A DNA stretch of 64,000 nt from Chryseobacterium sp. Tr-659 (GTDB taxonomy: Bacteria > Bacteroidota > Bacteroidia > Flavobacteriales > Weeksellaceae): the NCBI RefSeq assembly GCF_011752975.1, contig NZ_VWWP01000008.1, positions 62,001 to 126,000 of the forward strand, in the 5' to 3' direction. The position numbers were made by a program, and so were the translations under genes. Shown piece after piece: positions 1-64,000 of this stretch (the stretch's first letter is position 1; each line of letters starts with the position of its first letter). Below the pieces are notes generated by a model. The model was not told where the DNA came from. It searched no databases and worked only from the letters and a program-made list of their open reading frames with translations.

Positions 1-147
1 GTGATCAATGGAAATATTATTGTTTTTAAGGAACCTGGACATGTTCATAGCATCCTGCAAACCTTTGTCTGCCAAAGGTCTGTCAAAGTCCTCTGTTTCT
101 TCAGGCCAGTCGCTTTTTGCATGTCTTACGAGGATGAGTTTCTTCAT
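1..147 (-). CDS. sixA: SixA-like phosphohistidine phosphatase, 5' part only
   Basis: The minus strand from 147 to the window edge reads an open 49-codon N-terminus that begins MKKLILVRHAKSDW. The RHAKSDW stretch is the RHG-type catalytic motif of the SixA branch of the histidine phosphatase (phosphoglycerate mutase-like) superfamily, in which the His is phosphorylated during catalysis. The DFDRPLADKG segment that follows also fits SixA. The start is the ATG at 145-147. The C-terminal part lies outside the window, so length and substrate cannot be judged. It is divergent from ruvX. Confidence 0.8.
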   Translation of the reverse strand, partial: MKKLILVRHAKSDWPEETEDFDRPLADKGLQDAMNMSRFLKNNNISIDH

Positions 148-247
148 ATATCTGTTTTTTGGAAGATTAAAATTATAAAAAAAATAATGGAATAAAACAT
201 GATTTATATAAAAAAACTGCGTTATGAATAAAATCATTAAATTTTAC

Positions 248-255
248 TAAATTTG
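248..255 (+). promoter_or_regulatory. -7 promoter box of ruvX-def
   Basis: TAAATTTG matches the Flavobacteriia -7 consensus TAnnTTTG and lies 7 bases before the ruvX ATG, implying a very short leader. I see no clear TTG -33 element at the usual spacing, so the assignment rests on the -7 box. Confidence 0.5.
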
Positions 256-262
256 CAAACTT

Positions 263-679
263 ATGGGACAAATCCTTGCAATAGACTATGGAAAGGCGCG
301 TTGTGGCATTGCTGTAACGGATGATATGCAGATTATAGCCAGTGGGCTGGAGACTGTGGAGAACCGTTCTTTAATGGATTTTCTGAAAAAATATTTCGGA
401 GAAAACAAGGTAGATGAAGTAGTGATTGGGCTTCCCATAGATTTGAAAGGAAACGTTTCAGAAGTGGAAACCGATATTTTAAAGTTCATTGAAGAATTTA
501 AAAAAGAATTTTCGGATATTGCGGTTCACCGTTTGGACGAAAGATTTACATCCAAAATGGCTTCATTTTTTATTTCTCAAAGTGGAAAAAATAAAAAAAA
601 GAGGCAGGAAAAAGGATTAATAGATAAAGTAAGTGCAACCATCATATTGCAGAATTTTTTAGAACAAAGATTAAGATGA
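263..679 (+). CDS. ruvX: Putative Holliday junction resolvase / pre-16S rRNA nuclease YqgF
   Basis: This 138-residue protein has the YqgF/RuvX RNase H-like fold. The N-terminal IDYGKARCGIAV carries the first catalytic Asp, VVIGLP follows near residue 55, and the LDERFTS segment near residue 92 carries the conserved acidic residue. The family trims the 5' end of pre-16S rRNA and has been proposed to resolve Holliday junctions. Length matches the family (about 135-140). Its TGA overlaps the def ATG (ATGA), so the two genes are translationally coupled in one operon. Confidence 0.93.
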   Translation: MGQILAIDYGKARCGIAVTDDMQIIASGLETVENRSLMDFLKKYFGENKVDEVVIGLPIDLKGNVSEVETDILKFIEEFKKEFSDIAVHRLDERFTSKMASFFISQSGKNKKKRQEKGLIDKVSATIILQNFLEQRLR

Positions 680-1248
680 TTTTACCGATAAGAGCTTTTG
701 GGGATCCTGTTTTGAGAAAAGTGGGAAAAGATATAGACAAAGACTATCCCGAATTACAGGAATTGATAGATAACATGTTCGAAACGATGTACAGTGCAAA
801 CGGCATAGGCCTTGCGGCACCTCAGATCGGACTGGATATCCGCTTGTTTGTAATAGATGTGACGCCTCTTGCTGAAGATGAAGATTATGAGGATATCAAA
901 GATGAGTTGGCAGAGTTCAAAAAAGTATTCATCAATGCCAGAATTCTTGAAGAATCCGGTGAAGAATGGAAGTTCAACGAAGGCTGTCTTTCTATTCCGG
1001 ATGTAAGAGAAGATGTAAAAAGAAAAGGAACTATCGTTATTGAATATTATGACGAAAATTTTGTAAAACATACAGAAACTTTTTCCGATATTAGAGCCCG
1101 CGTAATTCAGCATGAATATGACCACATTGAAGGGATTCTGTTTACCGACCACCTGAGCGCTCTGAAGAAGAAACTGGTAAAAGGAAAACTGACAAAGATC
1201 TCCCAGGGTGACGTAAGCATCGGTTACAAAATGAGATTCCCAAAATAA
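676..1248 (+). CDS. def: Peptide deformylase
   Basis: This cytoplasmic metalloenzyme removes the N-formyl group from nascent proteins. All three family motifs are present: GIGLAAPQIG (about residues 43-52), EGCLSIP (about 109-115, metal-binding Cys) and QHEYDHIEG (about 151-159, two metal-binding His and the catalytic Glu). The 190-residue length is typical of Bacteroidetes deformylases, which carry an acidic insertion (EDEDYEDIKDELAEF, about residues 67-81). It overlaps ruvX by 4 bases. Confidence 0.97.
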   Translation: MILPIRAFGDPVLRKVGKDIDKDYPELQELIDNMFETMYSANGIGLAAPQIGLDIRLFVIDVTPLAEDEDYEDIKDELAEFKKVFINARILEESGEEWKFNEGCLSIPDVREDVKRKGTIVIEYYDENFVKHTETFSDIRARVIQHEYDHIEGILFTDHLSALKKKLVKGKLTKISQGDVSIGYKMRFPK

Positions 1249-1324
1249 TTTAAACAAGGATTAAAAGAAATAATATATAGCAAAAAGCTTAGCGCTGATT
1301 GCAGAATTTACTAAAAATAAAATT

Positions 1325-1882
1325 ATGCTGTTAGAAAAAATAATTTCAATTTCTGGAAAACCAGGACTTTACAAACTAGTTTCTCAATTAAGAAATGGAT
1401 TCATCATTGAAGATGTTACCAACAAGAAAAAAGTAAGCATTGGAAACTCAAGCCAGGTAAGTTTATTAGATAATATTGCAATGTTTACATTTGAAAAAGA
1501 AGTTCCTTTGTTCGAAGTTTTTGAAAATATTGCTAAAAACAACGACTATAAAGAAACTATTTCTCACAAATCTTCTGATGCAGATTTGAAAGACTTTATG
1601 TTGACATCTCTTCCGAACTATGATACGGAAAGAGTATATTCTTCTGATATCAAGAAACTGGCTCAGTGGTATAACATCCTTCAAAAAGCAGGATACATCA
1701 CTCCGGAAAGCTTCGTAAAAGCAGAACCTGAAACTTTAGAAGGAGAACCTGCGGAAGAAGTAAGCATCGAAAAAGAAGCTAAAAAAGCGGCTCCAAAAGC
1801 AGAAAAGCCGGCTGCACCAAAAGTAAAAGCAACTTCAGCTGCAAAATCAGCTCCGAAAAGCACACACAGAAAACAAGGATAA
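1325..1882 (+). CDS. DUF5606 family protein with Ala/Lys-rich tail
   Basis: The 185-residue protein opens with LLEKIISISGKPGLYKLV, which I recognise as the Bacteroidetes-restricted DUF5606 domain (roughly residues 1-135). The last 45 residues are a low-complexity Lys/Ala/Pro tail (KAAPKAEKPAAPKVKA), likely disordered and possibly nucleic-acid binding. No function is established. The gene follows ruvX-def by 76 bases in the same direction and could be in that operon. A strong hairpin terminator lies 27 bases after the stop. Confidence 0.8.
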   Translation: MLLEKIISISGKPGLYKLVSQLRNGFIIEDVTNKKKVSIGNSSQVSLLDNIAMFTFEKEVPLFEVFENIAKNNDYKETISHKSSDADLKDFMLTSLPNYDTERVYSSDIKKLAQWYNILQKAGYITPESFVKAEPETLEGEPAEEVSIEKEAKKAAPKAEKPAAPKVKATSAAKSAPKSTHRKQG

Positions 1883-1909
1883 TTCATTTTTGAATTAAAA
1901 ATATCAAAG

Positions 1910-1946
1910 CCTTGTCAGGAAATACCCTGACAAGGTTTTTGTTTTT
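1910..1946 (+). terminator. Rho-independent terminator after the DUF5606 gene
   Basis: A perfect 10-bp stem (CCTTGTCAGG with CCTGACAAGG, loop of 6) is followed by TTTTTGTTTTT. Confidence 0.9.
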
Positions 1947-2000
1947 AGGTCGCAAATAATCAGAGGATTTTCTGATCACTTCAAACTTCGTCTTTATCTT

Positions 2001-2041
2001 TAAACCATAAACCATAAACCATAAACCATAAACCATAAACC
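2001..2041. repeat. 7-bp tandem repeat (TAAACCA), about 6 copies
   Basis: Five exact copies of TAAACCA plus TAAACC lie between the DUF5606 gene and mazG. Degenerate relatives continue to about 2095 (AACCCTTAACCCTGAAT). No gene is seen in 1947-2100. Its length is likely variable by slippage. Confidence 0.9.
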
Positions 2042-2102
2042 TTGAATTTTGAACCCCATCTCGCTCTTCGAACCCTTAACCCTGAATTTTCATTCCCAGC
2101 GT

Positions 2103-2132
2103 TTGTCATAGAACCAAAATCCCTTACATTTG
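2103..2132 (+). promoter_or_regulatory. Flavobacterial promoter of mazG (-33 TTG, -7 TACATTTG)
   Basis: TTG at 2103-2105, a 19-bp spacer and TACATTTG at 2125-2132 match the Bacteroidetes pattern TTG-N17-23-TAnnTTTG. The -7 box lies 25 bases before the preferred ATG at 2158, which argues against the upstream in-frame TTG at 2140 as start. Confidence 0.75.
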
Positions 2133-2157
2133 TATAAGATTGAATTTCCCATTACTT

Positions 2158-2925
2158 ATGAATACGAAACAGGAGAAACTAGAGGCTTTCGGAAGATTAC
2201 TTGATATTATGGATGATCTGCGAGAAAAATGCCCGTGGGATCAGAAACAGACTTTAGAATCGTTACGTCATCTTACACTTGAAGAGACTTATGAGCTTTC
2301 CGATGCTATTTTGCAGGAAGATTTACAGGAAATAAAAAAAGAGCTGGGAGATGTTTTGCTTCATCTGGTCTTTTATGCCAAGATCGGTTCCGAGAAAGAA
2401 AGTTTTGATATTGCAGATGTCATTAATTCCCTTAATGAAAAACTGATCTTCCGTCATCCGCATATCTATGGAGATACAAAAGTGAAAGATGAAGAAGAAG
2501 TTAAACAGAACTGGGAAAAGCTGAAATTAAAAGAAGGTAACAAGTCCATTTTGGGAGGAGTTCCGAAAAGCTTACCGAGTCTGGTAAAAGCTTATAGAAT
2601 TCAGGATAAGGTAAAAGGAATCGGGTTTGAATTTCATGATGCAGAAGATGCCTGGAAGAAAGTAGATGAGGAAATTCAGGAATTCCATGAAGAAACTGAT
2701 CCGCATAAAAAAGAGCAGGAGCTGGGTGATGTATTTTTCTCACTCATCAATTATGCAAGAATTTCCGGGATTAATCCTGATTCAGCGTTGGAAAGAACCA
2801 ATCTTAAATTTATTTCAAGATTTCAAAAGATGGAAGGAATTGCTGAAGAAAAAGGACTAAAGCTTGCGGACATGTCTCTGGAAGAAATGGATGTACTTTG
2901 GGAAAAAGCAAAACAATTGTCATAA
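2158..2925 (+). CDS. mazG: Nucleoside triphosphate pyrophosphohydrolase MazG
   Basis: MazG hydrolyses NTPs and dNTPs to monophosphates and pyrophosphate. The 255-residue protein holds two all-alpha MazG domains. The first has CPWDQKQT, the metal-binding EETYEL (EExxE-type) and KELGDVLLHLVFYAK. The second has GIGFEFHDAEDAWKKVDEE and ELGDVFFSLINYARI. The ATG at 2158 is preferred over an in-frame TTG at 2140 because the family usually starts just before this point and the promoter fits. This is the housekeeping MazG, distinct from the MazG-like gene of the defence island at 56.7 kb. Confidence 0.95.
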   Translation: MNTKQEKLEAFGRLLDIMDDLREKCPWDQKQTLESLRHLTLEETYELSDAILQEDLQEIKKELGDVLLHLVFYAKIGSEKESFDIADVINSLNEKLIFRHPHIYGDTKVKDEEEVKQNWEKLKLKEGNKSILGGVPKSLPSLVKAYRIQDKVKGIGFEFHDAEDAWKKVDEEIQEFHEETDPHKKEQELGDVFFSLINYARISGINPDSALERTNLKFISRFQKMEGIAEEKGLKLADMSLEEMDVLWEKAKQLS

Positions 2926-2982
2926 ATCCTGTTGAAGGCAAGTAACACTTCTTATATTCAGTTTAAAAAATAAAAATACATT

Positions 2983-3855
2983 ATGCTACGTTTTCTTATT
3001 TTGCCTGCTTTATTTTTACTAAGCTGCAATCCAAAAGCTCAGAATTCACCGGCTAAAGACGATGAATTGAAAGTCCAGTTTTCTTTACCTAAAAAGTTAA
3101 AGGAAGTTTCAGGGATTACGTTGTCACAGGATAAGAAGACCATCTGGGTAATAGAAGACAGAGGGAATAAAAATGCAGTGTATAGCCTTAATGATAAAGG
3201 TGAAATGATAGGGAAGGTGCCGGTAGAAAATGCTGAAAACACGGATTGGGAAGATATTATATCAGATCCGCAGGGAAATATTTATATCGGTGATTTTGGG
3301 AACAATGATAATGACAGACGAGATCTTGCGATTTTAAAAACAGATCTTAAAAACAGTACCCAAGCAAGCACAAAGGTTATTCAGACTACAAAGTTTCATT
3401 ATCAGGGGCAGACCGAATTTCCTCCAAAAAAATCAAACTTTTTATATGATTGTGAAGCTTTTGTAGAGATGAATGGTAATTTTTATCTTTTCACGAAGAA
3501 CAGAAGCAAAGGTTTTGACGGAACTTTCCTTGTATTTAAAGTACCTAACAAAGAAGGAGATTTTGAAGCTAAATTAATAGGAACTCTGAAGCTTCAGGGT
3601 GGATATAACGATGCTGCAATCACTTCGGCAACTATCAACAGTGCAAAAGATAAGATTGTATTGCTGACCCATAAGAATATCCATGTTCTGACCGGTTTTA
3701 CAGCCGATAATTTCAGTACTGCTAAAATTCAGAAGATCCCTTTAAATCATAATTCCCAGAAGGAAGCGATTGTTTTTCTTGATAATAAAACACTAATGAT
3801 TGCTGATGAAAAAGGAAAGAATGAAGGCGGAAATGTGTATACATTCTCCTTTTAA
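2983..3855 (+). CDS. Lipoprotein with beta-propeller-like repeats
   Basis: A 290-residue protein with a type II signal peptide: hydrophobic LRFLILPALFLL then the lipobox LLSC, with Cys at residue 15. The mature part reads like a beta-propeller (LKEVSGITLSQDKKTIWVIED, GNIYIGDFGNNDNDRRD, a DCEAF stretch and a final ADEKGKNEGGNVYTFSF). It resembles SdiA-regulated/esterase-like propeller proteins of Bacteroidetes, without identifiable catalytic residues. It is probably anchored in the outer membrane or periplasm. Substrate is unknown. Confidence 0.75.
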   Translation: MLRFLILPALFLLSCNPKAQNSPAKDDELKVQFSLPKKLKEVSGITLSQDKKTIWVIEDRGNKNAVYSLNDKGEMIGKVPVENAENTDWEDIISDPQGNIYIGDFGNNDNDRRDLAILKTDLKNSTQASTKVIQTTKFHYQGQTEFPPKKSNFLYDCEAFVEMNGNFYLFTKNRSKGFDGTFLVFKVPNKEGDFEAKLIGTLKLQGGYNDAAITSATINSAKDKIVLLTHKNIHVLTGFTADNFSTAKIQKIPLNHNSQKEAIVFLDNKTLMIADEKGKNEGGNVYTFSF

Positions 3856-3876
3856 CTAATAGACGATTATAAATCA

Positions 3877-3903
3877 AAATCCACAGAGAATATCTGTGGA
3901 TTT
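3877..3903. terminator. Bidirectional terminator between convergent genes
   Basis: A perfect 11-bp stem (AAATCCACAGA / TCTGTGGATTT, loop of 5) sits between the ends of the lipoprotein gene and the convergent secreted-protein gene. Confidence 0.8.
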
Positions 3904-3941
3904 CTTGAATAATATAGTTAAAGTGATTGAGTTGATGTCTG

Positions 3942-4661
3942 TTATGGAGTAAGGTAAGAGATATGTATATTACCGCTGGACAATCTGAAATCCTGGGTGT
4001 ATCGGCATCGTACCCTGAACGTTTCTCCTGCATTAAAGAAGTTGATAGAAGAAAGATTATGATTCAATCCTGTGGTACGTTCACCATGTCCTGTGGATAT
4101 TCCGGCAAGTGTAATCTGCGTTGGGGATACCCTTTGAATATAAGAATTGGCAGTACCAGCGGTTTGCCCGTTCGGATTTAAATTCAGATCATAAGTAATA
4201 TACGGAACAATATTATAAAAACCAGGTTTTACCACGGTGAATAATCCCGAGGTAGAATTGTATGTTAAATAAGCCGTGTCAATTTTATTGCTCACATTAT
4301 AAATATAGGTTTGTGAGTAGTTTTCATGAGTGCTCACCGGTGTACTATGTGTACCGGTAAAACTTCCGCTGCTTGGATTAATATCTGTTTTGTTTCCTAC
4401 GAAAACAACTTTTAAAAAGTTTTCAGATTCTATGGTTTTCCATACCGGTGTATTTCCGGCTCCGTTTGACATTAAAAACTCTCCCTTGTTACCTGAGTTT
4501 CCTTTCGTTCTGTCATCGCCGCCTACATTCAGATCCTTTACTACCTGAAGGGTACCGTTAACGTGTAATGTACTTTGAGGAGTTGGTGTTCTAATCCCTA
4601 CTTGTGCTTTTAGGCTTATAAACATCACAAATAATGCCATGTATAATAGTTTTTTTTTCAT
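3942..4661 (-). CDS. Secreted hypothetical protein, possible C1q/TNF-like C-terminal domain
   Basis: The 239-residue protein has a Sec signal peptide (MKKKLLYMALFVMFISLKAQ, cleavage likely after KAQ), followed by VGIRTPTPQSTLHVNG, a segment seen at the start of many Flavobacteriia surface proteins. The second half is rich in beta-strand patterns (GLFTVVKPGFYNIVPYITYD, FFNAGETFRVRCRYTQDFRL) reminiscent of a C1q/TNF-type jelly roll. No T9SS sorting tail is visible. Function is unknown. The fold suggestion is inference. Confidence 0.7.
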   Translation of the reverse strand: MKKKLLYMALFVMFISLKAQVGIRTPTPQSTLHVNGTLQVVKDLNVGGDDRTKGNSGNKGEFLMSNGAGNTPVWKTIESENFLKVVFVGNKTDINPSSGSFTGTHSTPVSTHENYSQTYIYNVSNKIDTAYLTYNSTSGLFTVVKPGFYNIVPYITYDLNLNPNGQTAGTANSYIQRVSPTQITLAGISTGHGERTTGLNHNLSSINFFNAGETFRVRCRYTQDFRLSSGNIHISYLTP

Positions 4662-4990
4662 CCAGATGTTGGTTTTTTTGTTTGTGATGACAAATATAAA
4701 ATGTTTTTTAAATGTCTGTTTTTTAAGGAATTGACAAACATATTTCGCTATTTGTATATTTGGTATACGGAGCTGAAAATATGACCTTTATTTAAAAGTC
4801 ATATTTATTTTATTGATGAAAAATATATGCTGAAAAGTAGAATTATTAAATTTAAATTAAATTAAGTTTTTTTTGGTTACTTATGTTTTTTAATCTTAAA
4901 ATATTGTTTAATAACGATTTATATTTTGTTTTTGAAATGTAATTCAGAACTGAAAAAATGAGTTAACCTATCTTTTGCAGATAAGATTAA
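4662..4990. other. Intergenic region, AT-rich
   Basis: No gene is supported here. It holds the promoter of the minus-strand gene at 3942-4661 (-7 box at 4691-4698). A weak 7-bp hairpin with one G-T pair at 4967-4985 may terminate the phosphoesterase gene ending at 4991. The rest is AT-rich sequence without structure that I can name. Confidence 0.6.
4691..4698 (-). promoter_or_regulatory. -7 promoter box of the secreted-protein gene
   Basis: The minus strand reads TATATTTG, matching TAnnTTTG, 29 bases upstream of the ATG at 4661. No convincing -33 box is seen at the right distance. Confidence 0.5.
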
Positions 4991-7900
4991 TTAAAAATTC
5001 ATCCCGATTCCGGCAGAAATTCTTCCGCCATCAGAGCCATAGAAATAGTTCAGTCTTGCAGACATCATTTCCACAATGCTCAGCCATACACCGGCGCCTA
5101 CAGACTGATGCCACTTTCTTGAATATTCATTATCATTCCATACACGGCCAATATCATAACCTACCAGAATTCCCATGTTGGCAGGAACAATATTGTTTCT
5201 TATTCTTCCGAAATCCCATCTTACCTCAGAATTGTTGGTAAAATAAGACCTTCCGGAGAACCTCTCATTTCTGAAAGCCCTCATTCCATTGTTGCCGCCG
5301 ATGGCTGCCGCCTGGTAGAATTCAAAATTATTGTTGTTCATCCACATCACGTTGCTTGCGTTGGCAAATACAAAGATCCCTTTTTTGTCAATTCTGTGAT
5401 CAATAGCTAGTCTTCCTTTCAGTGTAAGGAAGTTTTTATTAAAATCTGAGATCGTGGATTTCCAGTCGGCATTCAGCATAAACTCCAGCCCGAGAGTAGG
5501 AAAAGCCATATTATCAGCGTTTTTATATCCGAAAGTATAATTGGCACCCACAAATTGCTGGCTGTTGAATACATCCGGTCTCACATCCGGAGACTGGTTG
5601 ATGAAACGGTCGTCTTTTCTTTGTACTTTATTATCTTCAAAAGTAAGCTGAAACTGATGGCTCAGGTTCATCCAGCTTTTCTTGTAAATGGATGGTGAAA
5701 AATTAAATTTTGAAATCCTTGCCCTGTTGTATTCTCTTTCCGTATTTTCCTTGTCATATTCACTATCGTTGGAAAGACCGAAGAAGTTTTGTGAGAATCT
5801 TGGTGTAGTATAAAATGCATCCAGGTTGATATCCCATCCTGCGATTGCTTTTTTGAAAACACCTTTATAAGTAAGACTGAAACCTGCCGTAGCCGTATAA
5901 AAATTGGCTTTTAAGCTATGTCTTTGAGTGAAAGGATCACGGATAAAATTATTAACTGTATAATTTGCAAGGAAACCTACGATAACACCATCATCCGGGT
6001 TATAATCCAGATTTGGGTATCCTGCAACAGAGTTGTATTTCGGGTGCTTGTAATTATAGCTGTTGATATCATAATCATCCGTAATATTCTTTGTTGCACT
6101 TCCGGCATTGTAAGTATTCTTTTGAGATTTAAAATCATAAATCTTTACCTTTCTGCCATCTGCTATATTATAAGTATCGTGATTGTATCCCCCAATCAGT
6201 CTGATGGTCATTTTGGGTTTTCCGGCTCCAACCACCTCATAAATATCATCATCTTCCAGCCCGTAGATCCAGAGCTCCTTTGTTTTTGAATCATTGTAAG
6301 TTTTCTCAAAAACCAGCTCATTTTTATCCTTATTTTTCCCCAGCTTATATTGTTGTACCGTTACAGAGTGCCCGTTTTTGGTGATAATAAATTTATCAGG
6401 ATTTATAGTTCCTGCTAAAGAAACTTTTTTCTGTAGTACATCATAATATTGAGCTGCATAGCTTTGCAGTTTGGTTTTTCTTATCTTCAGCTTTCTCTGA
6501 ATATCTGCGATGGTATCATCCTGAACCTCCTTTGGAAGGTTATGGAAAGCATCATCAATATCGGCATCCGTCAGATGTTCCTGAATATATTTTGCCTGTG
6601 TTTCCCATTCCTGTTCATCGGCACCTTTTAAGAAAACAAGATCCATAGGGTAAGGTTCCATATTCACCCATTTTACACTACTGATATCTTCTGTAAATGT
6701 TTTCATATGACGGATGGCAGGAACATTCATAATAATTTTAAATGCTGCTCCGTCATATTTACTGAAAGCCTGATCTCTGTCTCTGGGAATAGGTTTATAA
6801 GTGACTTTATCCCCGTCTTCATATTCTGCCCACTTCCATTGGTCAGAATGTCTGTCCCAGTCGCCGATGAGCATATCAAATAACCTGGCTCTGATGTAAG
6901 ATTCTCTATCTACGGAGTATTTATTGCTTTTAGCAAGGTTTTTTAATACGTCATCTGTAGAAATAATATCTTTGGCATTGTCCAGAGAAGCCAGAGTTTT
7001 CGGATCGGAAGAGAAACGTTCTTCAATCATATACATTTCATCACCGTAGTTTTCATTATATCTCCCTAAAGCCTGCTGTTTTGGAATAAAATACAGCTTC
7101 GGATTACTGTGGAAGATATTCAGCTTATCGGCCATATTTCCTACACTAAAAGGTGTGAAAGGATGGTTGGTGGTATAAAAATCAAGTAAGAATTTTTCAG
7201 GAAAAGTATCTGCAAGCTCTTCTCCCAATGTACTTTTCTGGAAAGCCATATTATTCAGGAAGCGGACTGCACTTTTTTTCACGCCGCGCATTACGAATTC
7301 CTGTCCGTTTGCAGCTTTTAATCTTAAACTGTTGGACTGGTTTCCTCCGCCTTCTCTGAAAGGGATGTAGCCTCCGTTCAGTTCTGAAAGATTGGCAGTG
7401 GGCGCTTCAATAGGAATTCCGTAATATTTTCTGTAATGTTCACCCCAAAGCCATCGGTAGAACTTTCTTTTTTGGGTAAGCTGTACCGGATAAATGGTTG
7501 AAGAGAATGTTGCCGGGAAAGTATTAGGAAAATTATTCACAAATACATCCGGTTTTGAGATCACTGAAATGTGGGTAAGCTTTTCAAGTTGGGTATTTTT
7601 TGTGGAGAAATACTCAACATCAGTGCTCTGATCTTTTCTGATATTCAAAACAGCAAAACCGCTGCCTCCATAAGAAAAATCCGTTTTTTCTGCGATGGTG
7701 GAAGGATCTGTTTTTGAGCCGGCACCACTTATGATTTGTCTTAGATTTCCGTCTTCGTGATATTGTAAGTTGTGATCATGACCAGAGACGAAAATAATGT
7801 TTTCCTTATCCTGAACAATACTTTTGAGTCTGTTAGCCAGATCAGCATAATGCTGATTATTGATATCTGCAGGACTTGCTCCGGAAGAGCTTCTTAAAAT

Positions 7901-8707
7901 ATTAAGAAAGCTTGCAACAACCGGAACCGGAACTTTACTGTTGAATGGGAAAAGATGTGATTTTGCAGAAGTGAATCCGGCATGAGTTCCGCTGCTCATA
8001 ATAGGATGGTGTAAAGCAACAATGATCCTTTTTCCCTGATTTTTAATGATGAGATCTTTAAATTCAGTAAAGAAATCTTCACGGGTTTTAATATTGCAGT
8101 TCTTGTTGATGCCCGGATAATTATCCCAGTTTGTAATCACCCATTCCGAATCAATGGCGATTAGTTTAATGTCCTTAGATATGTTGATATCATCAATAGG
8201 ACAGCCATTTTTAGGAAGGAATGCTTTTTTATCGTCAAGATATTTTTTTACCAGAGATTCCTGGTTATTCAATCCTTCGAGCCCACTATACCAATCATGA
8301 TTTCCCGGGATTACCAATGTTTTTCCCTTAAAGTTTTTGGTGATAGCAAGCTGATTCTCTAATTTTTGCTTAGCGATTGCATAATCTTTATCCGATTTCT
8401 CAGGCATTCCGTTAGGGTAGATATTATCACCCAGAAAAATCAGCATAGAGTTGCTGTTTGCTGAATCCAGTTTGTTTTTCAGTAAATCCAGTGTTTTTTG
8501 TGCCTGAGGTTCATCTGAATTTCCGGCATCTCCAATCAGGAAAAGTTTAAAATCATTTTCAGATTTAATGTCGGAATCTTTTACTTCGAATAAGTTTTTG
8601 CCCTTTTGTACGTTATATGTTGCACAGGAATAAAGGACTCCTGCAGACATTACTGTTCTAAGAGCAATAGAAGTATTTTTTAGATGAGTTTTAAAGGATA
8701 AATTCAT
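4991..8707 (-). CDS. Surface metallophosphoesterase with C-terminal beta-barrel domain
   Basis: A 1238-residue protein. The N-terminus has a lipoprotein-like signal with lipobox LYSC (Cys 28). Residues about 52-360 form a calcineurin-like phosphoesterase domain with its metal-ligand motifs: GDAGN (59-63), GDNIYP (93-98), GNHDW, ALHHP and GHDHN. A long middle region follows (about 400-850; MLIGDWDRHSDQW, PIPRDRDQAF). From about 870 the sequence alternates like an outer-membrane barrel and ends in AGIGMNF with terminal Phe, a typical OMP C-terminus. The enzyme is thus predicted on the cell surface or at the inner face of the outer membrane. Substrate is unknown. It starts 26 bases from the divergent HD-domain gene. 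Confidence 0.85.
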   Translation of the reverse strand: MNLSFKTHLKNTSIALRTVMSAGVLYSCATYNVQKGKNLFEVKDSDIKSENDFKLFLIGDAGNSDEPQAQKTLDLLKNKLDSANSNSMLIFLGDNIYPNGMPEKSDKDYAIAKQKLENQLAITKNFKGKTLVIPGNHDWYSGLEGLNNQESLVKKYLDDKKAFLPKNGCPIDDINISKDIKLIAIDSEWVITNWDNYPGINKNCNIKTREDFFTEFKDLIIKNQGKRIIVALHHPIMSSGTHAGFTSAKSHLFPFNSKVPVPVVASFLNILRSSSGASPADINNQHYADLANRLKSIVQDKENIIFVSGHDHNLQYHEDGNLRQIISGAGSKTDPSTIAEKTDFSYGGSGFAVLNIRKDQSTDVEYFSTKNTQLEKLTHISVISKPDVFVNNFPNTFPATFSSTIYPVQLTQKRKFYRWLWGEHYRKYYGIPIEAPTANLSELNGGYIPFREGGGNQSNSLRLKAANGQEFVMRGVKKSAVRFLNNMAFQKSTLGEELADTFPEKFLLDFYTTNHPFTPFSVGNMADKLNIFHSNPKLYFIPKQQALGRYNENYGDEMYMIEERFSSDPKTLASLDNAKDIISTDDVLKNLAKSNKYSVDRESYIRARLFDMLIGDWDRHSDQWKWAEYEDGDKVTYKPIPRDRDQAFSKYDGAAFKIIMNVPAIRHMKTFTEDISSVKWVNMEPYPMDLVFLKGADEQEWETQAKYIQEHLTDADIDDAFHNLPKEVQDDTIADIQRKLKIRKTKLQSYAAQYYDVLQKKVSLAGTINPDKFIITKNGHSVTVQQYKLGKNKDKNELVFEKTYNDSKTKELWIYGLEDDDIYEVVGAGKPKMTIRLIGGYNHDTYNIADGRKVKIYDFKSQKNTYNAGSATKNITDDYDINSYNYKHPKYNSVAGYPNLDYNPDDGVIVGFLANYTVNNFIRDPFTQRHSLKANFYTATAGFSLTYKGVFKKAIAGWDINLDAFYTTPRFSQNFFGLSNDSEYDKENTEREYNRARISKFNFSPSIYKKSWMNLSHQFQLTFEDNKVQRKDDRFINQSPDVRPDVFNSQQFVGANYTFGYKNADNMAFPTLGLEFMLNADWKSTISDFNKNFLTLKGRLAIDHRIDKKGIFVFANASNVMWMNNNNFEFYQAAAIGGNNGMRAFRNERFSGRSYFTNNSEVRWDFGRIRNNIVPANMGILVGYDIGRVWNDNEYSRKWHQSVGAGVWLSIVEMMSARLNYFYGSDGGRISAGIGMNF

Positions 8708-8733
8708 AAATTTACATTAACAAAAATTCAGGA

Positions 8734-9909
8734 ATGAGCATTCTAGACAAAGCTAAAAATTATGTTGAAATCTTATTCAAAGATAAGTTATCTCCGGTAT
8801 ATTTTTATCATAATTTTATTCATACTGCCTACACAGTCAATAAGGCTGAGGAAATCATGAAAAATACTCCTGTTTCTGAAGAGGATCAGGAGAAAGTACT
8901 TGTAGCATTATGGTTTCATGATACAGGATATATAGAATGTGCCATGAACCATGAGGAGAGAGGCGTAGAAATTATGAAGACGTTTCTTCATCAGGAAAAT
9001 TATCCTGAAAACTATATTGCAGATGTTGAAAAACTCATCCTGGCTACAAAGATCCATTACGAACCGCAGAATTTACTGGAAAAAATTGTAAAAGATGCTG
9101 ATTTCAGTCATTTTGCAGGCCATGATTACAGTGATATTTCCGATGCTTTAAGAAAAGAATGGGAGCTTACCAATGTAAGATGTTTTTCTAATGAAGAATG
9201 GAACGCCGGAAACCTGGATATGCTGAAGAATAAGCATACTTTTTATACAGATTATGCTAAGGATAACTGGGAGCCTCTGAAAAAGAAGAATATTAAGAAG
9301 ATCGAAAAGAAGCTGGAAAAAGAGGACGATAAAAAAGAGAGCAAAAAAGAGAACTCAGAAGTTAAAAAGGAAAAAGAGAAATCAGACAGAAGTGTAGATA
9401 CTTTATTCAGGGTTACCCTTAACAATCACACAAGGCTGAGTGATATTGCCGACAGTAAGGCCAATATTCTTTTATCTGTAAATGCAATAATTATTTCGGT
9501 TTGCCTTTCCGTATTGGTTCCGAAGCTCGATGCTCCTAAAAATTCACATTTGATTCTTCCGAGTTTCATATTGCTGCTGTCTAGTGTACTCACCATCATA
9601 TTTGCAATCCTGTCTACAAAACCCAATGTAACAAAAACCACATTTACAGCCCAGGATATTACAAACAGAAAAGTAAATTTGTTGTTCTTCGGAAATTTTC
9701 AGCAGATGTTGTTTGATGATTATCACAATGCCATGAAAGATCTGATTAAAGACAGGGATTATATTTATGATTCTATGGTAAAAGATCTGTATTATCTGGG
9801 AAAAGTTCTGGACAGAAAGTACAAGCTTTTATCAATTACCTATAAGATATTTATGGCAGGAATCATTATTTCCGTGCTGTCTTTTGGGGTTGCATTTCTT
9901 AGTCTTTAA
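8734..9909 (+). CDS. HD phosphohydrolase fused to a Pycsar-type (DUF5706) membrane domain
   Basis: The 391-residue protein has an N-terminal HD domain (about 1-190). Its motifs are YHNFIHTAYTV, the metal-binding pair WFHDTG (His62-Asp63), HEERG and KDADFSHF. A Lys/Glu-rich linker (about 190-218) leads to a DUF5706 domain: LFRVTLNNHTRLSDIADSKA, then a hydrophobic pair near 240-290 and a final membrane helix near 369-389. DUF5706 is the domain of Pycsar membrane effectors that respond to cyclic nucleotides. No cyclase gene is adjacent, so an anti-phage role is not shown. A cyclic-nucleotide or nucleotide-processing role for the HD part is inference. The bestrophin gene follows 15 bases downstream, probably co-transcribed. 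Confidence 0.85.
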   Translation: MSILDKAKNYVEILFKDKLSPVYFYHNFIHTAYTVNKAEEIMKNTPVSEEDQEKVLVALWFHDTGYIECAMNHEERGVEIMKTFLHQENYPENYIADVEKLILATKIHYEPQNLLEKIVKDADFSHFAGHDYSDISDALRKEWELTNVRCFSNEEWNAGNLDMLKNKHTFYTDYAKDNWEPLKKKNIKKIEKKLEKEDDKKESKKENSEVKKEKEKSDRSVDTLFRVTLNNHTRLSDIADSKANILLSVNAIIISVCLSVLVPKLDAPKNSHLILPSFILLLSSVLTIIFAILSTKPNVTKTTFTAQDITNRKVNLLFFGNFQQMLFDDYHNAMKDLIKDRDYIYDSMVKDLYYLGKVLDRKYKLLSITYKIFMAGIIISVLSFGVAFLSL

Positions 9910-9924
9910 TTAAAACAATACACA

Positions 9925-10848
9925 ATGATTGTCAGACAGCGTACGAATTGGCTGAAAATGTTATTTATATGGAGAGGATCTGTATTGAAGAAAATCATCA
10001 TTCAGCTTACCATCATCACGTTGTTTTCATTGGCCATCTATTATTTCAAAGGAAAGGTCTTTGATTATAAAGTACACCTTAATCCGACTATTTTTACACT
10101 GATTGGTCTGGCACTGGCCATTTTTATGGGATTCTGTAATTCGGCGAGCTATGATCGTTTTTGGGAAGGCAGAAAGCTTTGGGGGCTTCTTGTGATTGAA
10201 ACCAGATCTTTAACGAGGCAGATCTTATCACTTGTGAATGATCCTTCTTCTGAAGCTAAAGAAGAAAAACAAAAGATCATTAAGCTGATCTCTGCCTTTT
10301 CATGGTCTCTGAATTTCCAGCTGAGAGATAAATCGGGGACAGAACATCTTGAAAGGCTGCTTTCTCCTGAACAGCAGGAACAGGTAAAAGGGAAGAAATT
10401 TATCCCAAGTATTATCCTTGGTTTTATAGCAGACTGGCTGAATGAGCAGAATAAAAAAGGAAATATAGATACGATTGTCATGACTTCCATGGATCATCAG
10501 CTGAGCCAGTTCTCTAATATTTCCGGGGGTTGTGAAAGGATTTATAATACACCGTTACCATTTGCTTACAGTGTTTTGCTGCATCGTACCGTATATCTTT
10601 ATTGCTTCTGGCTTCCTTTCGGATTGGTTGATACGCTGGGATGGATGATGCCTTTGATCGTTTTGTTGATAAGCTATACTTTTATTGCTCTTGATGCAAT
10701 CATTCAGGAGATTGGAGAGCCTTTCGGGGAAGAAGAAAATGATCTTGCCCTGAATAGTATCTGCCGTACAATTGAATTCTCAATTTTTGAACAGGCCGGA
10801 ATTCCACAGGGAGAATTGAAAAAGCCGGATACTTATTTTGTGGATTAA
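9925..10848 (+). CDS. Bestrophin family anion channel
   Basis: A 307-residue inner-membrane protein of the bestrophin/UPF0187 family. Visible landmarks are WKMLF-type N-terminus (NWLKMLFIWRGSVLKKI), the FCNSASYDRFWEGRKLWG segment typical of bacterial bestrophins, and a late FGEEENDLALNSICR acidic segment (family GxxxNDLPL-like). Membrane helices fall near residues 25-45, 55-72, 205-225 and 232-252. Family members form pentameric chloride or other ion channels. It lies 15 bases after the HD/DUF5706 gene, so the two are likely one operon. Confidence 0.88.
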   Translation: MIVRQRTNWLKMLFIWRGSVLKKIIIQLTIITLFSLAIYYFKGKVFDYKVHLNPTIFTLIGLALAIFMGFCNSASYDRFWEGRKLWGLLVIETRSLTRQILSLVNDPSSEAKEEKQKIIKLISAFSWSLNFQLRDKSGTEHLERLLSPEQQEQVKGKKFIPSIILGFIADWLNEQNKKGNIDTIVMTSMDHQLSQFSNISGGCERIYNTPLPFAYSVLLHRTVYLYCFWLPFGLVDTLGWMMPLIVLLISYTFIALDAIIQEIGEPFGEEENDLALNSICRTIEFSIFEQAGIPQGELKKPDTYFVD

Positions 10849-10866
10849 TTTTTAGGAATTTCTCAA

Positions 10867-11673
10867 TTATAGCTTAAAATATTCTGTTGAGATATCATAT
10901 CCATAACGTATAATCATGATGGATACTACGATAAGAAAAATTTTTCTTACAAAGCCATTTCCTTTTTTCAATGCCATACGGCTGCCGGCAATATTTCCAA
11001 TGATATTAAAGAAGGCGAGCAGTAATCCAACGCCCAAAAGATAATACCCCTGCTTGATAAATATGATGAGGGCAGATATACCGGTACAGCAATTTATAAC
11101 TTTAGCATAAGCGGAAGCTTTTAAGAATTCAAATCCCATAAAAAATACAAAGCTTAGTATGAAGAAACTACCAGTCCCTGGTCCAAATAAACCATCATAA
11201 AACCCAACTACAATACCTATTAATGATCCTGTTATCATTTGTTTTCTGAAAGACAATACTTTCGTTTGTGTTGTTCCCAGTTCTTTTTTCTGATATACAT
11301 ACACTGCCATTACAATAAGAATAACAAGAATGGCTGGTTTTAATACTTCTGTTCGGATTATACTTACTGTTTGAGCTCCCAGTAAAGAGGCAATAAAAGC
11401 AAACACACAGATAGTGAATAACAAAAGATAATCAAACCTGATCTTTTTTGTATATCTGTAAGTAGCAAATAATGTTCCTGATAAAGCCGCAATTTTATTA
11501 GTTCCGAAAATGGTAGGTACAGGAAGATTTGAGAATGCTATAAGTAAAGCAGGAACTTGTATTAAACCGCCGCCGCCAACAACTGCATCAATAAAACCGG
11601 CAGCAAAAGCAAGAAAACATAGGAAGACCAATAGGTATACAGGATACTCCAGGGTAAGAAATAATTCGTTCAT
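10867..11673 (-). CDS. TauE/SafE (TSUP) family membrane transporter
   Basis: A 268-residue polytopic protein starting with FAAGFIDAVVGGGGLIQVPALL, the signature first repeat of the TSUP family; the second-repeat signature is GFYDGLFGPGTGSFFIL. About seven to eight membrane helices are visible. The family exports sulfite, sulfoacetate and other organosulfur compounds, but the substrate cannot be read from the sequence. It converges on the bestrophin gene with an 18-base gap. Confidence 0.9.
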   Translation of the reverse strand: MNELFLTLEYPVYLLVFLCFLAFAAGFIDAVVGGGGLIQVPALLIAFSNLPVPTIFGTNKIAALSGTLFATYRYTKKIRFDYLLLFTICVFAFIASLLGAQTVSIIRTEVLKPAILVILIVMAVYVYQKKELGTTQTKVLSFRKQMITGSLIGIVVGFYDGLFGPGTGSFFILSFVFFMGFEFLKASAYAKVINCCTGISALIIFIKQGYYLLGVGLLLAFFNIIGNIAGSRMALKKGNGFVRKIFLIVVSIMIIRYGYDISTEYFKL

Positions 11674-11809
11674 AAGATTTGTGTTTTTGATAAAAAAGAA
11701 GAGTATTCAGCCCTATTTTTAGGTACAAAATAAATGATTTTTTCGATTAAAAACATTTCTGCATTGCACAAATTACGTTACTTTTCGTTAGAAATAAAGT
11801 TAATATGTA

Positions 11810-14125
11810 TTATATTAATTCATTTTGTTGTAAAGAAACCCTTAGTGCTAATAATCCGGTAATTCCTTGTAAATCTTCCACTCTTAAAAATTCCACATCA
11901 TGTTGTAAAATACCTTTCTTCTGCAGTTTGGAAATATAGTCCAGATATTCTTTCTGGTTTTCCATTCCGAAGTAGACAATGGTGATCTTTCCGGGAGCGG
12001 TGATGCGTTCTGAAGAATCTTTTACATGAGCTTTATCCAAACGTTTTTTGATGATTTCATAATAGGAATTGTAAGCTCCGTCTACATCAAAGCGCTTTTC
12101 ATCCATTCTGAAGCGGATATCTATTTTTTCATTATAAACAAAGATTAATGAGGCAATATCCAGCTGTACAGGTAGGTCTTTTTTGAAAGACTGGAACTCA
12201 AGTTCCATTTTGCAGATGGTCTTTAGCTGCCAGTATCTCAGTTTATGGACTACTTTTGCAGTATAATGAAGTTCAGGAGCGATTGTTGGACCAATATACA
12301 GGTTATGCTCCACGCCGTCCGATTTGAATCTTTCATAATAATGCGGGAAAATTTCCTGTGCTTTTACCTGGCTTTCATCCAGCATATCTGCCAGCTTTCT
12401 GTTGACAAGGGTAATAGAATCATCCAGATTTTTTCTGTGATTGTAAAAAAGATTTGTAGGACCAAAGATTTGTGAAAAATAATTTTTAATCTTTGTTTTT
12501 ATTTCTCCTGATGTTTTTACTTCCAATTTACCCTGCAGGAAAGGATGAATTTCTTCTCTTAATACTCTTTGAAAACGCTGCTCCGTATCTGCTTTGATCT
12601 CATTATTTAACTCATTCTCAAAAATATCAAGAGCCAGTAAGAATTTTTCCGAATCGGAATTGGTGAGTGTTAAAATTTCATTCAATGATTCAATCTGCTG
12701 GTTGAGGTCTTCAAGCATCAGGTTAAAACGTTTTTCTGAAGAAGAACGGATGTCTGAAACTCCGAACAGAGGGGTAAGATTTTTAAATGAAATCTGTTTT
12801 AAAGTATATATTTTTTTCCCTAGCGACGCTGTGAAATATTTCTCAGCTTCATTTCTGAACTTCCATACCACACTGTCGTGGATGGTGGTGTATTCACGCT
12901 GAATGATGGCTTCTATCTGGTAATTTTTCTCAAAATAAAATCTGCTCAGTGAGAAGAGAATCATATCGGTAAAAAACTCCATTTTTTTGAGCTTTAAACC
13001 GTTAAAACTGCCGGCTATCGGAGAAGTGAATTCCATAATAGCAAGAAGCTCCTTATCTTTCATGATCGGGATTACCATGAAGCTGTTGACGTTATTATCC
13101 TTTAAAATACTGAATGATGGGAGTTGTTTGACATTTTCATCCAGATTATTAACATTGGAAACCACAACCGGTTTTGAATTGTGATTTAAATTATCAAAAG
13201 TATTTTTACGGGTTTCTTCATCAAAAGTATTGATCCAGAAATCAAGGATATGATTGGTCAGAAAACTTTCATAAATCGGAAGTTTATCAAGCTTCTGTTC
13301 CTTTTTATTGAAGGTCATCAGCCCGAAGCTGAGTTCCGGAACATCAAAATAGGATTTGAAGATTTCGGTTAGGTTTTGATTAGGATTCATGTTTTCCGGA
13401 TCTATTTCTATCATACTTGATTTCAGATCCGATAAAGCAACCTCAGAGGTGCAGTCTACCAGTGAAATGATGGTAAACCCTTTCAATATCCATGATTGTG
13501 AAGGGAAATATTTTTTCCACAATTTAAAATCATCCAGGTTTTCCAAAAGCATATCCAGCACATCATCAGATGGAATTTTGGCATCTTCTGTAGGAGTAAC
13601 TTCTGTAAAATCTGAATTGACCGTTATCTTATAATGTTTCATGATTCCCTGTTTATTCGGGATATCATAATAAAACGGAATCGTACTTTTGATATCTTTA
13701 TTGAAATAAGCCTGAAGAATCAAGCAGCAGCAGAAGACATAAAACTCATTATCCGTAATATTTCTAAGTTCTATTTCAAAATCTGTTCCCGCATCTTTAA
13801 GGATATCTTTAAATCTTTCTGTATAATTGAAAGTGATGTTGGAAAGAGGAATACTTGCCGCTTTTATTTCATTTTTGGTAAGACCGGTAGGGAAGAGGTC
13901 TGCAAGGAGCATTCTGATGAGGTCTTCATTTTTCTCCAGAAGTGCTGTATCCTGAAAACCATCTCGCAGTTCTTTGAAATTTCTTGTGCTCTCAATCAGC
14001 GATTCCGCATAATTGACCCGGTATTCCAGGCGGTCATTGTAACGGATATGCTCCAACACATCCAAATATTTTTTGAATGAAATATAAACCTGAAAAGGGG
14101 AGTCTTTTTTGTAAAGATTAGCCAA
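11810..14125 (-). CDS. Large cytoplasmic protein with GAF-like domain
   Basis: A 771-residue soluble protein with no signal peptide or membrane segment. A GAF-like stretch is visible at roughly 230-410 (FLTNHILDFWI, KPVVVSNVNNLDENVKQLPSFS, SFMVIPIMKDKELLAIMEFTS). The flanking parts are helical with coiled-coil character (about 470-560), and the C-terminal 200 residues are a separate unnamed region (EHNLYIGPTIAPELHY, IDIRFRMDEKRFDVDGAYN). No kinase, cyclase or output domain is recognised. It resembles the GAF-containing hypothetical proteins of Flavobacteriia. The start at 14125 gives a methionine with no close alternative. Confidence 0.75.
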   Translation of the reverse strand: MANLYKKDSPFQVYISFKKYLDVLEHIRYNDRLEYRVNYAESLIESTRNFKELRDGFQDTALLEKNEDLIRMLLADLFPTGLTKNEIKAASIPLSNITFNYTERFKDILKDAGTDFEIELRNITDNEFYVFCCCLILQAYFNKDIKSTIPFYYDIPNKQGIMKHYKITVNSDFTEVTPTEDAKIPSDDVLDMLLENLDDFKLWKKYFPSQSWILKGFTIISLVDCTSEVALSDLKSSMIEIDPENMNPNQNLTEIFKSYFDVPELSFGLMTFNKKEQKLDKLPIYESFLTNHILDFWINTFDEETRKNTFDNLNHNSKPVVVSNVNNLDENVKQLPSFSILKDNNVNSFMVIPIMKDKELLAIMEFTSPIAGSFNGLKLKKMEFFTDMILFSLSRFYFEKNYQIEAIIQREYTTIHDSVVWKFRNEAEKYFTASLGKKIYTLKQISFKNLTPLFGVSDIRSSSEKRFNLMLEDLNQQIESLNEILTLTNSDSEKFLLALDIFENELNNEIKADTEQRFQRVLREEIHPFLQGKLEVKTSGEIKTKIKNYFSQIFGPTNLFYNHRKNLDDSITLVNRKLADMLDESQVKAQEIFPHYYERFKSDGVEHNLYIGPTIAPELHYTAKVVHKLRYWQLKTICKMELEFQSFKKDLPVQLDIASLIFVYNEKIDIRFRMDEKRFDVDGAYNSYYEIIKKRLDKAHVKDSSERITAPGKITIVYFGMENQKEYLDYISKLQKKGILQHDVEFLRVEDLQGITGLLALRVSLQQNELI

Positions 14126-14275
14126 GAGCTGAAATTTAAAGTAAAGTTATGAAAAAAGCGGAATATTGATATTCTGTAAATTTTATTTTATTCTATATAA
14201 TTTACGGATGTTTAGAGAAAAATTTCAGCATATTTTATAATTTATTAAGGTTTCTGAAGAATAAAGATGACTGTT

Positions 14276-16330
14276 TTACTGATTAATAAATTCTACCGCC
14301 TTTTGAATCAGCAGATCTTCGCCTTTACGTATTGACTGAAGTGTCGGTTTAGCCTGAATATCAATAGAAATACCGGTTCTCTGGGTATCTTTTCCATCAG
14401 GATAATAGATTCCTAAACCACTCATTGAAGTACTGATTCTGCCGGGAAGGTCTATATAAGAGACATTTCCATCTGTACCTGCGGTCTGGGAACCTATCAC
14501 AGCTGATCTTGGTGCGGTACGTAAAGCCATAGCTATAAATTCAGAGGCACTTTGCGTATTTTGATCAACTAAAATAGCGATCTTACCTTTATAATAGTTC
14601 TTGTTTCTTTTACCGATTTTTGCAATCCCCTTCATTTCAAATTTTCCCGGATGCTGAAGCGATGTTATTTTGAACAAAGCAAATTCTTTCTCTTCAGGAT
14701 ACAGATATCCGGAAAGCAGCTCTGCTGTAAATTGTTTAGGATAACCTCGAAGATCGATAATGATACCTTTTTTATTCATGAACTTTTCCATAGCCGTATG
14801 AACTTCCTGCTCCTTTATAATGGTGGAATTGATATATCCTGTAGCAGGATCCAATTCCTTGTATGCAGATGTATTTGCTTTCGCCGCCATATCCTGAGCT
14901 GGAATTGTTTTTGAACTGATATCCAAAATTTCACCATTATCTTTTTTAATCTTTAATACAATATCATCTTCATTGGTCTTAAGTATGATTTTACTAATCT
15001 CTCTTAGTAGAGAAGCTTTGTTGGAAGCCGGGATATATTTTGCTTTTTCGTTCAGAAGGTCACTTACTTTTTGATGATCAATTTCTGTAATGATATCTCC
15101 AACACTAAATCCTGAAACCGAGTTGTGTTTACTGATATCTGTAATAACCAATTGCTCATCAACAAATCTTGTTTTCAAAGGAGCTTCTCTGATACCGTAA
15201 AATTCATCAATAATATTTCCGAAATCGTAAATGCCGGCATGAGTGTCATGGATTTCAGTAGTAAGTTCCAGTATGGTCAGTTTATAACTGAGTTCGTCAT
15301 GGGTATGAATGATTTTTGGAATGTAATCTTTCAAAATTTGATCCCAGTTTTTTCCTATAATATCTTTGTATGGGAAAAAATAGTTAATACTGTTCCAGTA
15401 TCGGAATAAAGCCAGAATTTTCATTCCGGTATCATCCCATTTTATTCTTTGATAGGGTTCTTCATTTTTAAATACCGGATTTTGATCCGGAGAAACAATA
15501 TCAACATAATAATTTTCTTTGATCTCAGTTTTGATTCCGGCACCGAAAGTTCTGCTCCAGTTAAATAGTAAAGCATCAAAATTTTTAGAATTGATATGGG
15601 GTAGAAAACGGAACAGTTCATAATCCCAGTTCATATTTCCTTTCGAGACTTCCGGGCTGTGGTATTTAAGATATCCCCAGGTTTTGCCGAGTTGATAAAG
15701 GTTACTGATTTGGGTTTCGTTGAGGCTGTCAATTTTGAACTGGGAATCCAGTAAGAATTCATCAGCAGACTGGTAATGTCCTTCGGAAGCTATTGTTTCA
15801 ATATTGGTTCCATCTACATAAACTTTGAAACTATCAAACCAGACTTTTCCTTTTCCTTTGAGGAAACCACCGATTTGAAGAGTGCCCTGATTTTCGGTAA
15901 TTGGTAACGTAATGGTATATTTTTTCCAATCTGTGGTTCCATGAACATTTTCTGTTTTGATCTCGTTTGATCCGAGAGGCTGCTGATCTCCTCTAGCCAG
16001 AGAAATGAATAATCCTGCGGAGTTTTCTACTTTTTCTGTTTTAACATATCCTTCTAACCTAAGCTCTTTTCCCTGGAAAATATTGAAAAGTGTATAAGAG
16101 ATACCTCCTTCGGAAGCTTGAGTGGGAGATTGGATGATAACAGATTTTTTTCCCGCTTGAAATAGTGCAGATTCATTCTTTGCAATGATGTTTCCCCAGT
16201 GATACCATCCTTCAGGTAATGAATTGTTCCTGGTTTTTGTTTCGAATCCGAAATTGTAATCTTTATTGTTTTGAGAGTTACAGCTGATTGACAATAAGGC
16301 AAGGAAGATAATGAGGAAAAGGTTTTTCAT
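14276..16330 (-). CDS. S41 (C-terminal processing-type) peptidase lipoprotein
   Basis: A 684-residue protein starting at the ATG at 16330, preferred over one seven codons upstream because MKNLFLIIFLALLSISC is then a clean lipoprotein signal (LSISC lipobox). An N-terminal beta-sandwich, carbohydrate-binding-like region covers about 20-170 (RLEGYVKTEKVENSAGLFISL). A PDZ-like segment lies near 400-470 (SGFSVGDIITEIDHQKV). The S41 core near 490-680 holds IIIDLRGYP, the nucleophile region VDQNTQSASEFIAMALR and GSQTAGTDGNVS. The peptidase is likely periplasmic or surface-exposed and lipid-anchored. It ends with GISIDIQAKPT, usual for S41. Confidence 0.88.
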   Translation of the reverse strand: MKNLFLIIFLALLSISCNSQNNKDYNFGFETKTRNNSLPEGWYHWGNIIAKNESALFQAGKKSVIIQSPTQASEGGISYTLFNIFQGKELRLEGYVKTEKVENSAGLFISLARGDQQPLGSNEIKTENVHGTTDWKKYTITLPITENQGTLQIGGFLKGKGKVWFDSFKVYVDGTNIETIASEGHYQSADEFLLDSQFKIDSLNETQISNLYQLGKTWGYLKYHSPEVSKGNMNWDYELFRFLPHINSKNFDALLFNWSRTFGAGIKTEIKENYYVDIVSPDQNPVFKNEEPYQRIKWDDTGMKILALFRYWNSINYFFPYKDIIGKNWDQILKDYIPKIIHTHDELSYKLTILELTTEIHDTHAGIYDFGNIIDEFYGIREAPLKTRFVDEQLVITDISKHNSVSGFSVGDIITEIDHQKVSDLLNEKAKYIPASNKASLLREISKIILKTNEDDIVLKIKKDNGEILDISSKTIPAQDMAAKANTSAYKELDPATGYINSTIIKEQEVHTAMEKFMNKKGIIIDLRGYPKQFTAELLSGYLYPEEKEFALFKITSLQHPGKFEMKGIAKIGKRNKNYYKGKIAILVDQNTQSASEFIAMALRTAPRSAVIGSQTAGTDGNVSYIDLPGRISTSMSGLGIYYPDGKDTQRTGISIDIQAKPTLQSIRKGEDLLIQKAVEFINQ

Positions 16331-16451
16331 ATTTAAAAAAGAGGATAGCACATCACTATAACAAAATCAGAAGTTAGAGTATGCGGAGTTTTTGGCTTTT
16401 GTTTTTTCAAATATAAGCTTTTGTTTTTATTCAGGTTTGACTATTGGCCAT

Positions 16452-16481
16452 AAAAAAAGCACAACTAAAAGTTGTGCTTTT
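16452..16481 (-). terminator. Terminator of the nuo operon
   Basis: A perfect 11-bp stem (AAAAGCACAAC / GTTGTGCTTTT, loop of 5) gives a run of seven U on the minus-strand transcript. It lies 21 bases after the nuoN stop. Confidence 0.9.
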
Positions 16482-16501
16482 GATATTTTTGAATTCAGAT
16501 T

Positions 16502-17881
16502 TTACAATCCGAACATTCTTGCAAAGATATCCGGGAAGATTCCCAGGATGATAATCAAAGCAATTACAATCACTGCAATGATGTTGTAAGTAAGCGTTAC
16601 TTTTTCTGATGATTTGAATGTTGATTCTTTGAAGAAGAACATCGCAATAATCAGTCTTAAATAGTAAGCAATAGACAGGGCAGAACCTAAAACAGCTACC
16701 AATACTAAGAAAGCGGCACCATTCATAGCCTGGGAGAATAGGGCAAATTTCCCCATAAACCCTGCAGTTAAAGGAACTCCAGCCATTGAAAGCATAGAGA
16801 TTGCTGCTGCTGTAGCTAATAAGGGTTCTGTTTTTGCCAATCCTTTGAAGGCTCCGAAAGAAGTTTCTCTCTTTAATTTCTCTACCCAGATCAGACACAT
16901 GAAAACTCCTACTGTAGATAAAGAGTAAGCGAATAAATAGAACGCTAAGTTATATGTAGAAAGGCTTGTCATTCCGAAGAATACCAATCCAATGTATCCT
17001 GCGTGAGAAACTGAAGAGTATGCCAGCATTCTTTTTGCATTTGTCTGAGCAAGTCCCATCACGTTTGCTAAAAGTAAAGTAATGATTAAGAACACTCCTA
17101 AAACATTGATCCATTCGTGAGTAACCCCCGCAAAACCAAGAGTCATTAATCTGAACAGCGCAAAGAATCCGGAAATTTTTACTACACTCGCCATGAAAGC
17201 TGTGATCAATGAAGGGGAACCTGCATATACATCAGGACTCCACATGTGGAAAGGTGCTAATGCTACTTTGAACGCCAGTGCACAAAGGATTAATAATACT
17301 CCTAGGATGAACATTACATTACCAGAATTAGCTACTCCAAAATCATGGATTTTATATAAATCAAAACTTCCTGCGCTTCCGTAGATAAACGCAATACCGA
17401 ACAGTAAGAAACCTGTTGCAAATGCACCCATAAGGAAATACTTGATTGAAGCTTCGTTGGATCTCAGATCAGTTTTGTTAGCTCCAGCCATTACATATAA
17501 TGGAATGGAAAGAATTTCAACTCCTAAGAACATCGTTACCAGGTTCTGGTATCCGAAAAGGATGATTCCTCCACATAATGCAAATAGCATCAATGCATAT
17601 AATTCCGACTGGTGGCTTCTGTGGTTGCTGAAAGCAAAACCTCCCAGGAAGAATAACAATAATGTTGTTACAATTGATATTTTAGTAAATAATGCAGTAT
17701 TGCCACTGTACTCATACATATGCTTGTAATGATCGAAAAACGAACATTCCGGCATAAAACTTACGTACAATGCGATGATTAATCCCAAAATCCCAATGTA
17801 TCTTGCGAATTTTCCTTGTTCAAAAACTCCCGAAAATAACGCAATAACTGCCGTTAGGAAAACAATAATTAAAACACTCAT
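16502..17881 (-). CDS. nuoN: NADH-quinone oxidoreductase subunit N
   Basis: A 459-residue antiporter-like membrane subunit of complex I with about 14 helices. The family signature is visible as GAFATGFLLFGIAFIYG, the helix-7 lysine region FKVALAPFHMWSPDVYAGSP and the discontinuous-helix region MLAYSSVSHAGYI. It pumps protons as the middle of the three Mrp-like subunits. It is last in the operon and is followed by a strong terminator. A 137-base AT-rich low-complexity spacer separates it from nuoM. Confidence 0.97.
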   Translation of the reverse strand: MSVLIIVFLTAVIALFSGVFEQGKFARYIGILGLIIALYVSFMPECSFFDHYKHMYEYSGNTALFTKISIVTTLLLFFLGGFAFSNHRSHQSELYALMLFALCGGIILFGYQNLVTMFLGVEILSIPLYVMAGANKTDLRSNEASIKYFLMGAFATGFLLFGIAFIYGSAGSFDLYKIHDFGVANSGNVMFILGVLLILCALAFKVALAPFHMWSPDVYAGSPSLITAFMASVVKISGFFALFRLMTLGFAGVTHEWINVLGVFLIITLLLANVMGLAQTNAKRMLAYSSVSHAGYIGLVFFGMTSLSTYNLAFYLFAYSLSTVGVFMCLIWVEKLKRETSFGAFKGLAKTEPLLATAAAISMLSMAGVPLTAGFMGKFALFSQAMNGAAFLVLVAVLGSALSIAYYLRLIIAMFFFKESTFKSSEKVTLTYNIIAVIVIALIIILGIFPDIFARMFGL

Positions 17882-17888
17882 AATATAG

Positions 17889-17940
17889 ATTTGAGATGTG
17901 AGATTTGAAGTTTAAAGTTTAAGGTTTAGAGTTAAAAGCT
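17889..17940. repeat. Low-complexity intergenic repeat (GAGAT / GTTTAAA words)
   Basis: The nuoN-nuoM spacer contains TTGAGATGTGAGATTTGA and then AGTTTAAAGTTTAAGGTTTA, short near-tandem words without coding potential. It belongs to the same class as the spacers at 24056, 28043 and 29371. Confidence 0.6.
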
Positions 17941-18018
17941 TCTGTCTTTTATCTCTTCATCTTTTATCTTTATTCTCTCTAATCTCTTATTTTTTTAATT
18001 TTTAAATCTTTTAATTTT

Positions 18019-19512
18019 TTAGTTAGCCATCGCTGTGTAGATAAACTTCACCGAACTACTCACCATTTCGATTACCGGTTGTGGGAAAATACCTAGTAAG
18101 ATCACGAAAACCGCTAAACTTGCCAATACAGAAAATTCTACACCTGATAAATCTTTTGCTGTACTTAAAACTGCTTCATCTCCTTCTCCGAACATTGCTT
18201 TTCCGTAGAATCTCAATAAATATACAGCACAAAGAATTACCGTAAGACCAGCAATTACTGCTGCTGTTCCGTTAAAATCATATACAGATTTCAACAAAAT
18301 AAATTCTCCGATGAATCCATTGGTTAATGGAACTCCCATTGAACCTAATATAATGATCAGGAACAATACAGCAAACTTAGGCGCTACTTTCGCTAAACCG
18401 CCCATTTGTCTGATATCTCTTGATTTAAATCTCTTGTATAAAATATCACAACAGTAGAATAATCCTACTACATTGATACCGTGAGCAAAAGTTTGTACCA
18501 ATGCTCCTTCAGCTCCTTCCACATTGAAAGTTCCTCTTAAAGTAACTACTGCAGAAGCAAAGATCCCTGCTACCATCAATCCTACGTGAGAGAAAGATGA
18601 ATACGCAATGATTCTCTTCATATCCGTCTGGATGATCGCAATTAATGCTCCGTGAACAATTCCTACAATGGCCAGAATGATTACAATTTGTCCTGAAATT
18701 CCGGCAATCGGAAGCGGAGTGATTGGAAGTAAATAACGCATTACCCCATAAACCGCCATTTTAAGCATAATACCAGATAACAACATCGATCCTTGAGTAG
18801 GAGAGTAGGTATAGGTATCAGGCTGCCAGGTATGGAAAGGGAATACCGGTAATTTCACTGCAAAAGCAAAGAAGATGAACCAGAATACCACAGTCTGTTG
18901 TGTTTCGTTCAGTTGGGCATTATATAAATCTGTTAAAGCGAATGATGCAGAGTGGTTGTACACATAGATCAATCCGGCTAACATAAATAATGATCCAACG
19001 AATGTATATACGAAGAATTTCGTAGTGAACTCGAACCTTTTATTTTCCTGTCCCCAAAGTCCGGCAATGAACCAAATTGGAATCAAAGTTACTTCCCAGA
19101 AAATGTAGAATAATAATCCGTCCAAAGAAGTGAATACTCCTACAAGACCGAATTGCATTAACAGAATCAATCCGTAGAATGTATTTCTGTAGTTTACATT
19201 TTCGTTGAAAGAAGATAAAATAATGATTGGAGCCAGAATATTGGTCAATAATAAAAGAAGCATGCTCATTCCGTCTACTCCGAAATGAAGAGTACTTTTA
19301 ATAAATTGTGACCAAGGATAGGTGATTTCGTACTGAAGCTTACTATCTACTGTCGGTCCAAAGTTGAAATCCGAAAGCATATAGAATGTAAGAAGCATCT
19401 GTACCAGTGCAATTCCAAGCGCCAAATATTTGCTGGAACTATTCTTCCAGGCAAAAACTAATCCCGAACCTACTAGAGGTAATAGTAATAATGTTAATAA
19501 TAAACAAGACAT
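18019..19512 (-). CDS. nuoM: NADH-quinone oxidoreductase subunit M
   Basis: A 497-residue antiporter-like subunit of complex I. It holds HFGVDGMSMLLLLLTN, FYIFWEVTLIPIWFIAGLWG (membrane Glu for proton transfer), AFAVKLPVFPFHTWQPDTY with the central Lys, and RIIAYSSFSHVGLM. Length agrees with the family (about 500). Two bases separate its start from the nuoL stop. Confidence 0.98.
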   Translation of the reverse strand: MSCLLLTLLLLPLVGSGLVFAWKNSSSKYLALGIALVQMLLTFYMLSDFNFGPTVDSKLQYEITYPWSQFIKSTLHFGVDGMSMLLLLLTNILAPIIILSSFNENVNYRNTFYGLILLMQFGLVGVFTSLDGLLFYIFWEVTLIPIWFIAGLWGQENKRFEFTTKFFVYTFVGSLFMLAGLIYVYNHSASFALTDLYNAQLNETQQTVVFWFIFFAFAVKLPVFPFHTWQPDTYTYSPTQGSMLLSGIMLKMAVYGVMRYLLPITPLPIAGISGQIVIILAIVGIVHGALIAIIQTDMKRIIAYSSFSHVGLMVAGIFASAVVTLRGTFNVEGAEGALVQTFAHGINVVGLFYCCDILYKRFKSRDIRQMGGLAKVAPKFAVLFLIIILGSMGVPLTNGFIGEFILLKSVYDFNGTAAVIAGLTVILCAVYLLRFYGKAMFGEGDEAVLSTAKDLSGVEFSVLASLAVFVILLGIFPQPVIEMVSSSVKFIYTAMAN

Positions 19513-19514
19513 TA

Positions 19515-21428
19515 TTATTGTAATAAAAAGTTAACAATTAATATAATTCCCACAGCTAAAGACATGATAAGGATATATGTCTCTACATTTCCGTTCTGTA
19601 CACGCTTCATAGCTTTTCCGCTGTCTTCAGCACCATCACCTACAAAGTTTACAAAACGGTCTAAGATACCCTTATCAAACATTTTTCCTCCGCGTCCTAA
19701 TCCTTCAACAGTTTTTACAATCAATGCGTTGTAAAGTTCGTCAACGTATAATTTCTTAGCAGAAAGCTTTTCCCATCCGGTATAGTTTTCTTCTGCAACA
19801 GCCATTTTTTTCTTTTTCACGTAAGTGTTTCTAACGATGAACCATACAGAGAAGAACATCAGGATTGTTGCTGCTAATAAGATCATTTCAGTATTGAAAG
19901 GTACTCCTGAAAGAGTAGCTTCCATCTGGCTGTAGCTTTGTTCGGTAAGAACAGGCTTTAACCATTCCATCAGTTTAGCATAGTGGCCATGACCAATAAA
20001 GTGTGGCAGATTAATGAAACCTCCGATTACAGAAAGAATAGCCAACACGATCAATGGTAATGTCATATTAGACGGGCTTTCATGTAAGTGGTGTTTTTGT
20101 TCTTCAGTACCTCTGAATTCTCCGTGGAATGTCAAATAATACAGTCTGAACATATACGTTGCAGTCATTGCGGCTAATACAAATAAGATAACCCAATAAA
20201 CAGGGTTTTTAGCGAATGCTGCTACTAAAATTTCGTCTTTAGAGATCATCCCTGATAATAAAGGGAAACCTGAAATTGCTAATGTCCCGATAAGGAATGT
20301 AGCGTGGGTAAGAGGAATATATTTTTTAAGACCTCCCATGAAACGCATATCCTGTTCGTTGCTCATCGCATGGATTACAGAACCTGCTCCTAAGAATAAC
20401 AATGCCTTAAAGAATGCATGTGTCATTACGTGGAACATAGCTGTTGTATAGGCTCCAAGACCTAAAGCGATGAACATAAATCCAAGCTGTGAAACAGTAG
20501 AGTATGCCAATACTTTTTTAATGTCATTCTGACGAAGTGCATAGAATCCTGCTAATGCTGCCGTTAAGAATCCGATGAATAAAATTCCTCCTTGTACCGT
20601 TGGTGCTAAAGTAAATAAGAAGTTGGATCTTACTACCAAATAGATACCTGCAGTTACCATCGTTGCCGCGTGAATTAACGCAGATACAGGAGTTGGCCCA
20701 GCCATCGCGTCTGGTAACCAAGTATATAATGGAACCTGAGCAGATTTACCGGTAGCACCGATGAATAAACTCGCTGTGATAAAGATGATCACTGTTCCGT
20801 CTAATTCAAATTTTGAAGCGTTTTCTGCTACAGAAAGATAATCTACAGCATTGGTTTGAGAAGCAATCATAAAGATCCCAATCAATAACGCAAGGTCACC
20901 AATTCTGTTCATGATGAAAGCTTTTCTTGCTGCTTTACCGTATTCTTCGTTGGTATACCAGAATCCGATCAACAGGTAAGAACAAAGACCTACACCTTCC
21001 CATCCGATGAACAGGATAAGGTAGTTGCTTCCCATTACTAAAAGTAACATGGAGAAAATGAAAAGGTTCAGATAAGTAAAGAACTTATAAAATCCTTTGT
21101 CATGACTCATATATCCGATAGAGTATAAGTGGATCAGTGAACCGATACCCGTGATGATCATTACCATCATTAAAGAAAGCTGATCAATCTGGAATCCAAA
21201 ATTGATTTGAACTCCATTTACTCTAAACCATTCAAAAGCTTTTACGATTACAGGCTGGCTTTCAGAATTGAAATTCATGAAAAGACTTACAGCGATACAG
21301 AATGATCCGAAAACCATTGCTGTTGCCAAAGATCCAACCAATATTTTTGGAAGATTTTTTCCGAATAAACCGTTAATAAGAAACCCTAAAAGTGGTAAAA
21401 GTACTATTGCATATACTAGATTCTCCAT
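19515..21428 (-). CDS. nuoL: NADH-quinone oxidoreductase subunit L
   Basis: A 637-residue distal proton-pumping subunit of complex I. Visible signatures are FIGWEGVGLCSYLLIGFWYT, GATGKSAQVPLYTWLPDAMA with the helix-7 Lys, PTPVSALIHAATMVTAGIYL and VLAYSTVSQLGFMFIALG. The C-terminal region (about 530-637) corresponds to the lateral helix and final membrane anchor. It lies 2 bases from nuoK and nuoM. Confidence 0.98.
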   Translation of the reverse strand: MENLVYAIVLLPLLGFLINGLFGKNLPKILVGSLATAMVFGSFCIAVSLFMNFNSESQPVIVKAFEWFRVNGVQINFGFQIDQLSLMMVMIITGIGSLIHLYSIGYMSHDKGFYKFFTYLNLFIFSMLLLVMGSNYLILFIGWEGVGLCSYLLIGFWYTNEEYGKAARKAFIMNRIGDLALLIGIFMIASQTNAVDYLSVAENASKFELDGTVIIFITASLFIGATGKSAQVPLYTWLPDAMAGPTPVSALIHAATMVTAGIYLVVRSNFLFTLAPTVQGGILFIGFLTAALAGFYALRQNDIKKVLAYSTVSQLGFMFIALGLGAYTTAMFHVMTHAFFKALLFLGAGSVIHAMSNEQDMRFMGGLKKYIPLTHATFLIGTLAISGFPLLSGMISKDEILVAAFAKNPVYWVILFVLAAMTATYMFRLYYLTFHGEFRGTEEQKHHLHESPSNMTLPLIVLAILSVIGGFINLPHFIGHGHYAKLMEWLKPVLTEQSYSQMEATLSGVPFNTEMILLAATILMFFSVWFIVRNTYVKKKKMAVAEENYTGWEKLSAKKLYVDELYNALIVKTVEGLGRGGKMFDKGILDRFVNFVGDGAEDSGKAMKRVQNGNVETYILIMSLAVGIILIVNFLLQ

Positions 21429-21430
21429 TC

Positions 21431-21760
21431 TTATCCTCTTAATTTATTAAATATACTTACATCCACAGAACGGGTGTTTCTATATAGCATGGCAATAATT
21501 GCCAGACCTACCGCTACTTCAGCAGCAGCTACCACCATAATGAAGAAAACTAAAAGCTGTCCGTCGCCGTTGCCTTTATACGCTGAAAAAGCTGCCAATA
21601 AAAGGTTTACAGAATTCAGCATAAGCTCTACACAGCCCAGAATCACAATAGCATTTTTTCTAAGCAATACTCCCATTACTCCCAAACAGAATAGTACTGA
21701 TGAAAGAATGATGAAGTAGTCCAAAGGGATGCTTTGTATAAATGTATTTACTTCTCCCAT
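21431..21760 (-). CDS. nuoK: NADH-quinone oxidoreductase subunit K
   Basis: A 109-residue three-helix membrane subunit. The two conserved membrane glutamates of the proton path are visible in ILGCVELMLNSVNLLL and MVVAAAEVAVGLAIIAMLYR. It is 4 bases from nuoJ and 2 bases from nuoL. Confidence 0.97.
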   Translation of the reverse strand: MGEVNTFIQSIPLDYFIILSSVLFCLGVMGVLLRKNAIVILGCVELMLNSVNLLLAAFSAYKGNGDGQLLVFFIMVVAAAEVAVGLAIIAMLYRNTRSVDVSIFNKLRG

Positions 21761-21764
21761 AATT

Positions 21765-22262
21765 TTATAAATCTTTTTTACCGATTAATACCGCGCCTAC
21801 AATACCTGCCAGAATTAGGATGGAAGCAAGCTCAAACGGTAAAACATATTCATTAAACAAAAGTCTACCCAGATTTTTCGTAAGACCTACCCCTCTGTCT
21901 ACATTATCAAGAACAATGTGGTTTTCTCTCACTCCTCTGAAAACGCCTAATACTCCTACTAAAAGAATACCTGCAGTAAAAACTCCAACAAATTTTAAAG
22001 TATTGCTCTTCTTACTTTCGTCTTCTTTATTAAGGTTAAGCATCATTAAGATGTAAAGGAAAAGTACCATAATGGCACCTGCGTACACTATAATCTGGAT
22101 GATTGCCAGGAACTGTGCATTCAAAAGGATGTACATTCCTGCAATTGAAAACATCGTAACAATTAATGACAAAATAGCATATAGAGGATTCTTTGCAAAT
22201 ACAAAATAAACTGCACTTGCCACTGCTAAAAACGCCACCAAGAAAAATAAAAACTGATCCAT
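21765..22262 (-). CDS. nuoJ: NADH-quinone oxidoreductase subunit J
   Basis: A 165-residue membrane subunit with five predicted helices. LAIIQIIVYAGAIMVLFLYI holds the conserved pi-bulge Tyr-Ala-Gly segment, and the end ILAGIVGAVLIGKKDL is typical. Its ATG overlaps the nuoI stop by one base (TAATG), indicating coupled translation. Confidence 0.97.
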   Translation of the reverse strand: MDQFLFFLVAFLAVASAVYFVFAKNPLYAILSLIVTMFSIAGMYILLNAQFLAIIQIIVYAGAIMVLFLYILMMLNLNKEDESKKSNTLKFVGVFTAGILLVGVLGVFRGVRENHIVLDNVDRGVGLTKNLGRLLFNEYVLPFELASILILAGIVGAVLIGKKDL

Positions 22263-22819
22263 TATTTTACCGCATTTTTTTGTTTCTCGGATTGTCTTGT
22301 CGTGATATCAATCCTTTCATTTATTTTTTCAACTAATTTATCTTTTCCATAGATGAAAGAACCTCTGTTGGTTTCTACGTCCACCAGTCTGTCGGTAAGG
22401 TAGATTGCAGATTTAGGACAAGCTTCTTCACACATTCCGCAGAAAATACATCTCAGCATATTGATTTCATATACTGAAGCATACTTTTCTTCTCTGTAAA
22501 GGCCTTTTTCCTCTTTAGTTCTTTCAGCAGCAGTCATCGTAATGGCTTCTGCAGGACAAGCTACCGCACAAAGTCCGCAAGCTGTGCATCTTTCTCTGCC
22601 TTCTTCGTCTCTTTTCAAAACGTGCTGGCCTCTCCAGATGGTAGTTCTTGGCTTCTGTACTTCCGGATACGAATATACTGCGGGAGCACCCTTTATCACG
22701 GTTCTTACAGCATGCTTAAATGTAATCCCCATCCCTGTAAAGATTGCAGGCAGGTAGATTTTTTCAGCAAGGGTCATTTCTTTATTGGAAACAACTTTTG
22801 ATCTGTTAGTTAATTTCAT
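22262..22819 (-). CDS. nuoI: NADH-quinone oxidoreductase subunit I (two [4Fe-4S] clusters)
   Basis: A 185-residue ferredoxin-type subunit with the two cluster-binding motifs CTACGLCAVACPAEAI (about residues 80-95) and CIFCGMCEEACPKSAI (about 125-140). It carries clusters N6a/N6b to the quinone site. The end, rich in Lys and Arg, is soluble. It is translationally coupled to nuoJ. A 152-base AT-rich spacer precedes it on the nuoH side. Confidence 0.98.
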   Translation of the reverse strand: MKLTNRSKVVSNKEMTLAEKIYLPAIFTGMGITFKHAVRTVIKGAPAVYSYPEVQKPRTTIWRGQHVLKRDEEGRERCTACGLCAVACPAEAITMTAAERTKEEKGLYREEKYASVYEINMLRCIFCGMCEEACPKSAIYLTDRLVDVETNRGSFIYGKDKLVEKINERIDITTRQSEKQKNAVK

Positions 22820-22971
22820 TTAATTATAGATATTAGATGTTAGACACCAGATTTTAGACTAATCTTGTCTGCTATCTTAATTATTTAATATTGATGATTG
22901 AATATGATAGGCTAAAGATAAAACTTTGATTTCATTATCAAATTTTCAAATCAGCTCATTTTCAAATTTTC

Positions 22972-24036
22972 TTAGTTCGCAAACGCTAAAATTACAGCTC
23001 CTGTAATTAATAGGTTTACCAATGCCATCGGGATTAATGTTTTCCATCCTAAGTGCATTAACTGATCATATCTGAATCTTGGAAGTGTCCATCTGATCCA
23101 CATAAAGATCAAAATTCCGATTACGGTTTTCGTTAAGAATGCTACGATACTTAAGATTCCTGCAGTGTTTTCTCCCCAGTTCTGAGTTACCCACTCAATT
23201 CCAGGATAGTTGTAACCTCCGAAGAAAAGAACTACCATGAAAGCGTTGGAAATAAACATGTTCACGTATTCACCGAACATATATAAACCTAACTTCATGG
23301 AAGAGTATTCTGTAGAGTATCCTGTTACCAATTCAGATTCACACTCAGGTAAATCGAACGGGTGTCTGTTGGTTTCTGCTAAAGCGGCTACAAAGAATAC
23401 AAGGAAAGCAACCGGCTGATAGAAAATATTCCAGTTCATCCCGGAAACCCAAGGAATAACGCCCCATAATTTCCCAGTAGTTTGGCTTTCAGTGATTACT
23501 TTTAAGTCTAAACTTCCGGACATCATAATGATAGAAAGAAGTGCTAATCCCATTGCCAATTCATAAGAAATCATCTGAGAAGAAGCACGGATAGCACCTA
23601 GTAATGAATATTTGTTGTTCGAAGCCCAACCTCCGATCATGATTCCGTAAACCCCGATGGAAGCCATTCCGATGATGAAAAGTACACCAACGTCAATATT
23701 AGCAACCTGAAGATCAAAAGAAGTACCTGCAATATTTAAACTTTTACCCCAAGGAATAACGGCTCCTGTGATCAATGAAATAAACATTACTAAAGCCGGT
23801 CCCAATACGAAAAGGAATTTTTCAGCATTGGCAGGTGTAAAGTCTTCCTTGAAGAAGAATTTTCCACCGTCAGCAAGAGGTTGCAGTAATCCGAAAGGCC
23901 CGGCTCTGTTCGGACCAATTCTATCCTGCATGATAGAGGCAACTTTTCTTTCTGCCCAGGTAGAGTAGGCTGCAATCGTAAGTGATAGCAGGAAAAGTGC
24001 TAATACAAGTATAAGTTTAAATGTAAGTAAATCCAT
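22972..24036 (-). CDS. nuoH: NADH-quinone oxidoreductase subunit H
   Basis: A 354-residue membrane subunit that forms the quinone cavity. Signatures include WAERKVASIMQDRIGPNRAG near the N-terminus, AALAETNRHPFDLPECESEL (acidic quinone-site loop) and ELVTGYSTEYSSMKLGLYM. About eight membrane helices are seen, as expected. It is followed by the NuoI gene after a low-complexity spacer. Confidence 0.98.
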   Translation of the reverse strand: MDLLTFKLILVLALFLLSLTIAAYSTWAERKVASIMQDRIGPNRAGPFGLLQPLADGGKFFFKEDFTPANAEKFLFVLGPALVMFISLITGAVIPWGKSLNIAGTSFDLQVANIDVGVLFIIGMASIGVYGIMIGGWASNNKYSLLGAIRASSQMISYELAMGLALLSIIMMSGSLDLKVITESQTTGKLWGVIPWVSGMNWNIFYQPVAFLVFFVAALAETNRHPFDLPECESELVTGYSTEYSSMKLGLYMFGEYVNMFISNAFMVVLFFGGYNYPGIEWVTQNWGENTAGILSIVAFLTKTVIGILIFMWIRWTLPRFRYDQLMHLGWKTLIPMALVNLLITGAVILAFAN

Positions 24037-24055
24037 TTTTGTTTTAAAGATTTTT

Positions 24056-24115
24056 AGATGTGAGATGTCAGATACTAGATATGAGATTAAGTCTGATGTC
24101 CTGTGTCTGAAATCT
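24056..24115. repeat. Low-complexity intergenic repeat (AGATGTCAGAT words)
   Basis: The nuoG-nuoH spacer reads AGATGTGAGATGTCAGATAC and CTGATGTCCTGTGTCTGAAA, a mosaic of GAGAT/CAGAT/CTGA words. It is non-coding. Confidence 0.6.
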
Positions 24116-24132
24116 AATTGTCTTTATTAAAA

Positions 24133-25131
24133 TTATTTTTCGTCTTTTTCACTGATTTCCTTAGCGTCAGGATTATCAATCATGATCAATTCGTCTTTTG
24201 GCTTCTGGTAATGATTCAATGAAATTACAGAATGTCTGTCGATATGTCTAGGACCTTCGATATTCCAGTCTGATAAAGCTTTCCTTTCGAAACGACATGT
24301 ATCGCAGATAAATTCTTCAACTTCTCCCCACTGATCTTTTCTTGCAGTAACTCTTACAATTTCGTCACCTTTCATCCAAACTACAGCTTTTCCTGAGCAT
24401 TTATCACATTTACAAGAAGCATTCATCGGTTTTGTAAACCATACTCTGCTTGCAAAACGTGAAGTTCTGTCCGTTAATGCTCCTACAGGACAAACGTCGA
24501 TCACGTTTCCGATGAAGTCATTATCTAAAGCTTTATTTAAATACGTTGAAATTTCAGCGTGATCTCCTCTGAAAAGGATACCGTGTTCTCTTGTTTCTGT
24601 AAGCTGGTTTGCTGTTAATACACATCTTGCACAAAGAATACAACGGTTCATGTTCAGTTTGATGTTCGGTCCAAGATCATCCGCTTCGTAAGTATTTCTT
24701 TCGAATTCTGTTCTTGTTTCAAGGTTTCCGTGCTCGTAGCCAAGATCCTGAAGATGACATTCACCAGCCTGGTCACAAACAGGACAGTCCAGCGGGTGGT
24801 TTACCAATAAGAATTCAGTAACCGCTTTTCTTCCTTCCTGAGCTTTCTCAGAAGTAAGGTTTTTTACTTCCATCCCGTCCATTACATTAGTTCTGCAGCT
24901 TGCTACTAATTTGGGCATAGGACGCGGATCTGCTTCAGATCCCTTAGAAACTTCCACAAGACATGTTCTACATCTTCCTCCACTGGTTTCTAATTTGCTG
25001 TAGTAACACATTGCAGGAGGTACAGATTTACCGCCGATTTGTCTTGCTGCTTCCAGAATAGAAGTACCAGGCAAAACTTCAGTAGTCTGTCCGTCTATAG
25101 TTATTTTGAATTTTTTAACTTCTTCGCTCAT
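24133..25131 (-). CDS. nuoG: NADH-quinone oxidoreductase subunit G, short form
   Basis: A 332-residue iron-sulfur subunit. The N-terminal 2Fe-2S ferredoxin domain has CYYSKLETSGGRCRTCLVEV (N1b). CPVCDQAGECHLQDLGY is the His/Cys motif of N5, and CILCARCVLTANQL ... VIDVCPVGAL binds a 4Fe-4S cluster (N4). A further four-cysteine segment CKCDKCSGK ... CDTC follows. The molybdopterin-oxidoreductase-like domain that makes E. coli NuoG about 900 residues is absent. The stop is preceded by an ordinary acidic tail, so this looks like the genuine short Bacteroidetes form rather than a truncation. Confidence 0.93.
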   Translation of the reverse strand: MSEEVKKFKITIDGQTTEVLPGTSILEAARQIGGKSVPPAMCYYSKLETSGGRCRTCLVEVSKGSEADPRPMPKLVASCRTNVMDGMEVKNLTSEKAQEGRKAVTEFLLVNHPLDCPVCDQAGECHLQDLGYEHGNLETRTEFERNTYEADDLGPNIKLNMNRCILCARCVLTANQLTETREHGILFRGDHAEISTYLNKALDNDFIGNVIDVCPVGALTDRTSRFASRVWFTKPMNASCKCDKCSGKAVVWMKGDEIVRVTARKDQWGEVEEFICDTCRFERKALSDWNIEGPRHIDRHSVISLNHYQKPKDELIMIDNPDAKEISEKDEK

Positions 25132-25172
25132 ATCGTATGCTTTAAGCTTTATGCGTTAAGCAATAGGCTTTG

Positions 25173-26048
25173 TTATTTATATTTTTTCGTATTAAAAGTA
25201 TACCCGATTCCTGCAAGGACTTGTCCGAAAACAAAATCCTGTTGTGCCTTGTCAGGTTTATTATTTAATGTGGTTTTAATATCCCACATGTTGATATAAC
25301 CGGCTTTTCCTTCCAATCTTACCATCACGTGATCCCATAAAACAAGGTTAAGTGTGGCTCTTACGTCAGTACCAAGACCTGCTACATGAAAACGGTCACT
25401 TCTTTCATTACCAAAAAGCTTTACATTACTTTTCGGGAACATGAATCCGATTCCGGCTCCATAAGACCAAACCAAGTCAACATTTTTTTTGTTGATAATG
25501 CTTTGGTATCTTTCAAGACCTAAGTTTTCATAATTAAGTCCGTCTGTATGTTCAAAAGTAAGGAACTTCTCATCTGCCAGATTTACCTGTCCGTTCTGCA
25601 CCATGGCGGCATATTCAGGATCTGAAATATGACCTTTGAAATCAACCGTCTGGTTTTGATTCATCACATATTTCATGTGGTCTATTCCCAAAACAAGCGC
25701 TAAATTATCTTTAATAAAGTAACCTGCTCTGAAGTTGTACTGAACCACTGTAAACCATGCCGGATTGATATAAACAATACCAAATTTCGTAGGTCTGTCC
25801 TGTGCAGATACATTATTCAGCTGAAAATCATAACCGTTTCCTGTGAAACGAATATCTGAATTACTGAACGCTGCTCTGTTCCATCCAAAGAAAACGAACA
25901 TTTGGCCTTTTTTGCTTAAAGGTTCAGGTTTCTTTCTTGAAACCAATGCTCCTTTATCTGAACTTCTATCTATTAAAGTATCCTTTTCTTTATTTTGTCC
26001 GAAAACAAAACTCGACATCATTAAGCCGACAACCAACAATTTTTTCAT
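25173..26048 (-). CDS. Outer-membrane beta-barrel-type protein inside the nuo operon
   Basis: A 291-residue protein with a signal peptide (MKKLLVVGLMMSSFVFGQ). Its alternating aromatic strands (WFTVVQYNFRAGYFIKDNLA, VDLVWSYGAGIGFMFP, VMVRLEGKAGYINMWDIKT, FVFGQVLAGIGYTFN) suggest an outer-membrane barrel. It sits between nuoF (5-base gap) and nuoG (41-base gap) on the same strand and must be co-transcribed with complex I. No known complex I subunit resembles it and its function is unknown. Confidence 0.8.
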   Translation of the reverse strand: MKKLLVVGLMMSSFVFGQNKEKDTLIDRSSDKGALVSRKKPEPLSKKGQMFVFFGWNRAAFSNSDIRFTGNGYDFQLNNVSAQDRPTKFGIVYINPAWFTVVQYNFRAGYFIKDNLALVLGIDHMKYVMNQNQTVDFKGHISDPEYAAMVQNGQVNLADEKFLTFEHTDGLNYENLGLERYQSIINKKNVDLVWSYGAGIGFMFPKSNVKLFGNERSDRFHVAGLGTDVRATLNLVLWDHVMVRLEGKAGYINMWDIKTTLNNKPDKAQQDFVFGQVLAGIGYTFNTKKYK

Positions 26049-26053
26049 TTCAC

Positions 26054-27412
26054 CTATGCGTTCTTTTCAACAGCCGGGATAGGATCTGCATAATGTGCCA
26101 ATCCATAATTTTGTGTCTGAGACAATTCTGGGTTTTTCACGTGCCACTCAAATTCATCTCTGAAGTGACGGATTGCTGCTGCAACCGGCCAAGCTGCTGC
26201 ATCACCCAACGGACAAATCGTGTTTCCTTCGATTTTTCTCTGGATATCCCAAAGTAGATCGATATCTTCCATTTTTCCTTCTCCTTTCTCGATTTTTTTC
26301 AAAATCTTGTACATCCATCCCGTTCCTTCACGGCAAGGAGTACATTGTCCGCAACTTTCGTGATTGTAGAATCTTGCCAACGTCATCGTGTGGTCTACAA
26401 TACACTGATCTTCATCCAAAACGATGAAACCTCCTGAACCCATCATTGTTCCGGTAGCAAAACCACCATCTGCCAATGATTCATAATTCATATATCTTGG
26501 CTCTCCGTTCACGGTTCTTAACAATAAATTTGCCGGAACAATCGGAACAGAACTTCCTCCAGGAATACAAGCCTTTAATTTTTTACCATCTTTAATACCT
26601 CCGCAATATTCATCAGAATAAATGAATTCTTCTACGGTGATTGTCATATCGATTTCGTATACACCTGGTTTATTGATATTTCCACAAGCAGAAATCAATT
26701 TTGTACCTGTAGATCTTCCAACTCCGATTTTAGCGTATTCAGCACCTGTAATATCAATGATCGGAACTATTGCAGCAATAGATTCAACGTTATTTACCAC
26801 CGTTGGTCTCTCCCAAAGACCTTTTACAGCCGGGAATGGCGGTTTTAATCTTGGGTTACCTCTTTTTCCTTCAAGGGATTCAAGCAATGCTGTTTCTTCA
26901 CCGCAGATATATGCTCCACCACCTCGTTGAACATAAATTTCACAATCGAAACCTGTTCCCAGGATATTTTTACCTAAAAATCCTGCTGCTTTGGCTTCTT
27001 CAATAGCTTCTTCCAGAATATCAGGAATCCATGAATATTCTCCACGGATGTAGATATAAGAAGTATTGGAACCTAAACAGTAAGATGAAATTAGCATTCC
27101 TTCAATCAATAAGTGAGGAAGGAACTCCATCAGATATCTGTCCTTGAATGTTCCAGGCTCAGATTCATCCGCATTCACAACAAGGTGTCTTGGCACTCCT
27201 TCAGGCTTTGCCAGAAAGCTCCATTTCATTCCTGTTGGGAATCCGGCTCCACCACGACCTCTTAATCCTGAAGCTTTTACTTCTTCAAGAATTTCGTCAG
27301 GAGTCATCTTCAAGGCTTTTTCAGCTGCTGTGTAACCTCCCTGTTTACGGTAGGTTTCAAAGTAGCGAATACCTTCTACATGTGCGTCTTTAAGTAAAAG
27401 TTTTTTACTCAT
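26054..27412 (-). CDS. nuoF: NADH-quinone oxidoreductase subunit F (NADH- and FMN-binding)
   Basis: A 452-residue flavoprotein subunit that oxidises NADH. It holds SGLRGRGGAGFPTGMKWSF and GAYICGEETALLESLEGKRG (FMN/NADH site). The N3 4Fe-4S motif ESCGQCTPCREGTGWM is followed by the distal Cys in NTICPLGDAAAWP. Length is typical. The gene is 110 bases after nuoE and 5 bases before the barrel-protein gene. Confidence 0.98.
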   Translation of the reverse strand: MSKKLLLKDAHVEGIRYFETYRKQGGYTAAEKALKMTPDEILEEVKASGLRGRGGAGFPTGMKWSFLAKPEGVPRHLVVNADESEPGTFKDRYLMEFLPHLLIEGMLISSYCLGSNTSYIYIRGEYSWIPDILEEAIEEAKAAGFLGKNILGTGFDCEIYVQRGGGAYICGEETALLESLEGKRGNPRLKPPFPAVKGLWERPTVVNNVESIAAIVPIIDITGAEYAKIGVGRSTGTKLISACGNINKPGVYEIDMTITVEEFIYSDEYCGGIKDGKKLKACIPGGSSVPIVPANLLLRTVNGEPRYMNYESLADGGFATGTMMGSGGFIVLDEDQCIVDHTMTLARFYNHESCGQCTPCREGTGWMYKILKKIEKGEGKMEDIDLLWDIQRKIEGNTICPLGDAAAWPVAAAIRHFRDEFEWHVKNPELSQTQNYGLAHYADPIPAVEKNA

Positions 27413-27522
27413 TGTTTATTATGCTTTTCGCTATCGGCTTTTGGCTTTTAGCTTTTTATAATTATTAAAAAAATTAACCGAGTTTAAATCCGACAATCAA
27501 GATTACGGATTCAAAATCTTTA

Positions 27523-28032
27523 TTAGTCTAAAGCCACTTGTCCCTGTCTGCAAAGCTCAAGGATTTCGTCCACTTTTTCTATTGTTAAATTTTCGTGAAA
27601 GAATTTTCCTAACTGCATCATAGGTGCGTATCCGCAAGCTCCAAGGCATTCAGCCGGCTTTAGAGTAAACATACCGTCTTCCGTAGTTTGTCCGTCTTTA
27701 ATGTTCAGTTTGGTTCTGATATGATCAAGGATTTTCTCGCTGCCACAAACCATACAAGGCCCTGTTCTGCAAACTTCCAAAACATATTTACCCACCGGTT
27801 TCATATTGAACATGGTATAGAAAGTAGCCACTTCATATACTTCAATCGGTTGGATACTTAATAGTCCGGCAACGTAATCCATCACAGGAACATCTAACCA
27901 TCCTCCGAATTCTTTCTGTGCCAGGTGAAGTACAGGAAGAAGGGCAGATTTCTGTCTTCCTTCAGGATATCTTGCGATAATTTTGTGTACCTGTGCTAAA
28001 CTTTCCGGTTTAAAAGCTATTGTTTCGCTCAT
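27523..28032 (-). CDS. nuoE: NADH-quinone oxidoreductase subunit E
   Basis: A 169-residue thioredoxin-like subunit carrying the N1a 2Fe-2S cluster. Ligands are visible in CRTGPCMVCGS (two Cys) and in PAECLGACGYAPMM (two Cys). It is paired with NuoF in the NADH dehydrogenase module. It is flanked by spacers of 105-110 bases containing low-complexity repeat words. Confidence 0.97.
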   Translation of the reverse strand: MSETIAFKPESLAQVHKIIARYPEGRQKSALLPVLHLAQKEFGGWLDVPVMDYVAGLLSIQPIEVYEVATFYTMFNMKPVGKYVLEVCRTGPCMVCGSEKILDHIRTKLNIKDGQTTEDGMFTLKPAECLGACGYAPMMQLGKFFHENLTIEKVDEILELCRQGQVALD

Positions 28033-28042
28033 TTTTTATCTA

Positions 28043-28131
28043 AGATTTCAGATGCCATATTTCAGACATCAGATTTTAAATTTATATGTAAAGCTAAGTG
28101 TCTAACATCTGAAATCTGATGTCTGACATCT
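28043..28131. repeat. Low-complexity spacer with two interleaved inverted repeats
   Basis: The nuoD-nuoE spacer contains AGATTTCAGATG at 28043-28054 pairing with 28106-28117 (12 bp), and TCAGACATCAGAT at 28062-28074 pairing with 28114-28126 (13 bp). The arms overlap because the same CAGAT/CTGA words recur. Non-coding. Confidence 0.7.
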
Positions 28132-28137
28132 TATTTT

Positions 28138-29361
28138 TTATGCGTCTAATTCTCCCGCAATAATATTCATACTACACATCGTTACAATGGCATCTGAAAT
28201 TACGGAACCTGTAATCATTTCAGGATATGCCTGATAGTAGATGAAACATGGTCTTCTGAAGTGAAGTCTGTAAGGACTTCTTCCTCCATCACTCACAAGA
28301 TAGAAACCTAACTCTCCGTTTCCTCCTTCTACCGCGTGATAAACTTCTCCTTTTGGTACATCAGTTTCACCCATTACGATTTTGAAGTGGTAGATCAATG
28401 CTTCCATTTTCTGATAGACATCTGCCTTTTCAGGAAGATAGAAATCAGGAACATCCGCATGGAATGGTCCTTCCGGAAGATTTTCGTATGCTTGTTTGAT
28501 AATTTTGATTGATTCCCAGATTTCCTGTTGACGAACCATGAAACGGTCGTAAGTATCTCCTGAAGTTCCTACAGGAATAATAAAGTCGAAATCCTGGTAT
28601 GAAGAATAAGGCTGTGCAACTCTCACATCGTAATCTACACCTGCTGCACGTAAGTTTGGACCTGTGAAACCGTAGCTTAATGCTCTTTCTGCAGAAATAG
28701 CTCCTGTACCGATGGTTCTGTCCATGAAAATTCTGTTTCTTTCTAATAGCGTACAGAATTCTTTGAATCTTGGCGGGAATGTTTTTAAGAAGTCTTTTAA
28801 TAACTCGTGAAACTTAGGGGTGAAATCTCTTTCAAATCCTCCGATTCTTCCCATATTGGTTGTCATTCTGGCTCCGCAGATCTGCTCATACATATCATAA
28901 ATACGTTCTCTTTCAATGAACATGTAAGTAAGACCTGTAATCGCTCCTGAGTCCATCCCGGTTACCCCGTTACAGATCAGGTGGTCACCAATTCTGGCAA
29001 GTTCCATCAGAATAACACGCATATAGTCTACACGTTTTGGAACTTCAACGCCGATCAGTTTTTCTACTGTCATGTGCCAACCTAAGTTATTGATCGGGGC
29101 AGAACAGTAATTCATACGGTCAGTAAGGGTGGTGATCTGAGAGTAGTTTCTTCTTTCGGAGATTTTCTCAAATGCTCTGTGGATATATCCAACTGTTTGC
29201 TCAGCGTGAAGAATTCTTTCCCCGTCCATCGTTAAGATATTCTGGAAAATTCCGTGAGTAGCAGGGTGGGTAGGTCCTAGATTTAGGGTGTATAATTGTC
29301 CGTCAATCTGTTCCTTACTTTCGTACTGGTTTAGTATATTAGATAATGAGTTATCTTTCAT
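28138..29361 (-). CDS. nuoD: NADH-quinone oxidoreductase subunit D
   Basis: A 407-residue 49-kDa-type subunit that forms the quinone pocket with NuoB. LNLGPTHPATHGIFQNIL with the quinone-site His is near residue 30. FEKISERRNYSQI and the C-terminal PYRLHFRRPCFIYYQ also fit. It is a stand-alone subunit, not fused to nuoC. nuoC precedes it by 75 bases. Confidence 0.98.
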   Translation of the reverse strand: MKDNSLSNILNQYESKEQIDGQLYTLNLGPTHPATHGIFQNILTMDGERILHAEQTVGYIHRAFEKISERRNYSQITTLTDRMNYCSAPINNLGWHMTVEKLIGVEVPKRVDYMRVILMELARIGDHLICNGVTGMDSGAITGLTYMFIERERIYDMYEQICGARMTTNMGRIGGFERDFTPKFHELLKDFLKTFPPRFKEFCTLLERNRIFMDRTIGTGAISAERALSYGFTGPNLRAAGVDYDVRVAQPYSSYQDFDFIIPVGTSGDTYDRFMVRQQEIWESIKIIKQAYENLPEGPFHADVPDFYLPEKADVYQKMEALIYHFKIVMGETDVPKGEVYHAVEGGNGELGFYLVSDGGRSPYRLHFRRPCFIYYQAYPEMITGSVISDAIVTMCSMNIIAGELDA

Positions 29362-29370
29362 AATTTAAAT

Positions 29371-29429
29371 GCTTTAGGCTATAGGCTTTAGGCTTTAAGC
29401 TTATTGCTTGCTGCTTACTGCTTATTGCA
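29371..29429. repeat. Low-complexity intergenic repeat (GGCTTTA / TTGCT words)
   Basis: The nuoC-nuoD spacer reads AGGCTATAGGCTTTAGGC and then TTGCTTGCTGCTTACTGC. Similar GGCTTT words occur at 25139-25170 and 27420-27460. Non-coding. Confidence 0.6.
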
Positions 29430-29436
29430 TTATTTT

Positions 29437-29931
29437 TTATCTTCCGAACATGCTATCGTTCTTGTCGGTTCTTGTGCCGTCTTCAAGTCGATATTCCTTC
29501 AACATTGGGTGGTATCCAAGATCTTCCATATTCAAAATAGGTCTAAGATCAGGGTGTCCTTTAAATTTAATCCCATAGAAATCATACGTTTCTCTTTCCA
29601 TCCAGTTAGCACCTGCAAATAGTTCTACAAGGGAATCTACTTCGATGTTTTCTCTGGACATGAAAATTTTCAGACGTAATCTGAAATTGGCCATCATATT
29701 ATGCAAATGGTATACAACACCAATTTCCTTTTCAGGGAATTCAGGATAATGAATACCACAGATATCCGTAAGGAAATTAAATTCCAGTGATGAATCTTTA
29801 AGATAGTGAATGATCTTCTTGATATCTTCTTTCTTTACTTCAACAGTCAGCATTCCGTAAGGTTCCGAGCTTGAAATAACAGATTCCGGAAATTCTCTTG
29901 TGATTGCTTCTAATACAAATTCGTTTGTCAT
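29437..29931 (-). CDS. nuoC: NADH-quinone oxidoreductase subunit C
   Basis: A 164-residue 30-kDa-type subunit. The signature runs through FLTDICGIHYP, the WMERETYDFYGIKFKGHPDL box and MLKEYRLEDG, all expected for NuoC. It has the normal length for a separate, unfused NuoC. It is 6 bases after nuoB. Confidence 0.97.
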   Translation of the reverse strand: MTNEFVLEAITREFPESVISSSEPYGMLTVEVKKEDIKKIIHYLKDSSLEFNFLTDICGIHYPEFPEKEIGVVYHLHNMMANFRLRLKIFMSRENIEVDSLVELFAGANWMERETYDFYGIKFKGHPDLRPILNMEDLGYHPMLKEYRLEDGTRTDKNDSMFGR

Positions 29932-29937
29932 TTCCGT

Positions 29938-30498
29938 TTAGTTGCTTATGTTGTAAGAATCTAATAATTTCTGATATTCAGGCATATCTCTTCTTCTGAT
30001 GCTTTCGCTTTCAGCAAGAGCTTGTACCTGCATTACTCCCTCAATAATCTGTTCAGGTCTTGGAGGACATCCGGGAACGTAAACGTCTACCGGAATAATT
30101 TTATCAATTCCCTGAAGTACTGAATATGTATCAAAAATACCACCGCTGGAAGCACAAGCTCCAACTGCTACCACCCATTTTGGCTCAGCCATCTGAGTGT
30201 ACACTTCTTTCAGGACAGGTCCCAATTTCTTTGATATAGTTCCACAAACCATCAGCATATCTGCTTGTCTTGGAGAGAAAGAGTTTCTTTCCATACCAAA
30301 TCTTGAGGCATCATACGTTGGGTTCAGGGTAGCCATAAACTCGATACCACAACAAGAGGTAGCAAATGGTAACGGCCAAAGTGAAAACTTTCTAGCCATC
30401 CCGATTACACTGCTCAGTTTTGTTGCGAAAAACCCTTCTCCTTCATAGCCTTCGGGAGCAGGTGCATCTGTTCTTATTACTGGTTTTTTATCTGACAT
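29938..30498 (-). CDS. nuoB: NADH-quinone oxidoreductase subunit B
   Basis: A 186-residue subunit carrying the terminal N2 4Fe-4S cluster. Tandem Cys are visible in LPFATSCCGIEFMA, with the remaining ligands in VVAVGACASSGG and VPGCPPRPEQIIEG. Partner of NuoD at the quinone site. It is 104 bases after nuoA. Confidence 0.98.
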   Translation of the reverse strand: MSDKKPVIRTDAPAPEGYEGEGFFATKLSSVIGMARKFSLWPLPFATSCCGIEFMATLNPTYDASRFGMERNSFSPRQADMLMVCGTISKKLGPVLKEVYTQMAEPKWVVAVGACASSGGIFDTYSVLQGIDKIIPVDVYVPGCPPRPEQIIEGVMQVQALAESESIRRRDMPEYQKLLDSYNISN

Positions 30499-30602
30499 TT
30501 TTAGTAAATATTTAAAGATTAAAATATTTAAAGATTAAAAAAAACAAGACCTTGACAATCTTTAAATTACTTAAAATAAATTCAATCTTTTAATGTTAAA
30601 AT

Positions 30603-30974
30603 TTATTTATCCCAATCTAATGCGCCGCGTTTCCAGACATAGAAAAACGCTACGAAGAAGATCGCAACGAATGTAAGTACAGCAAGGAAACCTTCCATGC
30701 CGAATTCTCTGAAATTTACCGCATATGGATAAAAGAATACGATTTCAATATCGAATAGTACGAACAATACCGCAGTCAGGAAGTACTTGATAGAAAACGG
30801 TGTTCTCGCATTTCCTTCTACAGGAACCCCACATTCCCAGCTTTGGTTTTTTACAGAATTTCCTTTTTTCTGTTGTGGACCTAAGAAATGTGCTCCAAGT
30901 AAAGAAACGGCGACAAATCCTACCGCTACACCTGCCTGGATAAGGATTGGAATATAACTTTCAGGTAAATTCAT
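30603..30974 (-). CDS. nuoA: NADH-quinone oxidoreductase subunit A
   Basis: A 123-residue membrane subunit with three helices. The quinone-loop Cys is in QSWECGVPVEGNARTPFSIK and the conserved acidic stretch in FLFDIEIVF-like VLFDIEIVFFYP. It is the first gene of the complex I operon. Confidence 0.97.
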   Translation of the reverse strand: MNLPESYIPILIQAGVAVGFVAVSLLGAHFLGPQQKKGNSVKNQSWECGVPVEGNARTPFSIKYFLTAVLFVLFDIEIVFFYPYAVNFREFGMEGFLAVLTFVAIFFVAFFYVWKRGALDWDK

Positions 30975-30997
30975 TTTTGCATTATTATCTCAATTTG

Positions 30998-31005
30998 CAA
31001 ATTTA
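30998..31005 (-). promoter_or_regulatory. -7 promoter box of the nuo operon
   Basis: The minus strand reads TAAATTTG followed by CA, the TAnnTTTG type, 23 bases upstream of the nuoA ATG. No clear TTG at 17-23 bases upstream. Confidence 0.5.
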
Positions 31006-31096
31006 GCGAATAAACAAGAAAGCATGAAATTTATGAGCTTAAAAGTCGGATGAAAATAGGGAAAACCTACAATTTAGAATCAATAAAAATAAGAGC

Positions 31097-31273
31097 TTAT
31101 TTCTTCATTTTTTTCAAGAGAGAATATGCCATAAATGAAATGTATCCAAAAAGAATACTGGCAAAAACAATATTGATCACAGTATTCGTTCGGTCATCCG
31201 GTGACTGAAAAAAGAAGTTGTAAGCTATAAATCCGGCAATTAAAATGGCAAATATGATAAGCTGTGGTTTCAT
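31097..31273 (-). CDS. Small membrane protein, 58 residues
   Basis: A short reading frame from the ATG at 31271-31273 to TAA at 31097-31099. It encodes two hydrophobic helices (about residues 4-21 and 33-50) separated by FFQSPDDRTNTV, with a basic end (LLKKMKK). The helix-loop-helix layout, basic C-terminus and position in an otherwise empty 435-base gap between nuoA and the GNAT gene support a real gene. No function is recognised. The rest of the gap (31006-31096, 31274-31409) shows nothing beyond promoter-type AT-rich sequence. Confidence 0.65.
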   Translation of the reverse strand: MKPQLIIFAILIAGFIAYNFFFQSPDDRTNTVINIVFASILFGYISFMAYSLLKKMKK

Positions 31274-31409
31274 AGACTAAAGATAGAGATTTTTGAGATT
31301 TGAATGATGGTAAATAGTGATTAGTAAATCTGTTTCTTTTGTTAATTTTTGGTGTTATTATTGACCATTGATTTTACAAAGTAAAAATTAACTATTGATA
31401 TTTATTTCA

Positions 31410-32546
31410 TTAAGATAGTTCGTTAATCTGCATAGAATAAGTTCTTCTTCTTTTATGATTTACAGGGTTATAATCCTGCCACAGAAGTTGAATGCTTTTG
31501 TTTTCTTCCAGCTCCGGGTTCGTTTCAAGGTATTTAACACCTTTCTTTCTGAATATATCCCAGATTTCTTTGAAAATAATGGAAGTAACTCCTCTTCTCT
31601 GATAATCGGGGTGGATTCCTATCAGATAAAAATTAGCTCTGTCATTTTTCTTTCCTGCCTTTAAAAAATGCCACCAGCCGAATGGAAGAAGCTTTCCTCC
31701 GGATTTTTGCAAAGCTTTGGAATATGAAGGCATTGTAATGGCAAATGAGATCAGGTTATTGTGCTCATCAACAATACAAACAATAAAGTCTTTATCAATA
31801 AGTTTGAAATATTTTTCTTTGTATGTTTTGCGTTGTTCGTCTGAGATAGGTGTATAAGTGGAAAGATGTTTGTAAGTTTCATCAAGAAGATCAAACATAG
31901 CGTCAACATATTGTAAAATCTCTTCTTTTGTTTTGAATCTTAAAACTTTGAGCTTATACTTTTCAGAAATAAGCTGATTGAATTTATGAATCTTATCCGG
32001 CAATGATTCCGGGAACATGATTTCAAATTCTACCCATTCTTTTTCCTTTGCCAGTCCTAATTTTTCAAGATGTTTCGGATAGTATTCGTTGTTGTAAATA
32101 CCGATCATGGTGGCCAGCTGGTCAAACCCCTTTACAAGCATTCCTGCTTTGTCTAGGTTGGTGAATCCCATTGGGCCTTCAATTTTGTCAATATTTTTTT
32201 CTTTGGCATAATCAATGGCTTTTTGAATTAATGCCTGAGAAACCTCTTCATCATCAATAAAATCAATCCATCCGAAGCGAACCTTTTTAATGCCCAGCTC
32301 TTTTTCTTCTTTGTGATTAATTAAAACGGCAATTCGTCCTACAATCTTTTCGTTTTTATAGGCTAAATACTGTCTCGCTTCCGAATACTGAAGTGCGGGA
32401 TTTTCATCAGCATTCCAAATGTTGATTTCGTCATTAATAAAGGATGGAACGTAGTATGGATTATTTTTATACAGATCCATGGGAAACCTTACGAATTGCT
32501 TGAGCTGGCCGGCTGTTTTAACTTCAATTATTGAAACTGTAGACAT
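31410..32546 (-). CDS. GNAT family acetyltransferase-like protein
   Basis: A 378-residue cytoplasmic protein. The C-terminal third holds an acetyltransferase fold segment: FYLIGIHPDYQRRGVTSIIF is the acetyl-CoA-binding QxxGxG/A-type motif. The N-terminal half belongs to the same long GNAT-like family of Bacteroidetes (FVRFPMDLYKNNPYYVPSF, GPMGFTNLDKAGMLVKGFD). The ATG at 32546 (MSTVSIIEVK) is chosen over one 31 codons upstream, because a -7 box lies at 32570-32577, between the two. Substrate unknown. Confidence 0.8.
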   Translation of the reverse strand: MSTVSIIEVKTAGQLKQFVRFPMDLYKNNPYYVPSFINDEINIWNADENPALQYSEARQYLAYKNEKIVGRIAVLINHKEEKELGIKKVRFGWIDFIDDEEVSQALIQKAIDYAKEKNIDKIEGPMGFTNLDKAGMLVKGFDQLATMIGIYNNEYYPKHLEKLGLAKEKEWVEFEIMFPESLPDKIHKFNQLISEKYKLKVLRFKTKEEILQYVDAMFDLLDETYKHLSTYTPISDEQRKTYKEKYFKLIDKDFIVCIVDEHNNLISFAITMPSYSKALQKSGGKLLPFGWWHFLKAGKKNDRANFYLIGIHPDYQRRGVTSIIFKEIWDIFRKKGVKYLETNPELEENKSIQLLWQDYNPVNHKRRRTYSMQINELS

Positions 32547-32569
32547 GTTTTTTAAAGGTAATTTGAGGA

Positions 32570-32577
32570 CAAATATA
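32570..32577 (-). promoter_or_regulatory. -7 promoter box of the GNAT gene
   Basis: Minus strand TATATTTG, matching TAnnTTTG, 23 bases upstream of the ATG at 32546. It supports that start over the longer reading frame. Confidence 0.5.
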
Positions 32578-32651
32578 AATAATAAAATCTTATACTTTGG
32601 CACAGTTTTTATATCATTATGGGTAAAAATTAAACACAAAATCTATATAAA

Positions 32652-33362
32652 ATGATGGGTTATTATATCATTATTGGTATTTCGATGCTGGTGAGCTGGT
32701 GGGTTTCCTCCAGATTGAAATCTAAATTTGAATATTATTCCAATGTACATCTTAGAAATGGCCTTTCGGGGAAAGAAGTAGCGGAAAAAATGTTGAAAGA
32801 TAACGGGATTAATGATGTTCAGGTAATATCTGTTCCCGGGCAGCTGACGGACCACTATAATCCGGTAGATAAAACAGTAAACCTTTCTGAAGGGGTTTAT
32901 ATGCAGAGAAATGCAGCAGCTGCAGCAGTAGCGGCTCATGAATGCGGACACGCTGTACAACACGCGGTAGGATATTCAATGCTGAATTTACGTTCAAAAC
33001 TGGTTCCTATTGTTAATATAAGTTCCAATCTGATGCAGTTTGTTCTTATTGCAGGTATTGCAGTAATGGCAGCTTCAAGAACGATTGAGAATCCTAATGG
33101 TAATACGACAGTTCTGGCAATAGGTGTGGCCATGTTTGCGGTAACAACACTTTTTGCTTTTGTTACATTACCTGTAGAATATGACGCCAGCAACAGAGCA
33201 ATGAAATGGCTTAAAGATACAGGAACGGTAACTGCGGAAGAATTTGTAGGTGTACAAGACAGTTTGAAATGGGCGGCAAGAACCTATGTTGTTGCAGCTT
33301 TAGGTTCACTGGCACAGCTTCTCTACTGGGGATCTTTACTTCTCGGCGGAAGAAGGGATTAA
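32652..33362 (+). CDS. YugP-type zinc metallopeptidase (membrane)
   Basis: A 236-residue inner-membrane protein of the Zn_peptidase_2 (YugP) family. The zinc site HECGHAVQH lies near residues 96-104. N-terminal (about 3-20) and central hydrophobic segments (about 130-175), and a final one near 212-230, anchor it. The conserved VPGQLTDHYNPVDKTVNLSE precedes the active site as in the family. The start may be the first or second Met. Its last 4 bases overlap the end of the convergent yigZ-type gene. Confidence 0.9.
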   Translation: MMGYYIIIGISMLVSWWVSSRLKSKFEYYSNVHLRNGLSGKEVAEKMLKDNGINDVQVISVPGQLTDHYNPVDKTVNLSEGVYMQRNAAAAAVAAHECGHAVQHAVGYSMLNLRSKLVPIVNISSNLMQFVLIAGIAVMAASRTIENPNGNTTVLAIGVAMFAVTTLFAFVTLPVEYDASNRAMKWLKDTGTVTAEEFVGVQDSLKWAARTYVVAALGSLAQLLYWGSLLLGGRRD

Positions 33363-33964
33363 TCATTAAATTCAAATGAAACATATTGCATCTCGGATAA
33401 TTTTTCCGAGATGCTTTCTTTTTGTGCCAGTTTCAAAGAGGCGGTAAGAATACAGTTCTCATTGGCATCAAAATTCACAACTTTGGCATCGAATTTAGAA
33501 AGCAAAGTAAATATGGTATTCTGCTGATTGAAATTAAACTGAATCTCAACTTCCGTTTCCAGTTCTCTGGTAATGATATTCGATTCTTCTAAAGTGATTT
33601 TAGCAGATTCTTTATATGTTTTTACCAGCCCTGAGACACCAAGTTTAGTTCCTCCGTAGTAACGTACCACAATAACGAGAACGTTGGTGATTTCATTCGC
33701 TAATAATTGATTATAAATGGGTAAGCCTGCACTTCCTGAAGGCTCTCCATCATCATTGGCACGATAATTTTCTCCATTTAATCCCATTCTGAAAGCATAG
33801 CAATGGTGGGTGGCTTTTGGGTGTTCCTCCCGGATTTTTTCCAATGCAGCCTTTAATTCTTTTTCATTGTTTACAGGAAATGCAAATCCGATGAATTTGC
33901 TTCCTTTTTCTTTTAAAAGAATGTTTTCTATAGGTTTTTCTATGGTCTTGTATTCAAACGTCAT
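33359..33964 (-). CDS. YigZ/IMPACT family protein
   Basis: A 201-residue cytoplasmic protein. The N-terminal UPF0029/Impact domain shows KGSKFIGFAFPV, HCYAFRMG, NDDGEPSGSAGLPI and VVRYYGGTKLGVSGLVKTYK, all diagnostic. The C-terminal DUF1949-like half follows. The family is implicated in translation control and has no established enzymatic role. It ends 4 bases inside the convergent metallopeptidase gene. Confidence 0.93.
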   Translation of the reverse strand: MTFEYKTIEKPIENILLKEKGSKFIGFAFPVNNEKELKAALEKIREEHPKATHHCYAFRMGLNGENYRANDDGEPSGSAGLPIYNQLLANEITNVLVIVVRYYGGTKLGVSGLVKTYKESAKITLEESNIITRELETEVEIQFNFNQQNTIFTLLSKFDAKVVNFDANENCILTASLKLAQKESISEKLSEMQYVSFEFND

Positions 33965-34082
33965 GGGAATTCCTGCTTTGTCTATGCAAAAATATTAAAT
34001 GCTTTAGTATTCTGCATCATGATCATAAAATAAGCCGCCAAAATTTGACGACTTTATATGTTTTATACCTTATGTAAGGTTC

Positions 34083-34265
34083 TTAAATACCGTCTCCGCA
34101 AAGGTCCATCGGGATCAGACACATGTAGCTTGTCGGTCCACAGAAATCAGTCGGGCAGAAGTCTCTGCATCTGGTAGGTTGTCCATTGGGTAATGTACAT
34201 GTAACAAAACCGCCGCCTTGAATAGTTCTAAGCTCAGGTCTTGATATTTTTTTCAAATTTTTCAT
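34083..34265 (-). CDS. Six-cysteine double-glycine leader peptide A (bacteriocin-like)
   Basis: A 60-residue peptide. MKNLKKISRPELRTIQGG is a double-glycine leader of the type seen in Chryseobacterium bacteriocin-like proteins. The remaining 42 residues contain six Cys (CTLPNGQPTRCRDFCPTDFC and two more) and would be the exported core after cleavage behind GG. No peptidase-transporter or maturation enzyme is nearby. It is a paralogue of the peptide 32 bases upstream. An antimicrobial or signalling role is inference. Confidence 0.75.
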   Translation of the reverse strand: MKNLKKISRPELRTIQGGGFVTCTLPNGQPTRCRDFCPTDFCGPTSYMCLIPMDLCGDGI

Positions 34266-34297
34266 GATAATATTTTTTATGGGTTAATTTAATAATA

Positions 34298-34462
34298 TTA
34301 GCATGGAAATGTTCCGTCTGCCCATGGTGGTGGGCAACTCATACTTGAAGGGGTTGCACAGCAATGCTGTAATGATGGTGGATAAAAAGAGCAGCATTCG
34401 GGAGCAATTCCACCTTTTACTTTTTTTAAACTCTGTCTAGAAACTTTCTTTAAATTTTTCAT
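34298..34462 (-). CDS. Six-cysteine double-glycine leader peptide B
   Basis: A 54-residue peptide from the ATG at 34460-34462 to TAA at 34298-34300. The leader MKNLKKVSRQSLKKVKGG parallels that of peptide A; the core (IAPECCSFYPPSLQHCC and two later Cys) again has six Cys but otherwise differs. The upstream sequence AAAATATTATNATG is shared with peptide A, so the duplication included the untranslated leader. Likely in one transcript with peptide A. Confidence 0.7.
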   Translation of the reverse strand: MKNLKKVSRQSLKKVKGGIAPECCSFYPPSLQHCCATPSSMSCPPPWADGTFPC

Positions 34463-34524
34463 AATAATATTTTTGATATGACTAATGTAAAGAAATTATT
34501 TCATATTAGGGTGATTAAAATGGG

Positions 34525-35550
34525 TTATTTTAACTTGAAAAAAGAAATAATGTTATCTCTATATCGTTGATTTTTAGTTGTTTTTTGATTGAATTCCGGA
34601 GCTTTTGTTCCGTTTTTCAGTTGCAGGTTTTCATTTTTGATGACAATGGCTTCATCCCAAAGATTGGCATCTATAAACTGTTGGAGTGTAAAACTTCCTC
34701 CTTCAATAATTACAGATTGTATCTGTTCTTTGTATAGCGCTGTCATTAATTCCGTCAGGAAATTCTCCTTGCTGACCTTTATGAATTGAATATTCTCCTC
34801 AGAACCTTCTTTAAGGGTATTTAATACCAATGTTCGGGCTTCGTTATTATAGATCTTAAAATGCTGTGGAACTTTTAAGTCAAAATCAATCAGAATTCTG
34901 ACAGGATTTATTCCTTCTGTGTTTCTTACAGTAAGGCTTGGGTTATCATGTAAAGCAGTCTGGGTTCCCACTAAGATGGCGTGCTCATCTGCTCTTAACT
35001 GATGTACAAACTGATTAACTAAAGAATTTGAAACAGCGGTGGGTTTAAAATCTTTATCTAAAAAACCATCTCCCGATTCTGCCCATTTTAAAATGATATA
35101 AGGTCTTTTCTTTTCGTGGTATGTGAAAAATCTTTTATTGAGCTCTATGCATTCATTTTCAAGGATTCCTGAAACAGCTTCAATTCCTGCATCCTGAATA
35201 ATTTTTTTTCCTTTGCCATTGACTTTATCATGGGAGTCCATTGCACCAATCACTACTTTTTTAAACCCCAGTTCTTTAATTTTTAAAGCGCAGGGAGGTG
35301 TTTTCCCATAATGGGCACAAGGTTCCAGAGAAACATAGATGGTTGATTCCGGAATGAGGCTCTTATTTTCAACAGAATTAATAGCATTGATCTCAGCGTG
35401 AGGTTCTCCCGCTTTATGATGATAACCTTCGCCAATGATCTCTCCGTTGTGTACAATTACACTTCCTACAAGAGGGTTGGGATAAGTTCTGCCTAAAGCT
35501 TTTCCTGCCAGTTCAATGCATCTTTTGATATATAATTCGTCGTTATTCAT
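34525..35550 (-). CDS. ribD: Bifunctional riboflavin biosynthesis deaminase/reductase
   Basis: A 341-residue enzyme for two successive steps of riboflavin synthesis. The N-terminal deaminase domain (about 1-140) shows GKALGRTYPNPLVGSVIVHN, the zinc motif HAEINAI and LEPCAHYGKTPPC. The C-terminal reductase (about 150-341) shows YIILKWAESGDGF, VGTQTALHDNPSLTVR and IIEGGSFTLQQFI. Length is in the family range. No FMN riboswitch is seen upstream. Confidence 0.95.
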   Translation of the reverse strand: MNNDELYIKRCIELAGKALGRTYPNPLVGSVIVHNGEIIGEGYHHKAGEPHAEINAINSVENKSLIPESTIYVSLEPCAHYGKTPPCALKIKELGFKKVVIGAMDSHDKVNGKGKKIIQDAGIEAVSGILENECIELNKRFFTYHEKKRPYIILKWAESGDGFLDKDFKPTAVSNSLVNQFVHQLRADEHAILVGTQTALHDNPSLTVRNTEGINPVRILIDFDLKVPQHFKIYNNEARTLVLNTLKEGSEENIQFIKVSKENFLTELMTALYKEQIQSVIIEGGSFTLQQFIDANLWDEAIVIKNENLQLKNGTKAPEFNQKTTKNQRYRDNIISFFKLK

Positions 35551-35565
35551 ATCCTGTAAAAAGAA

Positions 35566-35596
35566 AAAGCGAAGACAAATTACTTTGCTCCGCCTT
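35566..35596 (-). terminator. Probable terminator after the DUF349 gene
   Basis: On the minus strand AAGGCGGAG pairs with CTTCGCTTT (nine positions, two G-U pairs, loop of 13), followed by TTCTTTTT. Weaker than the others in the window. Confidence 0.4.
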
Positions 35597-35614
35597 TATT
35601 TATTTTGTTATGTA

Positions 35615-37417
35615 TTATTCTCCGCTGATAATGCTGTGGAGATTTTGTTTTAATGTTTCCAGGTGAGCTTTCTTCTCATCAATGGTATTGTAAGTGTCTC
35701 TTAAAAGAGGGTTTTCTCTTGACGGTTTGTTGAAGAAAGAAAGATTGTTTTCCAGTTTCACAATTTCAGCTTCAAGGTCAGAAATTTGGTTTTTGATCTT
35801 TCTCGCTTTATCCGTAAGTTGGTTTTCAGACAGGCCTTCTTCTTTCAGTTCAAGCTCATTGATCTTGTTGATCTTCAGTTTTTCTCTTAAGGTTTTGTTG
35901 AATTCCGTATTGATTGAAATTTTATCTCTTGGAACTTTTCCAATATTATTCCATGAGGTTTTGATCTGCTCAATTCTTTCAATGCTTCCTTCTTCGTTGG
36001 AAACCATTTTCAGTTCGTCAAGAAGTACTTTTTTATTTTTATAGTTCTCTTTCCAGTTGTCAGTAGAAGTATTGCTTTTTTCTCTGTAATTGTTGAAGAA
36101 ACCATTACATGCGTCACGAAACTCATCCCATATTTTATTGGTCATACTCTTTGGAACATGACCGATCTTTTTCCAGTCTTCCTGAAGCTTTTTGAATAAC
36201 GGAACAGAAATATCCCATTCTTCATTGTTCATATTATCCTGAGCAGTCTGGATCAGCTTTAATTTTTCTTCCAGATTCGCCTGCTGAGAACCTTTTAAAG
36301 ACTTATAATAATTGTTTTTTGTGGTGTTGAAACCTCTAAGTGTGGTTTTGAAATCATTCCAGTTCTGGTTGGATAGTTTTCTAGGTACACTTCCGGTTTT
36401 TAAAAACTCTGAACGAAGATCTTCCACTCTTTTAATGGCATTTTGCCAATAATTGTGGTTGGGTGTTTCAGCGGGTTCAGAAAGCTTCTTGATTTCAGCA
36501 ATGATTTGCTCTTTTTTCTCAAGATTCACACTTTGCTCTTTTTCAATAGAGGCAGAAAGTTCAGATTTTCTTTCGTGAATTTTATTGGAGATTTCTTTAA
36601 ATTCTTCCCATGTTTTTTCACGGAATTCTTCTGCAACAGGTTCTGCTTCTTCTTTCCAAAGCTTATGAAGATACTGAAGCTCATTTAAAGCTTTTTGAAT
36701 CACAGGCTCATTCTCCAGCTCTTTGGCCCGGGCAATGATGTGTTCTCTTTTTTCCAGGTTGTGGCTGTATTCCTGCTCCAGAAATTCTTTGTTAAGATCC
36801 AGCATCTGATAGAATTGGTTCAAATGATGAAAATAATTGTTATTCAGTATTTTGAATTCCGATTTAGCCACCTGCCCTGCTTTTGCCCATTCTTCTTTTA
36901 TCTCACGAATGGATTTGAAAAGATTGATTCCCGGTTCAGAATTGGTGTATAGATTTTTAAGTCTTTCAATAATACTTTGGCGGTGGTCAAGATTTTTCTT
37001 CTGTTCCTCTTCCTGTCCTTTCTGGAAGTGGTCATGTTTTTCCTTGAAGATATTTACCAAAGCAGAATATTTAGCCTGAGAAGGGTGTTCGTAACTGAAA
37101 TTTTCAGGTGCGTTTCCAGCTTCTATATATTCATGTTTTTTATCCTCCACTTCATCATGGATGTAATGACTTGCTTTCTCCTTAAGCTGGTTGAATCTTT
37201 TGAAATTCTCACCGGCATTGGGGGTGTTGATGATTTTTTCCATTTCCTTTAAAGCATCAGCCAGAGAGATTTCTACCTCTTCATGTTCTTCCACGTGCTC
37301 TGCATCTTCTTCATGCGGGTTTACATCATGAGATACTGTGTTTTCTGATGCCTCCTGAGATACTTCGTTAGGATTTTTCTTTTCTTCGTTTTCAGAAAGA
37401 TTGTTTTCTGTAATCAT
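35615..37417 (-). CDS. DUF349 repeat protein, coiled-coil rich
   Basis: A 600-residue acidic, highly charged soluble protein. An acidic N-terminal tail (about 1-55, EEDAEHVEEHEEVEIS) leads to several tandem helical DUF349-type units (repeated patterns such as LKNLY...EEWAKAGQVAKSEF, LHKLWKEEAEPVAEEFREKT, QEDWKKIGHVPKSMTNKIWD, KTSWNNIGKVPRDK, roughly every 70 residues). The last 60 residues are predicted coiled coil. Function of the family is not established. Confidence 0.85.
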   Translation of the reverse strand: MITENNLSENEEKKNPNEVSQEASENTVSHDVNPHEEDAEHVEEHEEVEISLADALKEMEKIINTPNAGENFKRFNQLKEKASHYIHDEVEDKKHEYIEAGNAPENFSYEHPSQAKYSALVNIFKEKHDHFQKGQEEEQKKNLDHRQSIIERLKNLYTNSEPGINLFKSIREIKEEWAKAGQVAKSEFKILNNNYFHHLNQFYQMLDLNKEFLEQEYSHNLEKREHIIARAKELENEPVIQKALNELQYLHKLWKEEAEPVAEEFREKTWEEFKEISNKIHERKSELSASIEKEQSVNLEKKEQIIAEIKKLSEPAETPNHNYWQNAIKRVEDLRSEFLKTGSVPRKLSNQNWNDFKTTLRGFNTTKNNYYKSLKGSQQANLEEKLKLIQTAQDNMNNEEWDISVPLFKKLQEDWKKIGHVPKSMTNKIWDEFRDACNGFFNNYREKSNTSTDNWKENYKNKKVLLDELKMVSNEEGSIERIEQIKTSWNNIGKVPRDKISINTEFNKTLREKLKINKINELELKEEGLSENQLTDKARKIKNQISDLEAEIVKLENNLSFFNKPSRENPLLRDTYNTIDEKKAHLETLKQNLHSIISGE

Positions 37418-37491
37418 AGCAAATCTTTTATGTGAGTGGCGTTAATATCCTTTAAATATAGCTGTAAGGCCAATTAAAGCACTAATTTATG

Positions 37492-38229
37492 TTATTTTTT
37501 TTGAAAATTCCAAATTTCCCAAGCTTTTTCTGCTTGCTGTTCAAGCATATAATAACCGTTAACTGTTTTTGCTCCTTTTTCAGAAGCATTAATGATGAAT
37601 TGGGTGTAATTTGGGTTGTAAATTAAATCGATAACCAGGTGTTCTTCGGAAAGTCCGTCGAAAGGAAAATTCAGACAGTCTTTTACATTAGGAAATGTTC
37701 CTACCGGTGTACACTGAATGATAATTTTATACTCCTGAACGGTTTCTTTATCCAGGTTTTCATAATTGATTTCCGTATTTCTGGAGATGGTTACTGAAGG
37801 AATATTATGCTTATCCAGCACATATTTTACTGCTTTGGCAGCTCCTCCGTTTCCAAGGATCAGCGCTTTGTCCTGTGAAGACTTTTTATGGAGAAGAAGG
37901 GTTTTCTCAAATCCGAAAGCATCCGTATTGTATCCTGTTTTTTTTCCATTCTGAATAAGAACGCAGTTGACTGCTCCTATTTTTTCCGCTTCATCACTTA
38001 ATTCATCAAGATAATCCATGATCTTTTCCTTGTAGGGGATCGTTACATTGAATCCTAACAGTTCCGGAGAAGAAAAAAGATTTTCTACTTCATTGATTTC
38101 TTTCAGATCAAAAATATCATAGGAAAAGTCCTTCAGCATTAGCTTTTGGAACTTATTTTCGAAGAATTTTTTAGAAAAAGAGTAGGAAATATTTCTTCCT
38201 ATCAATCCTAATTTTTTATTGGAATCCAT
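37492..38229 (-). CDS. aroE: Shikimate dehydrogenase
   Basis: A 245-residue NADPH-dependent enzyme that reduces 3-dehydroshikimate. LGLIGRNISYSFSKKFF is the shikimate-binding N-terminus, GFNVTIPYKEKIM holds the catalytic Lys, NCVLIQNGKKTGYNTDAFGF the next motif, and ALILGNGGAAKAVKYVL the dinucleotide-binding glycine loop. The C-terminal DLIYNPNYTQF is also typical. Slightly short, as usual in Bacteroidetes. Confidence 0.96.
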   Translation of the reverse strand: MDSNKKLGLIGRNISYSFSKKFFENKFQKLMLKDFSYDIFDLKEINEVENLFSSPELLGFNVTIPYKEKIMDYLDELSDEAEKIGAVNCVLIQNGKKTGYNTDAFGFEKTLLLHKKSSQDKALILGNGGAAKAVKYVLDKHNIPSVTISRNTEINYENLDKETVQEYKIIIQCTPVGTFPNVKDCLNFPFDGLSEEHLVIDLIYNPNYTQFIINASEKGAKTVNGYYMLEQQAEKAWEIWNFQKK

Positions 38230-38241
38230 ATAATCAAAAGT

Positions 38242-38269
38242 AAAAAAAAGACCGGAGAAATCCGGCCTT
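38242..38269 (-). terminator. Terminator after the endonuclease I gene
   Basis: On the minus strand AAGGCCGGA pairs with TCCGGTCTT (one G-U, loop of 3) and is followed by eight T. It separates the endonuclease gene from aroE. Confidence 0.8.
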
Positions 38270-38292
38270 TCATTTGAAATATTTTTTAATAA

Positions 38293-40074
38293 TTAATCTA
38301 CAATAAATTTAGTAGAGAAATTATCCGTTTTCAGGATATAAGTTCCTTTTACTAAACCTTTAAGATTTATCTTGTTTGAATGTTTGAAAGGATTAGCAAT
38401 TGTTTCAATAAGTTTACCTGAAAAATCATAGATATCCGCTTTTGAAATTTTGCCTAAGTTTTCTCCTTTTACAAATAATTCATTGTTTCTTACCGGATTA
38501 GGGTAAATGGTGAAAGCTGATTTATCTTTTTGACTTTCAATAGTTCCTAATGTATTGAAACACGTCCAGGTTAAATCATCCATGGCAACTCTGTCACCAC
38601 TGTTTGGATTTACGATTTTAATAACTACGTCTCCTCCTACGCCTACAGTAATTGGGGTTGTTGTTACCGTAGTACTGTATGGAATAGTTCCTACTAAAAC
38701 ATCATTTACATATACGTTTAAGTTACCATTATTTCCACTGTATTTTCTTTGAGTTGTTAGTGTTAAAGTCTGAACACCTCCGGAAATAAGAGAACTTGTT
38801 AAAGTACCTTTGTTAGTACAAACTGCTTTACCATTGATGGTTTCGTCTGTTCTTGCTAACGTTGCTGTCCATGTTATATTGTTGTTCGTCCATGTTCTTG
38901 TAGCATATGAAGATGGGCTGGATGAACCGTCTAGCATAGTGCTGAAGTCTTCAGTTCCACAGCTTCCGCTTCCTGCAGGTCCGTCAAGAGTAGTTTGTGT
39001 AGCAGTAGCACTTTGTGGAGAAGAGTTTCCGGCAGCATCCTTAGCAATTACATAGAATGTGTACTGAGTAAGTGGAGATAATCCTGTAACTGTTGTAGAT
39101 GTTCCGGATACGGTGGTTTTAAGTACACCGTTTGCATAAACCTCATAAGCAACTACACCGATATTGTCCGTTGAAGCGGTCCAGCTTACTGCAACAGAAC
39201 TTGATGTAGGATTGTTAGCTACCAGGTTGGTAGGAATTGTAGGTGCTTCTGTATCAATAACAGGATTCCCCCAGATCTGACTTGCAAATTCCGGGTGATC
39301 AATGAATGGGTTTCTGTTACCCTGTACAGTATAACTTGCATTATTTCTGGCAATCTCAGTAGGAGATACCGGATCTTGTAAATGCCAGGCAAGCAACTGA
39401 TCTCTTTCCCATGTCTGAAGTCCCGGATATGCCGTGTTTCCTAGCATTCCGCCAGATGAAAACGTCGAAAGCTGAGATTCATATCTTGTTACAAAATAAA
39501 AAATCATTCTTGCAACATCTCCTTTGAACTCATCAATTGGTTCAAATACCGTAGAAGTATATCCGGGTGAAGCACTCGCTCCAAGTTTTGAGCCGTTTAA
39601 TGATGTATAAGACGGTGTGCTTACCTTCCCGAAAGGATAGTTGGATCTCATCCCATTTACCTTACTGTCAGTAGGTCGGATAAAGTGAATATCAGAATAC
39701 ATTGGATTCTGAGAACCGAATAAACTTTGAGGAACGATATGTTCTCTGTTGTAGCAGGTTCCTTCAGGTCCGTTTTGCCCGCATTGGTTGGTTCCCATTG
39801 TAAAGTTGTATGGGTCTGGACCCGTTGGGTTTTCAGAGTAAATATCAAGTACTGTATTATCTCCTTCATAATAAAGATCTCTGTCTGTAGTGTAGTAAGC
39901 ATTCCACAGACCACCGTACCCGATGTAATTTGTAATATAAATGATTTGGCTTAATTTGGTTTTAAGAGCAGCCCCTGTTAATCCGGCAGTGCCGTTGTAA
40001 TAGTTGGCTGGAGCTTGTGCAAATGCTGTAAGAAATGCAAAACTCAGTGCTAAAAAAGATAGAATTCGTTTCAT
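38293..40074 (-). CDS. Secreted endonuclease I with FN3 domain and T9SS sorting tail
   Basis: A 593-residue exported nuclease. The signal peptide is MKRILSFLALSFAFLTAFAQ. An endonuclease I domain (about 25-265) has YNREHIVPQSLFGSQ (catalytic His region) and MRSNYPFGKV. A fibronectin type III domain follows (about 275-365; PTNLVANNPTSSSVAVSWTA). Next is a beta-rich domain (about 370-500, DFSTMLDGSS ... DDLTWTCFN). The last 75 residues are a type A T9SS sorting domain (AFTIYPNPVRNNELFVKGEN, ending KGTYILKTDNFSTKFIVD). The product is thus exported by type IX secretion to the surface or medium and likely scavenges DNA or RNA. Confidence 0.93.
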   Translation of the reverse strand: MKRILSFLALSFAFLTAFAQAPANYYNGTAGLTGAALKTKLSQIIYITNYIGYGGLWNAYYTTDRDLYYEGDNTVLDIYSENPTGPDPYNFTMGTNQCGQNGPEGTCYNREHIVPQSLFGSQNPMYSDIHFIRPTDSKVNGMRSNYPFGKVSTPSYTSLNGSKLGASASPGYTSTVFEPIDEFKGDVARMIFYFVTRYESQLSTFSSGGMLGNTAYPGLQTWERDQLLAWHLQDPVSPTEIARNNASYTVQGNRNPFIDHPEFASQIWGNPVIDTEAPTIPTNLVANNPTSSSVAVSWTASTDNIGVVAYEVYANGVLKTTVSGTSTTVTGLSPLTQYTFYVIAKDAAGNSSPQSATATQTTLDGPAGSGSCGTEDFSTMLDGSSSPSSYATRTWTNNNITWTATLARTDETINGKAVCTNKGTLTSSLISGGVQTLTLTTQRKYSGNNGNLNVYVNDVLVGTIPYSTTVTTTPITVGVGGDVVIKIVNPNSGDRVAMDDLTWTCFNTLGTIESQKDKSAFTIYPNPVRNNELFVKGENLGKISKADIYDFSGKLIETIANPFKHSNKINLKGLVKGTYILKTDNFSTKFIVD

Positions 40075-40153
40075 TTTTTTAAATTGGGGCGTAAAGGTAC
40101 AAAAAAATGAAAATGAAGTATATTAATTTGATGTAATATATAAACTTAATACA

Positions 40154-41359
40154 TTAGTTTTTAGTAATATATTCTTTGCTGATTTTGGAGAAGAACCACG
40201 AGATGGCAAATCCAAAGATGGAAGCGGTAAGTGCTACGATAAGATAATTTTTCCCTACGATCTTTACGGGAAATGGAAGTACCTCGTTAGCTCTGAAGAA
40301 CTCCGTATAAAGCTGGAAGTAACAAAGTGCTGTTCCAAGAATTAATCCGGTGATAACTCCCGATACTACAATAAGAATTCCTGTGTAGAAATAAGTCATT
40401 CTTAAATGGCTTAAAGGAAAGCCTAAAGATATAAGAGATTTTGCCTGCTCCTTTTTATCAAGCTGAAGAATAATAATAGCACCGGCAAGATTAAAGGTTG
40501 TAATGAAGATCACCAGGGCAAAGATCAGATAAATAAAAAGTTTTTCTGTATTAATCATTTTCCAGAAAGCCGCATTTTCCTCTTCCTTGGTTTTGATCTC
40601 AATATTTTTTCCTAAAGAAGTAAGCAGACTTTGCTTTACTGCATCTGCATTTTCCGGGTTTTTTAGTTTAATAACAATCTGATATGCTGATTTTTTTGGA
40701 AGGCTTAGTAATTCTTCCGTAAGCTCAATAGGAGAAATAATGTAATTGTCCAGCTGGTCTTTTCCAGGGAAGACACCGGTTACCAAAATATCTCTTTTAT
40801 TATAGATGTCTTCTTCTTTATTAATAATTCCGGTTCCCGGTTTAGGCATGAAAACCGTTGCATAATGATTGGAAGAATCCACCGGAATTGAAAGTCTGTT
40901 ATCCAGACTGTTTTCCATTAATACCTCATTAGAATACTTGAAACCTGGATATGTCCCGTAAAATACTTCTTTATTAATCGGATTAACTTTGATATAAGCA
41001 GAATCAACACCTCTTAAGTAAGCAATGTCACCCTTTCCGTTGAAACTGATGTATACTTTTTCTTCAATAACGCGAGAAAAACTACTGATCTCCTTGTTGT
41101 TTCGTAAAACCGTATTAACTGTCTCCAGGTTTTTAATGGTTTTTCCGGAAGCACTTTTTAAAGTAAGATCAGCATGAAGGTTGGAAATAAGGTCTTTGTT
41201 CAGATCTTCAAGACCTGAAAAGACAGAAATAATGACGAACATTGCAGCCACAGCAACCGTCATGGCACCCACAGCCAGCCACGTGATAAACGTAACAGCA
41301 GTACTGCCTTTCTTAGCCAAAAGGTATCTGGATGCTATGTAAAATGCAATATTCTTCAA
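40154..41359 (-). CDS. FtsX/LolE-type ABC transporter permease
   Basis: A 401-residue inner-membrane protein of the MacB/FtsX permease superfamily. An N-terminal helix (about 22-48, ITWLAVGAMTVAVAAMFVII) is followed by a periplasmic domain (about 50-265) and three C-terminal helices (about 270-300, 325-350, 365-390) as in LolC/LolE. FLAKKGS-type N-terminus (SRYLLAKKGSTAVTFITWLA) is typical of lipoprotein-release permeases. No ATPase gene is adjacent. It starts 3 bases after the rbfA stop. Confidence 0.88.
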   Translation of the reverse strand: MKNIAFYIASRYLLAKKGSTAVTFITWLAVGAMTVAVAAMFVIISVFSGLEDLNKDLISNLHADLTLKSASGKTIKNLETVNTVLRNNKEISSFSRVIEEKVYISFNGKGDIAYLRGVDSAYIKVNPINKEVFYGTYPGFKYSNEVLMENSLDNRLSIPVDSSNHYATVFMPKPGTGIINKEEDIYNKRDILVTGVFPGKDQLDNYIISPIELTEELLSLPKKSAYQIVIKLKNPENADAVKQSLLTSLGKNIEIKTKEEENAAFWKMINTEKLFIYLIFALVIFITTFNLAGAIIILQLDKKEQAKSLISLGFPLSHLRMTYFYTGILIVVSGVITGLILGTALCYFQLYTEFFRANEVLPFPVKIVGKNYLIVALTASIFGFAISWFFSKISKEYITKN

Positions 41360-41362
41360 GAT

Positions 41363-41722
41363 CTATAAAACAGGATTGTCGCCTTCTCCTCTTAATTCTC
41401 TTTCAAGTTTTTCAACATCATCAAGAGCAGTATCAAGGTAAAAATTAAGCTGTGGAATAATACGAACCTGTTTAGCCATTTTCTGACCAATGAAATTTCT
41501 GTACTGAGGCTTGTTTTCTTCAATCTCTTTCATGACAGCAGTACGGAATTCCTGTGGAAATATGCTTAAATAGATTTTGGCAATACCCAAATCTGCAGTT
41601 ACCTTTACATCAGAAACTGAGACTAAAATACTTTGTTTACTGTCAGCAGCCTGTTTGCGGAAAAGCTCTGCGAAGTCTTCCTGAATAATCTGTGCTACTT
41701 TTCTTTGTCTGTTACTTTCCAT
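41363..41722 (-). CDS. rbfA: Ribosome-binding factor A
   Basis: A 119-residue KH-fold protein that helps 30S subunit maturation. Begins ESNRQRKVAQIIQEDFAELF, with SVSDVKVTADLGIAKIYLSI in the middle and IPQLNFYLDTALDDVEKLE at the end, all family hallmarks. It is upstream of, and coupled to, the FtsX-type permease gene. Confidence 0.95.
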   Translation of the reverse strand: MESNRQRKVAQIIQEDFAELFRKQAADSKQSILVSVSDVKVTADLGIAKIYLSIFPQEFRTAVMKEIEENKPQYRNFIGQKMAKQVRIIPQLNFYLDTALDDVEKLERELRGEGDNPVL

Positions 41723-41730
41723 AATTTCTG

Positions 41731-41738
41731 CAAATTTA
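41731..41738 (-). promoter_or_regulatory. -7 promoter box of rbfA
   Basis: Minus strand TAAATTTG followed by CA, 8 bases upstream of the rbfA ATG. It matches TAnnTTTG. No strong -33 box. Confidence 0.5.
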
Positions 41739-41816
41739 GTACTTTTGTTTGAATTGATACTTTGAAATTAAGGTGCAGTATCAAATTTACGATTTAATTA
41801 TAATTATTAGTATTCT

Positions 41817-42215
41817 ATGAAACTAGAACATATCGGTATTGCCGTAAAATCTTTAGGCGTTTCTGATGAGCTTTTTACTAAACTATTAGGGAAGGAATCT
41901 TACAAGAAAGAAACTGTGGAAAGGGAAGGAGTGGTAACTTCTTTTTATGAAACCGGTGAAAGTAAGATTGAATTATTGGAGGCCAGTAATCCTGAAAGTC
42001 CGATATCAAAATTTATTGATAAAAAGGGTGAAGGTATCCATCATCTGGCATTTGGAGTGGAAAATATCCTTGAGGAAGTGAAAAGATTGAAAAAAGAAGG
42101 ATTTCAATTTATCTCCGAAGAACCGAAAGAAGGTGCTGATAACAAATTAGTTGTATTCCTGCATCCCAAGTCTACAAATGGTGTGCTGGTAGAACTTTGC
42201 CAAGAAAAGCAATAA
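41817..42215 (+). CDS. mce: Methylmalonyl-CoA epimerase
   Basis: A 132-residue glyoxalase-fold (VOC) enzyme that interconverts (S)- and (R)-methylmalonyl-CoA in propionyl-CoA metabolism. LEHIGIAVKSLGVSDELFTK has the first metal His, EGIHHLAFGVENI the second, and VFLHPKSTNGVLVELCQ the Glu ligand near the C-terminus. Length is exact for the family. It is the last backbone protein gene before the tRNA and the island. Confidence 0.95.
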   Translation: MKLEHIGIAVKSLGVSDELFTKLLGKESYKKETVEREGVVTSFYETGESKIELLEASNPESPISKFIDKKGEGIHHLAFGVENILEEVKRLKKEGFQFISEEPKEGADNKLVVFLHPKSTNGVLVELCQEKQ

Positions 42216-42221
42216 AAAATT

Positions 42222-42250
42222 TTGTAGTGAAAGAAATTTTACTATTTTTG
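42222..42250 (+). promoter_or_regulatory. Promoter of the tRNA gene (-33 TTG, -7 TATTTTTG)
   Basis: TTG at 42222-42224, an 18-bp spacer, and TATTTTTG at 42243-42250 fit the flavobacterial consensus. The tRNA begins 28 bases downstream. Confidence 0.7.
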
Positions 42251-42277
42251 CAAACACAAAATTTAACCAAGTTTTGA

Positions 42278-42351
42278 GGTCCTATAGCTCAGTTGGTTAG
42301 AGCACCTGACTCATAATCAGGTGGTCCCTGGTTCGAGCCCAGGTGGGACCA
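42278..42351 (+). tRNA. tRNA with anticodon CAT (probably Ile2, otherwise elongator Met)
   Basis: A full cloverleaf is visible: acceptor stem GGTCCTA/TGGGACC, D arm GCTC...GAGC, anticodon stem CCTGA/TCAGG with loop CTCATAA, and T arm with GGTTCGAGCCC. The discriminator A is at 42351 and no CCA is encoded. C4-G69 and C5-G68 pairs in the acceptor stem are those reported to favour lysidine modification by TilS, as in E. coli tRNA-Ile2, whereas E. coli elongator tRNA-Met has U-A and A-U there. I therefore lean to Ile2. This tRNA borders the mobile island and is a possible integration site, but no second copy of its 3' end was seen in the window. Confidence 0.95.
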
Positions 42352-42366
42352 CTACAAAAACTCGAC

Positions 42367-42391
42367 AAGCCCCTATTTATGGGGCTTTTTT
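42367..42391 (+). terminator. Terminator after the tRNA
   Basis: Stem AAGCCCC/GGGGCTT with a 7-base loop, followed by TTTTTTA-type run. Confidence 0.85.
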
Positions 42392-42658
42392 ATTTCTAAA
42401 AATTACAACGCTGAAATATACGCTTAAACTTCCTCGGAAAAGCCTTGCTGGATTGACTTCGCAAGGATGTAGTTCTATTTTAAAATAAAAATTAAAATGA
42501 TTTTGTGATTATAAAACTACAGAAGTTATTTTCCTATTTTATATCTGTATTGCCTTTACCTAAAGAGATTGAGAAAATTTCCATTTTCGTCAATCTTCCA
42601 AAATCTTTATATATCCTCGAATATTTTTATATTAGTTCCTTCTAAAAGTCTTGTTTAT

Positions 42659-43582
42659 ATGTCTAAACATCAGTTATCTCAAATATCTATTAAATCAGTT
42701 ATCAAAATTTTTACATTTTTAGATTACTTTTTGGAGGAGGAAAGCCTAAATCCTCAATACTTTAAAGATAACATGGAGAAATTTACTTTTCAAGAGAGAT
42801 ATTTTTTATACTTGTATGCATCTGAGTATTTTTCGGATAATAATGATAGCTTCTTAAATCAATGGATTAATAACATTGCCTCTAACAATGGGATTGATGT
42901 TACCGTTGACTATTTAACACTGATAGATAACAATGCCAAATCTCTCAGAAAGATTACTAACGACCAGAAGTTAAAGATAGTTGAAAAAGAATTTTTAAAT
43001 TTAAAACAAACAATAGATGATGAGAATAAGTATATTATTGAAAAAACAATTCCGATTTTCGAAGAAGATAACGGAGACTTTAGAACATATCAGAAAATAC
43101 CGTTGTATGTAAGTCACGAACATCGAGAGAATTTTAAAAATTTTTTCTTTAAAACATTAAAAGATTCTTTAGATTCAGGCTCCATAGAAAAACTGTACTT
43201 TAATACTTTCGAATTTACTGGAAATATTACTGAATTAAAATTACTGTATCTAAGAGTAGATCAGAAATCTTTATTAGAACAAGCTTTCAAAATTATTACT
43301 AATCAATATAAAAAGGATATTCTAGAACGTATGAAGGCAAAGTATATTGATAAAATTAATTCCAAAATTGAAGAGAGATTAGCCAATGCAACAGCTGTAC
43401 GAAAGAGATTTATTCCTAAAAAATTACGGTATACTAAAGTTACTCGAATACATTTTATGAAAGCATTATACAACGCTTTCCCTCATATTAGAAACGCTTA
43501 TGGCAAATCTCTTATCACAAATCCTTCTTTATCACTAGACCATTTTCTTACAACACGAATTAAAAATCTCAAAAAAGCGTAA
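42659..43582 (+). CDS. Hypothetical protein of the integrative element
   Basis: A 307-residue soluble, helix-rich protein. I recognise no family. The N-terminus (MSKHQLSQISIKSVIKIFTF) precedes an acidic middle. The last 70 residues are strongly basic (ILERMKAKYIDKINSKIEER ... RKRFIPKKLRYTKVTRIHF), which would fit nucleic-acid binding. The ATG at 42659 is preferred to an in-frame TTG 30 codons upstream. It is the first gene inside the island, 307 bases after the tRNA, on the same strand as the replication genes. Confidence 0.65.
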   Translation: MSKHQLSQISIKSVIKIFTFLDYFLEEESLNPQYFKDNMEKFTFQERYFLYLYASEYFSDNNDSFLNQWINNIASNNGIDVTVDYLTLIDNNAKSLRKITNDQKLKIVEKEFLNLKQTIDDENKYIIEKTIPIFEEDNGDFRTYQKIPLYVSHEHRENFKNFFFKTLKDSLDSGSIEKLYFNTFEFTGNITELKLLYLRVDQKSLLEQAFKIITNQYKKDILERMKAKYIDKINSKIEERLANATAVRKRFIPKKLRYTKVTRIHFMKALYNAFPHIRNAYGKSLITNPSLSLDHFLTTRIKNLKKA

Positions 43583-43640
43583 AATTTAAATCTATCCATA
43601 TAAGAATTTACGCGTTCTTAAATTCCCTTATTGTTCCTTA

Positions 43641-43670
43641 TAATTTTGCTTTGTCAAGTTGAGACAAAGC
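43641..43670 (+). promoter_or_regulatory. -7 box and operator-like inverted repeat of the HTH gene
   Basis: TAATTTTG (43641-43648) fits the -7 consensus. Immediately after it, GCTTTGTC at 43648-43655 pairs perfectly with GACAAAGC at 43663-43670 (8 bp, 7-base gap), ending directly at the ATG of the HTH gene. It could be an operator for autoregulation or a hairpin that hides the start. Confidence 0.5.
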
Positions 43671-43967
43671 ATGGATAACAACGCACTAACATACCATTTG
43701 ATAAAAGTCTTTTCGGAACTGGAGATTCGGATAGCAGGGAGAGTACTATCTCTGCTGACGGAGCAAGGCATAGCTGCAGGAGTGCCAACAGGTTCAGAGA
43801 AATTTTTAACAGATAAACAGTTGTGCGAACATCTTCAGATCTCAATTTCACACTTCCACAACTTTAAGAAAGCTAATTCCAATTTCCCTTCTTATGCGAT
43901 CGGTAAGAATGTTCGGTATAAGCTTTCTGAGGTGGAGGAATTTTTAAAGTCTAACCCCAAAAAGTAA
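43671..43967 (+). CDS. Small helix-turn-helix protein (excisionase/AlpA-like)
   Basis: A 98-residue DNA-binding protein. The C-terminal half (about 45-95) holds FLTDKQLCEHLQISISHFHN and VRYKLSEVEEFLKS, the winged HTH_17/MerR-like fold used by excisionases and AlpA-type regulators of mobile elements. The N-terminal helix pair is unnamed. The ATG at 43671 is preferred over an upstream TTG because the promoter -7 box lies just before it. The primase/helicase-like gene follows 9 bases later. Confidence 0.8.
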   Translation: MDNNALTYHLIKVFSELEIRIAGRVLSLLTEQGIAAGVPTGSEKFLTDKQLCEHLQISISHFHNFKKANSNFPSYAIGKNVRYKLSEVEEFLKSNPKK

Positions 43968-43976
43968 AGAAATAAA

Positions 43977-45539
43977 ATGGGAAACAAAGGAAAAATAGAA
44001 ATTCCGTTTGAGGTTACTGATAAAGGTAAGGTGAGGTTTGATACTTACGGATATATAGGTTATGCCGAAGATTTGGGATTCAGAAGAACTAAAATCTTTG
44101 AAGTTGAGCATCTTGTCAGAATACAGAATAATATTGTAGGGATCGTCAGTAAATCGGACATCATACAGACAGCACTCGAATATCTTGACGAGAATTTTGA
44201 TCAGGAATCAGAACTCGAGTACGGAGTAACCAAATATGAAATCAAAAATGCTTGGATCAATAAAGCACGGCCGATTTCAGAAGATGCAACATTATCGTTT
44301 TTGCGATATGAAGAGCTTAAACCACTAAGGGATACACAGGAAATAAGCTATTTCTGCTACCAAAATACAGTGGTAAAAGTACAGGCAAAAACTCTCGAAA
44401 CTGTAGATTATGAGGATTTAGAACATCATGTTTTTTACGATCAGATCATTCAGAGGGGTTTTAGTTATAATGAGCCTTGTTTGGAAGAGTTTATTCCATT
44501 TAGAGCGTTTATACACAACGTTGCGGGAAATATAGAAGAGAGAATTCTTTCATTCGAGGTAATGATTGGCTATATGCTTCATACATTCCAAAATCCTGCA
44601 CTGGCAAAGGCGGTGATACTGCTTGATAGTATTGTTAATGAGATCGGACTGATAGAGGGAGGAACAGGAAAATCCTTGTTGGTAAGAGGCTTAAGCTATA
44701 TGAGGTTTCTGTGCAATATTTCAGGAAAAGATTTTTCCAGCAGTTCCGGTTTTGCATTCCAAAGGGTAACGCCTTTCACCAGTATTGTAGCCATTAATGA
44801 TATTAAAAAAAATCAAAATTTTGAGGGATTCTTTGGCAGAATAACAGACGGGTTTACCATAAGCAGGAAGTACAAGCATGATATTTTTATCGCATTTGCG
44901 TATGGTCCGAAAATGATTATCACAAGCAACTACTATGTAAAATCTCCGTCAGGAAACAGTACAGAAAGGAGGAAACATGAAATTGAACTGTCAACTCACT
45001 ACGGAAAAGATTTAACAGTTTACGATGACTTCGGACATCACTTCTTTGATGAGTGGAACGAGAATCAATGGTTAGGGTTTGACCACTATATGCTACACTG
45101 CGTTAAGCTGTACCTTGAAAAAGGTTTGATAAAAGCGCCTCCTATCAACTTAGAGTTAAGAAAACTTATTAGCGAGGTTGGACTGGAACTGATGGAATTT
45201 TTAGATCAGATATTACTGACCAAAACCAAGCTTCATAAAAAAGAATTATTTGCTGAATTCAGGAAAGAATCAATAGGATCACGGTATCAGCTGAGTTTGA
45301 GAGGATTTACCATAAGGCTTAAAAAATATCTGGAATATAAAGGTATAGGCTATGTAGAAACTCCGAGTAATACTAAGGTATTTGTTGAAATCATTACCGC
45401 AAAGCCTGATGAACAGTTGCTTTTAACGATCAATGATGTTAAGACTGACTACAAAACCGTTGATACTCCTAATAAAATGACACGATTAGTCAATCATTTA
45501 CAGAAATTTTTCAGTACTGATAATAGCACCAAAAATTAA
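43977..45539 (+). CDS. P-loop primase/helicase-like replication protein
   Basis: A 520-residue protein with a Walker A motif EGGTGKSLL (about 227-235) and nearby acidic FTSIVAINDI (Walker B-like, about 268) and MIITSNYYVKSPSGNSTERR (sensor/Arg-finger-like), the layout of phage- and plasmid-type SF3 helicases (D5/VapE relatives). The N-terminal 180 residues are a separate domain without an obvious primase motif. The C-terminus is a winged-helix-like region. It likely unwinds DNA at the element's origin. It is 9 bases after the HTH gene and 17 before the exonuclease gene. Confidence 0.75.
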   Translation: MGNKGKIEIPFEVTDKGKVRFDTYGYIGYAEDLGFRRTKIFEVEHLVRIQNNIVGIVSKSDIIQTALEYLDENFDQESELEYGVTKYEIKNAWINKARPISEDATLSFLRYEELKPLRDTQEISYFCYQNTVVKVQAKTLETVDYEDLEHHVFYDQIIQRGFSYNEPCLEEFIPFRAFIHNVAGNIEERILSFEVMIGYMLHTFQNPALAKAVILLDSIVNEIGLIEGGTGKSLLVRGLSYMRFLCNISGKDFSSSSGFAFQRVTPFTSIVAINDIKKNQNFEGFFGRITDGFTISRKYKHDIFIAFAYGPKMIITSNYYVKSPSGNSTERRKHEIELSTHYGKDLTVYDDFGHHFFDEWNENQWLGFDHYMLHCVKLYLEKGLIKAPPINLELRKLISEVGLELMEFLDQILLTKTKLHKKELFAEFRKESIGSRYQLSLRGFTIRLKKYLEYKGIGYVETPSNTKVFVEIITAKPDEQLLLTINDVKTDYKTVDTPNKMTRLVNHLQKFFSTDNSTKN

Positions 45540-45556
45540 CAATTAAAATTTAAACA

Positions 45557-46069
45557 ATGGCAAAAGTAATAATAAAACAAAAGATCCTTGTCATAGACTT
45601 GGAGACTACAGGATTAGACCCATTTACACACCATATAGTGAGTGTTGCTATATCTGGTGAAAAAGGAAAGGGATTTAACATTGTTCTCCCTTTTTATAAA
45701 AATAAAGCCAAAGCTAAAGAATTCTTACAACCAATTTTACCGATACTCGAAGATGAAACGATTACAAAAGTCTTTCATAACGCGAAGTTTGATTTAAAAT
45801 TTTTTCATCAGTACGGGATTGAAATTAAAGGTGAAATCAGGGATACGATGATTTTAGATTATTTCTTGGATCCCAATCGTAAAACCCACGGATTAAAGGA
45901 AATTTCAGAGTTCCGCCTCCATTATCATCAGATTTTCTTTGAAGAAATGAGGAAAGGCAGGGATATTACTGAGGTTCCGAAAGAAGAGCTGACGAAATAT
46001 GCCTGTGAAGATGCAGACCTAACCCTGCAATTGTATCATTATTTAAATCAACAATTAAATCACAACTAA
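45557..46069 (+). CDS. 3'-5' exonuclease of DNA polymerase I type
   Basis: A 170-residue DEDD-family exonuclease. VIDLETTGLDPF (Asp14, Glu16) is motif I, VFHNAKFDLKFFHQYGI motif II and KYACEDADLTLQLYHYL motif III of the polymerase A proofreading domain. Here it is a stand-alone gene whose stop is one base before the ATG of the polymerase gene, so the two halves of a PolA-like enzyme are encoded separately and probably assemble. Confidence 0.9.
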   Translation: MAKVIIKQKILVIDLETTGLDPFTHHIVSVAISGEKGKGFNIVLPFYKNKAKAKEFLQPILPILEDETITKVFHNAKFDLKFFHQYGIEIKGEIRDTMILDYFLDPNRKTHGLKEISEFRLHYHQIFFEEMRKGRDITEVPKEELTKYACEDADLTLQLYHYLNQQLNHN

Positions 46070-46070
46070 A

Positions 46071-47351
46071 ATGGATATAGCAATCAATACATTAGAACAT
46101 CAATTAATTAATGTTCTCGTTAAAATCGAACTCAATGGTGTAAAAATAGACATCAAAAAATTAAACGGTGTAGAACATCAGCTATTGAACCGACTACATA
46201 CGACCACCGAAAAAATAATGGAGGTTGCAGGAACGGAAATCAACCTTAATAGCAATGAACAGCTGAGTACTCTCCTTTTTGAAACGTTGGAACTTCAACC
46301 GAAAGTTACTTCCAAAGGTAAATCAGGATTGATTTCTGTTGATAAATCGCACTTGGCAAAACTTAAAGACGACCACGAAATAATATCCCTCATCTTGGAT
46401 TACAGGAAAATCAACACTTTGTTAAGTTTCTGTAATCAATTGAAAGAAGCTCACCCAAAAACAAAGAGGCTTCATTGTAACTTAAATCAGATAGGAACGG
46501 CAACAGGACGATTTAGCTGTAGTAATCCGAATTTACAGAATATTCCTAATGTAAAATTAAAGGACAAAGACAACGAAATTGATGAACTTAAAATTATCGC
46601 TTCCAAGTTCAGAGAGGTTTTTATTGCTGAAAAAGGATGTGTGCTGATTGGTGCGGATTACTCACAGATCGAGCTGAGGGTAATGGCAGAAATGAGTCAA
46701 GATGAATATTTATTGAAAGCCTATAATAATGATATAGATATTCACAGATTGACCGCTTCTAAAGTGTTCAATTGCAGTAAAATTTCAGAAGTAACGGAGG
46801 AACAAAGGAAAATTGCCAAAACAATCAACTTTGGACTAATCTACGGAATGTCAGCGGTAGGTTTAGCGGAATCTCTTACAGCAATTACAAAGAAACATCA
46901 TTCTAAGGAAGATGCTGAAAAAATGATGTCAGATTATTTTGCTCAGTTTAAAGGGGTAAAATCCTGCTTGGAAGGATTAGTAGATTATGCAGATCATCAT
47001 GGTTATTCCAGAACTCTATTCGGAAGAACCAGACCAATTCCTCAGCTCGCTTCTAACGATATGGCAATTCGTGAAAAAGGGAAACGCCTTGCAATGAACT
47101 CTTCTGTACAGGGAAGTGCAGCCGATATTATTAAAATGGCAATGGTGAACTGTGATAAAGCCATTGCAGAGAAAGGTTTGAAGTCTAAAATGATCCTTCA
47201 AATTCATGATGAGTTGCTGTTCGAAGTTCCCGAAAATGAAGTGGAAATCGTAGAAAAACTTATAAAATATGAGATGGAGAATGTCGTAAAACTTTCTATA
47301 CCTCTTACAATAGAGCTTGGTAAAGGGGCTAATTGGGCAGTTGCCCATTAA
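46071..47351 (+). CDS. Family A DNA polymerase, polymerase domain only
   Basis: A 426-residue PolA palm/fingers domain. Motif A is GADYSQIELRVMAEMS (catalytic Asp near 196). Motif B is RKIAKTINFGLIYG (about 246-259). Motif C is QIHDELLFEV (about 377-386, second catalytic Asp). TGRFSCSNPNLQNIPN near 145-160 is the template-binding segment. It lacks the 5'-3' nuclease, and the proofreading domain is the preceding gene. It is much shorter than chromosomal PolA (about 930). It presumably replicates the mobile element. Confidence 0.95.
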   Translation: MDIAINTLEHQLINVLVKIELNGVKIDIKKLNGVEHQLLNRLHTTTEKIMEVAGTEINLNSNEQLSTLLFETLELQPKVTSKGKSGLISVDKSHLAKLKDDHEIISLILDYRKINTLLSFCNQLKEAHPKTKRLHCNLNQIGTATGRFSCSNPNLQNIPNVKLKDKDNEIDELKIIASKFREVFIAEKGCVLIGADYSQIELRVMAEMSQDEYLLKAYNNDIDIHRLTASKVFNCSKISEVTEEQRKIAKTINFGLIYGMSAVGLAESLTAITKKHHSKEDAEKMMSDYFAQFKGVKSCLEGLVDYADHHGYSRTLFGRTRPIPQLASNDMAIREKGKRLAMNSSVQGSAADIIKMAMVNCDKAIAEKGLKSKMILQIHDELLFEVPENEVEIVEKLIKYEMENVVKLSIPLTIELGKGANWAVAH

Positions 47352-47377
47352 TAATATTAACAATTAAATAAAATATC

Positions 47378-48283
47378 ATGAACCACAATAATTTATACAA
47401 AACGCAGGTAGACTTTATATCTATAAAGGTAGATGGACAAGAAGCATTAAATTTGAACTGGGATAATCTTATTGATCATCCTACTTTACGTAACCAGTAT
47501 ACATTAATTGAGAAAGTTAATCCAAATTACAAAAACTTCTCTCTTTATGTTAAGAGCTCTGGAGAGGTTCTGATTAACCTCAGCATTCCATATTTTTTAT
47601 TCGGACATAATTACCATACAGTAGAAAATGAAGAATTGCAGGATTTTAATGTTATCATTAAAAAGATTCTCGGGATAGATATTAGAAAATCAGAAGTCAT
47701 TGAACTTGAGTACGGAGGGTACTGTAACTCAGAAATAAGTACTGAAGAATTTCTGAAGAAAATTTTGAGGATGCATAATCATGATCTTATTTATTCAAAA
47801 TCCTATATGAAGATGTTTGAAGATAAAAAACAAGGTATTTGCTTCAAAATATATGATGCTGTTGAAAATGCGAAGCAAAAAAGAACTTACACTGCTGAAC
47901 GTTTTATTAACGAACATATTATCAAATATGAAATAAAAGTGAAAAAACCTGAGATAATTTTCAAAAGTAAATTGCTGTTCGAAACTCTACTTGTAGAACC
48001 AGCTCAAAATTCAGCTTTAGTTCAACTTAAGAGAATGCTTACTAAATTAAAAAATCAATTGGTTCTACCTTACGAGAAAAAAGTAGAACCCGTAAAGTAT
48101 GATTTGATAAATATTATTTATACAGCATTGAAAAATATTGAGAATCATCATCCTGAAAATATATCAATATTTAAGCAACTAATGGATGTAATTGATGAGA
48201 GCCCTTTGTCTTCTTCCCAAAAAAGCAAGAGAAGAAAAGCAATTCAGAACTTGGAAGAGGAATATGACTTTTTACCATTCTAA
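47378..48283 (+). CDS. Possible replication initiator (phage gene II/RstA-like), uncertain
   Basis: A 301-residue protein. LINLSIPYFLFGHNYH followed by IIKKILGIDIRKSEVIELEY recalls the conserved SLPKFLxGHN region and downstream LGI...VxRID strand of filamentous-phage-type rolling-circle replication initiators (gene II/X, RstA). KIYDAVENAKQKR and a second half rich in Lys/Glu helices follow. I cannot place a catalytic Tyr motif with confidence. Position after the polymerase in the same direction supports a replication role. Otherwise it is a hypothetical element protein. Confidence 0.45.
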   Translation: MNHNNLYKTQVDFISIKVDGQEALNLNWDNLIDHPTLRNQYTLIEKVNPNYKNFSLYVKSSGEVLINLSIPYFLFGHNYHTVENEELQDFNVIIKKILGIDIRKSEVIELEYGGYCNSEISTEEFLKKILRMHNHDLIYSKSYMKMFEDKKQGICFKIYDAVENAKQKRTYTAERFINEHIIKYEIKVKKPEIIFKSKLLFETLLVEPAQNSALVQLKRMLTKLKNQLVLPYEKKVEPVKYDLINIIYTALKNIENHHPENISIFKQLMDVIDESPLSSSQKSKRRKAIQNLEEEYDFLPF

Positions 48284-48290
48284 TAATAAT

Positions 48291-48343
48291 TTTAGCCCTA
48301 ACCGTTGTAGCATATTAAGATTTAGGGCTAAAGTTACTACAAC
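48291..48343. other. Interleaved inverted repeats (pseudoknot topology) before the integrase
   Basis: TTTAGCCCTAA (48291-48301) pairs with 48322-48332 (11 bp, perfect). GTTGTAG (48304-48310) pairs with CTACAAC (48337-48343). The arms alternate A-B-A'-B', the topology of an H-type pseudoknot. It lies in the 108-base gap between the putative initiator and the integrase. It may be an RNA structure controlling integrase expression, an attachment/recombinase site or an origin element. Confidence 0.6.
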
Positions 48344-48391
48344 AAAACTATGTCGCAAGATTCACAGTTCGCAATCTAAAAAATTAAAATA

Positions 48392-49639
48392 ATGGCAACA
48401 TTTAAATTTATCCTGAGTAAGCTTGATTATCAGAAGAAAAAGAAAAGTCCTGAATCCCTTCTGATGCTGAGGTATACTCATAAAAAGAAAACAACTCATT
48501 TTTCAACTCATAAGAATATTGATGAAAAATATTGGGATGAAAGAACACAAATGGTAAAGAGAAGTTATCCTGGTTCTGATAGGTTTAATATTTACATTAA
48601 GGGGATTCTTCAGAAAGTAGAAGATATTGTTAATGAAATGCTGATAAAAGGAGATGATCCGACCACAGATTACGTGAAATCTATCTACAATTCTAATAAG
48701 AATGGAACGGAGAAAAAGAAGCAGTATACTTTCTTTGAATATGCTGAAAAATACTTAGAAAATGGTAAAAATCGCCTTACGACAAGTACAATAAAAAGCT
48801 ATCGTACTGCCTTGAACAAGCTTGAAGATTACCAAGAGTATAGTAGAAATAAGCTAGACTGGATGAGCTTTGATATTGATTTCTATTATGACTTCATGGA
48901 TTTTTATACAGGAATTGAAGGCTTGACAAATAACGGCTTCGGGAAAATCATCAAAAACCTTAAAGCAATAATAAACTCGGCAACTGAGGACGGCTATAAT
49001 ACTTTTACAGGCTATCAACACAAAAATTTTAAGACCGTAAGAGAAGATGTTAACAATATTTACCTCAGTGAAGATGAGATTTCAAAACTTTTAAAATTAG
49101 ATTTAAGTAATGATAAAACAATGGAAAGAACAAGAGACTTATTTGTATTTGGCTGTTATACAGGGTTGAGGTTTAGTGATTTCAGCCAAGTGAAGCAAGA
49201 GCATATTGTTGGTGATATTCTCAGGATCAAAACAATCAAGACGAGTGAATGGGTGAATATTCCGATTCTTCCAGCAGTGAGGGAGATCATGGATAAGTAC
49301 AAAGATAATCCGAATAATCTTCCGAAGTCCGTATCTAATCAGACAATGAATAGGAATCTGAAAGATTTAGGGGAAATGGCAAAAATAAATGATAAGATTC
49401 TAAAAATTAGAAATAAAGGTAAAGAAAGGATCGAAGACAATCTCTTAAAATATCAGATGATTTGCACTCATACTGCTAGGAGATCATTTGCCACCAATAT
49501 GTTTAAAAGGGGTGTTCCTACTCGGGTAATTATGAATATAACAGGACATAGGACTGAAAAAGCATTTAACAGCTATATAAAAATATCGCAGGATGAAAAC
49601 GCTGAACTGCTGAAAGAATATTTTGATAAATCGGCATAG
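48392..49639 (+). CDS. Tyrosine recombinase (integrase)
   Basis: A 415-residue phage-type integrase. An N-terminal arm-binding domain covers about 1-90 and a SAM-like core-binding domain about 105-210 (YTFFEYAEKYLENGKNR). The catalytic domain holds GCYTGLRFSDFSQVK (first Arg), CTHTARRSFATNMFKRG (His-x-x-Arg), NITGHRTEKAFNSYIKI (second His and the Tyr nucleophile). All catalytic residues are present. It should integrate and excise the element, with the bordering tRNA gene the probable target. Confidence 0.95.
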   Translation: MATFKFILSKLDYQKKKKSPESLLMLRYTHKKKTTHFSTHKNIDEKYWDERTQMVKRSYPGSDRFNIYIKGILQKVEDIVNEMLIKGDDPTTDYVKSIYNSNKNGTEKKKQYTFFEYAEKYLENGKNRLTTSTIKSYRTALNKLEDYQEYSRNKLDWMSFDIDFYYDFMDFYTGIEGLTNNGFGKIIKNLKAIINSATEDGYNTFTGYQHKNFKTVREDVNNIYLSEDEISKLLKLDLSNDKTMERTRDLFVFGCYTGLRFSDFSQVKQEHIVGDILRIKTIKTSEWVNIPILPAVREIMDKYKDNPNNLPKSVSNQTMNRNLKDLGEMAKINDKILKIRNKGKERIEDNLLKYQMICTHTARRSFATNMFKRGVPTRVIMNITGHRTEKAFNSYIKISQDENAELLKEYFDKSA

Positions 49640-49662
49640 TTTAATTTACTAGATATGATTTG

Positions 49663-49686
49663 AAACCTGCTTTTTAGCAGGTTTTT
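49663..49686 (+). terminator. Terminator after the integrase gene
   Basis: Perfect 8-bp stem AAACCTGC/GCAGGTTT, loop of 6, followed by TT and AT-rich sequence. Confidence 0.8.
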
Positions 49687-49732
49687 AATTGTTAAATAGT
49701 TATTTTTGATAAATGTAAAATTTCATATAATT

Positions 49733-50398
49733 ATGCAAGAGTATTACTATTATATTTTCGTTAATGGTGTTGATAGTGAATCTTTGAAAAAAAGCGAACT
49801 ACCACAAATTCGTAAGCTGAGGAAAGATTTTGAAATGATTCCCCAATTTACAGACAGTGATGAAGGAGAAGGACCATTTGATTCAATAATAGATTTGAAG
49901 AAAAGATCTATTATTTTTTCCAAAATAAAATTACAAAAGCATAAAGAGCGTGTATTGGCAAATAAAAATATTAAGGAGATTGCAAACTTTGTTAAGATTC
50001 CTTTTGAAAAATCCTATGAATTGACTTTTATTAAGGCATTCCATCATATAAATGTTGGAAAGATATATAAGAAGGAAGTTAAAGGAGTACATTTTTTTAA
50101 TCCTGATAGAATAAGAATATTAGAGGTTTTAGACAAGAATGAGGTAACCGGAGTTTATTGTGCTAGAATAAGTAAATATGATAGTAACATTGATGAATGG
50201 ATTGAAAAGAGTGAGCCAACCCATTTTTTTCCTGATGATTGGACTCTAGAAAAGCTATTTTCGGAACTAAATTATGCTTATGAGAATAAGATTCATCAAG
50301 ATGGAAATATATATTTATCAGAAACTAGAGATCATATTAAAGTTAAATTGATTATAAAAGAATCCGAGATCATAACTATTTATCCATTATTAGATTAA
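49733..50398 (+). CDS. EndoU-like nuclease domain protein
   Basis: A 221-residue protein. The C-terminal half resembles the bacterial EndoU nuclease domain. KAFHHINVGKIYKKEVKGVH supplies two His-containing segments, VTGVYCARISKY the following strand, and EKSEPTHFFPDDWTLEKLFS the Lys and FFPxxW region. EndoU domains are RNases and often the toxic module of secreted polymorphic toxins. Here it is a short stand-alone protein with an uncharacterised N-terminal region and no export signal. No obvious immunity gene is adjacent. The ATG at 49733 is preferred to an in-frame TTG at 49706. Family call is by motif recognition. Confidence 0.6.
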   Translation: MQEYYYYIFVNGVDSESLKKSELPQIRKLRKDFEMIPQFTDSDEGEGPFDSIIDLKKRSIIFSKIKLQKHKERVLANKNIKEIANFVKIPFEKSYELTFIKAFHHINVGKIYKKEVKGVHFFNPDRIRILEVLDKNEVTGVYCARISKYDSNIDEWIEKSEPTHFFPDDWTLEKLFSELNYAYENKIHQDGNIYLSETRDHIKVKLIIKESEIITIYPLLD

Positions 50399-50911
50399 TG
50401 AAAGTTGTTGAATATAGTTTCTTTCAGTGTCTTTTTATTACAGAGGAAGGCACTCAAAGAAACGTGGGTTTATTTGTTTATCATTAATTAATGTAAACAT
50501 TACACTTAGAAAGAAATACGACATAACCTCTTGTTAAATATCGTTTGCAAACATTTTAGCATTTAACATGGCGAAGTCCCTCAATAATTTTTGATGATAC
50601 AACAGGAATTAGCAGTAATCCTATGTGTTTAAAAATCGAAGCAATAAATCATGAAATTTTCTTTGTAGTAAATGTTTTCGGAGATGTTCTACTTGATTAA
50701 TGACTTAAGTTGATATAGATTCCCAATTGAAAATTTCCAATTGGAGAACATTCCTTAAAATCGTTCATAATATTTTTATTTTTTAAATTTTTCATTGATT
50801 TATAATGAATCAAGAAGAATTACTATTTCAACTTCAAAGGATTATTAAATGATGATTGATGAGCGTTCTTTTGAAAAAGAAAGCGAAGCGGTTTACCGCT
50901 TCAGGTTATCT

Positions 50912-50946
50912 CTTTAATTAAAGTTCTTAATTAAAGTCTTTAATTA
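50912..50946. repeat. AT-rich 12-14 bp repeats, candidate DNA-unwinding element
   Basis: CTTTAATTAAAG (50912), CTTAATTAAAG (50926) and CTTTAATTA (50938) are near-identical palindromic AT words spaced 12-14 bases. They are directly adjacent to the iterons, the usual place for the melting region of theta-replicating plasmids. Confidence 0.65.
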
Positions 50947-50956
50947 TATACTTAAA

Positions 50957-51088
50957 TATAAGTGCAAGATTGGTGATTTTGAAATGCATTTTTGGTAATA
51001 ATGAAATGTAAATTTGATGATATTGAAATGCAAAAATGGTTAAATTAAAATGCAATATTAGGTGGATTGAAATGCAAAATTGGTGATA
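50957..51088. repeat. Iteron array, six copies at exact 22-bp period
   Basis: Copies start at 50957, 50979, 51001, 51023, 51045 and 51067. The consensus begins TTGAAATGCAAAATTGGTGA. The GAAATGcA core is nearly invariant and the tail varies. The strict two-helical-turn period and position upstream of a winged-helix initiator-like gene identify replication iterons. Confidence 0.85.
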
Positions 51089-51206
51089 AAGCCGTACTGT
51101 TACTCCCTGAAAATATAGTCTTGGTAGTCATTTTATCTTGGAGGAGCTAATGATCCCCCGTGATTCCAACAGAGAAACCGAGTAGTACAAAATAAAAAGA
51201 GAACAT

Positions 51207-51224
51207 AAAGTAGTTGACTACTTT
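51207..51224 (+). promoter_or_regulatory. Hairpin in the leader of the initiator-like gene
   Basis: AAAGTAG (51207-51213), loop TTGA, CTACTTT (51218-51224), a perfect 7-bp stem. Several GTAGT words follow. It may take part in copy-number or expression control; role is inference. Confidence 0.4.
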
Positions 51225-51321
51225 TCGTAGCCCGTAGTAGGATGTAAAAGAGATGAAATACGAGGAGAAAAACTAAGGAGCAGTCCTAAAAATAGTAGTA
51301 GTAAAATTAGAGAGCAGTGCA

Positions 51322-51957
51322 ATGAAAAAATATATCAGGAAAGATAATGAGTTAATAGATCCTTTTATTGAGGATAAGATGAATAAATTAACGGTAGAAG
51401 TTCCTTTTGAGATTCTATCGAATTCGGAGTTATCACTTAATGAAAAACTTTTGTTGGGATTAGATTTCTCTTTCAAAAGTAAACTTGGATTTAACCAATT
51501 AACAAATAAAAATGTAGCAGAACTGTTCAGCATACACCCCAATATTGTTGGAAATTGCAGAAAAAAGCTTGTTGAAATGAACTATTTAATAAGACAGGGA
51601 AGAAAATATTTCCTGACGGACCACTATAAAAGTGCTGAAAAATCAGAAGAAAATCACGGAAATATTGAGAATAGGTACCGAAGAAATATCAAAATTCCTT
51701 TTGAAATTTACTCTAACACAGCTTTAAAAACAGGAGAAAAGCTTCTGTGGGGAGAGTATAATTCAATTAGTAAAGGAGAAAAAGAGTATTTTGCTTCAAG
51801 AGAGTATACGGCAAACCGCCTCAGTGTAAGTGTTGAAAGTGTATCGAATTGGACGAAATCTCTATATGAAAAGGATTTATTTGAGGACTATGTGATTATA
51901 AGTGGATATTGTTCTCATCAAAGAAGAATCATTACCTATCGCTTTGATGATAAGTAA
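51322..51957 (+). CDS. Two-winged-helix replication initiator-like protein
   Basis: A 211-residue protein made of two similar halves. LTVEVPFEILSNSELSLNEK (about 21-40) and IKIPFEIYSNTALKTGEKLL (about 127-146) each open a winged-helix unit, with recognition-helix-like NVAELFSIHPNIVGNCRKKL and TANRLSVSVESVSNWTKSLY. Tandem winged helices are the architecture of iteron-binding Rep_3-type initiators, and the gene is flanked by iterons on both sides, so I infer a replication initiator. It could also be a DnaD/replication-O-like accessory protein. An AGGAG sequence lies upstream. Confidence 0.65.
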   Translation: MKKYIRKDNELIDPFIEDKMNKLTVEVPFEILSNSELSLNEKLLLGLDFSFKSKLGFNQLTNKNVAELFSIHPNIVGNCRKKLVEMNYLIRQGRKYFLTDHYKSAEKSEENHGNIENRYRRNIKIPFEIYSNTALKTGEKLLWGEYNSISKGEKEYFASREYTANRLSVSVESVSNWTKSLYEKDLFEDYVIISGYCSHQRRIITYRFDDK

Positions 51958-51959
51958 AA

Positions 51960-51990
51960 TTGAAGTGCGAAACTGGTGCTTTGAAGTATA
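51960..51990. repeat. Two degenerate iteron copies after the initiator-like gene
   Basis: TTGAAGTGCGAAACTGGTGC (51960-51979) matches the upstream iteron consensus at about 16 of 20 positions. A second, shorter copy (TTGAAGTA) starts at 51981. They begin 3 bases after the stop codon, so iterons flank the gene on both sides. Confidence 0.7.
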
Positions 51991-52098
51991 TTTTATATAA
52001 CACAATTTTTATCTAAATAGATCATCTTAAAATTACTTTTGGCATCAAATATCCAAACTGAAATAATAAGTGATTTTTGAATAGAGAATATAGCTAGA

Positions 52099-52371
52099 TT
52101 ATTTTTGTCCGGCTTTATTTTCAAAATATTGTTCAGGAAGAAAATCTTTTGGTGAACATTCAAATATTTCTGCAAGCCTGTTAATATGAGAAAGATTATA
52201 CTTTGCTCTTGATTTATAGCTTTCCACATCTCCAATAAATCCTATGGATAAATCCAAAGAATAAGCAAGTTCTTTCTGAGAAATCTTTTTTTTTAATCTC
52301 ATTTTTCTAACTACATCAATAACATATTGTTCAATAGGCTCTAAAAGCGAATTCTCTTCCATTCTATACAT
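52099..52371 (-). CDS. XRE-family transcriptional regulator
   Basis: A 90-residue protein with a Cro/C1-type helix-turn-helix. VVRKMRLKKKISQKELAYSL starts the domain, IGFIGDVESYKSRAKY is the recognition region, and NLSHINRLAEIFECSPKDFL is the typical end. The ATG at 52371 or the one three codons later could be the start. It is divergent from the lipoprotein gene at 52476, with a palindromic operator candidate in between that it may bind. Confidence 0.88.
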   Translation of the reverse strand: MYRMEENSLLEPIEQYVIDVVRKMRLKKKISQKELAYSLDLSIGFIGDVESYKSRAKYNLSHINRLAEIFECSPKDFLPEQYFENKAGQK

Positions 52372-52405
52372 TTAGAGCAAAGAGAACAATTGCTGTAAAA
52401 ATATT

Positions 52406-52425
52406 CACACGTATATATACGAGTG
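52406..52425. promoter_or_regulatory. Palindromic operator between the XRE gene and the lipoprotein gene
   Basis: CGTATATATACG (52410-52421) is a perfect 12-bp palindrome. Extended to CACACG...CGAGTG it is a 20-bp palindrome with one mismatched pair. It lies 35 bases before the XRE start and 50 before the divergent gene, as expected for an XRE-controlled divergent promoter. Confidence 0.6.
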
Positions 52426-52475
52426 TTTGTGTTTTTTTATAGATATTTGTAGCAAATTAAATATTACAAACAATT

Positions 52476-52991
52476 ATGAGAAAAACAACTACACAATCTT
52501 TTGTTCTGCTGATTGTATTAAATCTTCTTTCCTGTAATTCCAAAGGAAACAATTCACAGCCTATCCAAACCAGTCCGTTTAAAATTACCAAGACTATCAA
52601 AAGTAGTTTTGAAAGACACGGAGATTCTTACCAGTACAATTTCATAGGAGAAGCTCAAAATAATTCTACCAATATTTATGATGATGTTTACTCCACTTTA
52701 GAGGTTCAACTTGAGCTGGAAAATGGAAGTATTATTACTGAAAGAGATTACTATAGTGGCATGTTTACTGGTTTTGGAGATACTGAAAAAGTATGGAAAC
52801 CTAACCAGATGAGGAAATTAGATGACCGCGGAGGCTTAGAATCTGACTTTATTCCCGCACATTATAAAGAATATAAAATCAAAAAAGTAGTAGCAATCTT
52901 TGATTTTAAAGCAGAGGACATTATTAATCACACCAAAGATACTTTTACTGATACCATTGATATTACAAAAAAATGGAACGCCCTACAATAA
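52476..52991 (+). CDS. Hypothetical lipoprotein
   Basis: A 171-residue protein with a type II signal peptide (TQSFVLLIVLNLLSC; lipobox LLSC, Cys 20). The mature part has a beta-rich pattern (YQYNFIGEAQNNSTNIYDDV, EYKIKKVVAIFDFKAEDI), reminiscent of FxLYD-like domains that bind or sense at the envelope. Function is unknown. It is divergent from the XRE gene. Confidence 0.75.
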   Translation: MRKTTTQSFVLLIVLNLLSCNSKGNNSQPIQTSPFKITKTIKSSFERHGDSYQYNFIGEAQNNSTNIYDDVYSTLEVQLELENGSIITERDYYSGMFTGFGDTEKVWKPNQMRKLDDRGGLESDFIPAHYKEYKIKKVVAIFDFKAEDIINHTKDTFTDTIDITKKWNALQ

Positions 52992-53013
52992 TATTACTAA
53001 CAACAAATAAATT

Positions 53014-53915
53014 ATGAATCTTAAAATTTACACTATGAAAACAAAAACTATGAAAGCTATCATCTTGGGATTATGTGCACTTTAACCAGTTGTTCAAAAA
53101 TTACTGATGAAGAAATCAATGAATCGCAAACGTCGATCACAGAAAAAATATTTGCATTCAAATATGTAGATAACGGAACAAAAAGTGTTGTTTAGCTTAA
53201 TCCTAGTAATGGTAGTGAGATCAAAACAATAGCTAATCTAGGAAATCAATATTTAAGAATTGCGAAATATTACAGTATTACTGATGAAATATTGGGTGAA
53301 GTAAACGAAGATAACACTAAAAAGTTTTACAGAATAAAAGTTTCTGATGGAACAATTTCTAAGTATAACTACAATGGATATGATGATTTTATTATAGGAG
53401 GAAATAAGCTATATGCGTTTAAATACAATAATAACAATAATAGTATCGTAGAATTGGATCCAACCACTGGTACAGAAATCACTATCTTAAAATCTGTTGG
53501 AATCAATTATCTTAAGAACTTTGTTTTCTCACAAAACACAAATACCATTATCTGTGAAAACAATACAACAAAATCCCTTTATAAAATCAACATTACGAAT
53601 GGGAATACGGAATCTTTTAACTATTATGGGTATGACAATTTAGCTATTTCAAAAAACGGACAATTATATGGATTTAAATACACTACCAATAATAACCAAA
53701 TCGTAGAATTGCATACTTCGAATGGTAATGAAATAAAAATGATTAAATCAATTGGAAGTAAGTATTTAAAGAGTATGCTCTATTTAAATTCTACTAATGA
53801 GATTGTCGGAGATTTAATAACTGATTCATCTACATGTAATTACTTTAAATGCAAAGTTTCTGACGGTATTTCAAATGAAAACACTTTTGGAAAATATGAT
53901 TACTTTATTTTTTAA
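53014..53915 (+). pseudogene. Decayed repeat-containing lipoprotein gene
   Basis: Two lesions break one reading frame. The start (ATG at 53014, 53035 or 53050) reads MKAIILGLCAL then a frameshift; restoring one T in the T-run at 53091 gives ALLTSCS, a lipobox. Farther on, TAG at 53193-53195 interrupts VV-LNPSNGSEI, where the parallel repeats have Glu (IVELDPTTGTEI, IVELHTSNGNEI). The intact remainder (53292-53915) encodes about 207 residues with tandem units of about 80 residues containing FKYxxNNNxIVELxxxxGxEI and propeller-like SDG/YDxF motifs. Function unknown. Confidence 0.7.
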
Positions 53916-53969
53916 AAATTTAAGTATCTTAAATCATTTAAAGAAATTAATTCTTTGTCTATATATGAT

Positions 53970-53994
53970 AAGCCCTCTTTAAAAGGGCTTTTTT
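53970..53994 (+). terminator. Terminator after the decayed lipoprotein gene
   Basis: Stem AAGCCCT/AGGGCTT with a 7-base loop, followed by TTTT. Confidence 0.75.
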
Positions 53995-54093
53995 GATTAA
54001 TATAGTAACAGTCATTGTGATTCCAATTTTGAAGATATGTTATTTGTGTAACATGATTGTTATATTTGATGATGGATAAATACTTATATTTAT

Positions 54094-54381
54094 ATGGATA
54101 TAACAGAATTAAAATTGAAATTTGAAATACAGTTAGCAACAAATGTATCTGAAATGGAAAAGATTCGTTCATTCAGACAGTTGAGGCTTCTATTAGATAA
54201 ATATGGTTATTTTGAGGGAGCGAAGAGATTAATAAATGGTAAGGAAACGTTAGGACTAAGGGATTTAATTTTGGCTGATAGAGTAGATTTGTCAATAGAA
54301 TATTTGGCTTTATTAGAAGAATTTCATCCTTTATTTAGTGAAGATGAATTAAAAAAATGTAAAAGAAAATTAGACATTTGA
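54094..54381 (+). CDS. Hypothetical small protein, 95 residues
   Basis: A helical soluble protein (FEIQLATNVSEMEKIRSFRQ, GKETLGLRDLILADRVDLSI, FHPLFSEDELKKCKRKLDI). I recognise no family. An open frame of 95 codons with a sensible amino acid composition supports a gene. It lies alone between the decayed lipoprotein and the TIR-like gene. The 254 bases after it (54382-54635) contain a small hairpin CGACAA/TTGTCG and the promoter of the next cluster. Confidence 0.5.
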   Translation: MDITELKLKFEIQLATNVSEMEKIRSFRQLRLLLDKYGYFEGAKRLINGKETLGLRDLILADRVDLSIEYLALLEEFHPLFSEDELKKCKRKLDI

Positions 54382-54570
54382 TTATATAATTAAGCATTTT
54401 TATAAAAATGTAAGATAATAAAATATAATGCGACAAGTTTTGTCGTTGAAGAATAATACCTTGCAGTATAGAAGCATTAATATTGAAGTTTTATAAACAA
54501 AATTGAGTTTTAAATATTTATTTGATTTTTAGATAATTGTAATCTATTTTCAAAACAAAAGCTTTTTTAT

Positions 54571-54578
54571 TAAATTTG
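54571..54578 (+). promoter_or_regulatory. -7 promoter box of the TIR-Nmad2 cluster
   Basis: TAAATTTG fits TAnnTTTG, 57 bases before the ATG of the TIR-like gene. No strong -33 TTG is visible. Confidence 0.45.
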
Positions 54579-54635
54579 TTAAAAGATGGTTTCTTACTGT
54601 GGAGTATAAAAAGTAAATAATCAAAAACTAATCAA

Positions 54636-55124
54636 ATGAGTGAGAAGAAATATAATATATTTATTAGTCATTATGTAAAAGATGATAAACACGTTCAAAC
54701 CTTAAAATCTAAATTAAAAGATAAAGGATTTGGAGTTAGAAACTTTTCGGTTGACAGTACAAAACATCATACAGGAAGACGACCTTCAGATGCAAGAATA
54801 AGAAGACTTTTAAGTATAAGAATAAAAGCTGCTAGTACTTTTATATGTTTGATTGGCAATGATACTCATAAAAGAAAATGGGTGGATTTCGAAATTAAGA
54901 AAGCGCAATCAGAAGGGAAAAAAATTATAGGCATATACACACATGGGAATAAAGACAGTGTAAAAATACCTGAAGCATTGCAGAAATACGGTAATTCAAT
55001 TTTGGGATGGAATTCAATTGATAAATTGGGAGAGGTTATTACAGGCAAAGAGACAATTTTTGAGAATTCAGATGGTTCATCTTATTCTAACGTATTCGAA
55101 ATAAATAGGGTGAAATGTGGATAA
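54636..55124 (+). CDS. TIR-like (DUF1863/ThsB-type) protein
   Basis: A 162-residue protein with the TIR-like DUF1863 (MTH538) fold. KYNIFISHYVKDDKHVQTLK is the first strand and helix. STFICLIGNDTHKRKWVDFE with the acidic residue of WVDFE, the usual catalytic position, and IKKAQSEGKKIIGIY complete the core. ThsB proteins of Thoeris belong to this family and make cyclic ADP-ribose variants from NAD. Here the gene leads a plus-strand cluster with Nmad2, dCTP-deaminase-fold, MazG-like and HMUDK-like genes. It may be the sensor or effector of that cluster. Confidence 0.8.
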   Translation: MSEKKYNIFISHYVKDDKHVQTLKSKLKDKGFGVRNFSVDSTKHHTGRRPSDARIRRLLSIRIKAASTFICLIGNDTHKRKWVDFEIKKAQSEGKKIIGIYTHGNKDSVKIPEALQKYGNSILGWNSIDKLGEVITGKETIFENSDGSSYSNVFEINRVKCG

Positions 55125-55131
55125 ATGTATT

Positions 55132-55761
55132 ATGAAGATTTACTCATATGTAGTTGACCATGATTTAGGATTAGCGCCAAATCCTTTTGGTAATTATTGC
55201 ACATTAGCTGTATGTAAACCGAATATTAGGAAAAGTAAAAAACTAAATATTGGAGATTGGATTGTGGGCACAGGTTCAAAAGCTTTAGAAAATATAGCAA
55301 AGCGACCTTATATCAGCTATTTGATATACGCAATGAAAATTACGGAGATTATTCCATTTGAAAGCTATTGGGAAGATCCTCGTTTTCAATATAAAAAGCC
55401 AACTGTTAATGGATCTTTGGTAACGATGTATGGAGATAATTTTTATCATAAAGTAGGAGATAAATGGATTCAGGAAAATTCAGCACATTCTAATTCAAAT
55501 GGAAGTGTAAACGATAAACATTTGAAAACAGATATAGAGGGTAAAAATGTGTTGATTAGTGATAGTTTTTATTATTTTGGGAATAATGCTCTAAAAATTC
55601 CAAATGAATTTTTAGAAGCCTGTCATACAGGAATTGGGCAAAAGATAGTTCCGGAGAGTATAACAGATAAATTTATTGAATGGTTAATCAATCATAAAAA
55701 AGGTATTAATGGGGATCCAATTAACTGGAAACAACACAGTAACTTAAAAATATTAATTTAA
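55132..55761 (+). CDS. Nmad2 (nucleotide modification associated domain 2) protein
   Basis: A 209-residue protein. MKIYSYVVDHDLGLAPNPFG, then YCTLAVCKPNIRKSKKLNIG with GDWIVGTGS, is the signature of the Nmad2 family, predicted by genome-context work to take part in synthesis or handling of modified DNA bases. ISDSFYYFGNNALKIPNEFL and GIGQKIVPESI near the end also fit the family. The ATG at 55132 is preferred over a GTG at 55117 as it matches the family start. It is 7 bases after the TIR-like gene and 1 base before the dCTP-deaminase-like gene. Biochemical activity is unknown. Confidence 0.8.
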   Translation: MKIYSYVVDHDLGLAPNPFGNYCTLAVCKPNIRKSKKLNIGDWIVGTGSKALENIAKRPYISYLIYAMKITEIIPFESYWEDPRFQYKKPTVNGSLVTMYGDNFYHKVGDKWIQENSAHSNSNGSVNDKHLKTDIEGKNVLISDSFYYFGNNALKIPNEFLEACHTGIGQKIVPESITDKFIEWLINHKKGINGDPINWKQHSNLKILI

Positions 55762-55762
55762 T

Positions 55763-56674
55763 ATGGCATTTTTAGGATCAGAGAGTTTAAAAAACTTATT
55801 ATCCGGATCATCAATAATTCTGGATGATAAAGGTGATAGTTGTTATGATGAAAGTAGAGTAGAGCAAGCATGTTATGCATTGTCACTAGGTGTTGAGGCA
55901 TATAGAACTGATAATAAAGATCGAAAAATTGAGAATTTAACAGAAATAAATAGAACTGTTGAGATTAATCCGGGACAGTTTGCATTACTGATGACTAAAG
56001 AATTTGTAAATGTCCCTCAGGATATGTTAGCATTTATATCTATTAAAGCTAAAAATAAACTAAAAGGATTAGTTAATGTTTCAGGTTTTCATGTTGATCC
56101 AGGTTTCAGGGGAAGACTTCTTTTTTCAGTATATAATGCTGGTCCATCTACAATAACCTTACAAACAGGGGATCCTTACTTTTTAATTTGGTTTACCGAA
56201 TTGGATAAGTCTACTGAAGTGAAAGATCAATATAATGAAAAAGAAAATCATCACCAAGGACAATCTACAATAAAATTAGAGTATATAGACGCTTTAAAAA
56301 GAGGTGAACTAGCGTCTCCTAATGCCCTATTGGAGAAGATAAATAAAAGTGAGGATTTGCTTAAACTGGCTTTAGAACAACATTCCTCTACAATAACTCA
56401 AAAAATTTCTAAAACTGAAGATTCATTACAAAGAATAATTTGGATTGGAAGTATAGTGATTGGCGCAGCTATTGCTATAGGGCTGAAAGTATTATGGGAT
56501 AATGAGCAATATAAAAAGGGATATATGAAACGAGTGGAAGATGAAAAGGTAGCAAAAGAAATTACTAAAAAGGTTAGTGATTTTACGAAGGATACTATAT
56601 ATTTGCATAAGATAGATAGTTTGATTTCTAGTAGGTTACAAGAACAAAAACAGAAAGATGTCAATAAAAAATAA
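55763..56674 (+). CDS. dCTP deaminase/dUTPase-fold protein with membrane anchor, catalytic residues altered
   Basis: A 303-residue protein. Residues about 10-160 have the dCTP deaminase/dUTPase trimer fold (VEQACYALSLGVEAYRTD, INPGQFALLMTKEFVNVPQD, GFHVDPGFRGRLLFSVYNAG). By eye against E. coli Dcd, the catalytic Glu of the LEFYN strand is Ser here (FSVYN), and the SSLAR segment that carries Ser111 and Arg115 is KAKNK. A helical linker (about 180-222), one membrane helix (about 225-246, WIGSIVIGAAIAIGLKVLW) and a charged tail follow. It may bind nucleotide without deaminating it, at the membrane. It overlaps the next gene by 17 bases. Confidence 0.75.
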   Translation: MAFLGSESLKNLLSGSSIILDDKGDSCYDESRVEQACYALSLGVEAYRTDNKDRKIENLTEINRTVEINPGQFALLMTKEFVNVPQDMLAFISIKAKNKLKGLVNVSGFHVDPGFRGRLLFSVYNAGPSTITLQTGDPYFLIWFTELDKSTEVKDQYNEKENHHQGQSTIKLEYIDALKRGELASPNALLEKINKSEDLLKLALEQHSSTITQKISKTEDSLQRIIWIGSIVIGAAIAIGLKVLWDNEQYKKGYMKRVEDEKVAKEITKKVSDFTKDTIYLHKIDSLISSRLQEQKQKDVNKK

Positions 56675-57245
56675 ATTTCATTATACAGACGAAGGGATTC
56701 CATTCTTAGGTATTGAAACAATACCTAACGAATTTGTTGTTGATTTTGTGGAGATTAATGAAAAAGAATATCCTCAAGTGAAAGTATCAGTCTCTAATTT
56801 ACAAGCAGGAGACATTATTAATGATAATTCTTATATAGACGACGGTTACAGATATCACGATGTTTTTCATTATACATTTGCTACATTATTGGGTTGGTCA
56901 CCATGTACACGAGCGATGCTTAAAAGAAAAAGAAAAAGTGATAAATTAATTGATAGAGTTGAGGATGGTGCTAGAGCAATTATAACAGAAGAAGCAATAT
57001 CTCTTATGTTATTTAATAGTGCAAAAAAAAATGATTTTTATTCTGGAATGAATAAAGTAGATCCTGCAATATTGGAGTTGATTAAATTAATGACCAATCC
57101 CTTTGAAGTAAAAAACAAAACTATTGATGAATGGGAAAATGCCATATTAAAAGGTTATTCATTATTTTGTAACTTAATTAAAAATAAAGGAGGTAGAATT
57201 AAGTTTAATACTTTAAATAAAACAATTGATTATCAAGTTATATAA
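56658..57245 (+). CDS. MazG-like nucleotide pyrophosphohydrolase domain protein
   Basis: A 195-residue protein. YRYHDVFHYTFATLLGWSPC followed by DRVEDGARAIITEEAISLML gives the helical, Asp/Glu/His-rich pattern of the MazG-like family found with base-modification genes. It differs clearly from housekeeping MazG at 2158. The start overlaps the dCTP-deaminase-like gene by 17 bases, so translation is coupled. A role in removing or checking (modified) nucleoside triphosphates is inference. Confidence 0.7.
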   Translation: MSIKNKFHYTDEGIPFLGIETIPNEFVVDFVEINEKEYPQVKVSVSNLQAGDIINDNSYIDDGYRYHDVFHYTFATLLGWSPCTRAMLKRKRKSDKLIDRVEDGARAIITEEAISLMLFNSAKKNDFYSGMNKVDPAILELIKLMTNPFEVKNKTIDEWENAILKGYSLFCNLIKNKGGRIKFNTLNKTIDYQVI

Positions 57246-57271
57246 TATACTGATAATTACAATTTTAATAT

Positions 57272-57293
57272 TGCTGGTGTAACCAGCATTTTT
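57272..57293 (+). terminator. Attenuator-like hairpin before the HMUDK-like gene
   Basis: TGCTGGT/ACCAGCA (57272-57278 and 57282-57288, loop of 3) followed by five T, between the MazG-like stop and the HMUDK-like start. It may reduce readthrough into the last gene. Confidence 0.6.
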
Positions 57294-57298
57294 AATTT

Positions 57299-58270
57299 AT
57301 GAATATTTATACTAAACGCAAACGACCAACAGCTTCGAAAATTTTTGATACTTACTGGAGGTTTGCATACGAGCGTCAAAATATATTTTTTAACAGAATT
57401 AATAAAATAGCTCCATTAACGAATGATGATATTTTAAATAAATATAAATTTACAAATGCTTATAGAGCATCGGACAGGGTAAGTCAATATCTTATAAATG
57501 AGGTGATATATAAAGAAAATAATTTTTCAGAAAAAGATTTATTGCTGAGAATATTGTTATTCAAAATTTTCAATAAAATTGAAACTTGGGAAATAATACA
57601 ATCTCATTTAAGTAAAATAGATCTATCAAGTTTTTCTTTTAAAAATATAAGTCAATTGCTAGAAGAACAAATGTTCATGAAGAACTCAATTTATTCAGCA
57701 GCTTATATCATGGCATCGGGAAAAAGTTTTTACGGATTTGACAGAAAACATGACAACCACTTAAAACTATTAGAGAAAGAATTAATTAAAGGGAATTTAT
57801 TCGAAAAAATTAAGGATTCTAAGTCTATTGAAGAAGTCTATTTAATTCTAAAAACATTGCCAACATTTGGAGAGTTTTTAGCTTTTCAGTTAACGATTGA
57901 TATTAATTATAGCAATATCATCGATTTCAGCGAAATGGATTTTATTGTTGCTGGTCCTGGAGCAAAAGACGGAATCCATAAGTGTTTTTCAGATTTTGGA
58001 GATTATAATTATTCTGACATAATTAAGTACGTAGCTGAAATACAAGAAAAGGAATTCGAAAGATTGGGATTAGAATTTAAAAACTTAGGAAATAGAAAAT
58101 TACAGCTGATAGATTGTCAAAATTTGTTTTGTGAGACAGATAAATATTCAAGAGTAAAGCACCCCGAATTTATAGGGAAATCAAAAAGAATTAGGATTAA
58201 GCAAACTTATAAACCAAAAGAAATTGCTATTAAATATAATTATCCCCCGAAATGGGGGATAATTATATAA
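57299..58270 (+). CDS. Putative DNA base hypermodification protein (HMUDK helical-domain type)
   Basis: A 323-residue protein. The start TASKIFDTYWRFAYERQNIF, then YKFTNAYRASDRVSQYLINE, is the signature I know from proteins annotated as putative DNA base hypermodification proteins / 5-hmdU DNA kinase helical domain. A helix-hairpin-helix-like stretch (LKTLPTFGEFLAFQLTIDIN) and SEMDFIVAGPGAKDGIHKCF follow. No separate P-loop kinase domain is present, so a glycosylase- or pyrophosphorylase-type activity is also possible. It is separated from the MazG-like gene by 53 bases with a hairpin. Its last codons form part of a strong terminator hairpin. Confidence 0.75.
   Translation: MNIYTKRKRPTASKIFDTYWRFAYERQNIFFNRINKIAPLTNDDILNKYKFTNAYRASDRVSQYLINEVIYKENNFSEKDLLLRILLFKIFNKIETWEIIQSHLSKIDLSSFSFKNISQLLEEQMFMKNSIYSAAYIMASGKSFYGFDRKHDNHLKLLEKELIKGNLFEKIKDSKSIEEVYLILKTLPTFGEFLAFQLTIDINYSNIIDFSEMDFIVAGPGAKDGIHKCFSDFGDYNYSDIIKYVAEIQEKEFERLGLEFKNLGNRKLQLIDCQNLFCETDKYSRVKHPEFIGKSKRIRIKQTYKPKEIAIKYNYPPKWGIII
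58234..58268. terminator. Bidirectional terminator hairpin overlapping the HMUDK-like gene end
   Basis: A perfect 15-bp inverted repeat (arms 58234-58248 and 58254-58268, five G-C pairs at the top, GAAAT loop) runs through the last 12 codons of the gene and ends in its stop codon. It separates two convergent defence clusters. Confidence 0.8.
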
Positions 58271-58283
58271 CTTAGCGGATAAA

Positions 58284-58865
58284 CTATTTTTTTGCTAACC
58301 ATTCTTTTAAAGGAGTAAGGGTATGTCTGCCATTGGATAAGGGTGTTTTAACATAATAACCCTTAGAAATATAACTTCCATTTACATATTTATTATCTCC
58401 ATTTTCATAATCTATGTAAGGGTAAATTGATAGATATTCAGACCCTCTAAATGATTTGTTTGTTCTATTAATAGGGATTAAAGCTATATGTTGAATATAT
58501 TTAGCAGCATCACCTAAGCCAAGTTCCCAATTACACCATTTGGAATTAATCGCATTTTCAGTTGCAACTAGAATAAATTTATCTGCAATTTTTATTTTTT
58601 GTTTTAACTTATGTGCGGTTTCTGCATTAGTATAAGCAGGCATATTAGGATCCATCCAATCAACATATACATTTATTCCTTCATTCTCAAGGAAGCCCAC
58701 TACATCTTGCAAGATCGTATATTCGTCGTGTTTGTGAGATAAGAAAATCATTGGTTTAGTCTTATCTCTAGATTGGCTCTCGTTAAGATAAGTTATATTA
58801 TCAGCAGAAAAAGTTTTTGTTCTCGATCGATACTGTGAAAGTTCAGATTCTGAAATAAAGCTCAT
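58284..58865 (-). CDS. thsB: Thoeris TIR protein ThsB (second copy)
   Basis: A 193-residue TIR domain protein. PMIFLSHKHDEYTILQDVVG is the first strand and helix, GINVYVDWMDPNMP the second strand, and INSKWCNWELGLGDAAKY contains the catalytic-type Glu of TIR NADases. ThsB enzymes sense phage infection and produce a cyclic ADP-ribose signal that activates ThsA. The gene is 2 bases after the first thsB on the same strand. Several ThsB proteins per ThsA are common and widen phage recognition. Confidence 0.88.
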   Translation of the reverse strand: MSFISESELSQYRSRTKTFSADNITYLNESQSRDKTKPMIFLSHKHDEYTILQDVVGFLENEGINVYVDWMDPNMPAYTNAETAHKLKQKIKIADKFILVATENAINSKWCNWELGLGDAAKYIQHIALIPINRTNKSFRGSEYLSIYPYIDYENGDNKYVNGSYISKGYYVKTPLSNGRHTLTPLKEWLAKK

Positions 58866-58867
58866 TA

Positions 58868-59563
58868 TTAGTCAAGGTTTATGTGGATGTTATACAATTC
58901 TTTATTATTTTTAATTTCTATAGCTTTATCTATATATGTATTATATTCGGATAAAAACATGAAATCATCCCATTTAACCACTTTAAAGAAAGAGGATTCA
59001 TTGCTTACATTAATTTTTAAACCATTACATTCTCTATATTCAGGTTCTTTTATATTAAATGTATTATCCTTCAATATTTTAAATAGTCTGTTCGTATGGT
59101 GTGTTGTACAATTGCATTCAGGCTTAGAAGTGTAATACCAAGTGTAAGTTCCAAGCTCATCGGGGAGTACGATACCTAATATAGCATTCATCTGCTTAGT
59201 ATGGCTTCCTGAAGGGATTGTTCTTAATGAGTATGAAACTTCCCAAGGTATCCATTGATCTTTTTCATTTTCACTGATTTTCATTCCTTTTGAAATTAAA
59301 ACGATAGTAACAGATGATTGCCTAATTTTAGATTTTAAGGATGTTTCTATTGTTGAGTCTGAGAAGTCTGCTAGGCTTTCGCCATCTTTTTCTCCTAAAT
59401 TTATATGCTCATTACCAATCTTATTTTGTAAAAGATCAACATAATCACGAACTCTCGTTTTTCGAGAAATATAGCTAAACGTATTAAGGTCTAGCTTTTT
59501 TTTATTTAAATCTTTTACTAACTCATCTGCATATTTATATGAAACAAATATTTTTCTGCCCAT
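58868..59563 (-). CDS. thsB: Thoeris TIR-like protein ThsB (first copy, DUF1863 type)
   Basis: A 231-residue TIR-like protein. MGRKIFVSYKYADELVKDL opens the fold, SVTIVLISKGMK is the central strand, and DQWIPWEVSYSL holds the conserved Glu. This is the DUF1863/MTH538 subtype typical of Bacillus ThsB. A C-terminal extension (about 150-231) includes a Cys/His cluster (ECNCTTHH). Its ATG overlaps the thsA stop by one base (TAATG), so it is translated with thsA. Confidence 0.88.
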   Translation of the reverse strand: MGRKIFVSYKYADELVKDLNKKKLDLNTFSYISRKTRVRDYVDLLQNKIGNEHINLGEKDGESLADFSDSTIETSLKSKIRQSSVTIVLISKGMKISENEKDQWIPWEVSYSLRTIPSGSHTKQMNAILGIVLPDELGTYTWYYTSKPECNCTTHHTNRLFKILKDNTFNIKEPEYRECNGLKINVSNESSFFKVVKWDDFMFLSEYNTYIDKAIEIKNNKELYNIHINLD

Positions 59564-61002
59564 TATCTTGCGATTTTTTTTATGATAAGAATGATTTCGT
59601 TTACTGATACCTCTAGATTATTTTTGTCGATAGATAGTCTTGATATATCCCTATAGATTTCTTCGGTTAAATTGTACTTTGTCCAGTCTCCAGATATTTC
59701 ATCGAAAATTTCTTTTGCCATAAAGCCTGTATAAGATAGAGGAATTGGTATCAAACCTTTTTCAACTGCAATATCAAACTCTCTTTTTACACCACCCGCA
59801 TTTATGATATCATCACCATCATGTTTATTACCAAAAACAATCAATGATATACCAGCTCTTGATATCATATTTTGTCTATATTCTTCCCATAGTTCTCCTA
59901 AATTTTTACCACCTGAAGGAAATTGAGGAAATGGTTTCAATATTAATTGGCTTTCTGAGAATTTTTTAGGATTTGAATATATAGCGTCTAAAGCTCCATT
60001 TATTACGGCACTTCCTATACCTAAGCCAAAGCCATTCACAATATTTAAATTATTTTTAATAATTTCTTTCGATAATAAATGAATAAAACTTTGAGCTTCT
60101 TGTTGTGTGAAATCACCGTAATTGATAGCGCTACCGGAAATAAAAACTGAATGCGAGTTGTATCTCTTTTCGATTTCTTTTAATAATAGCGTTAAATCTG
60201 CATAGTTTTCAATTAGAATAGTTTGAACTCTATATCTGCTTAGCTCTTTAATAAATAGCTCTTGTTTTATTTTTTCGTATTCGAATTTTTCTGTGTTATT
60301 ATCCCAGTCACTTAGCGCAGTCTTTTTCATAATGCAATAGTGATCTTTGCTTTTATCACTATACCTATGTGTAAGACGCCCAAATATATAGTTAATGTTA
60401 GGATCGGTAAAACTAAAGCCAACAAATAAAAAAGATTTTGTTATAAGCTCTGAATTTAAGATAGAGATAAATGGTTCATGTGTGTAATAGTATTTTTCGT
60501 AGTCTTCTTTTAATAGAATAGCTTTACTTGGCTTATCTTTATCACCATGCATTTTATAAAGAATACATGATCTATTACCTTTGTTTATGAATAAATCATC
60601 AACCTCGCTTTTTACATCTATTTTTTTATGTATTTTTTCATGGGCATCTTCAATTAAATCATCATAGTTTGTTGTCCAAATTGTTGAAAAAGGAAGCCTA
60701 GCTATAATGCGATGATTTTCAGTTTCAACATCAGAATCAGTAAACTCATCTACTATTTTTTCATCTATTTTGTTTCTATTATTATTTTTATTTTTATGAA
60801 ATTGAGCAACAGAAATTAAATCTGCTTCTTCATCAATTCTTAAACCAAGATCTCCTGCAATATCTCGCAGAAGCCCTTTCCAATCAACGAACCCAGCAGC
60901 TTTTGACATGCCCGCTCCCAAAAAAATTGTTGCGGTACCTTGTCTTAATTTAGAAACATAATCATTAATAAATGCATTAATTTCGGGTTTATTAAAATCC
61001 AT
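59563..61002 (-). CDS. thsA: Thoeris effector ThsA (SIR2-SLOG)
   Basis: A 479-residue protein with an N-terminal SIR2-like NADase domain (about 1-280) and C-terminal SLOG domain (about 284-479). GTATIFLGAGMSKAAGF is the NAD-binding start. TTNYDDL (Asn112) and KMHGDKDKPSKAI (His152) match the catalytic Asn and His of Bacillus ThsA in type and number. In SLOG, SVFISGSAINYGDF and NIVNGFGLGIGSAV form the ligand loops, and RAGISLIVFGNKHDG through KREFDIAVEKG carries the Arg, Lys and Glu of the cyclic ADP-ribose pocket. Signal binding triggers NAD depletion and growth arrest. It heads the operon thsA-thsB-thsB. Confidence 0.95.
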   Translation of the reverse strand: MDFNKPEINAFINDYVSKLRQGTATIFLGAGMSKAAGFVDWKGLLRDIAGDLGLRIDEEADLISVAQFHKNKNNNRNKIDEKIVDEFTDSDVETENHRIIARLPFSTIWTTNYDDLIEDAHEKIHKKIDVKSEVDDLFINKGNRSCILYKMHGDKDKPSKAILLKEDYEKYYYTHEPFISILNSELITKSFLFVGFSFTDPNINYIFGRLTHRYSDKSKDHYCIMKKTALSDWDNNTEKFEYEKIKQELFIKELSRYRVQTILIENYADLTLLLKEIEKRYNSHSVFISGSAINYGDFTQQEAQSFIHLLSKEIIKNNLNIVNGFGLGIGSAVINGALDAIYSNPKKFSESQLILKPFPQFPSGGKNLGELWEEYRQNMISRAGISLIVFGNKHDGDDIINAGGVKREFDIAVEKGLIPIPLSYTGFMAKEIFDEISGDWTKYNLTEEIYRDISRLSIDKNNLEVSVNEIILIIKKIAR

Positions 61003-61425
61003 AATTTATAGTATTAGTTTTTATTTTCAATATAATAGTTGAACCTATTGTATATATAATAGTTCAAAAGTATAAAAAGTGTATTAAGATATAATACGGA
61101 TTTCCGTAATTTCAAAAGATTAATTACATATCTCCATATGATTACCCATTAGATTATTATAAAGTATAATCTCATTACATAGGTACCATAAAATACATAT
61201 GATAAAATAATATTTAAAACTATTTTACAAGATCTTGAATATTCTTAGGTGTAAGCTTAAAGTGAGGTATAAGTAAGTTAAACTGTTTTTTATCTCATTA
61301 TAACAGTGTTACTCTTTGAAATTCACTTTTATTAAAATTATTCGAAGTAACTTATTGATTTCTACACTATGTTTAAAATAATTGACCTGTCAAGTATATT
61401 ATATAGCTTTTTAAGGATAGAGTAT
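61003..61425. other. Intergenic region upstream of thsA
   Basis: No gene is supported over 423 bases. TATAATAGTT is repeated at 61031-61040 and 61055-61064 (24-bp shift). TTGAAC at 61039-61044 and GTTCAA at 61062-61067 form the arms of an imperfect inverted repeat, 37-64 bases before the thsA start, a plausible promoter/operator. A separate hairpin AGATTAT/ATAATCT lies at 61151-61172. The rest is AT-rich and unassigned. Confidence 0.55.
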
Positions 61426-64000
61426 TTATTCAACTAAAATTTTATTTCTGAATTCATTAATTACAAATTTCCAATTGCCTTGTCTCTCTATTTCTGTAAT
61501 TTCTTTTACTTTTCCTTCAATATATAGATCATTGTCAATTGAAATGATTCTTCCTCTTAAGGAGGCATGAAATTCACTTACAATACTAGATTCCCAATCA
61601 CATGGTTTGATTATTATAGGAATTATTTTTTTTCCTAATGTTTTTGCTTTTTTTACCTCAAACTCTCTTATATATTTTGTATTAAGAAATTTTCTACTTA
61701 TCAAAGCTATCATATAATCACATTCTTCGAGCTTTTTTTGGATTACTTCTTCTGAATTATCTCCTAATTCAATTTGATTACAATTGAAATCATCAATTTT
61801 ACCTTCATCTCGTAAGGTTATTAAATGATCAACCAATTCTTCTTTATAGTCTTCATCGAACTTTGAATAAGATATGAAAATTTTTTTCATAGCGTAATTT
61901 TTTTTATTGGTTAAAAATATCTTGAAATCTGATTTTCTATAAATCTGATTTTCATAAGTAATAAAATTTGTTTTATGATTATTTTCCGTTTTACTATTAT
62001 GATTAATAATTTCAAATGGTATATAATTTCCGTTTGGTGTAATTACCATTTTATGAAAATCATAGCTTTGAATACAACTTTCAATAAATTTGCAGACATC
62101 TAAAATGAAATCATCAGTAACAGAGTTATTATACTTGCTTACTTTAATAGTAGGCTTATTTTCATCGATAGCAAAACAAATATATATAAGCTTTTCAGAA
62201 TTTTCTTCCTCGTAAAAAATCAATTTATTTTTCCATAAAACGTATTTCCATACATTTTCGTTGCTTTCGAGACATAACTTGTCAAAATATTTATTGATTA
62301 TTTCAGATAAAATCGAGGTATGAAAATATTCATGAAATATATATATAATCAATGGTTTTTGAAAAGAATTTAAAAATAGTTTTTCTGTTTGTGATGGCTC
62401 TTCTTTAAGATGGTTAGGAGCAAAGAACCATTCATGATTTGTCATCTTGAAAATTAATTTATGTTCAAGCATAAATGCTAGTAGATAATCTATTTTTGAT
62501 TTTGAAAAATCATCATCAAGCCAATCTATTGCTTGTGCTCGTGAAAAATATCCTTCTGAATTTTTAAAAGTTAATTCCTTGTTTTCTTTATTCTGACTAT
62601 TATATGTTTTTTCTTTCTGATTTAAAATCGTGTAAATCCATTCTGTAAATTTTTCAATATCAATAATTACTATATTTTTTATAGAATGATTTCCCAGTTT
62701 ATTTTTTAAATCTTGGGTAACTTTAAAATAGTAACAAGCCAGAATGCTATGTAAACCATTAAGTAGTGAATTTAGCTTTTCGTCACTATATGATTTTATT
62801 TCATTTTGTAATAATTTGACTTCCTGAGTTTCTAAAATTACTCTTTTCTTTTCATTTTCAAAAATTTTAGCTAAATCATTGTCAATTTTTAAAATCTTAG
62901 TTTCTTTAACAAAATCATATGAGATACTATTTATAAAAGTACTTAGCTCGTTTTTATTTTTAAAGAAATTGTAGTTTTCAAATCCTTTAATAAATTTGTA
63001 ATTTTGAACTAACATTAAATTGTTTAACCATTCTTTTTGATTTCCGTTCTTAATATTTTGAACTATATATGTTTGGAATGAAAAATCGTCAATAAGACTC
63101 CCAAATTTAGATTTATAGTTTTCCTCCTTAAGATTTTTTTTTAAGTATTTGAAATTGATACTGGACTTTTTAATAAAATTATCTACATATTCTTCAACTG
63201 AGTAATTAAGCCTTTCTACTAATAATTCAAATTTTTCCTTTAACTCTTTATCAGTTGCAAATTGTTCACTTTTAAAATTTATAAGATAAAAAAAATCTTT
63301 TATTCCTGATAAATCTATAGAATTTAACTTTGATAGGTTTTGTATTTGTGAAAAGATTTGAATAAGATTGTGTTTATAAGCGTATTTGTTTAGACTGCCA
63401 AGCCAGTAATTTAAAGGAAATAAAATTTCGTTATGATTATTAAAATTTAAAATGTCCTTTTGCCCATTCCCCCAAATTAAAATATATAATGATTTCTCAT
63501 CAAAAAAAGAATGATGTGTATTATGATAATAATCTTGTCCACCGAAATCATAACCTTTAATTTCAATATCTTTAATCTTAAAATTAAAGAAATTAATACC
63601 ATGTGTTGAATCACCGTTTGCTTTAGCTGTCCCTGATAAAATATCTGCTAGAGTTGTCTTTCCAACTTGTGTGTTACCTAAAAGTATTAACTTAATTCTT
63701 TTAACCGTAACCGTATCTCCTTTAAAATATCGATCGAAATAATTGGCAATTTCTCTTGATTTTTCTCCTTGATCTTTAATTCTTATTATATTAATTAGGA
63801 TTTCATCTAAAGGATTATCATTTATATTTATTGTATTAATATCCCATTTGCTATCGTTGATCCCTATTTTTTTTATAATATTAATTATTGGACTTAAATC
63901 TTTTATTTTATTTGCATGTAAATCAATTGATTTTATTTTTTTTAAATCTTTTATAAAATCTACGCTTGTTAGTTTATTATTACTCAAATAAATTTCTTCG
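61426..64000 (-). CDS. Roco protein: LRR-Roc-COR-TIR, N-terminus outside the window
   Basis: The frame is open to the window edge (858 codons seen). Visible order: the last leucine-rich repeats (EEIYLSNNKLTSVDFIKDL, KSIDLHANKIKDL), a Roc GTPase with Walker A LLGNTQVGKTTLA and switch II YDFGGQDYYH, and an unusually long helical COR-like region (about 250-690). The C-terminal TIR domain covers the last 154 residues (MKKIFISYSKFDEDYKEELV, and YIREFEVKKA with the conserved Glu). Prokaryotic Roco-TIR proteins are suspected immune sensors. Strand and neighbours (Thoeris) place it in the defence island. The Leu codon at 63987 is not the start. Confidence 0.88.
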   Translation of the reverse strand, partial: EEIYLSNNKLTSVDFIKDLKKIKSIDLHANKIKDLSPIINIIKKIGINDSKWDINTININDNPLDEILINIIRIKDQGEKSREIANYFDRYFKGDTVTVKRIKLILLGNTQVGKTTLADILSGTAKANGDSTHGINFFNFKIKDIEIKGYDFGGQDYYHNTHHSFFDEKSLYILIWGNGQKDILNFNNHNEILFPLNYWLGSLNKYAYKHNLIQIFSQIQNLSKLNSIDLSGIKDFFYLINFKSEQFATDKELKEKFELLVERLNYSVEEYVDNFIKKSSINFKYLKKNLKEENYKSKFGSLIDDFSFQTYIVQNIKNGNQKEWLNNLMLVQNYKFIKGFENYNFFKNKNELSTFINSISYDFVKETKILKIDNDLAKIFENEKKRVILETQEVKLLQNEIKSYSDEKLNSLLNGLHSILACYYFKVTQDLKNKLGNHSIKNIVIIDIEKFTEWIYTILNQKEKTYNSQNKENKELTFKNSEGYFSRAQAIDWLDDDFSKSKIDYLLAFMLEHKLIFKMTNHEWFFAPNHLKEEPSQTEKLFLNSFQKPLIIYIFHEYFHTSILSEIINKYFDKLCLESNENVWKYVLWKNKLIFYEEENSEKLIYICFAIDENKPTIKVSKYNNSVTDDFILDVCKFIESCIQSYDFHKMVITPNGNYIPFEIINHNSKTENNHKTNFITYENQIYRKSDFKIFLTNKKNYAMKKIFISYSKFDEDYKEELVDHLITLRDEGKIDDFNCNQIELGDNSEEVIQKKLEECDYMIALISRKFLNTKYIREFEVKKAKTLGKKIIPIIIKPCDWESSIVSEFHASLRGRIISIDNDLYIEGKVKEITEIERQGNWKFVINEFRNKILVE

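Follow-up and report, generated by a model that had tools for sequence, protein, structure and literature searches.

Positions 50912 to 51990 of the window, the 64,000-nucleotide stretch of DNA that was analysed, hold a set of short direct repeats, an adjoining AT-rich region and the gene for a 211-aa protein. Together with the conserved non-coding sequence around them, the parts of this putative origin are:

50415 to 50692, plus strand: conserved non-coding block with a strong stem-loop, at the left edge of the origin module
50885 to 50902, plus strand: conserved, terminator-like hairpin, GAAGCGG-TTTA-CCGCTTC (sequence and alignment)
50912 to 50963, plus strand: AT-rich 13-bp repeats, a candidate melting region (TRF and alignment)
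50959 to 51090, plus strand: iteron array, six units of 22 bp
51091 to 51321, plus strand: conserved leader from the iterons to the initiator gene (alignments)
51322 to 51957, plus strand: predicted initiator (Rep) gene, 211 aa, tandem winged helix (profile matches)
51962 to 51978, plus strand: solitary degenerate iteron 3' of the initiator gene (similar sequence there in the window, L003, L019 and L021)

The six direct repeats at an exact 22-bp period described in an earlier note on this DNA are confirmed. The units start at about positions 50959, 50981, 51003, 51025, 51047 and 51069, a step of exactly 22 bp, and form the highest-scoring tandem array of the window (TRF score 117, among 23 rows). 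The best 22-bp self-match covers 49 of 66 positions and exceeds every one of 200 first-order-Markov shuffles, which reached 28.3 on average and 37 at most. Words within three mismatches of the best iteron unit occur three times in the window, all inside the array, against 0.10 expected; a looser degenerate iteron pattern (up to three mismatches) is no commoner than chance window-wide, with 22 occurrences against 19.2 expected. The non-random part of the iteron signal is the in-phase cluster. As to the three AT-rich words that the earlier note placed beside the repeats, AT-rich repeats do adjoin the array, but CTTTAATTA is found exactly only twice on the plus strand (at 50912 and 50938), its palindromic core being read twice more on the minus strand. 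Positions 50908 to 50962 have a GC content of 14.5%, and a more apt description than the CTTTAATTA words is one of about four AT-rich units, each of 13 bp.

A profile search for the initiator gene found it in 7 of the 320 genomes of the family, in 2 of the 296 of the order and in 2 of the 395 of the class, counts that each include the window's own genome and come from overlapping groups; the sole carrier outside the genus was G405. The nine copies (the window, L003 from Chryseobacterium sp. E1, L019 and L020 both from G206, L021 from G271, L023 from G242, L007 from G190, L022 from G267 and L025 from G405) are all that were found, if the two pieces of the interrupted G242 gene count as one. Their contigs range in length from 57 kb to 4.9 Mb, and there is an integrase in the neighbourhood. 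Upstream of the gene, a 22-bp array is present in eight of the nine copies, and each of these beats all 200 of its own shuffles. G405, the most distant member, has the gene without an iteron array: 63 of 200 shuffles reach its 22-bp score, and no tandem array scoring 50 occurs in the 20 kb there. The five clade-A arrays comprise 6, 5, 5, 4 and 6 units and differ in the alignment by clean, whole 22-bp blocks; the AT-rich 13-mers are kept beside the array, and the leader from array to gene is about 230 bp long.

The clade-B initiators (L007, L020 and L022; 36-50% identical) are accompanied by a 22-bp repeat that is related to that of clade A yet different. There, initiator and array lie beside another integrase and adjoin the 3' end of mnmE/trmE, and no matches to the polymerase backbone described below were seen around these three copies in the stretches read. 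The origin-initiator module is thus common to two kinds of integrative element. Around L007 and L020 we also noted a three-gene cluster (780, 238-239 and 396-429 aa) that looks ATPase-like by eye.

The layout is that of an iteron replicon, with in-phase direct repeats by the initiator gene in eight of nine copies and an AT-rich region adjoining. The earlier description of a full theta-type origin goes beyond what this layout shows: an exact DnaA box (TTWTNCACA, exact boxes only) was absent from the 450 bp upstream of all nine initiator copies and likewise not found near the origin in the window, and a theta mode of replication is a prediction.

The two halves of the 211-aa protein align to each other (HHalign, 32% identity over 66 columns, E 1.9e-7). 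HTH_36 is matched by all eight homologues scanned (E up to 1, the best being 1.9e-10), and so is the phrog_19658 profile, 'replication initiation protein' (E up to 0.1, the best being 1.1e-12; window copy 1e-10). The window's own protein lies below the Pfam cut-off for every family, with HTH_36 at 0.002 and Phage_rep_O also sub-threshold. MarR was matched by four of the eight homologues (best E 0.0038), and Rep_3 and RepA_N were absent among the 18 Pfam families that the eight match at E up to 1. A sequence search of the PDB returned only MarR/MntR-type winged helices at E 0.0017 or worse. An AlphaFold model built with one homologue added had a mean pLDDT of 31.9 and was not usable, so the fold assignment rests on sequence profiles. 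Because its halves are alike and it matches HTH_36 and phrog_19658, the protein is predicted to be a tandem winged-helix protein of initiator type, which bears out the two-winged-helix, initiator-like gene of the earlier note.

The origin lies inside an element that begins in the 3' end of a tRNA-Met gene. Its left end and the genes that we refer to as its backbone are:

42278 to 42352, plus strand: tRNA-Met (CAT), the integration target (ARAGORN and Rfam)
42340 to 42351, plus strand: attL core CAGGTGGGACCA, in the 3' end of tRNA-Met
42569 to 43582, plus strand: p337, backbone gene 1 (no Pfam match at E 0.01)
43659 to 43967, plus strand: xis102, HTH_17/excisionase-like regulator (HTH_17 at 22 bits, cut-off 27; phrog_66 excisionase 6e-6)
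43977 to 45539, plus strand: hel520, helicase of DUF5906 type with Walker A GGTGKS (DUF5906 at 20.5 bits, cut-off 27.6)
45557 to 46069, plus strand: exo170, 3'-5' exonuclease of a family-A DNA polymerase as a separate ORF (DNA_pol_A_exo1 3.4e-26)
46071 to 47351, plus strand: pol426, polymerase domain of a family-A DNA polymerase (DNA_pol_A 3.3e-129; motifs A, B and C)
47378 to 48283, plus strand: p301, element marker gene
48392 to 49639, plus strand: int415, tyrosine integrase (Phage_integrase 1.5e-13, Arm-DNA-bind_5 7e-14)

A second copy of CAGGTGGGACCA, the attR core, lies on the same contig at window-coordinate 65538-65549, 1.5 kb past the window end, and is contained in a conserved block at 65417-65590 that was delimited by blast of the contig against relatives. 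An exact 14-mer scan for attR found none; the 12-bp core emerged from the comparison of relatives. The element so bounded is 23.2 kb in size. Five of nine relatives compared (L027, L028, L029, L031 and L032) have an insertion-free site, in which the tRNA is directly followed by sequence like that to the right of attR, the join itself having been read in L028 and L029. To the right of attR, about 5 kb differs between genomes, and homology is back at 70711 in L028 and L029. The elements of G206 and G405 also begin at tRNA-Met with the same core. The integrase, the directly repeated att sequence at either end and the unoccupied site of relatives thus mark an integrative element; with matching att cores and an excisionase-like gene, these findings agree with the earlier suggestion of an element that can leave.

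At L021:1100-1160, the DNA in front of the left core is not that of a tRNA, an indication that this element sits second in a tandem at a tRNA-Met hotspot. The 3' end of tRNA-Met was also found duplicated 19-45 kb downstream in four genomes (G163, G218, G237 and G020), so other islands probably use the site too.

The backbone gene order p337-xis102-hel520-exo170-pol426-p301-int415 is the same in the window's genome (G000), E1, G271, G242, G206 and G405, the last a carrier from another family, and all six have the initiator. Each of the other five elements has a p337 homologue in the corresponding position, at 25-39% identity. The helicase matches phrog_28855 at 3.3e-59, aligned to positions 370-730 of the 804 of that profile; it lacks the N-terminal portion that longer relatives have, and among these relatives one carries the annotation primase-helicase. 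We would read the element's helicase as SF3-like. Polymerase motifs A, B and C were present in four of four copies checked, the exonuclease motif I pattern in two of three and the helicase Walker A motif in three of three. All six carrier genomes have a second, separate PolA that is 42-43% identical to that of the element, with frames of 956-984 aa in five genomes and of 496 aa in the frameshift-rich assembly G291 (E1). The E1 backbone (L003:946-6905) is itself broken by many frameshifts and is either decayed or the product of a low-accuracy assembly (G291 completeness given as 75%).

The marker gene p301 was matched in 6 of 320 family genomes, and the strong matches fall in five of these, precisely the ones in the family that have a clade-A initiator. 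It was matched in 4 of 395 phylum genomes, namely G000, G405 and two weak cases (G986 and G1176). Around the weak matches (G031, G986 and G1176), at most an integrase-like match accompanied p301 in the surrounding 19-20 kb, and these candidates were dropped. Among 21 element ORFs scanned against Pfam, no primase, PolB, relaxase, conjugation, capsid or terminase domain was recognised; the scan leaves out a 95-aa ORF (54094-54381), a 106-aa ORF (window-coordinate 64757-65077) and two ORFs that run antisense to genes in the scan.

Backbone DNA is 90% (E1), 87-89% (G271) and 83% (G242) identical to the window, and the corresponding values for a core gene, a comparison that consists of one 3.7-kb gene, are 83%, 76% and 77%. 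Because the backbone is thus 83-90% identical between species and the core gene 76-83%, the comparison would be fitting for horizontal transfer of the backbone. The origin-initiator block, at 76% (E1), 75% (G271) and 71% (G242), is no higher than the core gene; since its 71-76% lies below the core gene, the transfer argument covers the backbone and not this block. As a guess, faster divergence of the origin block would fit selection for different copy-control specificities.

The element also carries cargo, with genes of defence type among it:

54636 to 55124, plus strand: ThsB-like TIR protein
55117 to 58270, plus strand: Nmad2, DCD, MazG_C and HMUDK_hel genes
58284 to 61002, minus strand: Thoeris-type genes, two ThsB TIR proteins and ThsA (SIR2-STALD; PADLOC 3.6e-186)
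61426 to 63987, minus strand: LRR-Roc-COR-TIR protein, 853 aa, TIR C-terminal

The genes of Nmad2, dCTP-deaminase-like, MazG_C and 5-hmdU-kinase type (helical domain) beside a TIR gene are of a kind that modifies nucleotides or bases and are possibly an undescribed defence cluster. Directly 3' of the integrase gene, at 49706-50398, is a gene for an EndoU-type nuclease, to which a partial match in two pieces occurs at the same place in G206 (L065:10696-10897).

We propose that the repeats are the oriV, and the 211-aa gene the initiator gene, of an integrative element of 23.2 kb that lies in the 3' end of tRNA-Met, and that they work as set out here, a reading to which we give a probability of roughly 0.76. 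Its functional parts (binding, excision and copy number) are predicted from sequence. Because it has an apparent start site, a starter protein, a helicase and a DNA polymerase, the element probably excises and copies itself. Recombination between the two CAGGTGGGACCA cores, carried out by the integrase and the excisionase-like protein, would free the element as a circle. The tandem winged-helix initiator may then bind the 22-bp iterons, whose step of about two helical turns would place them on one side of the DNA, and would melt the adjoining AT-rich 13-bp repeats. At the melted repeats the element's helicase could enter, and its exonuclease and family-A polymerase would copy the circle, with priming perhaps aided by the host, as no primase domain was recognised. 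The solitary iteron and the varying array length would fit copy-number control through titration of the initiator or handcuffing. Transfer between cells probably needs a helper, because no relaxase, conjugation, capsid or terminase domain was recognised in the 21 scanned ORFs.

Several known elements share parts of this design, as described in the extracts of the cited papers that were available. The excised form of SGI1 replicates from an iteron oriV beside rep, with four 17-bp iterons and AT-rich repeats (PMC7433901), and the present element resembles it, to the extent of that extract, as an integrated island with an iteron oriV by a rep gene. It differs from SGI1 in its 22-bp repeats, in an array that lies upstream rather than downstream of rep, in the absence of an exact DnaA box, in another initiator type, in its own polymerase and helicase and in another integration site. 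The gene set and site (trmE) of SGI1 were not found here, the site being tRNA-Met and no conjugation gene occurring among the scanned ORFs; the clade-B elements, at the 3' end of mnmE/trmE, share the target of SGI1 as it appears in the available part of PMC8409611. The PLE satellites of Vibrio cholerae are integrated, have an iteron-binding RepA_N initiator and act against phage (extract of PMC7145576). Like them, the present element combines an element-encoded initiator with an iteron origin in an integrated element, but it has no RepA_N match, a tyrosine rather than a serine integrase, its own family-A polymerase and no known helper. The earlier remark that plasmid origins are unusual inside chromosomes has to be qualified in this light, iteron origins inside islands being known from SGI1 and PLE.

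Pipolins, in the extract of PMC7385651, are integrated at tRNA genes, encode their own PolB (piPolB) and vary in cargo. The likeness extends to tRNA-gene integration, an own DNA polymerase and variable cargo, whereas here the polymerase is of family A with exonuclease and polymerase in split ORFs, and a helicase and an iteron initiator are added. The PICMI satellites of Vibrionaceae, of which the one described is 6.1 kb at fis, have integrase, AlpA-type and DUF3987/DUF5906-type genes (extract of PMC10803314), a combination also seen here as integrase, AlpA-type regulator and DUF3987/DUF5906-type gene. In contrast to PICMI, the present element is 23.2 kb at tRNA-Met and carries PolA and Rep, with HTH_17 and DUF5906 both sub-cut-off. 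Tycheposons are a further element class for comparison (PMC10872708, in extract). Iteron-replicating islands are already known (SGI1, PLE), and the present variant is notable for its own family-A polymerase. Among the matches listed from the open-licence PMC literature, as available in extracts, there was neither an iteron-replicating island of Flavobacteriia nor an element with both a family-A polymerase and an iteron initiator.

An alternative that is compatible with the origin reading is that the element is a phage satellite: a helper phage would trigger excision, the element would replicate from the origin and be packaged by the helper, and the defence genes would block competing phages. 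We regard this as quite possible, if somewhat short of an even chance. Of the four PICMI marker types in the extract of PMC10803314, three are represented here (integrase, HTH_17/AlpA-type and DUF5906-type genes), set against a site that is not fis and HTH_17 and DUF5906 scores below cut-off. The defence-type cargo, the lack of a conjugation domain among the scanned ORFs and the iteron-binding initiator of PLE (PMC7145576, in extract) speak for a satellite as well. The size argues against it, 23 kb exceeding the 7-20 kb given for satellites in the available part of PMC13376191, as do the searches of viral sequence: positions 42353-64000 of the window have no near DNA match in phage records, p301, helicase and integrase have no close relative in viral contigs, and the helicase has just distant phage relatives (five records). 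The initiator was unmatched in 50,697 phage records, and a clade-B initiator gave short matches only, at E 0.02 or worse. Two IMG/VR matches of the initiator profile (L053 and L054) cover just 53-64 residues and were dropped, the ORFs having been read in L053.

The repeats might instead be a set of operators by which the winged-helix protein regulates either its own gene or the operon of the backbone, with no origin function. Winged-helix proteins are often regulators, the array is upstream of the gene, and both the MarR matches of the homologues and the best PDB matches, which are regulators, would agree with such a role. We consider it unlikely, given that the AT-rich 13-mers are conserved beside the array, that some 230 bp of leader part array and gene in clade A, that the best profile matches are replication initiators and that the element's polymerase and helicase need an origin.

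Lastly, a true, recently integrated plasmid with an embedded replicon is very unlikely: the iteron layout does resemble a plasmid oriV, and helicase relatives occur in three plasmid records of Salinibacter and Persicobacter (27-32% identity), but a search of 72,556 plasmid records, among which Flavobacteriia plasmids may be few, gave no initiator match at E 0.01, origin DNA and p301 are likewise unmatched there, the contigs with the copies measure between 57 kb and 4.9 Mb, and the element is bounded by site-specific att cores, located at tRNA-Met. The integrated plasmid, one of two possibilities raised by the earlier note, is thereby not borne out. The origin DNA was unmatched in phage records as well, and a clade-B initiator had only short plasmid matches, at E 0.05 or worse. 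Because these plasmid and phage searches returned no initiator or origin match, the origin is taken to be plasmid-like in form, its lineage being found, as judged by these sequence searches, only in integrated elements. Together with the five phage records, the helicase relatives are 27-35% identical, and the integrase has relatives in seven plasmid records of Bacteroides, Parabacteroides and Phocaeicola (29-35%). Two Salinibacter plasmids with helicase relatives (L055 and L056) also carry a terminase-family gene and ParA and are possibly phage-plasmid-like.

If the origin reading is true, it adds to the Bacteroidota a type of replicating island that brings its own family-A polymerase, provides a compact origin-initiator module for Flavobacteriia and illustrates the spread of defence genes, Thoeris among them. 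Since close relatives have gained or lost iterons by whole units, their arrays would amount to a natural copy-number series. More broadly, there may be a distinct Flavobacteriales family of self-replicating integrative elements at tRNA-Met that bring most of a replisome with them: the initiator, the helicase, proofreading and family-A polymerase activities on separate subunits, and p301, possibly as an accessory factor. Such elements would parallel the pipolins with a polymerase of family A, would replicate without relying on the host replicase and would shuttle anti-phage systems. We offer this wider view tentatively, at slightly under even odds.

The non-coding surroundings of the origin gave further observations. 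The leader at 51091-51321 is rich in GTAGT/TAGTAG words; it is conserved in clade A and, by eye, recurs in clade B. Presumably these words resemble DnaA-trio-like triplets. The leader gave no clear support for a single RNA structure: the covariation term of its consensus fold was unfavourable (4.48), and for this reason we make no RNA claim for it. At gathering thresholds, Rfam matched only tRNA in the window and L003. The block at 50415-50770 has one strong, invariant stem with almost no covariation and a z of only -1.9 for 196 nt. Its part at 50416-50692 recurs in a clade-B element at L022:4784-5065, far from the initiator gene there, and for that reason is perhaps an independent module, perhaps an RNA.
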